The notes below the pieces were generated by a model, which was not told where the DNA came from, ran no database searches, and was given only the letters and a program-made list of their open reading frames with translations. A program made the translations under genes and the position numbers. From contig JAJEKV010000059.1 of assembly GCA_021234155.1 (NCBI GenBank), positions 1,876,182 to 1,940,181 on the forward strand: a stretch of DNA of 64,000 bases. The letters are read 5' to 3'. This document shows, one piece after another, positions 1-64,000 of this stretch. Numbering within the stretch: position 1 is the first letter of the stretch; the number at the start of each line of letters is the position of its first letter. Origin of the DNA: Isoetes taiwanensis. Taxonomy: Eukaryota; Streptophyta; Lycopodiopsida; Isoetales; Isoetaceae.

Positions 1-242
1 TGCTCATCCCTTTTTTCGGGCCCAAAAATTCCATGAAGCAGAACAATGAGGCTTTTTCGAACCCCTCAAGAAATGTGTCGTGATACTCTGTATTCATCTC
101 CAGTTTCAAAATTAGACAAAAGTATACTGGGTTGCCTAAAATCTTCTTGTCATCCAATTCAATGGGGAAATTTTGGAACTCTTTATGTTGGATTGATGGA
201 ACTGAAGAGCATCTGTAGCTACAGCGGAGCTAAACATGGTCA

Positions 243-266
243 ATAGGATTGCAAATTAAACGAGAG
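243..266 (+). repeat. Left terminal inverted repeat
   Basis: Pairs with the reverse complement of 8256-8279. The inner 20 bases differ at one position and the outer four at two. The candidate 6-bp duplication TGGTCA lies immediately outside at 237-242. The outer boundary was chosen because it makes that duplication abut both ends. Confidence 0.7.
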
Positions 267-619
267 TGTTATGCCGGCCTCGCTTCAAAGATTCCCTTTA
301 AAAACACTACTCTTTTAAAAGTGGGACATTTTTAAAAAAGTTCATCACTTTGGAAATCTGTACACTCTCGACATGCAATTTCTACCCCCCTGCAACTTTT
401 TAACTTCACATCTCTTGGCAAGGTTTGCCAAAAGTAGCTCTTTTTGATCATCGATGTTAATTTATAAAAGATTAAGTCTAAAGAACATCAAGCTAGAGGA
501 AGCTAAAAAACTTTCTGCACTTATTTTTGCAAAATATCTGAATTAGGCATATCAACATTCAACTATTTCAATCATTTGCACACTAAACCACATGGAAGTC
601 ATAATTTAACACAAGCAAA

Positions 620-3600
620 TTAAGTAAAGTCATATGTAATTTCATCATCATCATTTTTGCTTTGCTGACCACTCTCTTGCACTACTGATTTCTCCTTGTC
701 AGGTGACTTAGGCTTCTCTGTTGTTGCTTGTTCTTCTAGAACAACAACCTCAGCTACTTTTTTAAGCTCAACGAAAGTGGCTTCATCACTTAAGCAGCTC
801 GTAAGTGGAGGTTGCACCTCGGAAGACGTCAGCTTGGCAAAGTCTGAAGATGATTTGGCCCCAAGCTCTTGGTTCTCATCTGGAAGAGTTGGTAAGGCAG
901 CTAATCTTGTTTTTATAAAGTTGACGGCCTCTGCATCAATGTCCACTGCTACACAATTACGACCTTTTTTTAGTGCACAAGCAATTGTAGTACCAGAGCC
1001 AGAGAAAGCATCAAGCACCCAATCTCCTGGACGAGAAAACATATCCAGGAGATGGTTGATTAGCTTTTGTGGTTTTTGGTACTGGTTTACAACCCTGCCT
1101 TGTGCAGTAGGGTCCTGCAATTTCTGTAGAACGGCCGGAAATTCCAACACATTGGAAAAGTTTTGACAAGCAGCAGTGTTAAAATGATCCATGGTTCTTT
1201 TGCCATCAAAACTCCAATAAGCAACATGAAGATATTCGACCTTGCTCAACAGCCTTGGCCCTCCACCATGGTAGTTTATATTAGTTTTGTACCTGCACCA
1301 GAAACATTGGCAATTTAACAAAAGAAATCTTATTCTGGAATAAAAATGCATGACGTATCGTCTTAAGAAAACATTCAAACTAGACAAGTTTGGATGCGAG
1401 TAAGAAAATTACCAGACGAGGTTCTCAAATCCTGCTTGTGTAGGAGAGCTAAAGTGCTTAGCAAAATTTGACTCCACCAAATCAGCTTGCATGCTTGAAT
1501 GAAAGACTACCAACCGCCAATGCTTTGCTGTTGTCACTTCCTTGATGCCATTAATAAAATCATTGAACTCTAAATTTTTGAATGGTTCATCATCATAACG
1601 GCTGTCCTTTAGCTTAAACCCATAAGGAAGATCTGCAACTATAAGTGTAAAGTCTTGGGGCTTTACCAAGCCAGCAAGTCTTCTACAGTCACCCTGTTGG
1701 ATTGCATATAAATTATTTTGGTCAAACATTGTAAACTTTTCATAGTCAGAGGGAGCCACAGGGACCATAGCTCTTCTGGAAGCTAGTGTTCTTTCCTCCC
1801 TTTCTTCCCCGACTAAGTTCATGAAGCCCTCTGGCAAATCCTTGTTCTTCTTCTTATTCTGTGAAGAATTAATTTGTTGTGAGTCAACCAGCAGATTGCT
1901 TAAACAACAAGGCATATAAAAACATACCCAGCCTTCAAAGTTTGGAGCATATTGTGAAATCTTTTCATCAGTTGTCGAGCTAGGGTAAAGCTCTCTGCAT
2001 CTTTCCCAGGTCTCAATATTTAGTTGTTCCATTAAGCAAGTCTGGCAGGTAATAACATTTTTTTGGCTGCAGACATTCGGATGTTAGCTACTTTGTAAGC
2101 AAGCCAGAGAAATGCTAAACGGCACAAAATGAATACTTATTCCAGAATACAACAAAGTAAAACAGAGCATGGTAATCAGGTGCAATCAAGTCGATAAGTC
2201 ACAAATGTTTCTAAAGAACAAGTCACAAAACAAAGAACGTAAAGAACTGTATTCCAGAATAACTAAATTGTTTCCATAAAAACGTTTTTTCAAGAAATTT
2301 CACTTACTTGTGCATTTCCTTCGACATTTCCTCTAAAGTGAAGTCCTTATCCACAACTTTTTGCAGCAACCGTTCTAGCAACACATTGTCTGTAACACCT
2401 TGCAGTTCCCTCCAAACAGTAATGGTCATCTCCTTTTTGGGAACATCGGAACCTTTCTTCTTGTCCGAGACCTTCCCTTTAGTTTTGAGCTCCCCCCTTT
2501 CAAACATGTTAAATATTTCATTCTGCAACTCTCAAAGCTGTGAGGACAAGCAAGTTTTGTTAGCAACAAGGAACAAAGCACAAAACTAAGTCTATTCCGG
2601 AATAAAGAATGTGCTTACCCGACCATCCCTGAAGGCTAATTGAAACCAGTTGTCGTGGCAGATAAGTGACTGTCTTTTGTTTGCCTCATCATATTTGAGA
2701 CAGCACTCAATGGCACACGCTTCCTTTAGCTCCAAAGAACAAGCAGGCTTTTTTATGTCTTCTCCATACTTTTCCTTTAAAAATGAGGTACTCTCGCGGC
2801 ATGAAACGAATTTTATCGACGAAGCTCATCTTTAATTTATACTCATTGTCAGCATTGTGAGTGTTGGCAATGATCTTTGCTTCTTCATCAGTCAAACCAA
2901 CATAGACTGCACAAAGAACAGAGAGGTACCTAGGGTTGTAATTTTCATTGTACAATTGTCTCCTTGCTTTAAAACTATGATTTCCACCAAGCACGTAATG
3001 CAAGTAACTCTCTGCATTTTCTTTATCATAGTCATCAGGGCTTTCACATTGCTCTCTGTCCACTAAAACAACAAGAGGGGCCACATGTGCGTTCGGGTTG
3101 CTTCTAATTCGATCCTTAAGATTCCTCAGATGGTCCGCATAAATCTTTCTTACCTGAAGGGGTCTTTCACCAGCAGCATTTTTAGGAGGCAACTTCAAAC
3201 TTGTCACTGGAAGATAGATGACACCCTGCACATGCTTTTTTGCATTTATCTGTTCCACTCTCTCAGCAGTCTTGTCTACCTTCTTTTCTCTAATTGCAAT
3301 CCCAGGAGCCTTCCCTTTTCCTTTTGATCTTTTTCTTTGTTGCTCATCATCTGAATCATCTTCAACATCGACTCTTGCCAATACTCTCTTCTTCGGTTCC
3401 TTTGCAGCCACAGTATCCCTCGGCACGCTCATTCCAAGACGTAAGTCTGAAGTTGAAACATTTAAATCATCGTCATCAAGGCTATCGGGTTCAACCTCTT
3501 CTTCCTCTGAAGCACTGTAACTAAAGTCCTCACTTCGGGAACCACAAATAAATTGCAACAGCTGTAGTAAGGTCTGCTTCTTAAGATAGTGATTCAAGTA

Positions 3601-4367
3601 CTTGTAAAGATGATCAGGCATGACTCTGTCAAGTTTAAAGTAGTTGTCATCCAGAATCATAAACCCCTGAGTAGTTTTAATCGACAAGCGTCCACTCTCT
3701 CCAGACTCGGTGGCAGCAGAGCTAACCTCGTGAATTTGTCCGATGCAGACAAAATCAGCATCTGGTAGAAGGCTCCTTCCCCTTCGCTGTGCAACATGTA
3801 GGAAAGTAAGGGTGGAGTACTTGTTTCTGAAACCCCTGGTTATGTACCACTGGGTCTTTGGGTTCTCATAAATCTTAGGTGGAGCTGACGCTTCTACACG
3901 TGCTTGGGGATGAGGTGTACTAGACTGACCTTTGTGTTTTTTCTGCTGAGAGTCCTTTCTGTTAGACCTGCAACATTTAGAAAAAAATTGTAAGCAAGTA
4001 GCTTCAAAGAACAAAAATTTCAAGAGTCTCATTTATTTTGTTTTTAAAATGCATAAAATTAGCCTAGATTGCTGAAAATATGCTAAAAATATTCCTTAAA
4101 ACAACGAAAAACTAATCTTAACAGCTTCAATTTATCACAAGTTTTTGGCTAAAATTTAGGAAACATTTAGCTAAAAAGTACAAATTTTTGGAGACAAGGA
4201 GCCTAAATAAGTCAGTGTGTATTCCAGAATACACAGTGGTCCTCAGCAGAGAGCCAAAGTGTATTCCGGAATACACTTTGGCTCTTTGTGAGAACCATTG
4301 TGTATTCTGGAATACACTTATTGTACTAGTCTCCGTACCAAGGTGTGCGTCATGCTTACCTTTCCAT
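620..4367 (-). CDS. ParB-like domain fused to beta-class DNA methyltransferase (transposon accessory gene)
   Basis: Predicted DNA N6-adenine or N4-cytosine methyltransferase with an upstream ParB/sulfiredoxin-like domain. I read six exons with GT-AG borders and matching phases: 4367-4360, 3967-2619, 2522-2308, 2066-1928, 1858-1413 and 1292-620. Start ATG-GAA-AG joins across a perfect donor to a downstream exon. After a basic/acidic N-terminus comes the ParB-like core, with GVIYLPVTSLKLPP and GGNHSFKARRQLYNENY. The methyltransferase follows with catalytic motif IV as LIVADLPYGF, then the AdoMet-binding motif I DAFSGSGTT and GRNCVAVDID. The order IV before I defines the beta class. Exon lengths sum to 2830, one base too many. 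The reading frame shifts once near the T-run 2811-2814, so this copy may be inactive. ParB-methyltransferase fusions are known from phages and bacterial mobile elements; this one is spliced and therefore eukaryotic. Target and function are unknown. Confidence 0.82.
1331..2604. repeat. Four dispersed TATTC-YR-GAATA palindromes in or beside methyltransferase introns
   Basis: Copies of the 12-base core lie at 1331-1342 (TATTCTGGAATA), 2138-2149 and 2250-2261 (TATTCCAGAATA), and 2593-2604 (TATTCCGGAATA). All four fall in introns of the spliced model. They are shorter versions of the motif clustered at 4217-4633. Confidence 0.8.
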
Positions 4368-4633
4368 GGATTTGTCTATGTAAAGTGGAATACGGCTGCA
4401 CTAGGTTCCGTCGAAGGCGCTGGAGGCGGCGACTTGGGTTGTTAAAGCGGAATATACTACTGTGGCGCAAAAAATTTTCGTTTTAAAGGTGAGGTTACAC
4501 ACTTACAAGCTTTCTATGTGTAATAGAATACAATTCTGATAACGTACTTGCAATTGTGTATTCGAGAATACACTTTTGTATTCTGGAATACACTAAAGAA
4601 TTTTGGAATACACTATTGTATTCTGGAATACAG
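4217..4633. repeat. Cluster of GTGTATTC-YR-GAATACAC palindromes between the divergent genes
   Basis: Copies: 4217-4234 (centre CCAG), 4251-4284 (a perfect 34-bp palindrome, half-site GAGCCAAAGTGTATTCC), 4300-4317 (CTGG), 4556-4573 (CGAG), 4576-4593 (CTGG), a decayed copy near 4599-4613, and 4616-4633 (CTGG). The first three lie in intron 1 of the methyltransferase gene. The others lie just upstream of the transposase ATG at 4693. An array of palindromes beside a ParB-like gene recalls parS sites. Binding by the ParB-like protein, or regulation of both promoters, is inference. Confidence 0.88.
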
Positions 4634-4692
4634 TGTCACCATGCAAAAAAAAGGTGGTTACTAATTTTAGCTTTCTTCTTTCAGTTCTGACA

Positions 4693-7600
4693 ATGGCGGG
4701 TTCAATGTTCAACAAGCTTCCTCCACCATTCCAACCATCTGATTCATCAAATTCTGAAGGAACCACTGTTCAAACCAGGTTTTGCTGTGAGGGACGAACT
4801 TCTACAACCCCTACTTCTACAAGGTGCTTGCTCCACTTGGACGAAACGCCAAGTCCTTTAATAAGTAAACTGCCACAACCGTTTATCCCATCCCCAAGTC
4901 CACACGGGGAAACACCTCCTTTCTCAGCCACTCCTCCTGTTTCTACTAAACTTCCAGCACCTTTTGTTCCTTCCCCTGAAGTTGCAGAGGTACCACCTCA
5001 ACGATTTATTCAGAGTACACTACCCCCATCTTTTGTACATTCTTCTACTTCAATCACACACAAAAGGCCAGCAGATTTCTCTAAAGAATGTCAAATACTG
5101 CACAACTTCTCCTACCAAGATCTAGCTACAAACGAAGATAATGTTGCAGAGTTCCAGTCCACAACAAGGACGATGTTTGCAGCCACACCTCTTCAACATG
5201 ATGCTTCAACAAGTGCTGCCACAACAAGTTACAACCCTTCTCCTCCTTTCAATATTTGCCCTCCTCCATGTCCAGGCACAACATCACGTGGTCTTTTTTC
5301 TTCAAGCACACAACTGAACTCTCAAGAGGTCATCCCAAGAGTTGAACCTTCTTCAGATGATGACGACCTTGACCAAGTACAGCAACAAGGTTATGTGTTT
5401 TCTAACCAAGCTTCAAAGAAATTTAAGGTTGATTTAACCTTGCGTGCATGTTCCTCTGTAAGAAGAAAAAACCTCATGGACGAACAGAAGATGAGGAGAA
5501 TTTTGAGAATAAAATGCTGCTCAAAAAATTGCATCAGTAAATTTAACATGTCTGGACTTCGAGCAATTCGAGATACTTACAGTTCAATGTCTCTAGCAGA
5601 ACAAAATAGCTACTTAGCTTATCGTGTAAGACCAAACTACAACACCTTGCACTACATTAGTGGTGAAGAGGTCTGTCAAAAATGCTTCATGCTTGTTCAC
5701 TGTCTGGGCTCCACTAGAATGTCTCGAATACACAAAAGAATGGACAAGATCCCAGACATTAATTATCATTGTGGTCCGAGGAGAATTGTTACAATGCATG
5801 CACTGTCTGCTGTTTCTTGGATGGACAGATACTTTATAGAAACGTGTGAAAAGTTGCCAAACAGCGACATGTACCATTTATCAGACAACATCACAAAAAA
5901 AGATATTTTTCGAGAGTACAAAGAGACATGTGTCCAATCTCAACACATCTCTTATGCTCACTTTACTAGACTGTGGAAAAGTGAATTTGGCCTTGTGAAA
6001 ATACCCAGGAAGCACAGGATGCTTGTTTGCTCCAAATGTGCAGAATTAAAAAGTCAAAGAGAAATGGCTAAGACAGAATTAGAGAGAAGTAAGTTCATGT
6101 TTTGTTTTCAAAATTTCTTTTCCTTTTAAGTTGTTAACCAACTTCCTTCTTTAGACGTGGTGCAGCAGAATCTTGCTAGACGTCGTGAACAACAAGCAGC
6201 AGAAAGAAGAAAGCTTGCTAAGCACAGAAAAAAAGCTTTGGAACGTCCACTGCAATACATGTCAGTTGTGATTGACGGGATGGATCAGAAAAAGACTACC
6301 CTGCCTCATTTCCTGAACATTCCAAAAGATGTACCAGAAGAATGCTTTGTCAAAGTCCATCTTGTTGGAGCTATGGTCTTCAAAGGAAGTTTAAAGTGCA
6401 AAGTATTCTTGACATATCCTAACATACATGGTGATCCAAATCTCACTATCACCATACTAAATAGGGTACTGTGTGAACAAGACCAACTGCCTCCAGTTCT
6501 CTATCTGCAACTTGATAACACTACTAGGGAGAACAAGAACCAAACTCTCTTTGCATACCGTGCCATGCTAGTGGAACTTGGGATCTTCAAAAAAGTGAAG
6601 CTTGGATTCCTTCTTGTGGGGCACACTCATGATCAGATTGATCAAATGTTCAGCAGATTTTCTGTGCGTCTTCGTAGAAAAAGGGCATTCCGACTTCCTA
6701 CTCTTATTCGAGCTATTGAGGAGTCTTACACTCCAACACCTGTTGTTGAGCTGCTCCAAGAAACTGTAGATTTCAGAGAATTTGTCTTCTCCTCTCATTC
6801 CAACAGAGAACAAGCTGTACACAAGTTGAATGATCTAACTTTTCAACATCATGTCAAGTTTTTCATGAAGAGCGGTGAAAGCTTCTTACAAGGAAAGAGG
6901 TACGCCACAACTAAAGAATGGAGTCCATCAGAGGGATTGAGATTCCTCAAACTAGTTCCAGACAGTTCCTTAGTTGAACGTGCTGAACAGATGCCTCTTA
7001 AAAATCCTAAAGAGGCCAAGCAGAAGAAAAGTACTCCAGCTGCCTCCTTGAAAGCCATTGAGAGTGGAATCTCATTGGGCTTTAAGTATTTTACAGAAGA
7101 AGACCAGAACTGGTGGAAAAGTTTCTTTCTTGAACAAAAAATTGTCAATGAGAATTTATTCCTAAGACAGTTGAAGCAACCTTTTCAGTGGCCTAATTCC
7201 TTCTTCGAATCACAGAACCAGGCAGGTCCAAGCAGTGCCCCAGTAGTACTTCCAACAGTGGAAGATGAGGACCGAGTCATGTATCTTGGACCACGCCGAA
7301 GAAATGAGCCTGTGGGTAATATCACAGAAATTACTAAAGGTATGCTTATTGCTGTTCCAACTGTAGAGGATGACAAGGGTCGACCTTTTTGGATAGAAAA
7401 AGTAATAGACACGGTCAAAGAAGAGGGTTTAGTTACTAAACTTAAGATTCATTGGCTAGCAACACGTTCAGAAAATGCCTTTGAAGGAAGGTATGAGCTA
7501 GAAATGAGATCTCAAGGAAAAGGTAAGAAGTCAAAGAAGGTAGATTGCAGGGATGAGGTAAGCCTAAGTGAAGTGAGTATTTTGTGTTATAATTTTAAGT

Positions 7601-7848
7601 TAAGATCTGACAATCGTCTTCGATAGAGGACCATTAACTTACTAAAAAAAGCATGTAACTATGAGGAAGAAGAGGAAGAGGATGGCAATGCTTCACCATC
7701 TGTCGATAGTGATGAAGAAGACAACTCGAGTACTTCCTCAAGTGACAGTGAAAGAAGTGAAGGTGATGAAGATGGTATTAACGAAATAGATGATGACTTA
7801 GATCCCTCATTTATTGGTCCTCACACTTTACTGAACACTCCAAGGTAG
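4693..7848 (+). CDS. DUF7869-type transposase
   Basis: Likely transposase of the element. Three exons (4693-6088, 6155-7557, 7627-7848) with canonical splice sites give an open frame of about 1006 aa. The ATG at 4693 follows a CAG and is the first Met after the palindrome cluster. The N-terminal ~270 residues are proline- and serine-rich. A cysteine-rich region follows (KCCSKNCISKF, EEVCQKCF, LVCSKCAELK), typical of zinc-binding domains in this family. The second exon carries the DUF7869-like core: VVIDGMDQKK, then QLDNTTRENKNQ, then GFLLVGHTHDQIDQMFS. The spaced Asp and His/Asp residues resemble a DDE/RNase H active site. The C-terminus, encoded by the last exon, is highly acidic. No stops or frameshifts, so it may be functional. 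The family call is from motif recognition, not a search. Confidence 0.85.
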
Positions 7849-7858
7849 AGAACAAGTC

Positions 7859-7873
7859 TATTCCAGAATACAC
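7859..7873. repeat. Palindrome copy just after the transposase stop codon
   Basis: TATTCCAGAATACAC begins 11 bases after the transposase stop. Two imperfect AAGTGTAAATTTTG repeats follow at about 7886-7930. Both lie inside the element. The element's remaining sequence to the right end is AT-rich and I see no gene in it. Confidence 0.7.
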
Positions 7874-8255
7874 TTTACTTGCTAAGTGTAAATTTTGCAA
7901 ATACACTTTCCTCAACAAGTGTAAATTTTGTATGTAGTTCTAAATATTTTATTGTGAAATTTGAAAATACATGAACTTTTCTTACGGACTTTTCTTCAAT
8001 TATTTCTACAAATCAAATTCCCCTTGATTCAAATTTCTCTCTAAATATTTCTTTTCACGTGAAAATTTAGCTGTAAAAAAGTGTCACTTTTTGCTGGTAA
8101 TTTGCTCTTCCTGCAAAAAAAAATTGACAATTTTGGGGGGTTAAAACACAAAAAATCACCTCTGTTTTTGTATTTGACCTCATTTGACCCCCTTTTAGGC
8201 CAAAATACAGGGAATCTTTGGAGAATATTCCTTTTGCTCCCGTTTTGATGATTTC

Positions 8256-8279
8256 CTCTCGTTTAATATGCAATCATGT
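8256..8279 (-). repeat. Right terminal inverted repeat
   Basis: Inverted copy of the left end at 243-266, followed at 8280-8285 by TGGTCA, the same six bases that precede the left end. A further shared block at 8209-8220 (AGGGAATCTTTG) is the reverse complement of 286-297. Confidence 0.7.
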
Positions 8280-8520
8280 TGGTCATGGCATTTACAAAAT
8301 CGACGACTATGCTTAAAAGAGTTCAAAGATGAGCCATAACTGAACTTTTTCATAAATGTTTATATGCAGATGATTGCACTTCGTTTGGACAGATGGGGAG
8401 GCGCAAGAACCAACATAATGTATGCACAAGAACCCCCATAACCATGGATCAGACCCAAAGAGCCACCAAAGAAATTTCTAGCCATATCCCCCTGCAGATT
8501 TCCGCAAAGAATCAGCCCCG

Positions 8521-9675
8521 ATGCAGCCATGGCCGCAGGGAAAAAAGGAGGTAAAGTTTGCTCCCCTATTTCCATATTGTAGGGAAAAGAAAATTGGGCC
8601 TCCATTTCCGATCTAGCCAGTGACCCGCGACCGGCGGTACCGGCTAGACTGAAAATCGATCCTCAATTTCCTTCCACCATACATTGTTTCTCCTCAGGCT
8701 GAAACTATACCTGTTGAATGGGTTTTAAGCACTTACGTTGGCAAATTTTTGTTGTGCTATGATCGCCCATTAATTGGATCCAAATTCCTCAAGTTTAGGG
8801 ATATGTATTACCATCACAATACTAAACATGATGCTCAGAAAGAAGGTTTGATTCTGTCTATTACTCCACCCTCCTTGTCGGATGGTCCTTTGCCTTTTGT
8901 CCAGACTAAATTGATAATGTTGGATGGAACTGAAAAATTTCTATGCCAATTGTATTTGATAATAAGTATAGCAACATACTTGAGTTATAGGAAGTAACAT
9001 TGCCTAGTAAGACATCGTCTAAAAGGTTACAAATAGTTATGAATGACTAGGCTCATGCAACTGAAACCCTCTTTGGTTATCGCTCTTTAAAAGATGAACT
9101 AAATTGTGCGAAGATGTATGTGGTTTATCGCCCATAATGGATGATCGTGATACTGCCAAACCTGACACTTGTCCTGCATTCCTATGACTCATACCATCTC
9201 TAATTGCTGCCCTTCTTGAAAGATTGCAGAGATATCGTCAACATTTATCATCTCAGAATTGGTTCGTGCTGGACAAAATAACAGTCGTAAGTTGGTCACC
9301 TTAAGATAGCACGAACCAATTGTTTGAAATTTAATGAAGATCACGAATACGTTAACCTCTAGTTGGCAGGTGAATCCGATGGCTTCAGTTCTGGTAATCA
9401 TTGATGAAGAGGAAGAGAACTTTGATCCGGATTAATTCTTTGCCCAAGCGAAACTCAGAGTCTCAATGCATTTCTTCACCTGGATGTTGACCTGGATTTT
9501 TCTCTAGTTAGCCATATTGAAGAAATATATACAATTGAGCAGCTAGCCCTTCTGCGTAAATACAGTTTTGAGGATGGACTATTAGTTGAAGGTTTTTGTC
9601 ACAGGCCAAGAATTTGGAAAATAGAAGCAAGGTTTAAGAATCAAACAAAAACATTTATTTATATAAGAATTTAAC
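8521..9675 (+). pseudogene. Decayed gene of unknown function
   Basis: A plausible first exon, 8521-8550 (MQPWPQGKKE), joins in phase across GTAAAG...CTCCTCAG to coding-like sequence from 8698. That reads AETIPVEWVLSTYVGKFLLC and continues to about 8950. Further coding-like pieces (SLVSHIEEIYTIEQLALL, near 9500-9570) are split by several frame changes and stops. The composition looks coding but I recognise no family. It starts 236 bases beyond the right end of the first transposon. It could be a host gene remnant or part of an old mobile element. Confidence 0.4.
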
Positions 9676-11739
9676 GCAGCGGCACATCCTTTAGTTCCAA
9701 TCCAGTGAAGCTGGAATTTACCATGAGCTCCAGGCCTTACGTGTTACCGCTATGCAATAGATTCTTGGACATTCAAGATCACGGATTAGAAAAAGTTGAT
9801 TGGGAAGAGTTGATACGGATGGATAAAGCTTGAAATGTCATAAAAGAACCTTCGATTAAATTGTATTTGCTCTTTCTAGTTATATAAATATATGGTTATT
9901 AATGAAGCATATGAGTTGGAATGTTTTTTATTTGTTTCATTACTATTTCATGCTGTCATTATTCATTATTTATGCATCTGGCGATCTTGGATGAAACATT
10001 GACTTCGTTTTATTGTAGGGCTCATGTGTTTATTCCAGATCATCAAAAGCCAAAGACACTGTCAAAATTCAAATACCTATAAGTTGGGAATTTTTCTATC
10101 CCAACTTTGATTCAAAAAAGGAAGTTAGCTATGGTGAGCTATCTTGGAGAATTATAATAATAGTGGCTTCAATATAAAAGTATGAAATCAATAGTTTTGA
10201 TCTTGCAGATAGAAACTAGAATGCGAATGAAGATAAAATGTGGTACATGTCGTTTAAGGAGAGAAACATGGTTCTTCCTCACAGCTAATTTCAGATCAAC
10301 TAATTCTAGGATGCCTTAAAAAGGTTGCATAATAAATTGAGATTGTTGCGCACTCCCATTTGAAGATTCCCTTCTAAAAAACATATTACCTATTTGAGAT
10401 GGCCTTTTTAGGGTTAAGTCCAAAAATTCATGGTGATTGCAATTTAAAATGTGCTATTTTAACTCCAAAAGAAAAAGTAACATTAGGTTAAGTTCAAAGC
10501 GGCATGGTGATTAAAATTTATAATATACTATTTCAACTGCATTCATTCATTTTACTGTTGAATAATTGTGAACAAAGGACAAAAGAGGGATATTTGTAAT
10601 AGATCACAAGTTAAATTAGAACACTAAACATAAGTGCAAGGTGTGAAAAAAGAAGTAAACATAGAACTTTCCAGTTAGAAGAAGAAGTAAAGCACCAGAG
10701 CATGTCAAATTTGTCTAGAGAAGAACCTAATCAATGTTTCCAAAATTTCTGTGTATATTGGAATAGTATTGCCAGTTGCTCATGCACTCTTATGTTATTC
10801 TAGATTAGGACCTTGCAGTCTTACGCTATTCCAGAATACAAATCTAGAGCTATAGTTTGACTTGCATGCACCACCCTAGTGTTCAAAAACCCCTCCAACA
10901 TGTCAAATTTTGTTTAAATATTGACATAGCATATGTTATCTTGCTCGAACATGAAGGTAGCAATTAATGCACATCAAAAGCATGGTTGTGTGCGTTCTCA
11001 AATCAAAGCATGGGGATTTGAGCTCTAAGGTCTTTTTCTTGTTGTTGTGGGTGGACGAATGTCCGTGCCACAACATGTTCACAAGATTACTAAAAAAGGA
11101 AATGAGATTAGACATTTACAAAGAAACATGGAAATTACAATTTACAAGTTACAATTCTATTTGACTTAATAATGCTATAGTGCATCACGTAAGAATATTG
11201 TTAGTAGTTAAAGTTATTTGCTATTAATTCCAACTATTGACATGGAAAACCATCTAAAAATAGGGTTCGCTTTAACTCGATGATAAGCTGAATGAGCTCT
11301 TGTGTGAAGAGCGTTTTAGAACTTCCTTGCAAGTTAAATATCTGATCAATGGGAAGCTTCTTCTTCATTGATATGCCATGTCAATGGGTCAACAAGCTAG
11401 TCCATTAACCACCATGTATTGCGTTAATATAAATGATAATTTACAATAAAATACAATAGTCGATCTTCGTGCCTTGAAATATGAGGGGGCATTCTTATTA
11501 ATAATTTATAGCCGCCTAGAATTAACAGGGGTAGCAATTGAATGGCATGCATCTCTGTAGATTATTTTCACTAGCAGCCTTCTTTACATAATTTGTTTTC
11601 AAATTCTCTTGACTTCTCATCTTCTTGCTGCATTAATCTCCTCACTTTCTCTTCAATTTCTTTTCTGATCTATAATACCATCTTCTCTTTCCTTGAACCG
11701 AATGCAATCTTCCATTTCTTGAAGTCTAATACATGCAAT
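9676..11739. other. AT-rich intergenic stretch
   Basis: No gene seen. It holds a diverged direct repeat at about 10410-10545 (two ~75-base copies beginning GGTTAAGT and containing CATGGTGATT). It also holds one stray TATTCCAGAATA at 10827-10838, the palindrome of the first transposon, 2.5 kb outside that element. Confidence 0.6.
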
Positions 11740-12226
11740 TTAAATTTTGTTCTGCCATGCAAGGCCATCCAAGCATTGGCACTTCAATAAATATGCTTCT
11801 CCCCCTACAATAGAGTGCCCTAAAACCTCCATCTGAGGAGCCCAAGGTGTTAAATAACCATAATCCTTTGCTACGTCAAAGAAATTAGCATAAAAATGTC
11901 CAGGCAATCCAAACACTAATGAATCCCTCATCATTAACAAAAAGGGTTGCTTTGCTGCCTTTAATCCGAGCAAAAGTTTGTGCGCTTTTTAACTTTGACA
12001 GGCGGGCTATGGAGCCAAATGAAATATATAGAACGGAGTTTGCTGCCTTCTTATCTAGCGCTGGCTTCTCTATCTGGTGCAGTTCAAATCTAATAAAAGA
12101 AGATTTGGACTTTATATTTGAAAAACAGACAATAGGTATTGATGGGTCTTGACATCTTTGCAAAGTATCTGGCCCCAACAACTTTTCCATTACATGATCC
12201 TCCAGGAAAAATTGAGGATATTTCAC
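11740..12226 (-). pseudogene. UDP-glycosyltransferase (family 1) fragment
   Basis: Family 1 glycosyltransferases transfer sugars from UDP donors to small molecules in plants. Two minus-strand reading frames together give part of the C-terminal donor-binding half: SVLYISFGSIARLS, then FGLPGHFYANF, then YLTPWAPQMEVLGHSIVGG. The last resembles the start of the plant PSPG box (WAPQ..VL.H...GG). The frame shifts near 11930, the PSPG box is incomplete, and there is no N-terminal acceptor domain. A dead fragment. Confidence 0.72.
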
Positions 12227-15200
12227 GATTTCCTTTCTACTGAGGCAAGTGTTTGAATGGTTTGCTTGTCACTGTACTAAAGCTTTACAGATTCGAATAG
12301 ATGCAAAGGATTAAAATTGGCAGCTTGATATTACATGTGTATACGTGGATGTTTAAAAAGCTTTCTGTCTACCCAATAGTTAATTAGTAATGAAAGAGAA
12401 AGTCTTGCTCAAGGAGACCCACTGTAGTAAATTCCTGATCATCAGATCCTTGCATAGTACAGACACAATACACATAAATACACACGATCGTCATATTGCA
12501 TTCACCATCAAAATAAGTTGACAACGGGATAAGATGGCTTGCTGCACTGTGTATAATTTTGAAGTTTCTATTCTTTTGCCATGTCTTGTTCTATCATCAG
12601 CACCTCTTGTTGTATTTTTAGATTTGCTTACTACAAAAAACTTCTGCTATTGTAATTAACATGTACTTGGTTGTTGAAAACTAGGCATATGTTATTCACA
12701 TCCTTCATGATTCTATGGATGCTTTTCTTGCATGACAATGTCTTGTACTCGATGAGTTTTTCTATTCCTAGATTGTCATTGGAGTTTTCATGTTGTCCAT
12801 TTGTGTTTTGGACTTTTCGTGCGTCATATAAGTAGTCAGTTGTACAACTAACCAAATTGAACTAATTCTACGGAGTTGGGGCCAATATTTGGAAGGCAAA
12901 AGTTGCTAGAAAGATACCTGTAATTTAATGAACAGGCTTTTGAAAGTAATTCTATAGTTTTGTTCTAGTACAATACAATTTCCTTTCGGCATGAAGAAAA
13001 CAAGGAACAGTAATTGAATAGAAACAAACTTGGTCCCTATCTAAACTTGCTGCATAATGTTTTATTTCTTAAGTGGATGATGCCTTGCTCATTAAACAAT
13101 CTCTTTCTTGTTGGTGCTTGGACAACTAGAATTAAGAGTTCTTGAATGCCTTACGAGCTGGTCCACTTAATTTCCTTGGAGAAAGAATCTCTACTAATAT
13201 CTACATCATTGGAAGGTTATATAAATTAAACAAATTTTTCAATTGGTATGGTGAACAAGTAATGCATATAGTTCCACCTGTCATCTATTCTGTAGAATAA
13301 AATCTCTTCCTTGTTAGAAAGATTAATAAAACTGGGATATTAATTGTGCTTTTGGTCTATCAACTCTACATTTGTAGGGAGATGTTGGACTTCTTTCTAA
13401 TTTTAAAATAACATAACAAGTTGTAGCTGTAGAATGCGAAACGACCATTAACTGATTCTATTATGTTACTAATTAACATAAGGAAGTCTTGTGCAAAAAG
13501 GTTTTTGACAAATTATGTCGTTTTAATAGATAACATAACAAATTGAATTTGAAATCAGTTTTAACAAGTTTTATAATGATATTACTTGACAGATGGTGTG
13601 AAAACTCCGTAAAGTTTACCTTGATATAGCATAACAATTGATTTGTTAACTCAAATTTTACCTTAATTTAGCCCTATAGTCTGAACGTACCCTTCAACTG
13701 CTAAATATAACCTTGAACATTCGAAATGTTCTTGCATGATCTATTGTCCTTGATATAATCTTTATTCATGGAATATTTGGAGCCCTTGATATGTATGTCC
13801 CTTTCTAGGCAACCAAATTCAACCTTGATATTAGAAGGTGATTAAATCCTTTGAATAGTGTAATTGATATAAGAATATAGAATCCAACATTTAGTCAATA
13901 CAAAGCAGACACTAGGATATTTTATAATTTAAGATATTTTAGATAGTGTAATTGATGTAAGGAATATAGAATCCAATATTCAGTCAATACAAAGTAGACA
14001 CTAGAATATTTGTGAAGCGAAATACTTCAATTTGGTTATTGTGGCATGCTGGTGGGCTCCTCTAGAATCAAGACATCTTGTCAAGTCTGTCCCCTGAATG
14101 GACTGATATATTTGAAGCAGCATACAACAATTCAATTTCTTATGGCCAACTCTTGAACCTCTATCATGTCTCTGCTCGAATGAAAAGGATTAATGCTTTC
14201 ATGAGGACGTGAAATCTAGGTCAATCTAATTTGCCACCATTACAGACCCCAACTGACAATCTAATTAAACTTTTAGTTATTTGACGAGACAATTATGAAG
14301 CTTCATTCTTTGTCCAACCACCCCTTCTCAAGAAAATTGAAGATTTTAAATTGAAATTCAAGGACAAATGGTCCAACCTCGTATCCAAGTCATTACAAAC
14401 CTAAATTAAACATCACAAGATCTCCAAATCAAAGAGTGCATTGGGATATATGTTTCCCATACCATATATTGTAATTGTAATTATAATTCTATTGATCAAG
14501 CCATAGGCCCCTAGGCCATATATATCGTAATTGAAAACATTAAGTGAAATTCAAGGACAAACAGTCCAACCTTATGTCTGAGTCATTATATTGGAACATC
14601 AGAGAATTTCCAAATCGAGGAGGTCAGCCTGATGAAAGAATGTGCCACAGGTTTACTATCCGATTTGCTACAGAATCTTCAATCCAATATAAGAAAGAAA
14701 AAACAGTAAGTGCTAAATCATAATGACTAAAAAGACGCATTTTTTAATGGTTAAAATGTTTAGTGACTATTTAAAAAGCTTGGCAATGGCTATGTGTAGT
14801 AAAAACTTCCGTTTAGCATTGTTGAACCAGAATAGATAAAATGAGCACAAATCATCATATTATAACAAGTAGCTACGTATTGAACATAGGCCAATTGGTC
14901 TTCACGGACGATAAAAGCACATCAATTCAATTCGATTTTATATGATACAAAACTTTTCTACTTCCTAAAAGAAACACAAAAAAAAAAAAGGGAAGCAATA
15001 TAAAACATGTGTGTGTGTGCGCGCTTATGAATATCATCCTTATGGCTTACTCCGTGTGTGTGCATGTGTGTGGATTTGAATCCTTATGAATATCATCCTT
15101 ATGGCTTACTTCGGGTATGTGCTACTATATTGGGTTACTCTAGAATGTATTACTTGTGTGTAATATAACTTTGCTTTTCGAAAGGTTCCAAATAATGTAC

Positions 15201-15287
15201 GGCTATAAACTTTTTGGAACCTCAAAATAAAAGCTTCCAAATAAGGTTTAAGAACAAGACCAAAAAAAAAAAAAAAGCACATATTGT
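12227..15287. other. AT-rich intergenic stretch with diverged direct repeats
   Basis: No gene seen. Two ~70-base direct copies lie at about 13855-13925 and 13935-14005 (TAGAATCCAA and AGTCAATACAAAG). Two ~80-base copies lie at about 14350-14430 and 14540-14625 (ATTCAAGGACAAA, GTCCAACCT). A 27-base phrase (GAATATCATCCTTATGGCTT) is repeated at about 15029 and 15086 next to a GT-rich microsatellite. These look like remnants of old elements. Confidence 0.55.
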
Positions 15288-15296
15288 ATCAGGATG
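15288..15296. repeat. 9-bp target-site duplication, left copy (first MULE)
   Basis: ATCAGGATG, identical to 25918-25926. Nine-base duplications are the hallmark of Mutator-type insertion. Confidence 0.95.
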
Positions 15297-15480
15297 GGAA
15301 GTCCGTATATGTCATCCGAAGTGTGGTTTTTCAGGACATCCCTTCAATGGTTCCATCGATTTATCCCGGATGGGTCCATCCCAACCCATCCCATCGGGCA
15401 TCCGGATGCAACCACCATCCCATGGGTCATTCCCGCATGCCCCGTATGCATCCACCACCCACCCATGCCATACCTCTGAA
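15297..15480 (+). repeat. Left TIR of MULE 1
   Basis: The first 22 bases are exact against the reverse complement of the right end. The match then weakens (AGGACATCCCTTCAATGG against GGACGTCCCTTCCATGG) and runs into a CATCC-rich tract. The inner limit is approximate. Confidence 0.85.
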
Positions 15481-15714
15481 CCCACCGTACTTGCCTTTTC
15501 CTTTATTCCTGATGCTATGGTACGATCGCCTGCCGCAAATGTACCTTCACGTATGCCACACATCATTTCAAGCAACTCCTTAAATACAAAAACAGAATTG
15601 AAGTTAAACGAATTCGCGAAGGAGGGAATTAGTACAAACAAATCTCCCCTTTGCTCATTTCCATACCCTGTTGCCTGTTCATCGGAATTCATCTCAAACC
15701 GGCCCCGTCTGGAG

Positions 15715-18579
15715 ATGGAGGCGGACTGCATAGATCCTGATGTCTTGCAGGTGAGTAGTTTAATTCGGTTTTTAATGGTTCCGGAAGTGTTCAAGCTTCC
15801 TACAATCGAACGAACCGAAATTTGACTCGAAATGCATACATTAAACAATGACCTTTCTTAATTCAGAGACTGCAGCGTATCTGCATCCAAGAACCTCCCA
15901 GCGGCCCCTATTCAAGGAACGACTTGGACTGGGATACCGAAGATCACCAGAATGTTGCCAGGAATCCAGGAACTCCGAAATCTACTGCTGTTCAATGCTG
16001 CCATATCCCCACAAACAGAGTAGAAGATTTTATCAAAGGCGAGCAGAATCTTCCCAACTGCAACACTACTTTCTACAAAAGCGCCACTCAAGGCAGAGAT
16101 CATGCAAAAAAGAAGGTCGACGAGCACGCCCATCTCAAGATCGTCAAGTGAGTGATTTTTTCCTGGTGCAGGTGGTTAATCAGGACGTAGGTGGTTGCTG
16201 TGGACATAGTCAATGGCTGGTAGTCTGCCTTTAATTTTACTGTAGTGAGCCAGATACACGTGGTTAATCAGGACATAGTCAATGGTCTATAGTCTGCATT
16301 TTAATTATACTGTAGTGGTTAATCCTGACATAGGTGTTTAATGAGGACATAGCTGCTTAATCAGGACAGTCAATCCTTGATATTTTCGACCATTTGAACC
16401 ATAATTTTGTAGTCAATAGCTCTTAGTGTGGATGGTCAATTTGATGCAAACTAACAATGTCATTTTGTTGTAGATATTGGTGTAGTTATGGGCCAAAGGA
16501 TTTGCGCAATCAACCTCGGGAAGTAAAAACCAAGACCACCCAGGCCCTAGTTGCTGAGGCCAAGAGGAATGACCCCGAGTACAAGAAAAGGCAAAGGGGA
16601 ATGAGTATCAAGCGGGGCTGCAGGTGTCATTTCACTTTGAAGCAACTATACCTGAACCCGCTATGCACCAAGATCACGTATCATGTAATGGATCATGTTG
16701 ATGTAGATGGCAAAATCTGCCATGGGACACTTGATCCTCAATGCACGAGGACAAGGCATGAAGTTGCCCCATGGTTGTCTTTAGAGAAGAGGAACTGGGC
16801 TAGGAACCTCTTACTTCAGAATCACACCCCCCAGGAGGTCTACCGACAGCATGAAGAGGAATGGGCCTTGAAGAAGAGAATGGATCCCAATTGTGAGAAG
16901 AGCAGGGACCAATTTCTTGACATGGATGATCTCCACAACCTGTCGAGAAAGATTGCTAGGGATACTTGGATGCTCCATGAAGATGTTGCCCTAAGTATAA
17001 GGATGTGGGTGGACTTACACTTGGATAGTGTTTTTATGTACCAAGAAGGAGTTCCTTTTGTTTTAGGTATCATGACTCCTTTCCAAAAGAAAATCTTGTT
17101 GGAGCACGGGAGAGACAATGCTGTGGCTATGGACTCTACTTTTAAGACAAATGATCATTGCTATAGCTTGTACACGTTGCTTGTGTATGATGCCCATGGC
17201 AATGGTGTCCCCGTTTGTTGGGTTCTCTCTTCCAGTCACTCCGAGGAGGATATAAAACCATGGCTTCTTGCTATGAAAGTGCACATCCATCATGCTGATC
17301 CGACTTGGAAGCCCTCTTGTTTCATTGTTGATGATGCCAAGGCTGAAATCAAGGCATTGGAAGCGGTTTGGCCTGAAGCTAGAATACAATTGTGCATTTG
17401 GCATGTACGAAGAAACTGGATGAAATTCCTTCTTAAGCTTGTGAAGAACAACAAGATCAGAGGTGAGATGTTCAAAGATCTCGGCCACATCATGTATGGC
17501 ACTCATGGCTTTTGGATGAATTCAAGGTTAAGTACAAAGGTTGGAAGAGGTTAATCAAGTACATGAACAGGGTTTGGACCAATAACATCACCCACTGGAT
17601 CATTGCCACAAGGATGTATCCTCATGCCAACCAGGAGACAAATGCTGCCATAGAGGCATATCATAACCAGATGAAGAGAAGGCTAGGTTTGTCGAAGCAT
17701 GCTTTGAGAGGAAGAAGAATTGATTGGTTGATATACATGTTGACTTGTAGATTGGAGACACACTTGCTATATGATAGGTTCAAGAAGGATGAAGGCTTCA
17801 AAGTGAATAGGAAACAAGAGCACATTGTTGAAACAGCAATCATAGGTGCAAGAGTCATTCCAGATGAGGCTGTAAAATGGTTGGACTTCAAGGCGGGTAG
17901 GGCAGAAGTATGGAGTCAAAATATGGATGCATGGGCAGAGGACAGGGAAGCATTGCCTTACCTAGTGGAAGTTGCCCACGAGCATTGGTCTTCTTGTGAT
18001 TGTCCATGGGGCATGAAAGGCAACATGTGCAAGCACCAAGTGAAAGTGATTCAAATGATGGCCAATTACAAGGAGGAGGACATTCTAAGAGTGTGTGGAA
18101 CTCTATATGGCTCTCAAGCTGGAGGTTTGGAGAACTTGAGGTGTTTTGGCGAGGCATACGATGATGGTCCTATTGATCCTCCCACTGATGCCAATGTTCT
18201 TGCTAGTGAGGAGGACATTGGTGAGACACAGGTGGCTGATGACATTGCTGAGGAGGAAAGCTTTTCCAAGACAACAAATCCAAAGTTACAAGCTAGCATT
18301 CATGCCACTCTTTCCCGAATCGCCTCTACCATATCTAGTAGCCCTCATTTGGCATTGCAAGCTGACTTCCTCCTACGTGAAGTTAGTCTAAAGTTGGAGA
18401 GATTAGGCAGTAGTACCACGCTAGCCACGGATTGCACCCCAAGTCTACAAGTGGTAGAGGACTTCAATGGCAAGACATTGGCTAGACCAGTTCCTTTGGT
18501 GGAGGGTATCAAGAAGAGGAAGAAGACTGTTGGTGTCAGTGTGTTCTCAAAGGAATGCCAGGGGCACATTGAGGATTGA
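15715..18579 (+). CDS. MULE transposase with SWIM zinc finger (frameshifted)
   Basis: Cuts and inserts the element. Exons by splice sites and phase: 15715-15750, 15867-16147 and 16474-18579. Exon 2 carries an N-terminal Cys/His zinc region (GEQNLPNCNTTFYKS) that continues into KYWCSYGPKDLRN and KRGCRCHFTL. The catalytic core shows AVAMDSTFKTN (first Asp), SCFIVDDAKAEIKAL (second Asp), QLCIWHVRRNW (C/H motif) and NAAIEAYHNQMKRRL (Glu). A SWIM finger follows: SSCDCPWGMKGNMCKHQ. The frame changes once between YGTHG and LLDEFKVKYKGW, near the T-run 17510-17513. That is either a one-base lesion or an unseen splice. The second intron contains motif repeats. The family assignment is secure; activity is doubtful. 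Confidence 0.92.
16170..16375. repeat. GTGGTTAATCAGGACATAG repeats in transposase intron 2
   Basis: Five or so imperfect copies of GTGGTTAATC(A/C)(G/T)GACATAG lie in the intron 16148-16473. They are the reverse complement of the GTCC(A/T)GATTAACCAC motif in the arrays downstream. Confidence 0.8.
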
Positions 18580-18649
18580 CCTTTATGTAAAGATCATGTT
18601 TTTAAAATTTCAATACATACACTGTTAAGCCAATTCATGGATTGTCCTG

Positions 18650-19215
18650 AATAACCATCTTGCAACAATGTCCTTATTAACCATGTCCAGATTAACCACC
18701 TCCCACTAATGTCCAGATTAACCATGTCCTGATTAACCACCTTCCACCGATCTGGATATATGTCCTAGGTTATCTGGACACAAGTCTAAAGTGGTTAATC
18801 TGGACATATGTCCTAGGTGGTTTATCTGGACACAAGTCCAAAGTGGTTTATCTGGACATATGTCCTGATAAACCACTCTTGGACTTAGTGGTTTATCTGG
18901 ACATGTCCAGATAAACCACCATGTCCTGGTAAACCATATGTCCACTTAGTGGTTTATCTGGACATTGTCCAGTTAAACCACCATGTCCTGAAAAACCACT
19001 GTTGGACTTAGTGGTTTATCTGGACATTGTCCAGTTAAACCACCATGTCCTGATAAACCACTCTTGGACTTAGTGGTTTATCTGGACATGTCCAGATAAA
19101 CCACCATGTCCTGATAAACCATATGTCCACTTAGTGGTTTATCAGGACATTGTCCAGGACCTTGTCCATATTAACCACCTAGGCACTTTGGTGGTTTATC
19201 TGGACAAGGTATGCA
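18650..19215. repeat. Motif array 1 of MULE 1, mixed orientation
   Basis: Dozens of GTCCAGATTAACCAC or GTCCAGATAAACCAC units and their reverse complements, partly arranged as inverted pairs (GGTTTATCTGGAC followed by GTCCAGATAAACC). It starts about 70 bases after the transposase stop and ends before the promoter of the next gene. The inverted pairing could form hairpins. Confidence 0.9.
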
Positions 19216-19568
19216 GGTACCCCTACGTACATAAATGCCACACAGACACTTTCACTCCAAAGTGTTAGCTAGATTTGATGCTGACGTGTCGTTGCCAAAA
19301 ATCGTACATATCGTTGCCAAAAAACATATGATTGGCCATAATTGTATGATTTGAATGCCTCGGCTTTGCAGCCCAAAAGCTGCGCGCCATATGCGGGCCA
19401 TTATGCCGCCCGGACTTTAAAAAGCTAGCGTCCTATTTCTTCCTCGTTCCTCTTCTGCCTTCTTCTTCGACCGGCCCTCTCGGATCTCCACTCTCGTTCT
19501 CCACTCTCGGATCTTCCTCTGCCCTTCTTCTCCACTCTTTTCCCGTCTCCTCCTTCTTACCTTAGCCT

Positions 19569-19910
19569 ATGGCAAGGCGAAAAAGACCGCCCGGGGAAGC
19601 ATCTTTGGGGTGCTCGTCCGCCCCCCCCCCCCCATCTGAACCCGGTGAGGTAAACTCTGGTGTGCGGCCCCCTCCCGAGCCCCTCAATCCCGCCGAGCCT
19701 CCCAGCCAGTCTTTCGCTTGCTTCGTTGCTCGATTTACCGTTCTGGAAGTTGAGCGCCTGATTGGCCAGGGAGCTAGAGTTAGTCCCTGTGTCCAGCTTT
19801 GGGTTGAGCGTAGGCAGCAATGGGAGGAACGCCGTCTCGAAATGACGGTGGTAGCTGCTGGCAACGGTTTTGACATGGAGCTGAGGATGCCACCACCTGG
19901 CTATATCTAG
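19569..19910 (+). CDS. Small proline-rich MULE 1 protein, function unknown
   Basis: A 113-aa open frame starting MARRKRPPGEASLG. A TATA-like TTTAAAAAG lies at about 19416 and a pyrimidine-rich leader at about 19437-19555, both typical of plant genes. AT-rich DNA with a possible poly(A) signal follows. The first half is basic then proline-rich. The second half (FVARFTVLEVERLIGQG, VERRQQWEERRLEM) is predicted helical. I recognise no domain. It lies between motif arrays 1 and 2, so it probably travels as an element gene. It may be one exon of a larger gene. Confidence 0.55.
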   Translation: MARRKRPPGEASLGCSSAPPPPSEPGEVNSGVRPPPEPLNPAEPPSQSFACFVARFTVLEVERLIGQGARVSPCVQLWVERRQQWEERRLEMTVVAAGNGFDMELRMPPPGYI

Positions 19911-20219
19911 TTTTCTGCTGCTGTCTATGTGTTTTCTGCTGCTGTCTAACTAATATCTGGTTCGAGTTCTGTTCAGTAACAAGCCACAACGGTTCCTGCT
20001 TCATATCTTTTTTGTAATCTCAATTTTTGATATAATATATGTCTATTTTAATCTCATAGCAGTGTTCCTTCTTCTTTGTCTCTTCTAATTTCTATGGGAT
20101 TTCTATTCTGTACCTTCTATTTGGTTGTCTGGTTTATGTAATAATGTAAAAGTGAAGTTCAATGTGATCTTACCCAGTCTCCAAAAACAGGCTCTGGAAT
20201 TCAAAAACAAAGACAGGTT

Positions 20220-20690
20220 TACATTCGAGATAAACCCCATGTCCCGATAAATCATATTTGTGGACATATAAGGTTTATCAGAACATGGGGTTTATCTGGA
20301 CATGTCCAGATAAACCACACCATATGGTTTATCTGGACCCCATGTCCTGATAAACCATATTTGTGGACATATGGTTTATCAGGACATGGGGTTTATCTGG
20401 ACATGTCCTGATTAACCACATCATATGGTTAATCTGGACATAAGTCTAAAGTGGTTAATCTGGACACAAGTCCTAGGTGCTTATTCTGGACATAAGTCCA
20501 AAGTGGTTAATCTGGACACAGCCCTAAAGTTGTTAATCTGGACATAAGTCTAAAGTGGTTATTCTGGACATAAGTCCAAAGTGGTTTATCTGGACACAAG
20601 CCTAAAGTGGTTATTCTGGACATAAGTCCAAAGTGGTTAATCTGAACATAAGTCTAAAGTGGTTAATCTGGACACAAGTCCTAGGGGAGA
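20220..20690 (-). repeat. Motif array 2 of MULE 1
   Basis: First mixed, then tandem units reading GTGGTTAATCTGGACATAAG on the plus strand. This is opposite in orientation to array 3. The last unit overlaps the stop codon of the zinc-finger gene at 20681, so this gene is bracketed by inverted arrays. Confidence 0.9.
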
Positions 20691-21634
20691 GTCTGCTCAG
20701 GCTGGGAGGTGGTGCCGTCCAGCAAGTCGGCCTCTAATACTTGCATACAATTTTTAATTTCTTTGTCATATTCATTCTCGTTCCAGTCCCTGTCGGATTG
20801 ATATTCAATGTCATAGGATTCTTTAATATTCTTTTTATAGAGGGCCATCTTCTTCTTCTTGTCCCTGTCCCACTCCAGAGCCCTTCTATCAACATACTCC
20901 TCGGCATACCTCTGTATGGCAGCCTCTTTTTCTGGCCCATCTGCCATCTCCTCCAGCAGTTGAGCTCCAATCATTCGTGCATCCACCTTTGACCTCTTGA
21001 GAAAACGATTTCGATTCACCCTCCACCTGTACTGAGCATCGATCTTATACTTACATATATACTTACTCAAGTCCCGGCCTGGTCTTCTCTTCTGTTTCGG
21101 CTGAGCTATCATTCTTCTTCCCTTGGCCGGGCCCTGCACCTCCACATGCCAGTCATGGACCTCTACAAGATGCTTTTGGAGCCGTGCTCTCTTAACAGAG
21201 GACCATGCACAGCCCACAAAGAGGCAGCAATGCACGCATCTTTTCTTTGAGTAATAATACCTCCGCTCCCAGGCCTCTTCATCTATGTCCGAGTCCGATT
21301 CGGAGTGCAATGCAACAACCTCTGGTGGGAGCGGCTGCCCTGTGCCACGACTGGCCCTTCTCGCCTTCTTCAATTCTCTCAGCGAATCAGGATGCAGAAT
21401 GGTTCTCTGTGGCCCCGTCTCTGGAGATGGGAACTCTTTGAGGTCCTTCAGGGCAGCGGCTTCCTCTTCAGCCGATGGTAAGTAGGGTTCCTCTTCCATT
21501 CCTGAGCTTTCAGCTCCAGATGCATGGTCTGAGCCGCTCCCTTCAGCCCCAACCGAACCTATAGAGGTGGGCGCATCGTCGGAATGGGAGGACATAGCGC
21601 CGGAAGTGGCGGAACTGCTCTGGGCGCTCGCCAT
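20681..21634 (-). CDS. MULE 1 zinc-finger protein, candidate DNA-binding accessory
   Basis: About 317 aa from the ATG at 21634 (MASAQSSSATSG). The upstream in-frame codon at 21670 is only TTG. The N-terminal third is acidic and serine-rich. A Cys/His finger follows: KRCVHCCLFVGC, then LQKHLVEVHDW. A strongly basic stretch comes next (GRRMIAQPKQKRRPGR), then a helical, charged C-terminus. The stop codon is supplied by the first unit of the adjacent motif array (CCTAGGACTTGTG), so the C-terminus may have been trimmed when the array grew. It is comparable to the finger of the second MULE at 44860. I infer that it binds the arrays; no family is recognised with certainty. Confidence 0.65.
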   Translation of the reverse strand: MASAQSSSATSGAMSSHSDDAPTSIGSVGAEGSGSDHASGAESSGMEEEPYLPSAEEEAAALKDLKEFPSPETGPQRTILHPDSLRELKKARRASRGTGQPLPPEVVALHSESDSDIDEEAWERRYYYSKKRCVHCCLFVGCAWSSVKRARLQKHLVEVHDWHVEVQGPAKGRRMIAQPKQKRRPGRDLSKYICKYKIDAQYRWRVNRNRFLKRSKVDARMIGAQLLEEMADGPEKEAAIQRYAEEYVDRRALEWDRDKKKKMALYKKNIKESYDIEYQSDRDWNENEYDKEIKNCMQVLEADLLDGTTSQPEQTLP

Positions 21635-21839
21635 AGCCAGGAACTCGGAGGTAGGAAAAAACCCGCGCAAGAGAACAGCATTCCAATAGAGCTACACGTG
21701 GCGTATGCGGAGTGGTGCTAGTCACTTCAGACAAAAATTGGGATCTTTTTGCACTCCGACCCAGATGATGACCAGATTTTTTGAATTGGTGCCCAAATGA
21801 TGACCAAAATTTTTGAATTTATGCATTTTAGGTCTAAAG

Positions 21840-24315
21840 GACGATGTCCAGATTAACCACCATGTCCATATTAACCATGTCCAGATTAACCACCTAGGAC
21901 ACATGTCTAGATTAACCATGTCCAGATTAACCACTTTAGACTCATGTCCAGATTAACCACCCAAGTCCCATGTCCAGATTAACCACTTTAGACTTGTGTC
22001 CAGATTAACCACTTTAGACTTGTGTCCAGATTAACCACTTTAGACTTGTGTCCAGATTAACCACCTAGTACATATGTCCAGATTAACCACCCAAGACTTG
22101 TGTCCAGATTAACCACCTAGGACTTATGTCCAGATTAACCACCCAAGTCCCATGTCCAGATTAACCACTTTAGACTTGTGTCCAGATTAACCACCCAAGA
22201 CTTGTGTCCAGATTAACCACTTTAGACTTGTGTCCAGATTAACCACTTTAGACTTGTGTCCAGATTAACCACTTTAGACTTGTGTCCAGATTAACCACCT
22301 AGTACATATGTCCAGATTAACCACCCAAGACTTGTGTCCAGATTAACCACCTAGGACTTATGTCGGATTAACCACCCAAGATTAACCACTTTAGACATGT
22401 GTCCAGATTAACCACCCAAGACTTGTGTCCAGATTAACCACTATAGACTTATGTCCAGATTAACCACTTTAGACTTATGTCCAGATTAACCACTTTAGAC
22501 TTGTGTCCAGATTAACCACTTTAGACTTATGTCCAGATAAACCACCTAGGACATATGTCCAGATAAACCACCTAGGACTTGTGTCCAGATTAACCACTTT
22601 AGACTTATGTCCAGATTAACCACTTTAGACTTATGTCCAGATTAACCACTTTAGACTTATGTCCAGATTAACCACCTAGGACATATGTCCAGATTAACCA
22701 CCTAGGACATATGTCCAGATTAACCACTTTAGACTTATGTCCAGATTAACCACTTTAGACTTATGTCCAGATTAACCACTTTAGACTTATGTCCAGATTA
22801 ACCACCTAAGACTTATGTCCAGATTAACCACTATAGACTTATGTCCAGATTAACCACTTTAGACTTATGTCCAGATTAACCACTTTAGACTTATGTCCAG
22901 ATTAACCACCTATGACATATGTCCAGATTAACCACTTTAGACTTATGTCCAGATTAACCACTTTAGACTTATGTCCAGATTAACCACCTAGGACATATGT
23001 CCAGATTAACCACTTTAGACTTATGTCCAGATTAACCACCTAGGACATATGTCGGATTAACCACTTTAGACTTATGTCCGATTAACCACCTAGGACTTAT
23101 GTCGGATTAACCACCTAGGACATATGTCGGATTAACCACTTTAGACTTATGTCCGGATTAACCACTTTAGACTTATGTCGGATTAACCACCCAAGACTTA
23201 TGTCCGGATTAACCACTTTAGACTTATGTCCGGATTAACCACCCAAGACATATGTCCGTCGGATTAACCACTTTAGACTTATGTCCAGATTAACTTTAGG
23301 ACACCCAAGTCCCATGTCAGATTAACCACTTTAGACTTTTGTCCAGATTAACCACCCAAGACTTGTGTCCAGATTAACCACTATAGACTTATGTCAGATT
23401 AACCACTTTAGACTTATGTCCGGATTAACCACCTATGACTTATGTCAGATTAACCACCTAGGACATATGTCCACTTTAGGATTAACCACTTATAGACTTA
23501 TGTCGGATTAACCACCTATGACTTATGTCCAGATTAACCACCTAGGACATATGTCGGATTAACCACTTTAGACTTATGTCGGATTAACCACTTTAGACTT
23601 GTGTCCGGATTAACCACCCAAGACATATGTCGGATTAACCACTTTAGACTTGTGTCAGATTAACCACCCAAGACTTATGTCCGGATTAACCACTTTAGAC
23701 TTATGTCCGGATTAACCACCCAAGTCTTATGTCAGATTAACCACTTTAGAGACTTGTGTCAGATTAACCACCTAGGACATATGTCCGGATTAACCACTTT
23801 AGACTTATGTCCGGATTAACCACTTTAGACTTGTGTGTAACCACCTAGGACAGTTTAACCACTTTAGACTTGTGTCCAGATTAACCACTTTAGACTTGTG
23901 TCCAGATTAACCCCCGGACTTGTGTCAGATTAACCACCCAAGAGACTTGTGTCGGATTAACCACTTTAGACTTGTGTCGATTAACCACTTTAGACTTGTG
24001 TCCGGATTAACCACCCAAGACTTACGTCCGGATTAACCACTATAGACTTATGTCGGATTAACCACTTTAGACTTATGTCCAGATTAACCACCTATGACTT
24101 ATGTCCAGATTAACCACTTGTGTCCAGATTAACCACTTTAGACTTGTGTCCAGATTAACCACCTAGGACATATGTCCAGTTTAACCACTTTAGACTTGTG
24201 TCCAGATTAACCACTTTAGACTTGTGTCCAGACTAACCACTTTAGACTTGTGTCCAGACTAACCACTTTAGACTTGTGTCCAGATTAACCACCTAGACAG
24301 ATTAACCACCTAGAC
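21840..24315 (+). repeat. Motif array 3 of MULE 1: ~2.5 kb of 26-bp tandem units
   Basis: Roughly ninety units of about 26 bases with the invariant core GTCCAGATTAACCAC and a spacer in a few flavours (TTTAGACTTAT, CTAGGACATAT, CCAAGACTTGT). Some units in the middle (about 23050-24060) lack bases and read GTCGGATTAACCAC or GTCAGATTAACCAC. There are no unique spacers. Orientation is opposite to array 2. Confidence 0.95.
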
Positions 24316-24615
24316 AGAATAGAAATCCCATAGAAATTTGAAGAGAAAGAGAGGAAGGAACACTATTGTGAGATTAAGATAGACATCTATTATATTAAAA
24401 ATTGAGATTACAAAAAAAAAGATAGGAAGCAGCCTTGTGGCTTGTCACAGAGATGAACTTGAACTTCTTCACAAAAAAAGAGAGGCATAAGCCCAGCACA
24501 AAAGGCCAAATACCAGATATTTGTTAGACAGCTGCATCCGCTCTGTACCAAGATATTAGAGTGTCCAGGTAGAAAACTAGAGAAAACTATCAACTGGGAT
24601 TACATACGATGGTGC

Positions 24616-25265
24616 TTATTTGGAAATGCTCTCAACAGTTACATCTGGCACAGAAATGGGTTGTTGCCACAACATGTGATCTAGCACTTCACAAAGGCTA
24701 GGATCCCATCCCTGCAGGATGTCCTTGATCAACATCTTCTTCTGCATCTTGCACGAAACATACATTTCCTGAAAAGCCGGTTTCAAGTCATTACCATGCC
24801 AAACGAAATCCATGGCCAGCAATCTCCTCAAAGCCTTCGACTGGATGATGCACCTCTTTAGCTCTGCTAACATTGCTCCATCTGTGGGCTTACTAGCATC
24901 AGTCTGCAGTGGTCGGGGGGTCTCTCTTAGGCACTTGATCCTCTCTACTGCACCTGATGAAAACATGCAATCCAAGAACCCTAAACAAATTGAGGGATCA
25001 AGAAGTAAAATGGGAGGGACAAACTCTTACTTCTGAATGTGTGAATGCTGTCCACCTGGGCGAGTTCAATGCCTACGTCTTCCTGAAGCTCATTAAGGTG
25101 GACTAGAACGTCCTCAAGAGTGTGCACGTTCTGGACACTGCGCCTCCTCAGCTCCTGCCTGGTCCTCACCATCTTCGCTTCTAGGCGCTCCCTTCCTTCG
25201 CTTCTAGGTGCTCCCTTCCTTCGCTTCAAGGCGCCGCCTTCACTTGAGAATCCTACAATGCCCAT
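24616..25265 (-). CDS. Two-exon MULE accessory protein, shared with MULE 2
   Basis: Exons 25265-25031 and 24953-24616 join at a phase-1 intron to give about 190 aa. Exon 1 is basic (RLEAKMVRTRQELRRRS) then helical (LVHLNELQEDVGIELAQ). Exon 2 contains AMLAELKRCIIQSKALRRLL. The second MULE has the same design at 48167-48778, with LNEIQEEVREAD and LMLELKKYVIGVKALRALL and an intron of the same phase at the matching place. The conserved structure in two otherwise very different elements shows a real gene. Its function is unknown. It occupies the place of a second mudrB-like gene, though I see no similarity to mudrB that I could name. Confidence 0.75.
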
Positions 25266-25289
25266 TCAATTTAACCATGTCCGATTACT

Positions 25290-25490
25290 CACATCATATT
25301 CCACACATGGCTCGAGATGTTCCACACATGGCTCAACATGTTTAATCGTGGTCCCTATTACACACATCATGGTTCTACACATGGCTCAAGAAATGTAACC
25401 ATGTCCCGATTGCACACATCATATTCCACACATGGCTCGAGATATTCCACACATGTCCAGATAAACCATGGTTTATCAGGACTCTGGTTT
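25290..25490. repeat. TTCCACACATGGCTC repeats and an inverted motif pair
   Basis: About six imperfect copies of CACACATGGCTCGAG in a short stretch, followed at about 25455-25485 by GTCCAGATAAACC facing GGTTTATCAGGAC, an inverted pair of the element's motif. No gene seen up to the right TIR. Confidence 0.65.
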
Positions 25491-25559
25491 TTTGGTGGTT
25501 ATTTCCGGCATTGGTCCTTTGGTTCTTAATTCAATAAATGTCGAGATTTAAAAAAAAAT

Positions 25560-25917
25560 GGAGAGACAGAAAACGGAGAAATCCGCCATGAAGGATCTTC
25601 CGTGAAGAAAGATCCGGCGTGAAGGAGCGTGCCATCGCTTCTGGCAGCAGGTACATCGAGGTACCCTATGCGGCAGGCAGAGGTACGGTTGCCAGCCGAA
25701 AAAAGTGATGGCAGGTGGGAGGCAGGTCCGGTAAGCAATCCCATGGCATGGATGCGTGGTTATCCATCCGGATGCATCCGCGATGGGGCATGGATTGCGC
25801 GGCATGGGGATGCGGCGATGGGATAGATGCGGGATGGGGGGATGGGCGATTTTAGCGCGGAAACCATGGAAGGGACGTCCAGATTAACCGCATCCCGGAT
25901 GACATATACGGACTTCC
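25560..25917 (-). repeat. Right TIR of MULE 1
   Basis: Inverted copy of the left end. It contains one GTCCAGATTAACC motif at about 25877-25889, linking the terminal repeat to the internal arrays. The inner boundary is approximate because the GGATG-rich tract is low in complexity. Confidence 0.8.
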
Positions 25918-25926
25918 ATCAGGATG
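25918..25926. repeat. 9-bp target-site duplication, right copy (first MULE)
   Basis: ATCAGGATG, matching 15288-15296. Confidence 0.95.
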
Positions 25927-27189
25927 TAATTGGTGCTTTTGACAGTGTTAGATGGCTTAACGTGATGCCATTCAATAAACCAAATGAAGCCCAATCTCAT
26001 GAGTGCCATGGAAATGCAAAAATGGTCGATCAACATAATGGATGGTTTTGCCACTTATATACAAGGCGTAATTGAAGAATACAAGAAAAGTTTGAGAATA
26101 CAAGAAAAGGTTGACTACGATATAGATCCATTTGCTTCTGCAGATGGTGGATCTACGTGCTTGACCCTCCGTCTAATAGGCTTCATGCTCTCGATAAGGT
26201 AAGATAGCCCCTTCAAGACATGCAGACGGCTATATGGAACCCCGGTTTTGCCAAGGCTTTTCCACATGAATCAAGCAAAGCACAAAACAAGGCACATACT
26301 TGATGTCATAATGCAATACCTACAAACAACAAACCCCAATTTATTAGAGCTGCTTGACGGCCTAGTCAAATACCAATGTTTAACAAAATGCTCATGCACG
26401 GTTAGCATGCAAACCAATACTCTTGTTCGGCATGATTTGCTAGAAACGTAATTTACAAAACATCGGGTTCAACTCCCTCATTATTCGGAAAAGCTAGCAT
26501 GCACAAGGGCGATGATAATCTTCTTTCATCCGGCATTATACTTCTCCAACCCAAAGACAAGAGTCCGAGTAATCACAAAATGGCAAGTCCCAATAAGCTG
26601 GCTTCTTGGAACTAATAATGTAGGCGGATATGATCCCCTTTGTCTACATTCAGGTCATGCATAACCTCGTCAAGGCTGCAGGTGTACACCTACTAGAAGG
26701 TTATGCAACTTTTGCTAGACAGTTGGAAAGTACTTCTGCTGTTTAGATGCAAGCTTCAAAAAGTAAAGACAATGTACCACATTTTACTGAGTTCCACGGC
26801 CGGGACCTTTTAAAGCACGGTTGTTTCCTTGGCTAATGCAAAGTATCCATGCATTACTCATAAAAATTTCAAATGTTAGAAAGCCAATCTCAGATTGACA
26901 TGTTTTACGGTTTGATACTTGAAAAGCTCCAACTAAGAACTTCATTCGATTTATGCAAAGTAAGGTAGATCTAACCTCTGCCCGACCATCTCCGATTGTC
27001 AACATCCGCCATGACTACATGCAGCCAATCTTGATTTTCTCTCCACCTCGAACCAGCTTTAACAACAACTTACGGGGGTACATTTTGGAGAATAGAACTC
27101 AAGCAAAATAGCCCTTTTATTGCTAGCCAATGCAAGTGCAAATGCTCTTTCTTCACCTCACCACCGCTCTTGAGGAAACAAAAGCAGGC
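25927..27189. other. Intergenic stretch, no supported gene
   Basis: Contains only short open frames without recognisable domains. A splice-like CTCTCGATAAG|GTAAG at about 26200 ends a possible exon (YDIDPFASADGGST), but I find no partner exon. Confidence 0.45.
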
Positions 27190-27567
27190 TCAACCTTTGC
27201 GCCTTCTTTCCAAAAGCCCCAAACTCATGCCAAGACCCTGAACTCTAGACATCAACTGTTCTGCAAGGGGAACCCTAATCTCTGTTTCGGAAACCTTTCC
27301 TCCTAAAAAAGGAACTACATGACCCAAGGGAGCTCCCCGTCGCATTTGGATCTTTGAACTAGCATGTCCTTTGTTTTCTTCATCAGAAAATTTAGGGTTT
27401 ATAGAAGCTAAATCTGCTTGGAGGTGCCGGAAGCAGTTGTTTGCAATATTTAGGGCCCACGAAAAATCCAGGCTTGTGTTGATACGAGCAGAGGACTGAG
27501 ATGGCCATCTTAGATTGAGCCATTGAACTTGGATGGGATCTGAAGCTCTGCTTGGTACAGAATCCAT
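27190..27567 (-). CDS. Possible small gene, 125 aa, unknown
   Basis: An ATG-initiated minus-strand frame (MDSVPSRASDPIQVQ...) with a moderately coding-like composition. The C-terminal half reads MRRGAPLGHVVPFLGG and VSETEIRVPLAEQLMSRV and ends in a basic tail. I recognise no domain, and upstream the promoter is not obvious. It could be a host exon, a decayed gene or chance. Confidence 0.25.
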   Translation of the reverse strand: MDSVPSRASDPIQVQWLNLRWPSQSSARINTSLDFSWALNIANNCFRHLQADLASINPKFSDEENKGHASSKIQMRRGAPLGHVVPFLGGKVSETEIRVPLAEQLMSRVQGLGMSLGLLERRRKG

Positions 27568-27662
27568 TACTTATCAACTCCGCGCATTTCCTCACTATTT
27601 CTGCTACTGTGAGGAGAAGATTATGTGGATAACTAATGCCAGGTCAGCATCCATGGCAACGT

Positions 27663-28080
27663 TAGGGCTGCCCACGTAAGTTGTGGCCAAAACCATACCC
27701 TAAGGACACCAGCGGCCGGCCAAGAATCAATTTTGTGCGCACTAGGGGGACGAGGATGCCCAAGAAGTTCTTATCACACCTGCGCCCAAGATACTTGTGC
27801 TTCGATCGATATTCTTTGCTGCATAAGAACCCTAAATTTGCAGCCTTGATGATTTTCTGCGACGATCTTTTCTGCAACGTGAGCTGAGCTGGCAATGGCC
27901 ACGATCTTGGGCAGGGGGTAACCCCCGGCCAAGAATTTTAAGAGTGCCCAGGAATTTTTGTGTTTTGGGCACCCCTGGTGTGATAGGAGGTGCGTCCAAG
28001 TTTAAGAAATGCTACTTTGTGATTGGTTGAGGCTTTTTTTGAGTCTTGGCCGGCCACAAGTGTGTTTCCAGCCTAAGTTA
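27663..28080. repeat. Possible small inverted-repeat element with GGCCGGCCAAGA
   Basis: GGCCGGCCAAGA at about 27712 faces TCTTGGCCGGCC at about 28045, with a third GGCCAAGA at about 27930. The outer sequences TTAGGGCTG (27664) and CAGCCTAA (28069) are also inverted. I see no convincing target duplication. GC content is higher than in the surroundings. Candidate MITE. Confidence 0.35.
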
Positions 28081-28937
28081 ACCGCTAGGCTTTGTAAACC
28101 AAGAAATCCCTGGTGTTTATTGCTGCCCTATGATAGTGCATAACAGGCAAGTGGAAGAGAGAAGGGGGCATTAAAGGCAATTTGAGATCTCATTTCATCC
28201 CCCTAAGAATCCTCCAATAAAATGGCTTCCCTCTTTAAATTGCAATTAATGCAGCACCAGCAACTTCATAGCCTTCATTTTTCAAGCATAACATTTGATC
28301 CACTCGTCAAAATGTTGCGGCGTTTGTTGCATTAGATGCGGAATGAAAAGATCTTTCCAATGATATATGGTTATCATGTATTTCAACATGGGCATATGCG
28401 TTAACCTTAAAAAAATATATTTTTTTGCTTATTTCTTGTACATTTATATCATAAAAGGTATATGAATGGGTTATCAATGGATAGATCTTTAGAAGACGAA
28501 TCCATTGCTATAAAAAGTGCTTGAATCGGATTTCTGGATCAAAAGTTATAGTGAAAAAATGATACTACAGAAGTTAGTTGGAACTGCATTAATTACATGC
28601 TGCCACATAATACTGGAATGAAATACACTGAAGCTCTTCTCTTATTGGACAGTTTAAAAAGCTTACGTGGCATTTTAAGCATCTCTTAATGGGACAAAAT
28701 ATGATCTCAAATTGCCTCTAATGGGGGGAGCGGCGGCATCGCAATTTTGCCCTCCATTCAACTTTGGAGGGCTTTCTTTGCCCTGGATTCAGCCTCGGAT
28801 GTTAATAATCCAGGCTCGGATGCTGATAATCGAGCTCTGGAGCTCTGATAACCGGTCTATGACCCTGCTAAACCTGTGATAACTGAGCTATGGAAGCTCT
28901 GATAACCCAGCTATGGATGAGGCAGCTTGACTGCCAG

Positions 28938-29047
28938 TTAAAGGGGATAAACACCCCTGCTGGCCCATGACCTCAGCTAAATGAGCTCACCCCTCCGGGC
29001 TCGCCCATTTATCTGAGGTAATGGGCTCTCAAGGGTGTTTATCCCCT
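28938..29047. repeat. Foldback hairpin, ~47-bp arms
   Basis: The left arm starts GGGGATAAACACCC and the right arm ends GGGTGTTTATCCCC. Between them GCCCATGACCTCAGCTAAAT pairs with ATTTATCTGAGGTAATGGGC apart from a few mismatches, with a short loop near 28990. A preceding stretch (28790-28920) repeats GATAAC..AGCTATGGA. It could be a MITE relic or a hairpin RNA source; no evidence decides. Confidence 0.6.
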
Positions 29048-31613
29048 CCTTCCACCGCCACTATTCCACTCCTGTTCCGTCAATTCTTCAAGGAAACACT
29101 GCTATATGTAGATGGTAGCTTCTTGTCAAAGACCACAAACTCCCCAGGGATCTTGCCAAGGAGTAAAATCCTTGATAATTGCCACCACATCAAGAAATGC
29201 CGGGCTATGATGGAATGTCAACACTCACAAAATCTTGATATTGTGGACTTTCGTAATTCATCCTTGCAAGAACTTCCGACTGAGTCGAATCTAGGCATTA
29301 TTGGTTCCCTTTTCTGGGTTGTCCCCCACAACCCTTGCTTAATTGGAAAGTTTAACAATCTAAACATAGGATCTTGTGCGTAGGAAAATAAGTTTCAAAG
29401 CTCAAAATTTTTCTTTCCCTCTCGTGTGACTTGGATGGCCACCTAGGTGTGCCATGTATAATTGTTATTGTTCGGTTCTACATGGCATCGGACTCTTATC
29501 GGCATCCTCTCCCATTTTTTTCTCGTATTTCCTCTCTTCTATACTTTTTGGTTTGCCCGTAGAGCAATCGTTGAGGAGTGTGGGGAGGAACAGATTGAGG
29601 GTCACGATTTAACAAATATTGTGGCATATTCTTTGTCTACGGCTGCGTACTTTCATGATTCTAGGGACACCTGAGGACAACTAGGCGATGTAAATTTTAT
29701 GGGAGTCTGGGTGGAAGGTGGGGCTGGAATCTCTGTTTTCTTGCATCGCCTAGATGTAGTGAAGGAAAGTGGAATCGGGGATGTGATCTTCGCTTCCTAG
29801 CGCTTCTTTATGGTAGTGAGGCAGAGGTAGGCAAAGGGGAAGTTCGTCAAGGCAACGTATGTTCAGAGTAATTATAATGGGTTATATGGATCATTTTGTT
29901 CAACGTTTTCTTGGTTTTCTTATATCTTTTTGGAAAAATACGGAGTCAGATGGAAACCTGGATACTCAAGGAAGGTGACTGTTGCATATTATTATGGTCA
30001 AAAAACAGCTAATGGAGCTACATATTTTAAACGAGGTGCAACTTGAACTAGTAAGACTACTTTAATCAATCTAACCAGGGAGGAGCTAACGTGATTATTT
30101 TTTATCTTAAAGCTATGTTTTTTTTTATGACAATCCAGTGAATTATTTTAGGAATGTCCTCTATGGTTTTAGAAATTATATCGATATCAAAGACTATTTT
30201 AACCAATCTAACCATGGAGCTAACGTGATTATTTTTTATCTCATAAATCTACGTTTTGCTTGTAACAATCCATTGAATTATTTTAGTGATATGGTCTATG
30301 ATTTCAGGAATTATATCCATATCAAATCCCCTTAAATCCCCTGTTATTTTGCTACATATTCTAAACAAGATGCACCCTGAACTACCACAGTCGTCGGATC
30401 CATCGATTCTACGACTCAGACCGTATGTTAGAGCCTCTCGGCACCTCTTGTGTCGCTTATGCTCAGTTATGATTGGGGGTGCCTATGATCTTGAGATGTC
30501 AAATACGAGTTTGCCTAAGATTTTAATGGTATATCGAGCCTCTGTACGACTTCGCCTAAGGTACTAGAATATGAAATACGGGCTCAAACTCAATGTCCTA
30601 GTAATACTACTTTAACCAATTTAACCAGGAAACTAAATGGTTATCTTTATCTTTTATCTTAAATCTATGTTTTTTTTAATAACAATCCACTGAATTATTT
30701 TAGGGATATGGTCTATGGCTTTAGAAATTATATCCATATCAAAGACTACTCTACTTTAACCAACCTAACGAGGGAGCTAACGTGATTACTTTTAATCTTA
30801 AATCTATGTTTTTTTTATAACAGTCCATTAAATTATTTTAGATATGGTCTATGGAGGAATTATATCCATATCAATCCCCCTGGAACCCCCTGTTATTTTG
30901 CTACATATTGGAGCTTAATGAGGCTCAGATTCTAGAGCATTTAAAAAATGCATCAGAGTTTTTAGGTCGTTGCGAATCTCTTTGGAAGGCACCAGTGTTG
31001 TTCTTTCTAATTATCAAAGTCTGCTAACCAACAAGCTTACTTCTCTAGGATACTTAAAAAGTTCAGGAAGGGAATTCAAACCAGTATAAGCTGAATGATT
31101 ATCTAAAAATCTTGGCGAGAGGCTAAAGCTGTAATCCATAATATTCTATGCTTCAAGAACCATTTCATATATAGCACTCAAAAAGTTTTTGCCTTTAGCA
31201 CAAAAGGATTGTTCACTTTTTTCTAAACTCTAAATATTGCCTAATTCTGCATTACCAGCCTTTATTCGCTCATCTTGGACTGGGGCAGACCTTTTGCAGG
31301 CCGTTCCGATCAGTTCCGACCAAGTTTTTGTCTTCGCCACTAAGTTCACGGCATCATTTGCGTTTTGCTATCGTTTGACGATTTTGTTAGCTTATAACTT
31401 AATTTTAAGGTTTAGTTTTATTTAATGATCAATTACTTCTAAGGTTTAATGCTACTTTTTGTTTATTTTAAAGCAACATTTCTAAGGCTATAGAAGTTAT
31501 ACTCATCTACAGATCTTAACTCCAATCTTAGTTCCTTTGCATCTGTGTTCATCCCCGCAAATCATCTGAGCCACACCCCTGAGCTTGTGCTTTAACAATC
31601 CTTCTTGTCTCAA
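29048..31613. other. Intergenic stretch with a ~140-bp degenerate repeat
   Basis: No supported gene. Four diverged copies of a ~140-base unit lie at about 30040-30185, 30190-30330, 30600-30745 and 30755-30880. Each contains GAGCTAACGTGATTA, an AT-rich tract, TGAATTATTTTAG and GGTCTATGG...AATTATATCCATATCAA. Copies two and four share a further tail, CCCCTGTTATTTTGCTACAT. The flanking open frames look like chance. Confidence 0.55.
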
Positions 31614-31618
31614 AGCTG

Positions 31619-32222
31619 TGTTGAAATGTGTCATTGCATATGCTTAATGCAGATGTGAGTGATGTTCTGAGATTCTTGAAATTGATCTATGGCTTATAGG
31701 TTCAATCAATGGATTACCTATGTTGCATAGATGCAATCATGACATGGTTGAAAATCATTTAGGGTTGCCCAAGGTCATGTTGTTTAAGGGGTTAAAATAT
31801 ATATTCAACCGTCAGCAAAATAGACTGAAGGCATGTGGGATAAATCATAACCGATTCCAAACGGCAAGGCAAATCTTTTGGCTTGAATTCTTCCAAGATA
31901 AACACCTGTGAGAGATCACCGCCTGCTAATCTTGTATAGCTCATCTGTATATAATTGATTAATGATGGTGAGGTAAAAAAAAAAGGGCGTCTGAGCAGAC
32001 CGATCTTCATTCAACAATAAGACCAATTGTTTGAAGTTATTTGAGTGCTAAGTGCACTGAAGCTACAGTAACTTGCCTAAGATTATTTCAATGGTCAAAG
32101 TATTTTTGAAGTAGTTTCCATTTCTCAAATGTATGTAGTGAGACAAATTGAATTAAACTTCTTGTGCTAGATTATTGTGTATACAAGGTTTCTAGAAGAT
32201 ATATTGCTTGTTTACACTAACA
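31619..32222 (+). repeat. Left LTR of the copia element
   Basis: 604 bases, TG...CA bounded, followed directly by TTGGTATCAGAGCC. Confidence 0.93.
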
Positions 32223-32223
32223 T

Positions 32224-32235
32224 TGGTATCAGAGC
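32224..32235 (+). promoter_or_regulatory. Primer-binding site (initiator Met tRNA)
   Basis: TGGTATCAGAGC, one base after the left LTR. This is the standard priming site of many plant copia elements. Confidence 0.93.
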
Positions 32236-32245
32236 CATCAAACAC

Positions 32246-34865
32246 GATGTCTAGCAGGTTTGGAGCTACATTGTCGAGCAGTGTGGAGGTCTACAAGGGT
32301 GGACCAGGTTTTCAGGTTTGGAAAGATCCCAAAGAGAGGATCTTTGGGATCTTGTTGATCCAATTCAAACAAATCCAGCACAAAGCATTACTGTACCAAG
32401 CACACCAGCAAGGTCAATAGTTGGGGGTTCAAATGCAAATGATACTAACACTGTTAATACAGGAAAAGTAGACTTTGCAGATGTAGGCAGATCAGCCAAA
32501 GGAGGAAGGTCAGAATATGCAAAGTTGAAAGAGGCACAAGGCATCATAACCTCAAAGGTAAGTGCCACTATTAGATTGAAGTTGAGAAATAAAAGCCCAA
32601 GAGAGATGTGGATGTATTTAATGAAGAACTTTGAAGAAAAATCCTCTTCTCAAATAGATCTCTTAGACAATGAGCTGAGAATTTTAAAATTGCACGAGGA
32701 GGATGATGTGTCAGATTTTTTTAATAAGTTTAACAATATTGTGGCTGATTTGGGAGCTGCTGGTAGAACTAACAGAGATGTATCGGGTTTTGGCCATTGC
32801 AAGGGCAGTCATTCATAATGAACAGCTTGGTTTGTTTATTAGAAATGTTGCTAGAAGTAGAGATGAGGTAGAAAACATTTTGAGAACTGAAATTGAATAG
32901 AAGTAGATAGTAAGGGGCAATGATGAAGAATCAACTGAAATTTTATACGCAGGAAAGAAAATAAAACTAGCAGTGAGAGAGGCACTTGTTATTACTGTCA
33001 TGAGGCTGGACATTTTAAAAGTAATTGTTCCAAACTAAAGAACGAATTCAACTACTACACGTGTGGTGGAAAAGGACATGTGCAAGCAAAGTGTCCTCCC
33101 ATGTGGGGTCGAGGAGGAAGAAGGGGTTCTGGTGCATACATTGCTCGAGAACACAAAGAAAAGGAAGAGGAAGAAAGCAATGATGAAGATGAGGTAAATC
33201 AAGTTAATGCGTTTCTTGATAAAGAGAAAGGAAGGGGACTTCTGCAGTTGATGGATTTAGAAGGAATTGTAGTAGACATAGAAAATATACTTTGTGTGCC
33301 AAGCATTATCAAAAATTTGATTTCAGTTAGTCAACTAGTTGATCTAGGCTATAGAGTCATTTTTTACTCTAATGTATGTGATATTTTTCTTGAAAACATA
33401 AAAAAATTTCAGGCAAAACGTGTTGGGAATCTCTTTCAAATGCAAAATATGACGCTCAATGAGATAAATGCTTTGGAGTGCTCAGATTTTGGTCTATGGC
33501 ATAACAGACTTGGTCATACTCATTGCAATAACTTACAAAGCTTGGCTAAAAAAGGATTAATTGATTACAAATCTGCTGACAATAAAAAATACATATGTGA
33601 AGGATGTGTTCTAGGAAAAATCAATAGATTACCTTTTTCAAAGTAAAAACAAGAGCAAAGGAAGTGCTGGAGCTAATACACACTGATTTGTGTTGCCCTT
33701 TGAATATAAGGAGTAGGACAAACAAGAGGTACTTCATAACTTTCATAGATGATTACTCTAGAAAATGCATAACCTATTGCTTGGCACGAAAATCTTAGGC
33801 TTTAGCAGCATTCAAACACTTTGTGGCAGAAGCAGAAAGAGAGACAGGAAAAAAGGTGAAATGTGTAAGATCTGATAGGGGTGGAGAATTTTTGGCTAGT
33901 AAATTTAAGCTCTTTTGCATTGCAAATGGAATCAAAAGACAATTGACATGTAGATACAGCCTCAAGAAAATGGAGTAGTAGAAAGAAGAAATAGAACAAT
34001 TATGGATGTTGTCAGATCCATGATTAAAAACAGTGGCTTGCCTAATTACTTGTGGGAAGAAGCTCTTATGACTGTTGTGCTTATTCAAAATTACTTGCCA
34101 TCTTCAAGTATAAAAGGGAATATTCCATAGTTAATGTGGTCCAACAAGGACATAAAACATGTCTATGATAAATTCAAAGTGTATGGCTGTTTGGCTTATG
34201 TGCATATTCCTGTTGAGTTAAGAAAGAAACTTGATGATAAAGCTGAAATTGGCTTCCTTGTAGGGTATGACAGTGAATCCAAAGGTTATAGGGTATTTAA
34301 TCCCAAAAGCAAAACAGTTGTAGTAAGTAGAGATGTAGTGTTTCAAGAAGAAGTGCTTTATAAGGACAGACATAAAGTAAATAATTTGAAGGAAGTATCT
34401 AAAGTAAATGTTGAGGAAAATCAAGTTCAAACAAAGGCTGACATTGATTCAGATGAAGAGGCTGAGAGCACAAGCTTGAAAAATCAGCAAGTAGAGAAAG
34501 AAACAGTGGAAACACAAGTTGATGGAGAGCATGTTGAAGAAGAACCACACAGGAAAAGAAAAACTCAAATCCAGAAGTTATTAGAAGATATACATTTAGA
34601 TCAAGACATATATGGCAGAAATGAGCTTGGAAAAAGTAAGAGAATAGAGAGAATGGAATTGGATTATGACCAAATCATGGCAATAATGAAAGATCCAGTT
34701 GATCATGAAAGGACAAAACATATAGAATTGAGCATGCATTTTATCAGGGATTTAGCTGCCAAGAAATATATTCAAATGATATATGTAAACACTTCAAAGC
34801 AAATTGCTGACATTTTTACAAGGGGTTGCCTGAAGGCAAATTTACAAAACTCAGAAGATGGTTGA
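32246..34865 (+). pseudogene. Broken copia gag-pol
   Basis: Gag begins MSSRFGATLSSSVEVYK and is frameshifted early. Its capsid-like part (REMWMYLMKNFEEK) is readable at about 32560-32760. Two CCHC zinc knuckles follow at about 32985-33095 (CYYCHEAGHFKSNC and CGGKGHVQAKC). I do not see a protease active-site Asp. The GAG-pre-integrase domain (LWHNRLGHTHCNNL...CEGCVLGK) is intact. The integrase core (HTDLCCPLN, FIDDYSRK, DRGGEF, NGVVERRNR) has stops and frameshifts. The integrase C-terminus runs straight into the very end of RNase H (RTKHIELSMHFIRDL, KQIADIFTRG), so reverse transcriptase has been deleted. Not functional. Confidence 0.92.
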
Positions 34866-34895
34866 AGGTTGATCAGTTATGCAATGAAGGAGGAA

Positions 34896-35534
34896 TGTTG
34901 AAATGTGTCATTGCATATGCTTAATGCAGATGTGAGTGATGTTCTGAGATTCTTGAAATTGATCTATAGCTTATAGGTTTAATCATTGGATTACCTATGT
35001 TCCATAGATGCAATCATGACATGGTTGAAAATCATTTAAGGTTGCCCAAGGTCATGTTGGTTTAAGGGGTTAAAATATATATTCAACCATTGAATATATG
35101 ATTCAATGGTTCAAAGTCAGCAAAATAGACTGAAGGCATGTGGGATAAATCATAACCGATTCCAAACGCCAAGGCAAATTTTTTGGCTTGAATTCTTCCA
35201 AGATAAACACCTGTGAGAGATCACCGCCTTCTAATCTTGTAAAGCTCATCTGTATATAATTGATTAATGATGGTGAGGAAAAAAAAAAAAAGGGGTGTCT
35301 GAGCAGATCGATCTTCATTCAACAATAAGACCGATTGTTTGAAGTTATTTGAGTACTACAACAGTGCATTGAAGCTACAGTAACTTGCCTAAGATTATTT
35401 CAATGGTCAAAGTATTTTTGAAGTAGTTTCCATTTCTCAAGTGTATGTAGTGAGACAAATTGAATTAAACTTCTTGTGCTAGATCATTGTGTATACAAGG
35501 TTTCTAGAAGATATATTGCTTGTTTACACTAACA
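34896..35534 (+). repeat. Right LTR of the copia element
   Basis: 639 bases. It differs from the left LTR by scattered substitutions and a ~27-base local duplication at about 35085-35115 (ATTGAATATATGATTCAATG), so the insertion is not very recent. Confidence 0.93.
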
Positions 35535-36299
35535 AGCTGATCGTTCTTGATCATTGCCTTACGTTAATAATTCCTTTTCGTCTCAAGACTGCTTATACTC
35601 AATCATTTGTCTTACAGAAATAATTTCTTCCCTTCTTGTCTCAAGACTGATCATACTCGATCATCTGCCTTGCAAGAAGAGCCTCCTTTTTCCAAAGCCA
35701 GTCACTTGACTATCTACTTCGAAAGAATTTTCTTAAGCTGTTAACCTTACAATCTGCCCATAAAACTCTTAAGAACCTAGTTTCTGTGCTGCAGTCACAA
35801 ATATTACGTTCTTACTTCTTATACTAAAGCAACACTTGATTGAAAATAAACTCTTTCATTAACCCAAATCAAATGAATGCAATGCTTAATCAAACAAGCA
35901 ATGACATGCTCACACAAACATCTATGTTTACTTAACTTTGTCCAAGTAACAAATCTGACGCCGACTTGTTTTGTAGGCTTTCGCCTTTTCCTTATCAAAC
36001 TTAGTATGGGAACTTCCAGGAACATCTTCAGCAAAATGAACATTGGCAATCTGTGCAATTGGTCATGCTTTGATTCGGGTATCCTCCTTTGGTTGCTTAG
36101 ACTCTACTTTTGTATAGCTATAAGCTTTGGACATTGGTACTTATAATGAGGTCCTCTAGATGAAAACATCCTTCCAGGGGTCCTTTAGCTTGTTCAATGG
36201 CTTTTTCTTGATCACCATTACTTCCTTTAGCACAAGAATTGTCGTTGGCATTCAAGGTATTCAATCTAAACCTTTTATTCTTCCTCTCACCTGATCTGG
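35535..36299. other. Intergenic, with CTTCTTGTCTCAAGACTG repeats
   Basis: Degenerate ~60-base units (GTCTCAAGACTG, TACTC(A/G)ATCAT, TGCCTT) at about 35540-35690. The same phrase lies just left of the copia element (31598-31618), so the element split this repeat. No gene seen in the remainder. Confidence 0.5.
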
Positions 36300-36600
36300 C
36301 AGTATCTGTTAAGCACTAGCAACTCTAGTGATAACCAACACACCAAAAGGGTGGATCCTTCATTAGCTCCAACTTCTACGAGGCTTTATCTCATACCCCA
36401 GGCACTCGGACCATATCAATTCCTCGAGATGCTTGCATAAGATGTGGAACACATCAACGTTGCCACAAGGAATTGAATCTTAGCTCTGATACCAAATGTT
36501 AGGCACTTGCACCTCTAGTGATAATCAACAGACCAAAAGGGTGGATCCTTCATGAGCCCCAACCTCTACGAGGGTTTATCTCATACCCCTAACCTATGTC
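36300..36600 (-). mobile_element. LTR-retrotransposon debris with primer-binding site
   Basis: Read on the minus strand, GCCTAACA is followed by TTTGGTATCAGAGC (about 36484-36497), the end of an LTR plus an initiator-Met primer site. A second diverged copy of the LTR end lies at about 36307 (TGTTAAGCACTAGCAACTC against TGTTAGGCACTTGCACCTC). Both are followed by ~90 matching bases (CCAAAAGGGTGGATCCTTCA). No coding sequence remains. Confidence 0.6.
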
Positions 36601-38984
36601 ATATTCAAAAGCTCACATAACGTACTTGGCCAATGATCTTATAAACCGTAGATGCAATTGGTCTCTCGAAATGATAGAGATCAATTCAATTCAATTCAAT
36701 TAAAAACTTAAAAACTTCTACAACCAACTGCGAAATGCAGGACAGATGCATCAAAAGATCATCTATAAAAAGCTTCTTAAGAGTATTCAACCAATTCGCA
36801 ACTACTTTCTCCCATAGACTCTCCTGCAATCGTACTCAAACAATGGTAATAATTTGGCAACACAATGCCAAAAAGTAGATCACAAATAGTAGTTCAAATG
36901 GTCACCTGATATGGTCAGGTCCTAGAGAATAAAAAAGATAAGATAAGATAAGATTTTGGCTTAGTTAACAACTTTATTCAAGGATTCAAATATCAAGAAT
37001 TACAGATTGTTATGGCTAAAGTGAACCTTGCAAGCTGTCTAACATAGTTCATAAACAAGCCTGTAATGCATAAAGATAGGAATTATATCCCTTTTGCTCT
37101 TATATCCCTTCTAGATATTGGTTGAGCATGCCATATGAATCTCTTGTTAGATTGTTTTAAGAACCTCATGTTAAATATTTATAAAAGATAGATTTAGATA
37201 TAATATGTTTATGCATGTCATTTTTTCTTTTATCAATCGACAGTGGTACAAGCCTCAATTGACAAGATACTAACGCAGGGCATGGACCTTCAAAAATTTC
37301 ACAAGGTATAAGCTTGAATTAACCCACGGATACCGACAAGAGGAGAACGCAGATGAGCTGATGAAGATGAAAGGGGAAAAAAACTGGTGTATATAAGCAA
37401 GAAACCCTAACTGCCAAGAGAGCGTAACTAACTAAATGTCACAATGATTTTGAGAATTACATAAGGTATAAGCTTGAATTAACCCACGGATACCTACTTC
37501 TAATTCAAAATTCACCAGTTATAAGTTAACCTAAGGAAGTTCATGCATTGGAAATTATTGATATTGGTGCCATCCAAATAAATCTTTTGCATGTGATTAT
37601 CTAGTACATATGGCAGGTTTAAGGTCTCTATCGCTAGACCGGTTGGTCGTACTTGAACTCGTGACCTCGAAGCAATGGATTCTTAAGGTCCCCATTACTG
37701 GACCAATGTTAGCCATGTTTGAACCCGTAACCTGGGGTGTGGCAATTTGAGGTCTTGCTATAGGGATATCTTGCCCATGTGTTAACGTTTCAGGAAAACA
37801 AATTTTACAACTGCCATTGATTGCTCTACACACATAATTGTGACGTGACAAATGCAAGTCTAGAACGGATAAGAAAATATTACGAAGCTCAAAGAAAGAA
37901 GTCAGATTGGGTATGTTCTTTAGTATAGTGTTACTTGCAAGATAAATACTATGAGTGTGCAATTCATTGTTGATATGGTTTAGACAATTTTAAATGCATG
38001 TGGTGACTTATCAGCCGACATGCTTCGATAGTGATTCTAGTTGTTGTAATGCTACAACTTTACTTTTACACTTCAATTATAACCAGATATATAATGCAAT
38101 TTTATTATTCCTTGTTTCAGATATCAAAATTAAGAACAATGCTCTAAAAAAGACCATGCTATTGTATTGAAAATTCATAAAATACCTGAGCATTAACTAA
38201 AGTTTGTGTCATTTGATTCATATATTTTTTATATAACACATGTACGTGTTCTACAACAATTGCATGATTCATGTATTGGAGTCCTATTTTGTTGACCTCT
38301 CATAATGCCCTATTGTGTTTCCATATTGTACCACCAAGCACGTGAAAATTATACCGTTCATGCTCTGTTGAATTTGAACTTATTTTTATATGCTAGTCAT
38401 GTTGAGGATGCTTTAGAAAATCATGTTCTTTTCAAGATTCTTGAAACTTCCACTCTAAGAAAAACCATGCTATTATGCTGAAAATTATTTACATGACCAT
38501 GTCAATTGGTGACACTGCCAATGAAGTTGCATTCATGGCAAATTCATATTCATTGCCAACACTAACTCAACTAAACAATACTAAATGAGTGTGTTTAGAA
38601 ATGCATCTATAATTACGAACGCAATAGCATTCTATCATCTTTTTAATCGGAACTACAACAAGGTAGATTTTTACACATGCAAGATGATTACAATGAATAA
38701 AAAGTCACTCAAATCATTGATTCTTGCCACTTGCATAATCATCACAATGATGCTAAGATGTGGAAGCATCAATAGGTTTTCTAACAATCAACCTATTGGT
38801 GCATTAGCATCTTGTTTTTGGATAGGAGATTGGACGTCAGCCAAAGATTTTGTTGCCACTTATTCCTTCCAATGAGATTTGAACCAAACAATGCCCCGGT
38901 GGATACCCTAGTGCTTACGATCAAATAACTAACTCGAAACTATAGGGAATGATTACTAAACTACTAAAAAGTGCATACATGAGA
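36601..38984. other. AT-rich intergenic stretch
   Basis: No gene seen. A ~32-base phrase (AAGGTATAAGCTTGAATTAA) recurs in direct orientation at about 37303 and 37464. A short GATAA repeat lies at about 36940. Confidence 0.55.
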
Positions 38985-39200
38985 AGACTAGAGCCAAAGG
39001 TTGCTCAATCAAATGATCCAAAAAATGCAACAAAGCAATGGAGACATTTGGTTCATCTATAACATTAAATGACATTCCAATGCCAAGTTTTGAACATAAA
39101 TAAAGTGTAGTTGTAAAGAACACTAGAGCCAATGTTTGCTCAATTAAATGCTCTAGGCATTGCAACAAAGCAATAAAGATCTCATGATTCATTTGTGACA
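38985..39200. repeat. ~138-bp tandem repeat, translatable on the minus strand
   Basis: Two copies (around 38990-39070 and 39125-39200) with AGAGCCAA...GTTTGCTCAATT...GCAACAAAGCAA. A third diverged copy lies beyond the LINE at about 41255-41325. On the minus strand all three read as related peptides (ALLQCLEHLIEQTLALVF, ALLHFLDHLIEQPLALVFS, GLLNCLENLIEKCLAP). It may be an old repeated coding exon. Confidence 0.55.
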
Positions 39201-39209
39201 ATAAATGAT

Positions 39210-41250
39210 ATAAAGAAAATTTTATTTAATTTAATTTATGTCTATTGCTCTCTTGGGCCTTGAGAGGCCATGGAGCACATGAACATCTTTTTTACATGCA
39301 TAGTAACAGGGATCGGTGTTCATCCACCGCCCTGATATAAGCCCCTAATACCATAGGTGGCATCAACAACAATGAGTAAAACTCTGTGTCCTGAATGTCA
39401 AATTTTTCTCTAATATGTACAAACCCCGAGCATTGCAGAAAAGTGTGTTTTTCGTCTTCTACTAGCCCCGAGTCACAGACTTTGCATAACCTGTCATTTG
39501 CTGGGATTCTTGACCACCTCCCTTTCTCTATTTCTAAATTGTGAGAACCCGTTCTGTATCTTGCTATTAATTGTCTGAATGATTTGGGGATGCTCGAGAC
39601 TAGATATCCTTGACATTTATACTCTTCCATATGGTTGACATGTGCCTAATAGTGCAACATTTTCGTTCCTGGTTCAGCCCACATCCGATCAACTGCCAAA
39701 CTCTTTAAAAGATCATGTGCATTCTCTTTATCTGTTGGCCAATTTGTTTCATTTACTCCGTATTTTGCTGCCCATAGTAACAAATCTTTCTTCCAGCCAT
39801 GATCTGAATCCAGTAGCGCTTGATGTGACAACCTGACTGTGTCTTGTTCATTTACCCGATTGAAGAAAGATATTGACTAAACCAATGCCTCTAGTTCCAG
39901 AGGGAACATGCCGACCTCCGCCAATGCTATCACATAAGGGATCTGAGGTCTAATTCCAAGTTCTGCTCTCAAAAACAGTTTTTGGACTAATTCTACATGT
40001 GCCCACGTTTTGGCTGAAATGTCTGGCCCCCAAATCGGCACCCCATAAAGCACCACAGTCTGCACCAGCGTTTTAAATAGGATCTTCTTTAGCCCCCAAT
40101 CTGTGAGAGATGCCTTGCTACATCTCCCCAACATGTTATATAATGCAGCCTTCCCACCTGTCACCCTTTTACTCACACATTCCTTCCAGTTATATTTGGA
40201 CGAAATGTCTATCCCCAAGTATTTATAGCATTCCACATTTTCTAGCATCTGCCCTTGATAAGTAAATCTTGGTCTGTCCGTGGTGCCAAATACCATAATT
40301 TTTGATTTGGCTATATTTACTCTCATCTTTTTAGCTTCACAAAAAAGCTCTAAATTGTTCAGGTGTTCTTGTAGTGTCTCTCTCTTACGGGCCAGAATCA
40401 CCACATCATCTGCATATAAAAGGAGTTGAATAACATAATTACCCAGCTTTGTGCCCACCAATGATCTCTCTTTCAGCCATGTATCTAACTCGTCAATGAA
40501 TATCCCAAATAACGTTGGCGACAACGGACATCCTTGTCTTACTCCAATCGTGCTCTTAATGAAGGTATCATAATTCTTTGCAATTTTTATCAGCACCTCT
40601 TCATATAATTGTGACACTGCTGCTCTGATGTCTTTTGGGACCCCTATCTTCATCATCCGTTCTCCCAATTCCTTATGAGGAATTGTATCAAATGCTTTTG
40701 CAAAGTCAATAAACGCGGCGTATAGTGATGCACTGGGTGCTTTTGCTTTTTCTATTAACACACGTAGGGTAAGAAGATGATCTAGTGTGCTATGCCTGTT
40801 TCTGAAACCTACTTGGCAATATGAGTGCTTCTCTGCCTGTTCCGCCCATGAACTGAGTTTACCTTCCAAAAGGCTACCCAAAATTTTAGCAAATGTGCTT
40901 CCAATCAAGATAGTTCTATAATTGGATGCCATTTTCTTGTCTCCTGCTTTGTATATTGGATGGACCCGGTTCAGTTTCCAACTAGCTGGCAGCCCCTCCA
41001 TAACACTTTTGTTTAATAAGCTGGTAAGAACACCTAGCGTCTGATTTCCCCCCCAGTTTAGCAATTCCACACATAAACCATCCATATCATGTGCTTTATT
41101 GTTTGCTAATTCTAATAGCACTTCCTCCACCTCGCCTTCAGTAAACAAGTTTGCACTTGATGTTATTTTTGACATGCATTCTGCACCATCCTGTTCATAT
41201 ATACTCCTAACTAAATGTGTCAAAGAATCAATCTCCAAATTAGCATGCTC
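39210..41250 (-). mobile_element. 5'-truncated LINE retrotransposon
   Basis: The minus-strand frame 41301-39877 encodes a non-LTR reverse transcriptase, with AFIDFAKAFDTIPHK, STIGVRQGCPLSP and the catalytic LLYADDVVILA. Two further frames, 39831-39646 and 39630-39292, continue the same protein after frameshifts. They end in the C-terminal zinc-binding zf-RVT region (CKVCDSGLVEDEKHTFLQC). There is no endonuclease domain, so the 5' end is lost. The 3' tail is a short TTAAA-type repeat (about 39217-39238) rather than poly(A). It sits inside a tandem repeat whose copies flank it on both sides. Dead copy. Confidence 0.9.
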
Positions 41251-41329
41251 AGTCATTGGAGCTAAACATTTCTCAATCAAATTCTCCAGGCAATTCAACA
41301 AACCAATAGAGACCTGTAACTGAGGATTC

Positions 41330-42612
41330 TAATGAAAGTACATGCACATCCAATCCAATATAACAAGCATAATGCAATTAATGCAATTTTTCCTAGAAAA
41401 GATGTTATATATGTGCCACAAAATATTAAACTCGCCATTCAAGAGAGATACTAAGCTCGGACTAGATATGTAATTACATGAAACCTTTTTGGGTGGCCAG
41501 TGCAAAAAGTAACAAGTAGAATACATAGGCCAATCCCCGAATCTGCGTGGGTTATTACAAGAGAGACAAAGAATTACAAGTTTCATTCTTCCTCGAACTA
41601 TGTTAGAAGAGCATATTCTACACGTGAGCTAGTAATTACTATATGACGTAATTTTAATCTATATAAGTATTGCCTTAATGCTTCCATACATCTATTGCAA
41701 TCTCACAGGTCCCTTAGATTATAAACACTACCTTTGCTCACAACCACCATCCCTCGAGGATGCCGCCTAGTGGTACGACGTTAAAAAGTGCTTCTTGTTC
41801 TTCTTCTTCTCTTTTGTTTCTTTACATGAGCATCCGAGTACTAACGTTGCATCAACCTTTTATATTTCCACCATATCCTTATGGCTTCATGTCCACATAC
41901 CTTGTATTACATTCAACGTTACCATCTCTATCTCGACTCTTTCCTAAGATATATGCAACCATTTTTATCAAACCAACGTGCCGCTTAATGTTGTAGCACC
42001 ATCCCAACAAACTCTTGTGCCTTTTTACTTGGATAGTCGATGAGGAAACATTATTTTGATTTATGACAATTCTGTAAGGCAGCTTAATAGGGTATATAAC
42101 CATGCTCATGCTAAAAGATCCCCAAGCTTGCTCCCTTTTGTGCCACAAGATTGCTTCTTTTTAATGAAATCCCACCATTATAGCTACCAATATGTCCTTT
42201 TGGTCCAGTACTTTTATTTGGCACATCTTACCTTGTTCTTTCCCTCGGGCCTTTTAAACAACATGACCTCTCCACACAATTCCAAATTGCCCTTTTATTC
42301 TTACCAGACTACTTTGGAACCATCTTGATTGTTAGTCACTATCATCAAGTCAATAGGGCAACCAGAGAAGAGAGAGGTAACCAGCATGCATATGGGCACA
42401 TCTCATACTCCTGATCATTACTACTTCTATATCAAGAAGTAGAGTTCCAACCAAGGCACTCTCCATTGCTATAAGATTTCCTTCCACTTTAGCTCTAATA
42501 CATTCTCTCTTCTCATGTTCCAATCATATATTCTGTCTCACTTCCAATGGCTACACCAAGTACATTGCCATTCTAGTCAACTTTCACAATATAGACAAAT
42601 TTAGTTTTCCTT
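41330..42612. other. Intergenic, no supported gene
   Basis: Only short frames without recognisable domains. Confidence 0.5.
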
Positions 42613-43640
42613 CTATACATCTACAATAGCTCAAATAATCTTTCAAGTTGTTATGATTTATATATCTCACACGTGGTGATGATTGATTTGTGACATTTAT
42701 CTCAATAGCAACACTATCCTTCTCATGCTCAAGAGGCAGGGGAGGATAGATTATGTCTGTGTTGCCAATAAGAACTAAAGATGATTGCCCAGTATTCAAC
42801 CACATTCGCGTCAATTATGCTAAGTTGATCTTGCCTAACCAGCAACTGCATGCACTGTTGGTTATAAACCTCTGGGCTATTGTTTTATGTGGTTATAAGG
42901 ACAATTATTTCATGATTTAATTGACATTCAATTTTTGGGCTCGCATTGGAAAGCCTGATACATCGTATTAACTTAGTCATTAATTTTGTGATTTCTAGAT
43001 TCAATTTAGGCGAAATAGTGTCTAACATTTTATTGATGTCCAAGGCCATTATTTTTATGTCTTCGTTCAAATAGCCTTTTCTCGTCATCAAGCTCATAAT
43101 TCATATAACCTTGATTTGTTTTTCTATACATCTACAATAGCTCAAATAATCTTTCAAGTTGTTATGACATATATATCTCACACGTGGTGATGATTGATTT
43201 GTAACATTTATCTCAATAGCAACACTATCCTTCTCGTGCTCAAGAGGCAGGGAAGGATAGATTATGTCTGTGTTGCCAACAAGAACTAAATATGAAAGCC
43301 ACACCTTGCAACATTGCCTAGTATTCAACCACATTCGCGTCAGTTATGCTAAGTTGATCTTGCCTAACTAGCAATTGCATACACTATTGGTTATAAACCT
43401 CTGGGCTATTGTTTTATGTGGTTATAGAGACAATTATTTCATAATTTAATTGACATTTAATTTTTGGGCTCACATTGGAAAGCCTGATACATTGCATTAA
43501 CTTAATCATTAATTTTGTGATTTCTAGATTCAATTTAGGCGAAATAGAGTCTAACATTATATTGATGTCCAAGGCCATTATTTTTATGCCTTCGTTCAAA
43601 TAGCCTTTTCTCGTCATCAAGCTCATAATTCAATAACTAA
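42613..43640. repeat. Tandem duplication, period 511 bp
   Basis: Copy 1 starts at 42613 (CTATACATCTACAATAGCTC) and copy 2 at 43124. They agree closely apart from point changes and a ~24-base insertion in copy 2 near 43300. The terminal phrase AACCTTGATTTGTTTTT closes copy 1 and recurs at about 43671. The second MULE begins ~80 bases further right. The content is non-coding. Confidence 0.9.
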
Positions 43641-43721
43641 TTTGTTCAACCAAGCAAATCAATCCCTTAACCTTGATTTGTTTTTAGAAATTGAAATTTC
43701 AAATTCATAATTTTCTTGAGG

Positions 43722-44340
43722 GGAGGGTTAACCCGGTGCTTTCTTTGGCAACCGGATTTGACTTGCGCGCAGCCGTGGAATCGCGGCTCGGATTCCATCG
43801 GAATCGCGGCCCGGATTCCACTGAACAGAGTGGAATCGCGGCCGGGATTCCATTTTTTTTTTTTTTTTTTTTTTTTTGCCACTGTGGTAGCGGCCGACGT
43901 GGCCCGGCATGCCGCGTCGGCGTGGCCAATTTACGTGGAATCGCGGTAGGGATTCCGGAAGCGCCACGCGATCAAGCGCCATGGCGGCAATAATTCTGGT
44001 GGAATCGCGGCCGCGATTCCACCGTGCCTTTTTTGGATTCCGGGACGCGATTCCATACATCCTTTTGTCTTCCAACAGTCGGCCGGCCGGGCGTCGTTTG
44101 GGAGGAGAGCGAGCGCCTTCACGCCCTTCAGGCAGGAACAGCAAGTGAAGCATTTCCAAGTTAGTCATGCTTTCTTTATTTGGATTCATGTAGTCTTTAT
44201 CTCGATGAAAAAAAAACGCGGTGGAATCCGGACTCGGATTCCACATGTTATTTTATCAGTTATTGGACAGTTTGGTGTGGTTGCTTCATTCTGTCCATGC
44301 TTAAAAAAAAAGTGGTGGAATCATGGTCCAGATTCCATGA
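43722..44340. repeat. Left end of MULE 2: GTGGAATCGCG palindromes
   Basis: TIR followed by at least seven copies of the palindrome half-site TGGAATCGCG / CGCGATTCCA. One is a perfect 26-bp palindrome at 43998-44023 (half GGTGGAATCGCGG). Others are decayed at CpG (GGAATCATGGTCCAGATTCC at about 44318). A T23 run lies at about 43853-43877. Confidence 0.9.
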
Positions 44341-44603
44341 GTTGATCTTTTTTTGTCTTCTTGCACATCATGTTGTGGTTGAACGGTATTTGTTTTGATG
44401 TGGTTGAATGCCAAAAATTTTGGACATCTATGTTCGTAGTGTGTACTCAGTGTACTCATTGCCATTCACGCAGGGTGTCCTTGTTGATATTAACATATTA
44501 GTATTTCTATGTGAGTTAGCATTAACATAGTAATATTAGTAACAGTAATATTTTTTGCACTGGCAATACATGTTAGTGCATTAGCATCGTCGCATCATTA
44601 GTG

Positions 44604-44815
44604 TCGTTATTATGACTATTATTATGATATATTACTATTATTAATATTATTATTATTAATATTATTATTATTAACATTAGTATTATTATTAGTATTATTA
44701 ACATTATTATTACTATTATTATTACTATTATTATTAATAATATTATTATTATTAACATTATTAATAATACTATTATTATATTACTATTATAATATTATTA
44801 TTATTATTGTCGTCA
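44604..44815. repeat. ATT/ATA trinucleotide microsatellite
   Basis: About 210 bases of imperfect ATT repeats just upstream of the first MULE 2 gene. Confidence 0.95.
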
Positions 44816-44859
44816 CATAGTAATACGTATGTTTTGCTGTAACCAGCTTGGATACGAGC

Positions 44860-46499
44860 ATGGAGGCAGGCGATATTTTTGGCAGGGACCTGACACAACC
44901 CTCAGATCCAATAGGGGGAGATGTGGCCCCCTTGCCTCACTGGGTTGATCGCGGCAATCCCAGATCATTGGGGTTCATTGTGTCCTGGTGAGTTCATGCC
45001 TAGAGCCCATTTCTTCAGTCATTTCTCTTTCTTGGTTAGCCACGGTCCCGAACGTCTGATAGTTTAAGATCATGTGCGGTTGGTTATGCAACAGGGAGTA
45101 CCATGGGTGTTGGCTGCTGGTGAAGCGACGAGGCCCCCCGTCGGACACTCTACAGTTCACCACGTCGCAGAGCTGGATATGCATTGCCCCAGGTTGTCGG
45201 CAGTACTTGGATAGGAGGCAGCGACATCCTGGATGGGGCGGATATACTTTGAAGGGTGCACAGAGTCACCACCGTAGGGACCATGCTCAGCTATGGTTCC
45301 CTCGGAGACCCGTCGGTGCGCCGGTCAGATGGCCAGATCAGGCCCACCAGCGCACTGACCGCCGGCGCCAGGTCGAGCGCGAGTCCCATGCACGGAGGAG
45401 TGTCGAGCAGCGGGCTAGAGATCATGAGCATGCCGCGGCCATGCAGGACAGGAATAGAGTGACTAGGCAGCAGATGACGATGCTTGCAGCCCAGGGGCCC
45501 GAGGAGCTCCTGCAGACATACCCAGGCGGACATGTAGAGGCAGTCGAGCAGCTGTCGCAGGGTTACTCCCAGGTTCGCTCCGTGTTGTCCCACACTTATC
45601 ATGCAGTCCTTAGTGCTAGATATGGCGCCAGAGCCCCGCCAGGGCCAGCGGACGTAGACCTGAACGAGCAGGTGGATGCGTGGGTTCGGAGTCAGGTTCC
45701 ACCTCCTTCAGCAGAACAGGTTGCAGCCTTTGTTGCCGGGATGAGACAGTTATTGCACTTCGGTATGCAGTTCCGAGCCAGCGAGCAGGAGCATCATAGC
45801 CAGGACCCTGCCCAGCAGGAGCATCATAGGCAGGACCCTGTCCAGGAGGAGCATTGTAGCCAGGCCACTGGCCAGGAGGAGCATCATAGCCAGGCCCCTG
45901 GACAGGAGGAGCATCATAGCCATGGCCTTGAGCAGGATGATGATGAGTGGCAGTATCATGGCGAGAATGATGACGAGGAAGACGACGAGGATGATGACGA
46001 GTGGCAGGATCACGGCCAGGATGATGACGAGGATGATGACGAGGATGATGACGAGAATGATGACGGGGATGATGATGGGCGGGAGGATCATGGCCAGGAT
46101 GAGGAGTGGCAGCATGTTCATGGAGTCGAGGAGGTGCCCCACAGACAGGAGCACCAGTATAGTCATGTACAGGATGAGGGTGACGACATGGCGAGCTGGG
46201 ACAGGACCTCCACTCCAGTACGGCAGCATGGGCATGGGATGGACAGTGGAGGGCCATCAGACATCTTTGAGCCTCCCATGTCCCTTCATTTGCAGTCACC
46301 GCCTCCTTTGCACATGCTTCATGGGGGGCCCCGCCCGTCGAGAGGCATCGATTTGACAGATATGGCCAGCCGAGGGGGTCGTGTGTATAGCAGGATTATA
46401 TCGGAGGGCATGCCAGAGGCATTACGCAGGTCTGGCCTTGTGACACCATTCCCCCCCCCAGAGAGACGCTGCAAACCACGACGCTTGGCACCGAGATAG
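44860..46499 (+). CDS. MULE 2 zinc-finger protein with acidic repeats
   Basis: Exon 1, 44860-44987 (MEAGDIFGRDLTQP), joins to 45095 across GTGAGT...ACAG in phase, giving about 510 aa if it ends at 46499. Near the start is a Cys/His finger: CIAPGCRQYL, then LKGAQSHHRRDH. Spacing and position recall the finger of the first MULE's protein (CCLFVGC ... LQKHLVEVH). An arginine-rich helical region follows (RTDRRRQVERESHARRS). Then come 30-33-base coding repeats (QEEHHSQAPG) and a long Asp/Glu run (about 45940-46110). A splice acceptor at 46461 opens the protease frame, so the two may be one fused gene. The function is not known; a DNA-binding role is inference. Confidence 0.7.
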
Positions 46500-47818
46500 A
46501 GCACGTGGTTTCTTCCTCTATTATGATGGCTGTTTTGGCGGGAGCTATTCTCATTCACGGTGCCCGGTGGTTCGCGTGGGCTGGCGAGGGGTGGGCGTGT
46601 CTAGGCGGGCCAGTAGCGATCTGATCTACCCTCGGGAGCTCCGCCTCCCCAGGGGCCTGGTGCTGCAGCCCGCTTTCTGGGAGGAGGTTATCATTCTCAG
46701 CGGGGCGTATTACCTCGACATTCGAGCCGCTGTATGGAGTGTGGTGCCTCGTGGGCATGCAGAGGCTACGTTGAGGGATACAGTATGGGTTCGGGATGAG
46801 CTGGTCTGGGACGCCCTCCACTTCGTCTTGGATGCTGAGCTCTTGGCCACTGTTGACCGCGATCCTGCCCTTAGACGTGAGCTGCGTGTCCCTTCAGAGG
46901 AGTGGGATGACGGGCATGTGCGGGTGGTTGTCAGGTTTGTAACATCTGTGTTGTAGTCATTGACGGCCTGCTTCTTACACTATTTATTGCGCTCCAGCGC
47001 CTGCAGGCACATGTTGGGGCTGCACGATAGGCCGAGAGTCATCTTCATTGATCCTCGTTTCTACAACGACATGATGCAGCCAGGTGCCGGTGACGACGGA
47101 CGTTTGCTGAGGTCACATTTGCCTCGAGGTCCGATTGATTGGGCCAACCTCAAGGTAGTCATATGGCCAATCGTGTGGGGGTAAGTTCTATTGTCTGAGC
47201 GCTTGAATGACAATTTCTTAGCTGACGTGCGCGTGTGGATGCAGTGGCCACTGGGTCCTCGTGGTGTACATTCCACGGGACGAGGATTTACTGACGATTC
47301 TAGGGCTCCCGCTCGGTCGAGGACGGTTGTTCTTCATGGATTCCTTGCCGTACCCAGGACATTTACAGGGACGGTCCATGCGGGACAGGGAGAGAGTATC
47401 TCTTGACTCCGTGCATAAGTACGTTTCCCGACATGTGTCTGATGTTTCCGCTTGCTGACAAGTGTTTTCCCATCGCAGCCTAGGGGGGGTGCTTCTTCGT
47501 GCAGCCGGGGCACCCAGGGGCCTGACAGACACGTTCCAGGTCATGGATTGGATGCAGGCGAGAGTCCCTGTGCAGCCTCGGGACGCGACGTGTGGCGTCC
47601 GGCTCGCCATGAACATGCGACACTTGATACGCGCTGTGAACCACCCCCAAATCCCTGGGATACATCGGGTGAGTGTAGTTTGGATTGAGATATTATTATG
47701 GGTTGTACATGTTTGCTCACCTGGAACCGCATTTATGCAGATCCACGGGGGGATGTACACTGACGCGGACGTGGTGATGTTCAAGGACTCTTTCTTTTCA
47801 TTGTTGGCCTGTCTTTAG
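46462..47818 (+). CDS. Ulp1-like cysteine protease (C48), MULE-borne
   Basis: Five exons in consistent phase (46462-46934, 47007-47180, 47245-47418, 47479-47668, 47741-47818) encode 362 codons. The C48 catalytic residues are in order: His in GHWVLVVYIP, Asp in LFFMDSLPYPG, Gln in RVPVQPRDA and Cys in DATCGVRLAMNM. Upstream parts read YPRELRLPRGLVLQ and RVIFIDPRFYND. Ulp1 enzymes remove SUMO or related tags; the substrate of transposon copies is unknown. The first exon starts at an acceptor after a C-run (46450-46461) and I find no ATG for it. It is therefore probably joined to the preceding zinc-finger gene or to a missed exon. All catalytic residues are present, so activity is possible. Confidence 0.85.
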
Positions 47819-48166
47819 GCCAGGGCCTGGTGGTACGTGCAGAGGCGTGCAGGGGCTGCATGACTGCCAGACCGCTGTATATTATGTACGAATAAATGTA
47901 ATTGTGCTTTTTTTACGTTGTGGAGTATAAAAAATGCATGTGGGAATGGGTTCAAGCGGATAGTCTATGCCCCCTAAAACATGCCCCTTGGGATGCCCCT
48001 GGTCAGGGATTTGAATAGTTGAGAACTGTTACATAGTGCGATAAGATGCATTTTATCATCATTCCATAGACTGAAGATTACATGGCAAATATGGACAGCA
48101 AAACATGATGATATTCATCCTGAGAATTGAACAAAAGAAAGCAAAATGGTCAACACGCCGCGAAAA
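47819..48166. other. Convergent intergenic gap inside MULE 2
   Basis: Lies between the protease stop and the stop of the minus-strand accessory gene. AT-rich, with AATAAA-like signals (CGAATAAATG at about 47889). No motif copies seen. Confidence 0.5.
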
Positions 48167-48778
48167 CTAATAGTCCTCGTCCTCGTCCTCGACCCCTTCA
48201 GAGTCGCAGTCATCCCCCCACAGGCCGTCAAAAGCATAGTCTGCGGAGTGAACAGCAGCCTCCGTGAAAGGCTTCACTTCATCATAGCCCGCAGAATAAA
48301 GCTCGGAGTCGAGTATCTGAGGACGCGTTGTGCAGGACTCGAGTATGTACTCGATATTGTTATCCCGATCCATCTGCCAGACCTTATACACCCGGCGCAC
48401 TAGGTAAGCCATCTGGTGGTCCAGCTCCTCAGTATCCAGCAAGGCTCTCAGGGCCTTCACGCCAATGACATACTTCTTGAGCTCCAGCATCAGCGGGCGC
48501 CTACTGGCCTGACTCTCGAAATTGGAGTTCGGAGGAGGCGGCCGAGTGTCTCCTTCTTCCGTCCATCTCTCGACCATTCCTACACCATGAGGGTTGTGGG
48601 ATGCGGGTTAGTAAAGCGAGAGAAGTGCATTGAAGGTTGTGGGATACCTGAACACGGGCGCCTTACCTGTGAAGATCGGTTTGATGTCTTCAAGTCCCAT
48701 TTCATCCGCTTCCCGCACCTCCTCCTGAATCTCGTTCAGGCGGTCCAGCATAGCCTCCATGTTGCGTATCGTAGACAT
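48167..48778 (-). CDS. Two-exon MULE accessory protein, homologue of the MULE 1 gene
   Basis: Exons 48778-48667 and 48579-48167 join at a phase-1 intron into about 174 aa starting MSTIRNMEAMLDRL. Matching blocks with the first MULE's protein (24616-25265) are LDRLNEIQEEVREAD against LVHLNELQEDVGIEL, MVERWTEEGDTRP against AVERIKCLRETPRP across the intron, and LMLELKKYVIGVKALRALL against AMLAELKRCIIQSKALRRLL. The C-terminus is acidic (DSEGVEDEDEDY). Predicted mostly helical, with no known domain. Conservation across divergent elements implies a transposition-related role. Confidence 0.8.
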
Positions 48779-48879
48779 CAAATAGATTACTAGACACACC
48801 ACGACGATGAAGAACAGCCGGCAGAGACTGCGAACTGGATGGTCTCGTCTGCCGGCCGAGCTGATTTAACTCACAGTTG

Positions 48880-49030
48880 GATTCGCGCCCGCGATTCCTA
48901 GGTGGAGCAAGTGCCGCGAATCCATTGTCTTATCCCGCCCCGCGATTCCCACCGCCCGCCAGCGATTCCACTGTCATTATCCGCCCAGCGATTCCATCGT
49001 CATTATCCCGCCCGCGATTCCTTTGTCGTA
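48880..49030. repeat. Internal GCGATTCC cluster of MULE 2
   Basis: Six copies of (C/A)GCGATTCC or its near relatives in 150 bases, all in one orientation, separated by TTATCCCGCCC-like spacers. It lies just upstream of the accessory gene's start, the same motif as at both element ends. Confidence 0.88.
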
Positions 49031-49387
49031 TCCGCCCCGTAGCCAGCCACCGCCGTATCCCCGTGGGGGGCGCGTGGTGGGGACGGGTTGGGGAACGTGG
49101 TAGGACGGGTTGGGGTGACAACATTAAAAAAATACATTCAAGCAGACCTGATTATGTTTGACCTCTTGATTTTCATGTAGCAATAGACATTCAACGTGAT
49201 TTTCCCGAGCATTCTTCCAGTCAAACTCTGTTACATTCTAACTCTGCAGGTAACAAGTATTATATATGTTCTGTAGGTATTAAGTACTACATCAACATTA
49301 ATATGTTAATCTTGGTCCACAACAAAGTTTCCCAACAGTCAAAACCTACTCACATTAGCGAAACAAGATTCTGAAAAAAAGGAGACA
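49031..49387. other. MULE 2 internal, no gene seen
   Basis: Begins GC-rich, with a GACGGGTTGGGG repeat at about 49082-49110, then turns AT-rich. Confidence 0.45.
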
Positions 49388-49771
49388 TTACATCAATTGC
49401 CTCGCACCACCGGGGGGGGTCACTGGTGCAAGAACGGGCGGGAGGAGATTGCAGACATGAAGTGTGCGGCGGTTCACAGTTTCTGCCAGCTCATGGTCTA
49501 GGGAATGCACTACCGCAGCTCTTTCATCCCAGTCGAGCGCTCGTGGATGTCTATTAAGCTCGCGCATTGCGGCGACCATGGCAGCCCAGTCCCGCTCGAT
49601 GGCATTTGCGACCACTACAAGCTCTCCCTGGCATGTGCATGACGATGGGTCACGCATATGAAGATCCTTGCATCTCGTGGCCCAGGACAGGTAGTCGTAG
49701 TGCTGCTTCCTTGTTGTCATCTTGTGGAAACAAGCGACAGCGTTGGTTGAAGCTGCACCGTTGCTTGACAT
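49388..49771 (-). CDS. Small MULE 2 protein, 127 aa, unknown
   Basis: A complete ATG-to-stop frame (MSSNGAASTNAVACFHKM) of high GC content like its neighbours. It contains a helical charged segment (AIERDWAAMVAAMRELN, WDERAAVVHSLDHELAE) and four Cys/His residues near CKDLHMRDPSSCTC. It sits between the accessory gene and the transposase, in the same orientation as both. No family recognised. By position it may be the counterpart of the small protein at 19569 in the first MULE, but I see no clear similarity. Confidence 0.5.
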   Translation of the reverse strand: MSSNGAASTNAVACFHKMTTRKQHYDYLSWATRCKDLHMRDPSSCTCQGELVVVANAIERDWAAMVAAMRELNRHPRALDWDERAAVVHSLDHELAETVNRRTLHVCNLLPPVLAPVTPPGGARQLM

Positions 49772-50137
49772 CGCTGCAGCCTATATACCACACAAGAAAC
49801 CGAGGAACACACAAAAAAACTCAAAATCCATGAATTCATTGATCTACTTTAAAGATATGTATGCAATATATATGAACTATATATGAATGTTTACCGGTGT
49901 GATGTTGATGCATCATCTAGCAGGTTTTGTCACCAATGTGTTATCGATGCAGCACCTACCAGGTTTTGTTAGGCTTCATGTTCTTTGCAAAGCCTGTATA
50001 AAGCACCATGATCTGTATAAAGCAACAGATCTGTATAAAGCACCATGATCTGGAACACGCATATGTGCTCTGCACGTAATATATAACTTTAAAACATTTA
50101 CATGTTAATCTTAGTCTACAGTAGATTTTTCTAGTAG

Positions 50138-53100
50138 TCAGAATGTCAAGGGTCGGCGAGCCCCTCTGCGAGGCGGGGGTCGAGGTGGGGTCTCCCGAGC
50201 AGCCGTTGGTCCGGCAGGACGGTGCGAGAAACTGTGAACGCGAGCCCCAGCCTGCTGTCTTGCATATCCTGACCTGACCACCACGTCGCGCGGGTTCAAT
50301 GCGTCCCGGATGTAGCTGATCTCGCGCCGGACCTCTGTGATGGAGGTGCCTAGCTGAACCTGATCCCAATCCGGCGCCTGGGCCATCTCGTTGCCAATAC
50401 GCGAATGTTCTTCTTCCAGAATGTCCTGCAGCTCTGCACCCAATCTCAGGTACAGGGCAAGATCCATGACTGGTGGGTCGGGTAGTGGTGGTGTCTCCAC
50501 GGGCTGTTCTCGACCTGGATACAGCTGTGCCCAGAGATCCGGCTCATGCTGTTCCAAGAAGAGATCACAAGCGATGAGGTGCTTGCATACCGGATTATCA
50601 GATGGGCACGTACAATACTGTTCCCGCATCGACACAGTGTACACATCATCCGATCCCCCGCTCTCCACCAGCAGCCGAATATCTGCACGATCCACGACCC
50701 TCATGGAGTCGGGCTGCTCGTCGAGGCGACGGAGCAGCTGCTGTGCACCAGCTCGCCGTCTGCGGTATGACCGCGGGCTGTATCTTCCAAACGTGGCTGC
50801 ACGCATAGATGTTACATTCCATTAGGTCACATAAAACCACGAGAGTAGATATAAACGCGCCTACCTAGCGTCCAGCGTTCCATGCACCGCGTCAGTATAG
50901 TTCCTCCCGGGGGTTCCTGCCCGTCCGGGAAACCGATGAGGAAGCTTACGAGAGAATACATCCGCACGTTTACCTTGCATCGTAGGACGTGCACTTTCAG
51001 CAGCCTCCAGTGGGACTCGACGTAATTCGTCGTCTCCATATGTGAGTGCTGCCAGCGACGGCAGTGACGTTGCCATTTCCCATCCCACGTGCCTCCCCAT
51101 AGCCAGTTGTTTTGCAGGTAGCTGTATGGCCCACCCTGGGTCAGATGTGTCAAACATGGTCAAAAGGAGTGCACAATGTGTGAGGACGCTCACCCCATGA
51201 TGAGCTCGTTTTCGGAAAATTGAATGTGGAACGCATTCAAGATATCCTGGTACTCAGCTTCATCGGCCTCGGTCATAAGCTTTCCGAGTGTTGTCCATAT
51301 TTGCGTCCTCTGCGGATGATAGCGCAGATGTCTCATCAGGTTGTCGCGCCATGCCCGCTTCACATGGAACCAACATGCAATGACATGTCCTGCAATCTAC
51401 GCGCAGATGATGTGTTTGTCGGCAACCTAATCCATGAACCACAAAACCTGGACTCCAATTACACGATGAGTACATTACCTGGTTGCGACGCGAATCCCAG
51501 CAGTAAGGATCGTTTGCAACCACCTCTTCGATTGCAAGTCGCTCCTCTCCGTCGCAGTCGATGGTAATTGAGCGCGGCCGCACTGCACCCATTCTATCAA
51601 ACACTAGCGACAGTGTCTTCTTCAGTGCGTATTTTCTCTCGCCAGAGTCCTTCTTGTGTGTAGACATCATATAGAAAACTGGGAAACCAACCCCACCCTC
51701 AACTGCAACAACCGCTGCATATAAGGGTATCCTCCACATGTTGGTGCCGAATGTCGAGTCCATGGCCCAGCCTCCATTCTAGCTGTATTTTATTGCCGCT
51801 CGAAGCATATTCTCGTCGTGAATGACCAATACCCATGGCCGGTCGTCGGGATTCTGTGCATTTGACCGTATCAGCTGATGGTAAATGACCCTCCCACTTG
51901 ATCTCCAGGCATCTATTCCACCCTCTAGGCTTTCCCAGTCTGCGCAGGCACCTGCTCCTGGGCGGCTTGAACACCGTGCATGTTTAGCTTGGCGAATGGA
52001 CAACTTATGAGTCGCTAACGTAATTAGGCTGGGGCAGGGACTTACCTTGCACACGATATCGGTGCGCAATGCGCCAAACGTCCTCTTGAGCAAGCTCGAA
52101 GCGATAAGTGACCTTGTCGACTGCTGTAACACTGTCCTTGATTCGCGGCCCCTCTGCTCTGGCTACGTCCCATATCGATTTGGTTGTCTGTAGCGCCCGC
52201 ACCGCTTGTATAGCCCGTGACATTAGCTCGGGGTGGATGGGCAAAGACCATGACTCCGGCGCCGCTTCAGGATCATGGCCCGTGTGCTCAGGCCTCACAA
52301 GTATCCAAGCCTCGGCTTCATCATCTGATTCGCCAGAGGGACGTACAGTGCGTAGCCTGTACGTACAACCACGTCTATGACTCCTGCGAACCTGTCTGTC
52401 AGTAGATGTATATCTGCGGCGTGGCTTAAGGTGGCGGTGGCAGGCGAAGTCATCAACCTTCAGACAACCGCCCTCTCCCCTCGCCCGAGAGTGGGTGTGC
52501 ACCAGCCGCACACGGTCTCGCACCTGTATCTCTTGCACCCTGGCATCAATCTCCCCCGCAGTGCACCTTTCGCGCTCCCTAAAATCCCTGTCAGACATGG
52601 CCTGCCGTCCGCTACAACTGCATGCTCTCAGGCAATCATAGACGTATTCCCGCGGGATGCCATGAAACCTGGAGCCTACTTCCCAAGCCGATGAGAGCCT
52701 CTCAAGGGTCCTCGACCTCGACAGGTGCAATCCCTCATCCAAGTGGCAGGCACCTACTATCACATTCCACCTCTCGACCCAGGGGATAACCTTATTGCCC
52801 TGTGAGTTTGCCCTGCGTAGCATCGCCTGCTCCCCGGCACCTACCAGATACAACTCTCTCCTGTATGTCTCCCATCGATCCTGGACTCTCAAGTGCTCTG
52901 CTCGTTGACGATTACCGGCAGATCGATTGTCTGCCGCTGGAAATGCCCCATCAGCTCTCCGGATATCAGCACATATTGCTCCATAGTTGTTCTGAATGCA
53001 CCACTTCATGAGGTCGTAGCTGTTCCTGTTGAAAACATAACCCGGGATTGTCCTCCCGGGCTGCTGAATCCACGCTAAAGGGTTCGGACATGTTTCGGCC

Positions 53101-53309
53101 CACCCATCCCATGCCTGTTGTGCCTGGGTTTGTCGCGGACCGCGTGAAGGACGGGGTGGATCAGTTCTTACCGAGCTGTCTGAAGACCCCTCATCCATCG
53201 ATGCTTCAGATGAATCCCGCCAGTAGTCACTGCCGGCATCGAGTGATAGATCACTCGGGCGGCTATATCGCCGGGCCGCTTTCCTCGCACCGCCGTGGTG
53301 GTGCGCCAT
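50138..53309 (-). pseudogene. MULE 2 transposase with SWIM finger, one in-frame stop
   Basis: Six exons: 53309-52046, 51987-51479, 51396-51194, 51121-50974, 50916-50865 and 50796-50138. The ATG at 53309 is preferred because the earlier in-frame codon is TTG. The long N-terminal region ends in a zinc/basic part (RRSHRRGCTYRLRTVRP). The catalytic core has AMDSTFGTNMW (first Asp), SITIDCDGEERLA (second Asp), VIACWFHVKRAW (C/H motif) and ETTNYVESHWRLLK (Glu). The SWIM finger is QYCTCPSDNPVCKHLIAC. A TAG at 51779-51781 lies eight codons before the first catalytic Asp (KYS-stop-NGGWAMDST). It could be one C-to-T change from CAG. Otherwise every splice and frame is intact, so the lesion is recent, or read through. 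Confidence 0.9.
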
Positions 53310-53334
53310 CACCACAGGTAATCGCAAGCGAAAG

Positions 53335-53440
53335 AACCTAACTTAGAAACCCTCATGCATTTCTTAGAACGAAGGAACCTAACTTAGAAACCCTCATGCA
53401 TTTCTTAGAACAAAACTACTTGAGAACAAAACTACTTGCT
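53335..53440. repeat. 48-bp tandem duplication in the transposase leader
   Basis: GGAACCTAACTTAGAAACCC... occurs twice in a row just upstream of the transposase start, followed by a 19-base echo (CAAAACTACTTG repeated). Confidence 0.85.
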
Positions 53441-53539
53441 TACCCAATGTGATAAAACTCTGCTTCAGGTGAGGGGCGTTCGGCGTGGGGTTGCAAACAG
53501 CACGACTGCAATCTGCCGGCCAAATGCCATTAAAAAGTA

Positions 53540-53909
53540 CAGGTGGAATCAAGGCCCATATTGCTGTGGAGTAAAGGCCCACATTCCACCTAACATAGAG
53601 TGGAATCGCGGCCGGGATTCCCCTATTTTTTTTTTTTTTTTAAAAAAACTTCGGCCAGGCGGGGTACCGCCAGATGGCGTGGTGGCGGCCGCCCGCTGGT
53701 GGAATCGCGACGCGATTCCACCAAAATCGACCCACTTGTTGTCGAACAGCATACGGTGGAGGATCCGCGCCTTTGGTGGAATCGCGGCCGCGATTCCACC
53801 TGATGCAAAAGGGAATCCAGGCCGCGATTCCACTATGGAATTTGAGCCCGGATTCCACTCGCGCGTAAGTCCAAACTGGGTGCCAATAAAGTCCGCGGGG
53901 TTAACCTCC
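53540..53909. repeat. Right end of MULE 2: GTGGAATCGCG palindromes and TIR
   Basis: Six or more motif copies, including a perfect 26-bp palindrome at 53775-53800 identical to the one at 43998-44023, and a T16/A7 run at about 53626-53648. The outermost ~60 bases form the TIR. Confidence 0.9.
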
Positions 53910-54253
53910 TCTGAGTATGTTAGAGAGTACACTAGTTTGGAATTAACTACTAAATCAATTCACTATGCAACTCTTGAGGTTACCCTATGAAACTTCTAGA
54001 AATTGTGAAAGTACTAGCTATTAATTTAATAGTGCCGTACGTTTGTATTTGATACTACCAATTTTTTACTTTTCAAATCTAGTTAAAACCGAGGGGCCAA
54101 TCCATGCCTAAAAGTCAAGATATAGACCCACCATGTACAATGATAGTGGTGAAGGTTATGCCTACATGTAACCAACCTTAAGGAGACGACACTTTTAGTT
54201 CAAATGCATCTTTCTATAATTTACAGCCAAATTCCCTACCTGATTACCATTCT
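53910..54253. other. 3' flank of the starch-synthase-like gene
   Basis: No gene seen. The second MULE ends here, about 345 bases beyond the host gene's stop codon, so it may overlap that gene's 3' untranslated region or terminator. Confidence 0.6.
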
Positions 54254-57200
54254 TCAAATGCCACAAGTTGATCTATATGTTGCTAGATAATTATCTGCAC
54301 ATGGACCATCCCAAGAGCATCGCTTGCTCATGGCATTTTTCACCAGCAACTGCCAGCCTTCTGGATCTTTGTTCTGTGGTTCAGTATGACATAAACTGAA
54401 TCAGACCTCCATATATATCCTTTGAACTGCCCATGCAAATTAAGAATCTCACCAATCGGTCCAGTGCGCGTCCAAGTGTTGCTGTTATTTCTGAAGGGTG
54501 ATAAGAGCTGAACAAGAAACCAGTACCCTCTGCTCCAGCCATTTGGCTACCAGCATCAACAACACTGGCAACAAGTGCAACATTAGCCTTACGTTAGAAA
54601 AGCAAGACAAATAAATAAAATGCTTTCACATACTGTTAACAAAAAACCCATAGTTTTTTATGTTGCTACTCCCTTTGCACCCATTATTAGCAGGTATGAG
54701 AATTATTTGTTTCTATTACCATTCAGCAGCACCCTCCACTTGCCTTGTCACTGGAATGGCTCCATATTTCATTCCTATGAGCTGCATGATCATTGGGTGT
54801 TAGTCAAATCGTGCTCTGAAGATAACAATATTTTTAGAGGGATAAATGCATCAAAGTTCTACATCTTACAGGCATTTGATAGCACTCAGAACTGCTAGTA
54901 CAAACCAAGATGTCAGAAGCAGCCACAGTCAAGTGGACCAGTGCCTCATCATACTTGCTTACAATTTGAATGTTCTCATTCTAGGAAACAAAATGAGTAA
55001 AGTTAGTTTCCACCAAAACAGAAACTAAGGCATGATATTCGACAATTTTAAGTTAGAGATATGAACTATTATAATGTGCTCCAAGTCCAGATACCTCAGA
55101 AGTTCGTTCTACATGCTGAAGGGCATTCTGAACATGTGGTGTTGCACTTGCCCCAACAAAGACAAACTGATAGGAGAAACAAACGGCAGTCATTAAGTTC
55201 CATGTTACGTTGTTTCACATGATCAGACCTCCTTTACCATTAGTGCTTCACCTGAGCATCAGAGTGCAAGGCGAAGATTATGGCCGCTTCTATTACATCC
55301 AATTCAGATTCAGATACCTGAGGTGCCACACATCCAATCTGCCAAGGAAGATTATTCATAAGATTTTTGTGAGAATACGCAATGCTTTATCAAAAGATCA
55401 CAATACACACCAGAACCGTGGACCGATCAGAAGTTTTAAAGCCTAGCCGTTGCCTTATTTCTTCTTTACAACAAGCCTTTCCAGACAGGTCATCCGTTGA
55501 GTATTTAAAAGGCAGGAAAGAATCTTCCTTTGGATTCCAATATGATTCATCTAGTCCGTTATAGATGCCAACTAGCTTATTTCTGTTCAAACAATACACA
55601 ATTTGATTTTGAGAACACAGACAGAACACAAAAAAAAAATATCCCCACTTTTGGTTCCTCAAAGTAGATTCAAGTCCATGGGCCATTCCCACAGAAAGAT
55701 TATCAGCATAAACTGGGGATAAAGTTGTGACTCTGTTGGAGTAAACGACTCCTCCCTATAATGTGGAAAATCTAGTTAAGTTTATGACATGCATGCAAAT
55801 TATCTTGGTAAATATTTCCTCACCTTCAAGAGATTCACAAATTTAGGATCATTGTCATCCTGAAAGCGATCAGAACGAAACAATTCATGGGGGTTTAGAC
55901 CACATAATCCTAGTTTACCTGGTTCTTGGACACACTGAAATATAAGCCAAACAAGTGTTGTCAAACGTACTTTGTATGCATTTTCAACAAAATATTATAG
56001 AACAATACCTGATCACCAAAATCGTGGCATGTTAGGACAATCCTTGCCTTTTCTAAACCCTGTTATATATTCACCCTTCCTTAGTAAAGAATAGAACCAA
56101 GAATCTGTAACTAGCACTCATTTAAAATTCCCCTGGCAATCACACCATTTCCTATAAATGCTAGTTACCTGCTTAGCAAATATGTCCCAAAACAGGGGCG
56201 CAACCACTGCGGTGTGCCAATTGTGAAGATGTATAATATCTGGCTTCTTTCGTGCCTTGAGTATATATTCCAAGGCAGCACGAGAGAAGTATGTAAACCT
56301 GTAAGCAAATGGATGTCATGTAGAATATCAGATGATAAGTTTGACAACACATATGGTTTGTTTAAAGAAGGTTTCAAAATGAAGATCCCTCACAACTTTA
56401 ATAATTACTTGAATTTGAGGAAACATGTGCCCTCTTTTACTACCTTTCCAAGTCATCAGGATAACCATAAACATTATCTCGAGAAAAGAAGTCACCCGGA
56501 TGAAAGGGCTCAATCAACGTGACGGGAATACCACATACGATCCTATTTCGTGCAGTAAAAAGTTAGAAAAAAATTAGCTTAAATCAACTTATGTAACCTT
56601 GAAAGAAAAAATGTCTATCACTTCCTACTTTAGCATGGGCCAAAAGGAGGCACTAACTTAAACCCTTTAAAGCAATCAACGAGTACGCAACATTTTCAAA
56701 CAAGTAGGCAACTCCCAGACAAATTTCAATGAACTCACCCAGTCCATATCTTGTTTTTGTGCCACCCATTGTTGAAAAACGAATAGATGTCTGTTGTAAT
56801 TTCTGATAGCTTAAACATATTTGTCCAGTCAACAGAAGCATATCTGTTACATTCAAATATTCATATCCATAAGATAATGCATTTCTTCTAGTAAGAAAAT
56901 TCATTTAAAAGGAAGTCTATATGGCTTGCTTCCATTTAGTTTGGCATCAATAAGTTAAGACAAAACACTTACTTTGGAAGAATAACTTCCACAGTATTTC
57001 CTTTACGTCGCATAGCACGGCTCAATGATGTTATAAAGCTTCCAAGTGTACTTAGCTGAACGAAAGGTGCCATTTCTGTGCAAATATGGAAAATATGTAA
57101 TCCATGTCTGACAAAGACAAAAAAGTCAGAAACTTAAAATAACAAACAGGCATACATCAATGTCATTTAACTGTATACAAGATACGCCAAACCGAATGAG

Positions 57201-59213
57201 AACATAAAAGTCACATTGCACAGGATGCATAAAAATCAAAAGCTTAAGAATCAAAATGAATATCTATAATCAAAGCCTGGACTATTATGTTTTGCCAGCC
57301 AACAAACCTAAACACTGCTCAGAATTAACAGAGAACAAACTTGCAACTTAGGAGTCTAGCAAACAAACAGATGCATTTTCACACCATGTAATAGTAAATA
57401 GATTTCATAAGCTTCTGCTGGGTGTTGTGATATAAGATATTTGATCACCCATCAAATCACATTAAAAATAGACACCTATCAATATGCGATCAAAACCACC
57501 TCTTTATCAGGTAAAACTTTAAAACCACCTCTTTATCAGGTGGCGAAAGCAATTCTCGCATGATGCGAGCAATTTCAAGCTATTAAGAATCTCTTTCTAA
57601 AAGCAAGGTTACACATCCCAGCATAGTTACTATTATAATCACAAATTTAAAGCACAAAGATGGAAAATTCTTGATAGAAAAAAAACCCTATGATGAGAAT
57701 GTGTGTGTCTTTGGTACAACCAAACAAACCTTCTTTGTGGATCTAGGAGCTGAAGAAGGCATCTTGCTAGTTCATGATCATCCTTGTCTTCCAGGGAAGC
57801 AAATATCTCAGCTGCATGGACATCTCTATTGAGAACAAGACCCCGCAGCATTGCTGCTTCTCCCATCTTAATAATACCAGTGAGAGCCATCGAATCAATT
57901 CGCAGAAGAAGCTCACTCCAAACTGATGTCTCGCCCTGATCGTAGTTCAGAAACCCTGATGATAATGTGACAATTCATGCAAGAATGATGGCATGTATAA
58001 GATGCAAAGACAATATCTAAGTACACTATAAAATACTGGTACGGGTTAGGAAATAGGTGGAAATGGAAATATTTTTGCATGCTTCAAAAGTTCATCATTC
58101 TGTATAGGAAACAATAGAATATGAATCTGCATCCAACTATAGTGAAAGTTGTGCAATATCCTGACACCTTTTGTACATGTACCTGAAGACTTCTTATCTA
58201 TAGTACTTAATTTCTTTTGTAATAAATCACATTCAGCTGAAACAGCTTGATTTTCAGCCTCCAGCTGTGATATTCGTGCTAGCAATAATTCTCTCTCCCT
58301 TTGCACCTTTTGAAGTTCCTCCACCGCTACTATACGCTGCTTATTCAAATATAGAAGGTCTGGCACTCAGGAAAAAAAATCTCATTTAGCATTACGGGAC
58401 AAATACATTACTGATAGGTATCACTGGAGCTTACTTTCTTGTGCATCATTAAAAAGCTTCACTAAGGCATCAGTGGAAGCCCTTTTCTCTTTTTCTTTCT
58501 GTAAAAAGGACATCTGCAATGACAAAATGATTCACAGTTGTAAGAATGAACAGCACTTCCATCAATTATAGAAATGAACAGCACTTCTGACAATATGCAA
58601 ATAAAATCTTACAATGTCAATCCTCAAATGTAATTTCAAAACTTTAGCAGAGAACAGGATTTTATCTTATCTTGTCACTGTGAACTTGATTATCCTAAAG
58701 GAATGGCACTTCATGCTTTCTGTAGAAATTCAAACAATCTGACTTCTGTTGTTGTTATAATTGGTTTTCTGTATGATGTTCAACTGCATGGGATCAGCCA
58801 TCTATCCAGGACAATCTGACTTCTGTTGCTGTTATAATTGCCTGAGATCAGCCATCTATTCAGGGTGCTGATTACCAGCCAGAGTGTAGAGATTTGTAAC
58901 GTGCACATAAGATTCTATGCAGAACAAATCTAAGGACTGAAACGAGCATGGAGCAATATCTAAAATGGCAGAAGCGCAAATGAAAAAATCGCAGATGATA
59001 TCAGCAATCTGACCAGTCTGTAGATCTATGAACTATTGCCCCCATCCCAAAAAAAAAGTTTGCTTATGGTCCAAACTTGGAAGTATTCTCAATTCTAATT
59101 CTAATCCTGAACAACATTGGTCATAGATATTCAAAATGTTGGGTGTAAATATGCAAATGATACATTTGAAGAAGTTACCTGCATAGAATCAAGGCCAGTG
59201 CCAGCATTTCTGC
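54254..59213 (-). CDS. Starch synthase 4/5-like protein (probably non-canonical SS5)
   Basis: GT5-type glycosyltransferase of plastid starch metabolism. SS4 and SS5 act in starch granule initiation. I read about 16 exons: 54254-54373, 54453-54590ish, 54720-54781, 54870-54980, 55095-55166, 55252-55338, 55411-55582, 55651-55755, 55824-55934, 56009-56059, 56169-56298, 56444-56542, 56739-56843, 56973-57107, 57730-57955, 58183-58360ish, 58435-58513 and perhaps 59180-59213. The N-terminal part is coiled coil (ELQKVQRERELLLARISQLE). The GT5 part has HGLHIFHICTEMAPF, FSRAALEYILKARKKPDI, HLHNWHTAVVAPLFWD and GIYNGLDESYWNPKEDS. The K-X-G-G-L motif is absent (APFVQLSTLGSF), and the C-terminal E-P-C-G-L region reads VCTSSSECYQMP. 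This points to catalytically inactive SS5 rather than SS4. One junction (54590-54720) does not keep phase. Transit peptide and first exon not found. Confidence 0.88.
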
Positions 59214-60594
59214 ATAGAATCAAGGCCAGTGTCAAAAACAATTATGGTACTTAATAATTTCACAACAAGGCATAGCAGGAGCCTCAATTATTGATCTCTT
59301 AAGTTACTCATCTGTACTGGTAAGTTATTTAGGAAACATACTAAAACTTAAATGCAAGTTTAAACCTAGAAAGAAGCATGCTTCGATATTGTATTATTAT
59401 TCATAACAACTATAATACAATGGGTTAACATAGACTCTGCTCTTTGGGGGGTTCAGACAAATTGAGAGAATTTCCCTCCACTATTTGAGCACTGATGTTT
59501 TTTATTTGATTCTTACACCTTAAATCTCTATGTATGTCTTGTCTCAACTAAGACTACGCCTCCATATATGATCACGGTAATCAGGTTAACGAAAGTAGTC
59601 CAATACTCTGCTGACAAAATGCTAGAATTCAATAATATCAAATCTAATACTTTCATATATGATACATTTAAATTCAACGAATTTACATCACGGAAGCTTC
59701 GTCATTTACAACTTAAAATTATGAATCAAGAAATGAAATTGTTGGAAAGGGTATATGCAAAGAATTGGTTTTTATTCGCCTCTACAACAGCAGAATGACA
59801 CAAGTAAGGGATACGGTGAGAGATTTACTCCTTGGACGCATGAAACGAGATACGGCGCCCTCGATCACAGGTCGAGAATGGGAACACTGCATTGCGTCCG
59901 TAAATATAGTGAGGTAAGCATGTTGCTGCCATGGCATCAGGCCTACTCCGGCAGCTCGACAAGACTGAGCTAGAATGCTGGAGATGGTTAACAAATAAAT
60001 AAAATAGTAACTTTTAAATTCCTTGCCGGGCACCTTTTTAGTGGTGTGTCTTTTTTTGTATTTTCGGACCATTACGAGCTACTTCTAAATTCTATCAAAT
60101 TGTTATTTGCTTTCGGGTGTGTTATTTTGGACCATTGCTTTGCTGAATATTACAGAATGTGCCATATGAAGGGGTCCTGGTTATTGTTATTATCAGTCCT
60201 TGTAGAGCATGGTTTGTCATGTCTAAGTGTAACACAGCCATTATCTTTTGCGATTTAAGAGAGGAACAGATGTTACATAAGTATGCCAAAAGCGTACAAT
60301 GATGTCATCAGCATATTGGATTTGGGTTTTCAACGGTTAGCCGGGTTTTCTTTTTTGTAATGTTGAAGGTTTTTTAGGAGCTTTTATCTTAGGTTAGAGG
60401 CTATTTTAGGCTAGCAGATGGTGTTGGTGGTTGTAGAGCATGTCGATCAAAGGGAGCGACGGAATCAGAACATGACGTTGTTGTCGTCGCCCATTAAAGC
60501 ATATCCAGAAATCATCACACTAGAGTAGTGAAGTAGGTTTTATAGCAGGCCTAAGGTTTTGGGGCCATTCCTGTCATGTCTCTGCTTCTATTAT
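59214..60594. other. Upstream region of the starch-synthase-like gene
   Basis: No exon identified with confidence. A 21-base phrase (GCATAGAATCAAGGCCAGTG) is duplicated at about 59186 and 59212 at the last exon I can read. The missing 5' exons may lie here or beyond the retroposon at 60606. Confidence 0.4.
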
Positions 60595-60605
60595 AGCAGG
60601 GTGAT

Positions 60606-62164
60606 TTTTTTTTTTTTTTTTGAAGGACGACAATCTATTATCAAGAAAAATCAAGATACATACAAGGTTTCTGTAACATGGGACTCAAAACTCAGAGGAC
60701 GAAGTAGTCCACTAAGCAAAACCACCCATACACAGTATATACTCAACCTCCTTGTGCCACCTTGAGGCGTTTAATAGCCTCATCACAATCAGCATCTTCT
60801 ACCACATCGAGATGATCATCAACAGACATCAAGTTATCATGCCATTGAATAGTACGAGGCAAAAATGCCTCATGAGATGACATAGCAGACTTCTTTCTCG
60901 CTGCCTTCTTCCAATTAACCTGCTGCCATGGCTCTTTTGTGCACAGAAGATTAGAACCTTCAGCCATAACAACCTCAGAAACATGAGAGGAAGACACATC
61001 AACATGGAGCGAAGAAGGAACTACAGGTACACTTGATGGTGCTAAGGACGGCACCATTGGTAAAGCATCTTCCCTGGACGAGGACTGCAACACAGTTGGC
61101 AAAGATTGATCACGAACAGATGAAGAGGTGACAATAGGAACTGGATCCTGAGAAGAAGGTTGAACAGATGCCTGAGATGCACGATTACCTCGGCGAAAGC
61201 TAGCAAAAGCCTCCTTGTCAGGAAACAAACGGGCCAACTCTGGACCATTCAGAAGCTTAAGATCCAACTTCTTATACCAAGGCCCACTTTTCACCACTAC
61301 ATAGTCTGGTAAAGCAGAATCCACTGGCACTGAAACACAAATCCTCGGGCCATTCATGATAGAATGTGAGATATGAACCCCAAGAGCAGTTGCAATTGCA
61401 ACTAGAAACTGATGCGCCATTAGATCAGGAGGAAGATTAGGTATCGAAAACCAGCAAGGCATCTTTAATGCGCGAACCATATCTGGTGAGAAACCAGAAG
61501 AGTAATACTGATACATCAAATATTCCCCGCCAAGCGGATCAATCCCTCTGGATACCAAAGAGTCCACTGCATCACTATTATCAAACATAATAAGAACAAA
61601 GTTTTTCGCCAACAACTTGATGGATTGAAAAGGAGGAAGTTGAAGGCGTCTCAAAAGCCGAGATAACCAAATACGAAACCGTGAGAAGTTCAAGTAGCCA
61701 CCAGTAAAATATCCAAGGACTGCACATGAGGACAGGTTCTCAGCACACTTAATATGAGCTTGATGGTCCACCTCAACCACAGGAATTCCAGAAGCTTGAA
61801 CTACATTCTGACAATCAGACTGGTTATGTCATCTGGTGGCAATTGTTGTTGAAGCTGAGTCTGACGAGCTTTCAACATATCCAAGATGGAAGACAACTCA
61901 TCCTTACTCCCTTCAGACAACACCTGTAAAGCAGTTGCTACCCTTGTCTTCCTAGATGCACTAGATTTATCCTTACAAAGCCAATCACTAAATCTCTGAT
62001 ATGACACTTTTGTAACAGAATCAGATGACTTCCAAGCACTATGACTTGCCTGAGGCTGAGGAACTACACCAGGATTGGAAGCTACACTTGCTTGATGCAA
62101 GTTCCCATTAACTTCCACACCCTTACTCGCATCGCCTTGCAAGGGGGGGAAATCCTTTTCTTCA
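60606..62164 (-). mobile_element. Poly(A)-tailed LINE-ORF1-only retroposon
   Basis: An 11-bp duplication AGCAGGGTGAT flanks it (60595-60605 and 62165-62175). The minus-strand 3' end is a 17-base poly(A) (T-run 60605-60621). The insert is 1.56 kb and contains only an ORF1-type gene. There is no reverse transcriptase, so it was copied by another LINE's machinery. Confidence 0.92.
60743..62142 (-). pseudogene. DUF4283-type LINE ORF1 protein, frameshifted
   Basis: RNA-binding/gag-like protein of plant LINEs. The first part, 62142-61801 (MQGDASKGVEVNG..., SYQRFSDWLCKDKS), has a helical segment rich in Gln. A one-base shift near 61815-61830 leads to the second frame (SDCQNVVQASGIPVVEV), which runs to 60743. 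That frame has the DUF4283-like core: NFVLIMFDNSDAVDSLVSRG, then MPCWFSIPNLPPDLMAH, then FLVAIATALGVHISHS. After it comes a Ser/Pro-rich tail and a basic motif (VNWKKAARKKSAMSS). No zinc knuckle is seen. The two frames overlap without other lesions, so the copy is young. Confidence 0.8.
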
Positions 62165-62175
62165 AGCAGGGTGAT

Positions 62176-64000
62176 GAATTGTTAGGGATGATGGTTTCAT
62201 CCCAGTATTTGATGCTTTGGCAGTATCTGTTATTGCAATTTTGAGTTGCTTCTGATTGAGAAGGATGCTTCCTTCAGTTTGAAGGTGCTTGCCAGTGCTG
62301 CCAATTTGGCAGGGGTTCAAATCCACAAGCAGCATTTTTTAGTTGTTGAGAGTAGCTAATTGGAGCTATAGAACAAGATATTGTCCCTGCGTCAGAATAT
62401 TGACGGCATGCATACAGAGAACGACCCATCAAATTAATTTGAGAGAAGGATCGGCACGGCTACCGGACCAACATGCTCTATTTCATCTATTCTTGAATTG
62501 TTGCTTTTGTTATATTTTTTGCAGGCGGTGAATGTTAATATACTTGCGTGCTCTTGGAATCTAATCATGCAAGGCAAGTTCATGGGCATTTCTGCAAATT
62601 GGCATTGCACACACATGAGGCTCGGTGTTTTCCTTTGTTATTTTAATTTTTTGATGTTCACATCGACATAAATCATGCAGCAAAGTTTTTTCAAAGGTTT
62701 TTCCTTCTTGTGTGTTGAGTATGCAGGCGTTTGTTGCATGCAATGCAATTTGTTGTGTTCATGTTCACCATGTGGCAGTTGTATTGTTTTGGATGATATT
62801 GTTGACTTAACATGACTTTATCACTATGGTTGCATAACCTTAGTGTGATGTGGAAATTGGAGTTTGACCTCATCTTGACTTCCAAGGGACGGCCATATAT
62901 TGTGCATTGGGAATATGACATGGAATGTTTTCATAATCAATGGCTGAGATTGAGCGATTATACTATTGCTATTTATTGCATATGGCCTCCTATTTCACCT
63001 AGAATACACGATCTTGCAAATACTTATCTTTCTGCACATGCATATGCTCATCTTAGAACAAATATTTCTCAAGCTCGAGATCGCTCAGAGTCGCATTCAA
63101 TGTAAGATGGTTGGGGGGTATGATCCAACAAGGCAATGCTAGTGTGTGCCATATACGAACCCAATTGGATTGGAGAATGTACTTCAAATGCCACATATTT
63201 GGTATTGTGAGAGGTTATGGAGCTCAGAGGAAGTGATATATTGAGCTGATAAAAATAATTGCCTTTGTGAATATCCTAGTGGCAACTCCAAGTCAGTCTT
63301 TCTGTCACATCAACCTCCACCATAAGAGGTAGACCTTCTCCTTTACAGACACAACCCAATAATAGAGTAAAAATTTTGCTGGAAGCTCAAGCCAAGACAT
63401 CGACCACCTATATACCATGCTTGAATAGATAGGTGGAGCTATTCTAGAACCCTCAGTTCGGCTCATGAACCCCAATCATTGAACCCTAACTGTAAGTTAG
63501 ATGCATATGATTAGGATTAGATGTGTTCTCATTAATTATCATGTCATGTAAATATATGATGATGTTTGATCTCATGTGTGCACCTCTTGTATTGGAAAGC
63601 GGGGTAGAGACCTAGTAGTTATTTAGATGATGCTCCTAGTTTAGACCCCTTAGTTCCTATTATATGCGACATGTGCATAGAGCCCACCAGGCTATAGAGG
63701 CTATAAAGTGATTGAGCACCACATAATGGGGTCAGTGGCAAAATAGAGGGAGTTCCCTGCTGAGCACAGCTATCGGGGACCCATAGCAGGCTAGGCTTAT
63801 AGTCGGCCACTTCGAGAGGGCCAAGTATGAGTCTGACACTTCCTGGGTGAATGGCATCTCCCTAACTCTTAAGAGTTGCAAGTATCAACCCGGCTCTTGC
63901 TTTGGGGTGGTTAGTCGGGGAGGGACATCTATCACCATGATCCTCTAGCTACCTATCCACTACACTCCTGGAAGGAAAGATGCAACAGTTCTTATACCTT
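62176..64000. other. Intergenic, no supported gene
   Basis: A 97-aa frame at 62812-63105 (MTLSLWLHNLSVMWKLEF) has no recognisable domain. The region from 63280 looks like untranslated transposon sequence but shows no ends, primer site or coding motifs I can name. Confidence 0.45.

Follow-up and report, generated by a model that had tools for sequence, protein, structure and literature searches.

A complete DNA transposon of ~8 kb was found at positions 243-8279 of the 64,000-nt stretch of Isoetes taiwanensis DNA analyzed here (the window). It carries a transposase gene and, in the opposite orientation, a gene in which a ParB-like part is joined to a beta-class DNA methyltransferase, together with arrays of a palindrome that is exchanged for another in other subfamilies. 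The combination of a transposase, a bacterial-style methylating enzyme, and matching arrays suggests that copies of the element are recognized and chemically marked by the element itself. Algal transposons have previously been reported to carry accessory ParB-methyltransferase genes; the land-plant DUF7869 element with subfamily-specific palindrome arrays is a new variant.

Ends and Insertion Sites of the Element

The ends of the element are imperfect 24-bp inverted repeats (Table 1). The core ATTGCA-N-ATTAAACGAGAG is common to both ends and occurred at no further place when the whole window was scanned with up to three mismatches allowed (0.12 expected). The hexamer TGGTCA abuts both ends on the outer side. 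A 480-base query made of the joined window flanks without the element gave 31 rows: two were the window itself, two came from another copy of this locus that also contains the element, and among the remaining rows nine cover nearly all 480 bases and one further row spans the junction. The junction was aligned in two of these 10 rows (L049 and L052), which are empty paralogous sites with one hexamer each (TGATTA and TGATCA, respectively) versus two copies of TGGTCA in the window. Three other copies are flanked by exact 5-bp duplications (TAATG, TAATT, and TCTAC), and in two more the duplication is exact for 4 bp only, or for 5 bp with a shift or mismatch; at five loci a pair of ends was looked for and not found. 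Since the window duplication reads TGGTCA and those of other copies are 5 bp or less, the true duplication may be 5 bp. The terminal inverted repeats, target-site duplication, and empty sites identify the element as a DNA transposon of the cut-and-paste kind. It belongs to a large family within a single plant genome. The first-pass annotation had described inverted ends enclosing two divergent spliced genes and had proposed a search for empty sites; the ends, the duplication, both gene models, and paralogous sites lacking the element (two of them with an aligned junction) were all recovered.

Table 1. Features of the transposon and its flanks in the window.
Feature	Positions	Strand	Remarks
Left target-site duplication TGGTC(A)	237..242	.	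Two copies here vs one in two aligned empty paralogous sites
Left terminal inverted repeat	243..266	+	Start may be 242 with a 5-bp duplication
ParB-like/beta-class DNA methyltransferase gene	623..4367	-	Six exons (4367-4360, 3967-2619, 2525-2308, 2066-1928, 1861-1413, 1292-623); 945-residue model (one X)
Exon with AdoMet-binding motif I LDAFSGSGTT	623..1292	-	Order IV then I
Palindrome	1331..1342	.	Last intron, methyltransferase gene
Exon encoding motif IV (DLPYG) and the motif VIII region	1413..1861	-	
Two palindromes (2138, 2250)	2138..2261	.	Intron 3, methyltransferase gene
Palindrome	2593..2604	.	Intron 2, methyltransferase gene
ParB-like core with box LGGNHSFKA	2779..3330	-	phrog_1033 E = 3.1e-6 in a relative
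Three palindromes TATTC-NN-GAATA (4220, 4262, 4303)	4220..4314	.	Intron 1, methyltransferase gene; step 41-42 bp
Three palindromes (4559, 4579, 4619)	4559..4630	.	Between the two genes
Transposase gene	4693..7848	+	Three exons (4693-6088, 6155-7557, 7627-7848); 1006 aa, open throughout; DUF7869 match, RNase H fold
Palindrome	7859..7870	.	10 bp past transposase stop codon
Right terminal inverted repeat	8256..8279	-	
Right target-site duplication TGGTC(A)	8280..8285	.	Two copies here vs one in two aligned empty paralogous sites

The Transposase and the ParB-Methyltransferase

Both gene models were drawn by eye from splice sites and reading frames. The transposase matched Pfam DUF7869 (PF25273) at E = 1e-50 and 172 bits against a cut-off of 26, in agreement with the family named in the first-pass annotation, and its RNase H fold contains an acidic triad. 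The enzyme is a DDE transposase of the DUF7869 kind; PDB matches do not discriminate among Sola1, EnSpm, and other named superfamilies. A protein search with DUF7869 gave 57 relatives, many of them in the liverwort Riccia and others in oyster and the alga Cymbomonas; pattern-based scans of viral contigs confirmed none, and no mention of DUF7869 was found in the literature searched.

The product of the second gene matched N6_N4_Mtase (PF01555; E = 2.8e-17, over the cut-off), with FSGSG in motif I and with motif IV preceding motif I, the order that marks beta-class methyltransferases. The catalytic motif IV is usually DPPY, or else SPPY; it is D[LI]PY in 7 of the 10 loci compared, and the catalytic activity is putative. 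For the ParB-like part the match in the window copy was weak (phrog_723, E = 0.003). Among 11 members, ParB-like PHROG matches were to phrog_723 in five, phrog_1033 in three, and phrog_6392 in two (best 3.1e-6, in a relative); DUF6551 scored below threshold in seven, and in three the scores were matched by those of IgA0_D2, a Pfam family without relation to ParB (best 0.0014). The box LGGxHSxKA is mostly kept in the ParB-like core, for which a single-sequence structure model gave a pLDDT of 48 and no usable fold. The first annotation of a ParB-like/beta-class methyltransferase is supported, with a weak match for the ParB part. PDB profile matches of the ParB part to thymidylate synthase (two rows, best E 0.0014) and to a portal protein (0.3) were taken as chance. 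A protein search with the methyltransferase model, in which only 7991 candidates were scored, returned 13 weak generic methyltransferases, and a search with the ParB alignment A2 returned no relatives, low-complexity words of the acidic stretch having probably flooded the candidates. No ParB relative was confirmed by pattern-based scans of viral and prokaryote contigs, and one methyltransferase exon had no relative among phages by tblastn. The reading frame of the window copy is broken once, at about position 2780 within exon 2; the first-pass annotation was silent on this break and on the palindrome array.

The divergent gene pair was present in 10 of 10 loci, picked for long transposase frames, of the same 1.66-Gb genome, so that the side-by-side recurrence proposed earlier as a check was observed within one genome. 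A stand-alone host methyltransferase gene with a transposase inserted alongside was rejected because both genes lie within one pair of ends, which the empty paralogs lack, and because the pair recurs in all of these loci. Among 20 short upstream stretches, which were placed blind so that the gene may be missed, 10 gave no methyltransferase match, and some of these 10 hold palindromes. The methyltransferase frame is interrupted by stops or shifts in several copies (one set of stop counts includes introns bridged by the matches), and no locus was established with both genes intact, the window copy included. The methyltransferase dN/dS was undefined due to saturation in 32 of 45 comparisons. Six of the 13 defined values were 0.31-0.50, with C917 or C1041 (both decayed) in every pair, and one was 0.26; the least saturated comparison gave 0.07-0.14.

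Palindrome Arrays Differ Between Subfamilies

The palindrome TATTC-NN-GAATA is present in 11 copies in the window element (0.01 expected by simulation), none of them in exons. Relatives each carry one of four palindrome classes, and the class differs by subfamily; the inner half-sites are TATtcc, TATaaa, TATgaa, and TATgcg. Two long palindrome forms were found at 5,772 and 8,871 sites genome-wide, counted as sequence-pattern matches irrespective of placement within elements, against 0 and 1 for the reversed patterns used as controls. Six 8-kb slices of the window served as further controls: five had no palindrome in more than five copies, and the sixth contains another array with 15. Chance palindromes and an AT-rich background were ruled out by the simulation, the control slices, and the reversed patterns.

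Conservation was measured as the share of exact sites; conservation of the logo core was set aside and is not evidence, because a site had been admitted only if it deviated from that core at no more than one position. In the TTC class one-mismatch sites are nearly absent. Among TTC-class neighbor distances of up to 60, 24 of 46 are exactly 42, and the TAA-class distances (n = 207) peak at 21, 28, 30, 32, and 41-42. Strict 10.5-bp phasing was not established: the period scan gave a broad maximum near 11-12 and no 10.5 peak. The central CpG is often turned into CpA or TpG (39 of 104 sites), which suggests that the host methylates cytosine there and that any protection is therefore incomplete.

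Possible Roles of the Methyltransferase and the Arrays

We lean toward a model in which the ParB-methyltransferase reads and methylates the palindromes of its own subfamily and counters silencing, with reader-writer and palindrome co-changing. The enzyme would recognize the palindrome that recurs in introns and in the promoter region within its subfamily and would methylate these places, with adenine as the most likely target base; either the mark or the protein bound there would keep the element expressed despite host silencing; and at subfamily splits palindrome and reader-writer would be altered jointly, so that each subfamily serves itself. Self-marking had been suggested in the first-pass annotation and gains weight because the palindrome array sequences differ between subfamilies. 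We infer that the palindrome binder is the ParB-methyltransferase, that it is catalytically active and methylates the arrays, and that silencing is thereby countered; the transposase or a host factor could also use the palindromes, and co-inheritance by itself would make the palindrome class track the ParB clade. More tentatively, and with less than even expectation, we propose self/non-self tagging, in which a subfamily-own ParB-type sequence-specific adenine methyltransferase and parS-like arrays would co-diversify by switching the inner half-site, and thousands of copies would fall into mutually blind groups marking, activating, or counting only themselves.

The palindromes might instead be binding sites of the transposase or an accessory protein, serving transposition or autoregulation, with the methyltransferase gating transposase access by methylation. 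The promoter/intron-1 region shared by the two genes contains six of the 11 sites, a self-encoded methylase gating transposase binding was among the earlier suggestions, and the subterminal repeats of CACTA/Spm elements are a precedent for transposase-type binding sites. Such sites are expected close to the element ends, whereas the palindromes are mid-element and intronic, with distances to the nearest site of >1 kb on the left side and ~400 bp on the right; we consider this explanation unlikely. We give still less credence to a role of the ParB part as a parS-like CTP-dependent clamp that loads on the palindromes and spreads over the element while the methylase marks it for copy control or exclusion of other copies: parS sites do look like clustered long palindromes and the core keeps most of the LGGxHSxKA box, but the weak ParB match and the unusable structure model count against it. 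A methyltransferase gene that has spread as a passenger through linkage, beside arrays that are functionless tandem duplications, is highly improbable. The low dN/dS of the least saturated comparison, the near lack of one-mismatch TTC-class sites, the recurrence of such arrays in each subfamily with a sequence of its own, and the exclusion of all 11 sites from exons argue against such a passenger, even though several copies are interrupted, some methyltransferase pairs have dN/dS of 0.26-0.50, and the 42-bp array step resembles tandem duplication.

The role of 6mA in land plants is unsettled. Its status in eukaryotes at large has been controversial (PMC12695648). The present plant genome contains thousands of predicted targets, of defined sequence, for a predicted plant-encoded adenine methyltransferase, and the four natural palindrome specificities are controls for one another. 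If our preferred model is true, plant transposons would have a second sequence-specific anti-silencing system, built independently and around a bacterial-type enzyme, and its protein-palindrome pairs could be used to edit epigenomes at chosen sequences.

Comparison With Known Systems

The first-pass annotation, made without searches, knew of no described transposon group with this gene set; a precedent for the accessory gene is Sola1-1_Ec32 of Ectocarpus, where a ParB-methyltransferase gene of 1104 aa faces the transposase, and accessory genes of this kind are reported in transposons of brown, green, and red algae (PMC12477816). Both Sola1-1_Ec32 and our element encode, in the orientation opposite to the transposase, a single protein that combines a ParB-like part with an N4/N6 DNA methyltransferase, and self-modification has already been proposed for the algal elements (PMC12477816). 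The Sola1 element is 21.5 kb long, whereas the land-plant element is an 8-kb DUF7869 element with a 5-6 bp duplication and very many copies; the subfamily-specific palindrome arrays found here receive no mention in the available portion of the Ectocarpus account (PMC12477816).

In the Arabidopsis VANC/VANDAL system, as here, an element-encoded factor is accompanied by short motifs that recur within introns and upstream, and the motifs diverge between related families along with the factor (PMC5735166, PMC10398659). The Isoetes elements share this trait of intronic and upstream motifs that are specific to each family; the anti-silencing function is demonstrated for VANC/VANDAL and only predicted here (PMC5735166, PMC10398659). 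The string "palindrom" does not occur in the available text of PMC5735166. Unlike VANDAL, which is a MULE, the present element has a DUF7869 transposase and a methyltransferase, and it falls outside VANC/VANDAL. To our knowledge, VANC is not a methyltransferase.

Viral Mariner elements likewise are DNA transposons with a DNA methyltransferase beside the transposase, but they reside in large DNA viruses and carry an endonuclease, with no ParB part mentioned in the accessible part of that report (PMC3627910). Among the fungal TET/JBP transposons, several DNA transposon superfamilies carry a DNA-modifying enzyme that moves between superfamilies; unlike here the enzyme is a dioxygenase, and the single mention of palindromes in the text available is that the ends of shared segments lack them (PMC12730594). 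The best solved sequence matches of the Isoetes methyltransferase are the beta-class adenine methyltransferases CcrM, MboIIA, and RsrI. Their class has the same motif order, IV to I; unlike them, the Isoetes enzyme has D[LI]PYG for DPPY, is fused to a ParB-like part, and is encoded by a spliced plant gene.

Linkage of the two genes

In a genome of 1,658,258,908 bases in 1110 contigs, a PF25273 search gave 9903 first-look candidates, 150 of which were scored, and ten loci with long open frames were fetched. Methyltransferase matches adjoin the transposase in divergent orientation in 10/10 of these loci, so the side-by-side recurrence that the first-pass annotation asked for is borne out. The matches span 587-930 of 945 residues in eight loci, and 186 (C1018) and 94 (C1039) in the other two. 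A match was also found in 10 of 20 additional 3.2-kb stretches upstream of high-scoring hits; with blind placement, a stretch can fail to include the gene. Further transposase pieces lie close to loci L020 and L028 (see table), and copies are therefore clustered or nested there. The DUF7869 protein search found many annotated members of this family in the liverwort Riccia sorocarpa (P0019-P0049), and no ParB-methyltransferase of this species was among the matches of a protein search with the methyltransferase model (7991 candidates scored).

Element boundaries and insertion

The shared core of the terminal inverted repeats occurs only at the two element ends within the window (up to three mismatches allowed). 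The whole genome was searched with a 480-base query in which the flanks were joined without the element and without one duplication. Of 31 rows, two were the window itself and two a second filled copy; nine others cover almost all 480 bases and one more spans the junction. The anticipated empty sites were thus recovered in ten rows crossing the junction, and in both of the two that were aligned the hexamer is single. Exact 5-bp duplications were found in three of five other elements with located ends; therefore, the element may alternatively be 242-8279 with a 5-bp duplication. The second filled locus, known from its flanks, is inverted and lies on the same contig about 211 kb from the first. 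Because its flanks are 98-99% identical to those of the window, with 8.03 kb between them, it suggests a recent segmental duplication.

Coordinates of features (window positions unless a contig or locus is named)
Position	Feature	Observation
243-8279	Element under study	Imperfect 24-bp inverted repeats at the ends (ATAGGATTGCAAATTAAACGAGAG, ACATGATTGCATATTAAACGAGAG); TGGTCA adjoins on either side, outside both
near 2780	Frame break, gene 2 exon 2	Counterpart exon of relative L011 open there
3360-3870	Region preceding ParB core (residues about 36-206 of methyltransferase model)	Similar among several TTC-class copies; no family match in Pfam profile search
7345-7545	End of modelled transposase piece (residues 397-463)	Strands resembling small beta barrel; possible module for binding chromatin or DNA
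10319-10842	Degenerate stretch similar to left end of element; possibly a relict copy	Scores 106 when aligned (maximum of 91 over 100 shuffles); two palindrome-like sites (10796, 10827)
16445-24318	Second element-like region	MULE/SWIM transposase gene (Pfam MULE 4e-19; SWIM under cut-off)
20684-21691	Separate 336-aa frame in 16445-24318	Zinc finger by eye; no Pfam match
32255-34862	Frame resembling Copia retrotransposon remains	By eye
39880-41328	Frame resembling LINE reverse-transcriptase remains	By eye
G000:C1066:2095671-2104192	Second filled locus	
L020:7967-8639	Additional transposase piece	
L028:7205-8728	Additional transposase piece	

The methyltransferase gene and selection

Gene 2 has six exons and runs opposite to gene 1. 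Its C-terminal exons encode a DNA methyltransferase whose nearest solved sequences are CcrM, MboIIA, and RsrI, which we take, partly from the listed names, to be beta-class adenine enzymes. Motif IV is DLPYG in the window copy, and D[LI]PY is kept in 7 of 10 loci with sequence at this motif; the exceptions are L044 (DIPC) and the decayed C1041 and C1075. Profile matches lend modest support to a ParB-like core in the N-terminal half: ParB-like PHROG families were matched in several of 11 alignment members (best 3.1e-6), and DUF6551 was below threshold in seven, with the unrelated IgA0_D2 equally high in three. The frame break in exon 2 is possibly an assembly error, since the published assembly was built from nanopore reads polished with Illumina data (PMC8566536).

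Six TTC loci were compared (15 pairs per region). For the three methyltransferase regions together, saturation left dN/dS undefined in 32 of 45 comparisons; the defined values were 0.07, 0.26, and 0.48 for the ParB exon, 0.14, 0.31, 0.49, and 0.50 for the motif-IV exon, and 0.02, 0.14, 0.17, 0.19, 0.39, and 0.50 for the motif-I exon, every value of at least 0.26 involving the decayed copies C917 or C1041. In 14 of 15 pairs dN/dS was 0.06-0.11 for the DUF7869 part and 0.07-0.28 for the N-terminal transposase part; one very close pair gave 0.27 and 0.69, respectively. From these codon comparisons we read both genes as under purifying selection, the transposase more securely than the methyltransferase.

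Palindrome arrays and a proposed role

The element contains 11 copies of the palindrome TATTC-NN-GAATA, against a simulated mean of 0.01, and all 11 are outside the exons of the gene model; one further copy is in the window, at 10827. In a set of nine elements, made up of the window copy and all of the ten loci except C1034b and C1039, 6 of 111 sites fall inside tblastn blocks; such blocks can extend across introns. Of 31 loci (the ten fetched, 20 upstream stretches, and the window), 27 have one palindrome class present in three or more exact copies: TTC in 8, TAA in 16, TGA in 1, and TGC in 2. L047 has two TTC sites, L029 has two TGA and one TAA, and L030 and L046 have no exact palindrome of the four classes; the TGA-class locus C1034b has one additional TAA site. 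The consensus palindromes AAGTGTATTCCGGAATACACTT (TTC, 104 sites), CGGTATAAATTTATACCG (TAA, 279 sites), GTATGAATTCATAC (TGA, 8 sites only), and CTATGCGCGCATAG (TGC, 26 sites) have TAT...ATA in common; the inner half-site is what distinguishes them. Genome-wide, and whatever their location, AAGTGTATTCCGGAATACACTT was found at 5,772 places (up to two mismatches; reversed pattern, 0) and CGGTATAAATTTATACCG at 8,871 (up to one mismatch; reversed pattern, 1). As expected, the places listed include, for each pattern, one case in which sites are ∼2 kb upstream of a DUF7869 hit among those scored (C46 and C16, respectively).

Arabidopsis VANC proteins lift silencing and bind short motifs in the VANDAL elements that encode them; these motifs are tandem repeats in VANDAL introns and upstream regions, and proteins and motifs co-diverge, such that, according to the authors, the elements spread at small host cost (PMC5735166; PMC10398659). 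The Isoetes arrays resemble VANDAL motifs in place and pattern, and the candidate reader-writer here is the ParB-methyltransferase. Because of this resemblance we favor a reading in which the ParB-methyltransferase would recognize the palindromes of its own element and methylate the element's DNA, with an anti-silencing outcome. The palindromes could instead be read by the transposase or a host factor, and co-inheritance alone would also yield agreement between ParB clade and palindrome class. Of the 104 TTC-class sites, 48 have CG at the center, 39 have CA or TG, and 17 have some other dinucleotide. Since CA/TG in place of CG is the trace expected of methylated-CpG deamination, these counts suggest host methylation of cytosine in the elements.

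The first-pass annotation knew of no described transposon group with this gene set. As regards such an accessory gene, this is not supported: a ParB-methyltransferase adjoining a transposase is reported in Ectocarpus, in a text that cites green and red algal relatives and proposes self-modification (PMC12477816), and viral Mariner elements are also described with methyltransferases (PMC3627910). As far as literature and sequence searches show, what is new is the DUF7869 transposon, its presence in very many copies in a land plant, and, most of all, palindrome arrays that are specific to subfamilies.

A possible further element in the window

The noncoding DNA of the MULE/SWIM region carries long arrays of TGTCCAGATTAACCA together with the palindrome CTGGACATGTCCAG. 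The region looks like another motif-array transposon of the same genome, of a type nearer to VANDAL.
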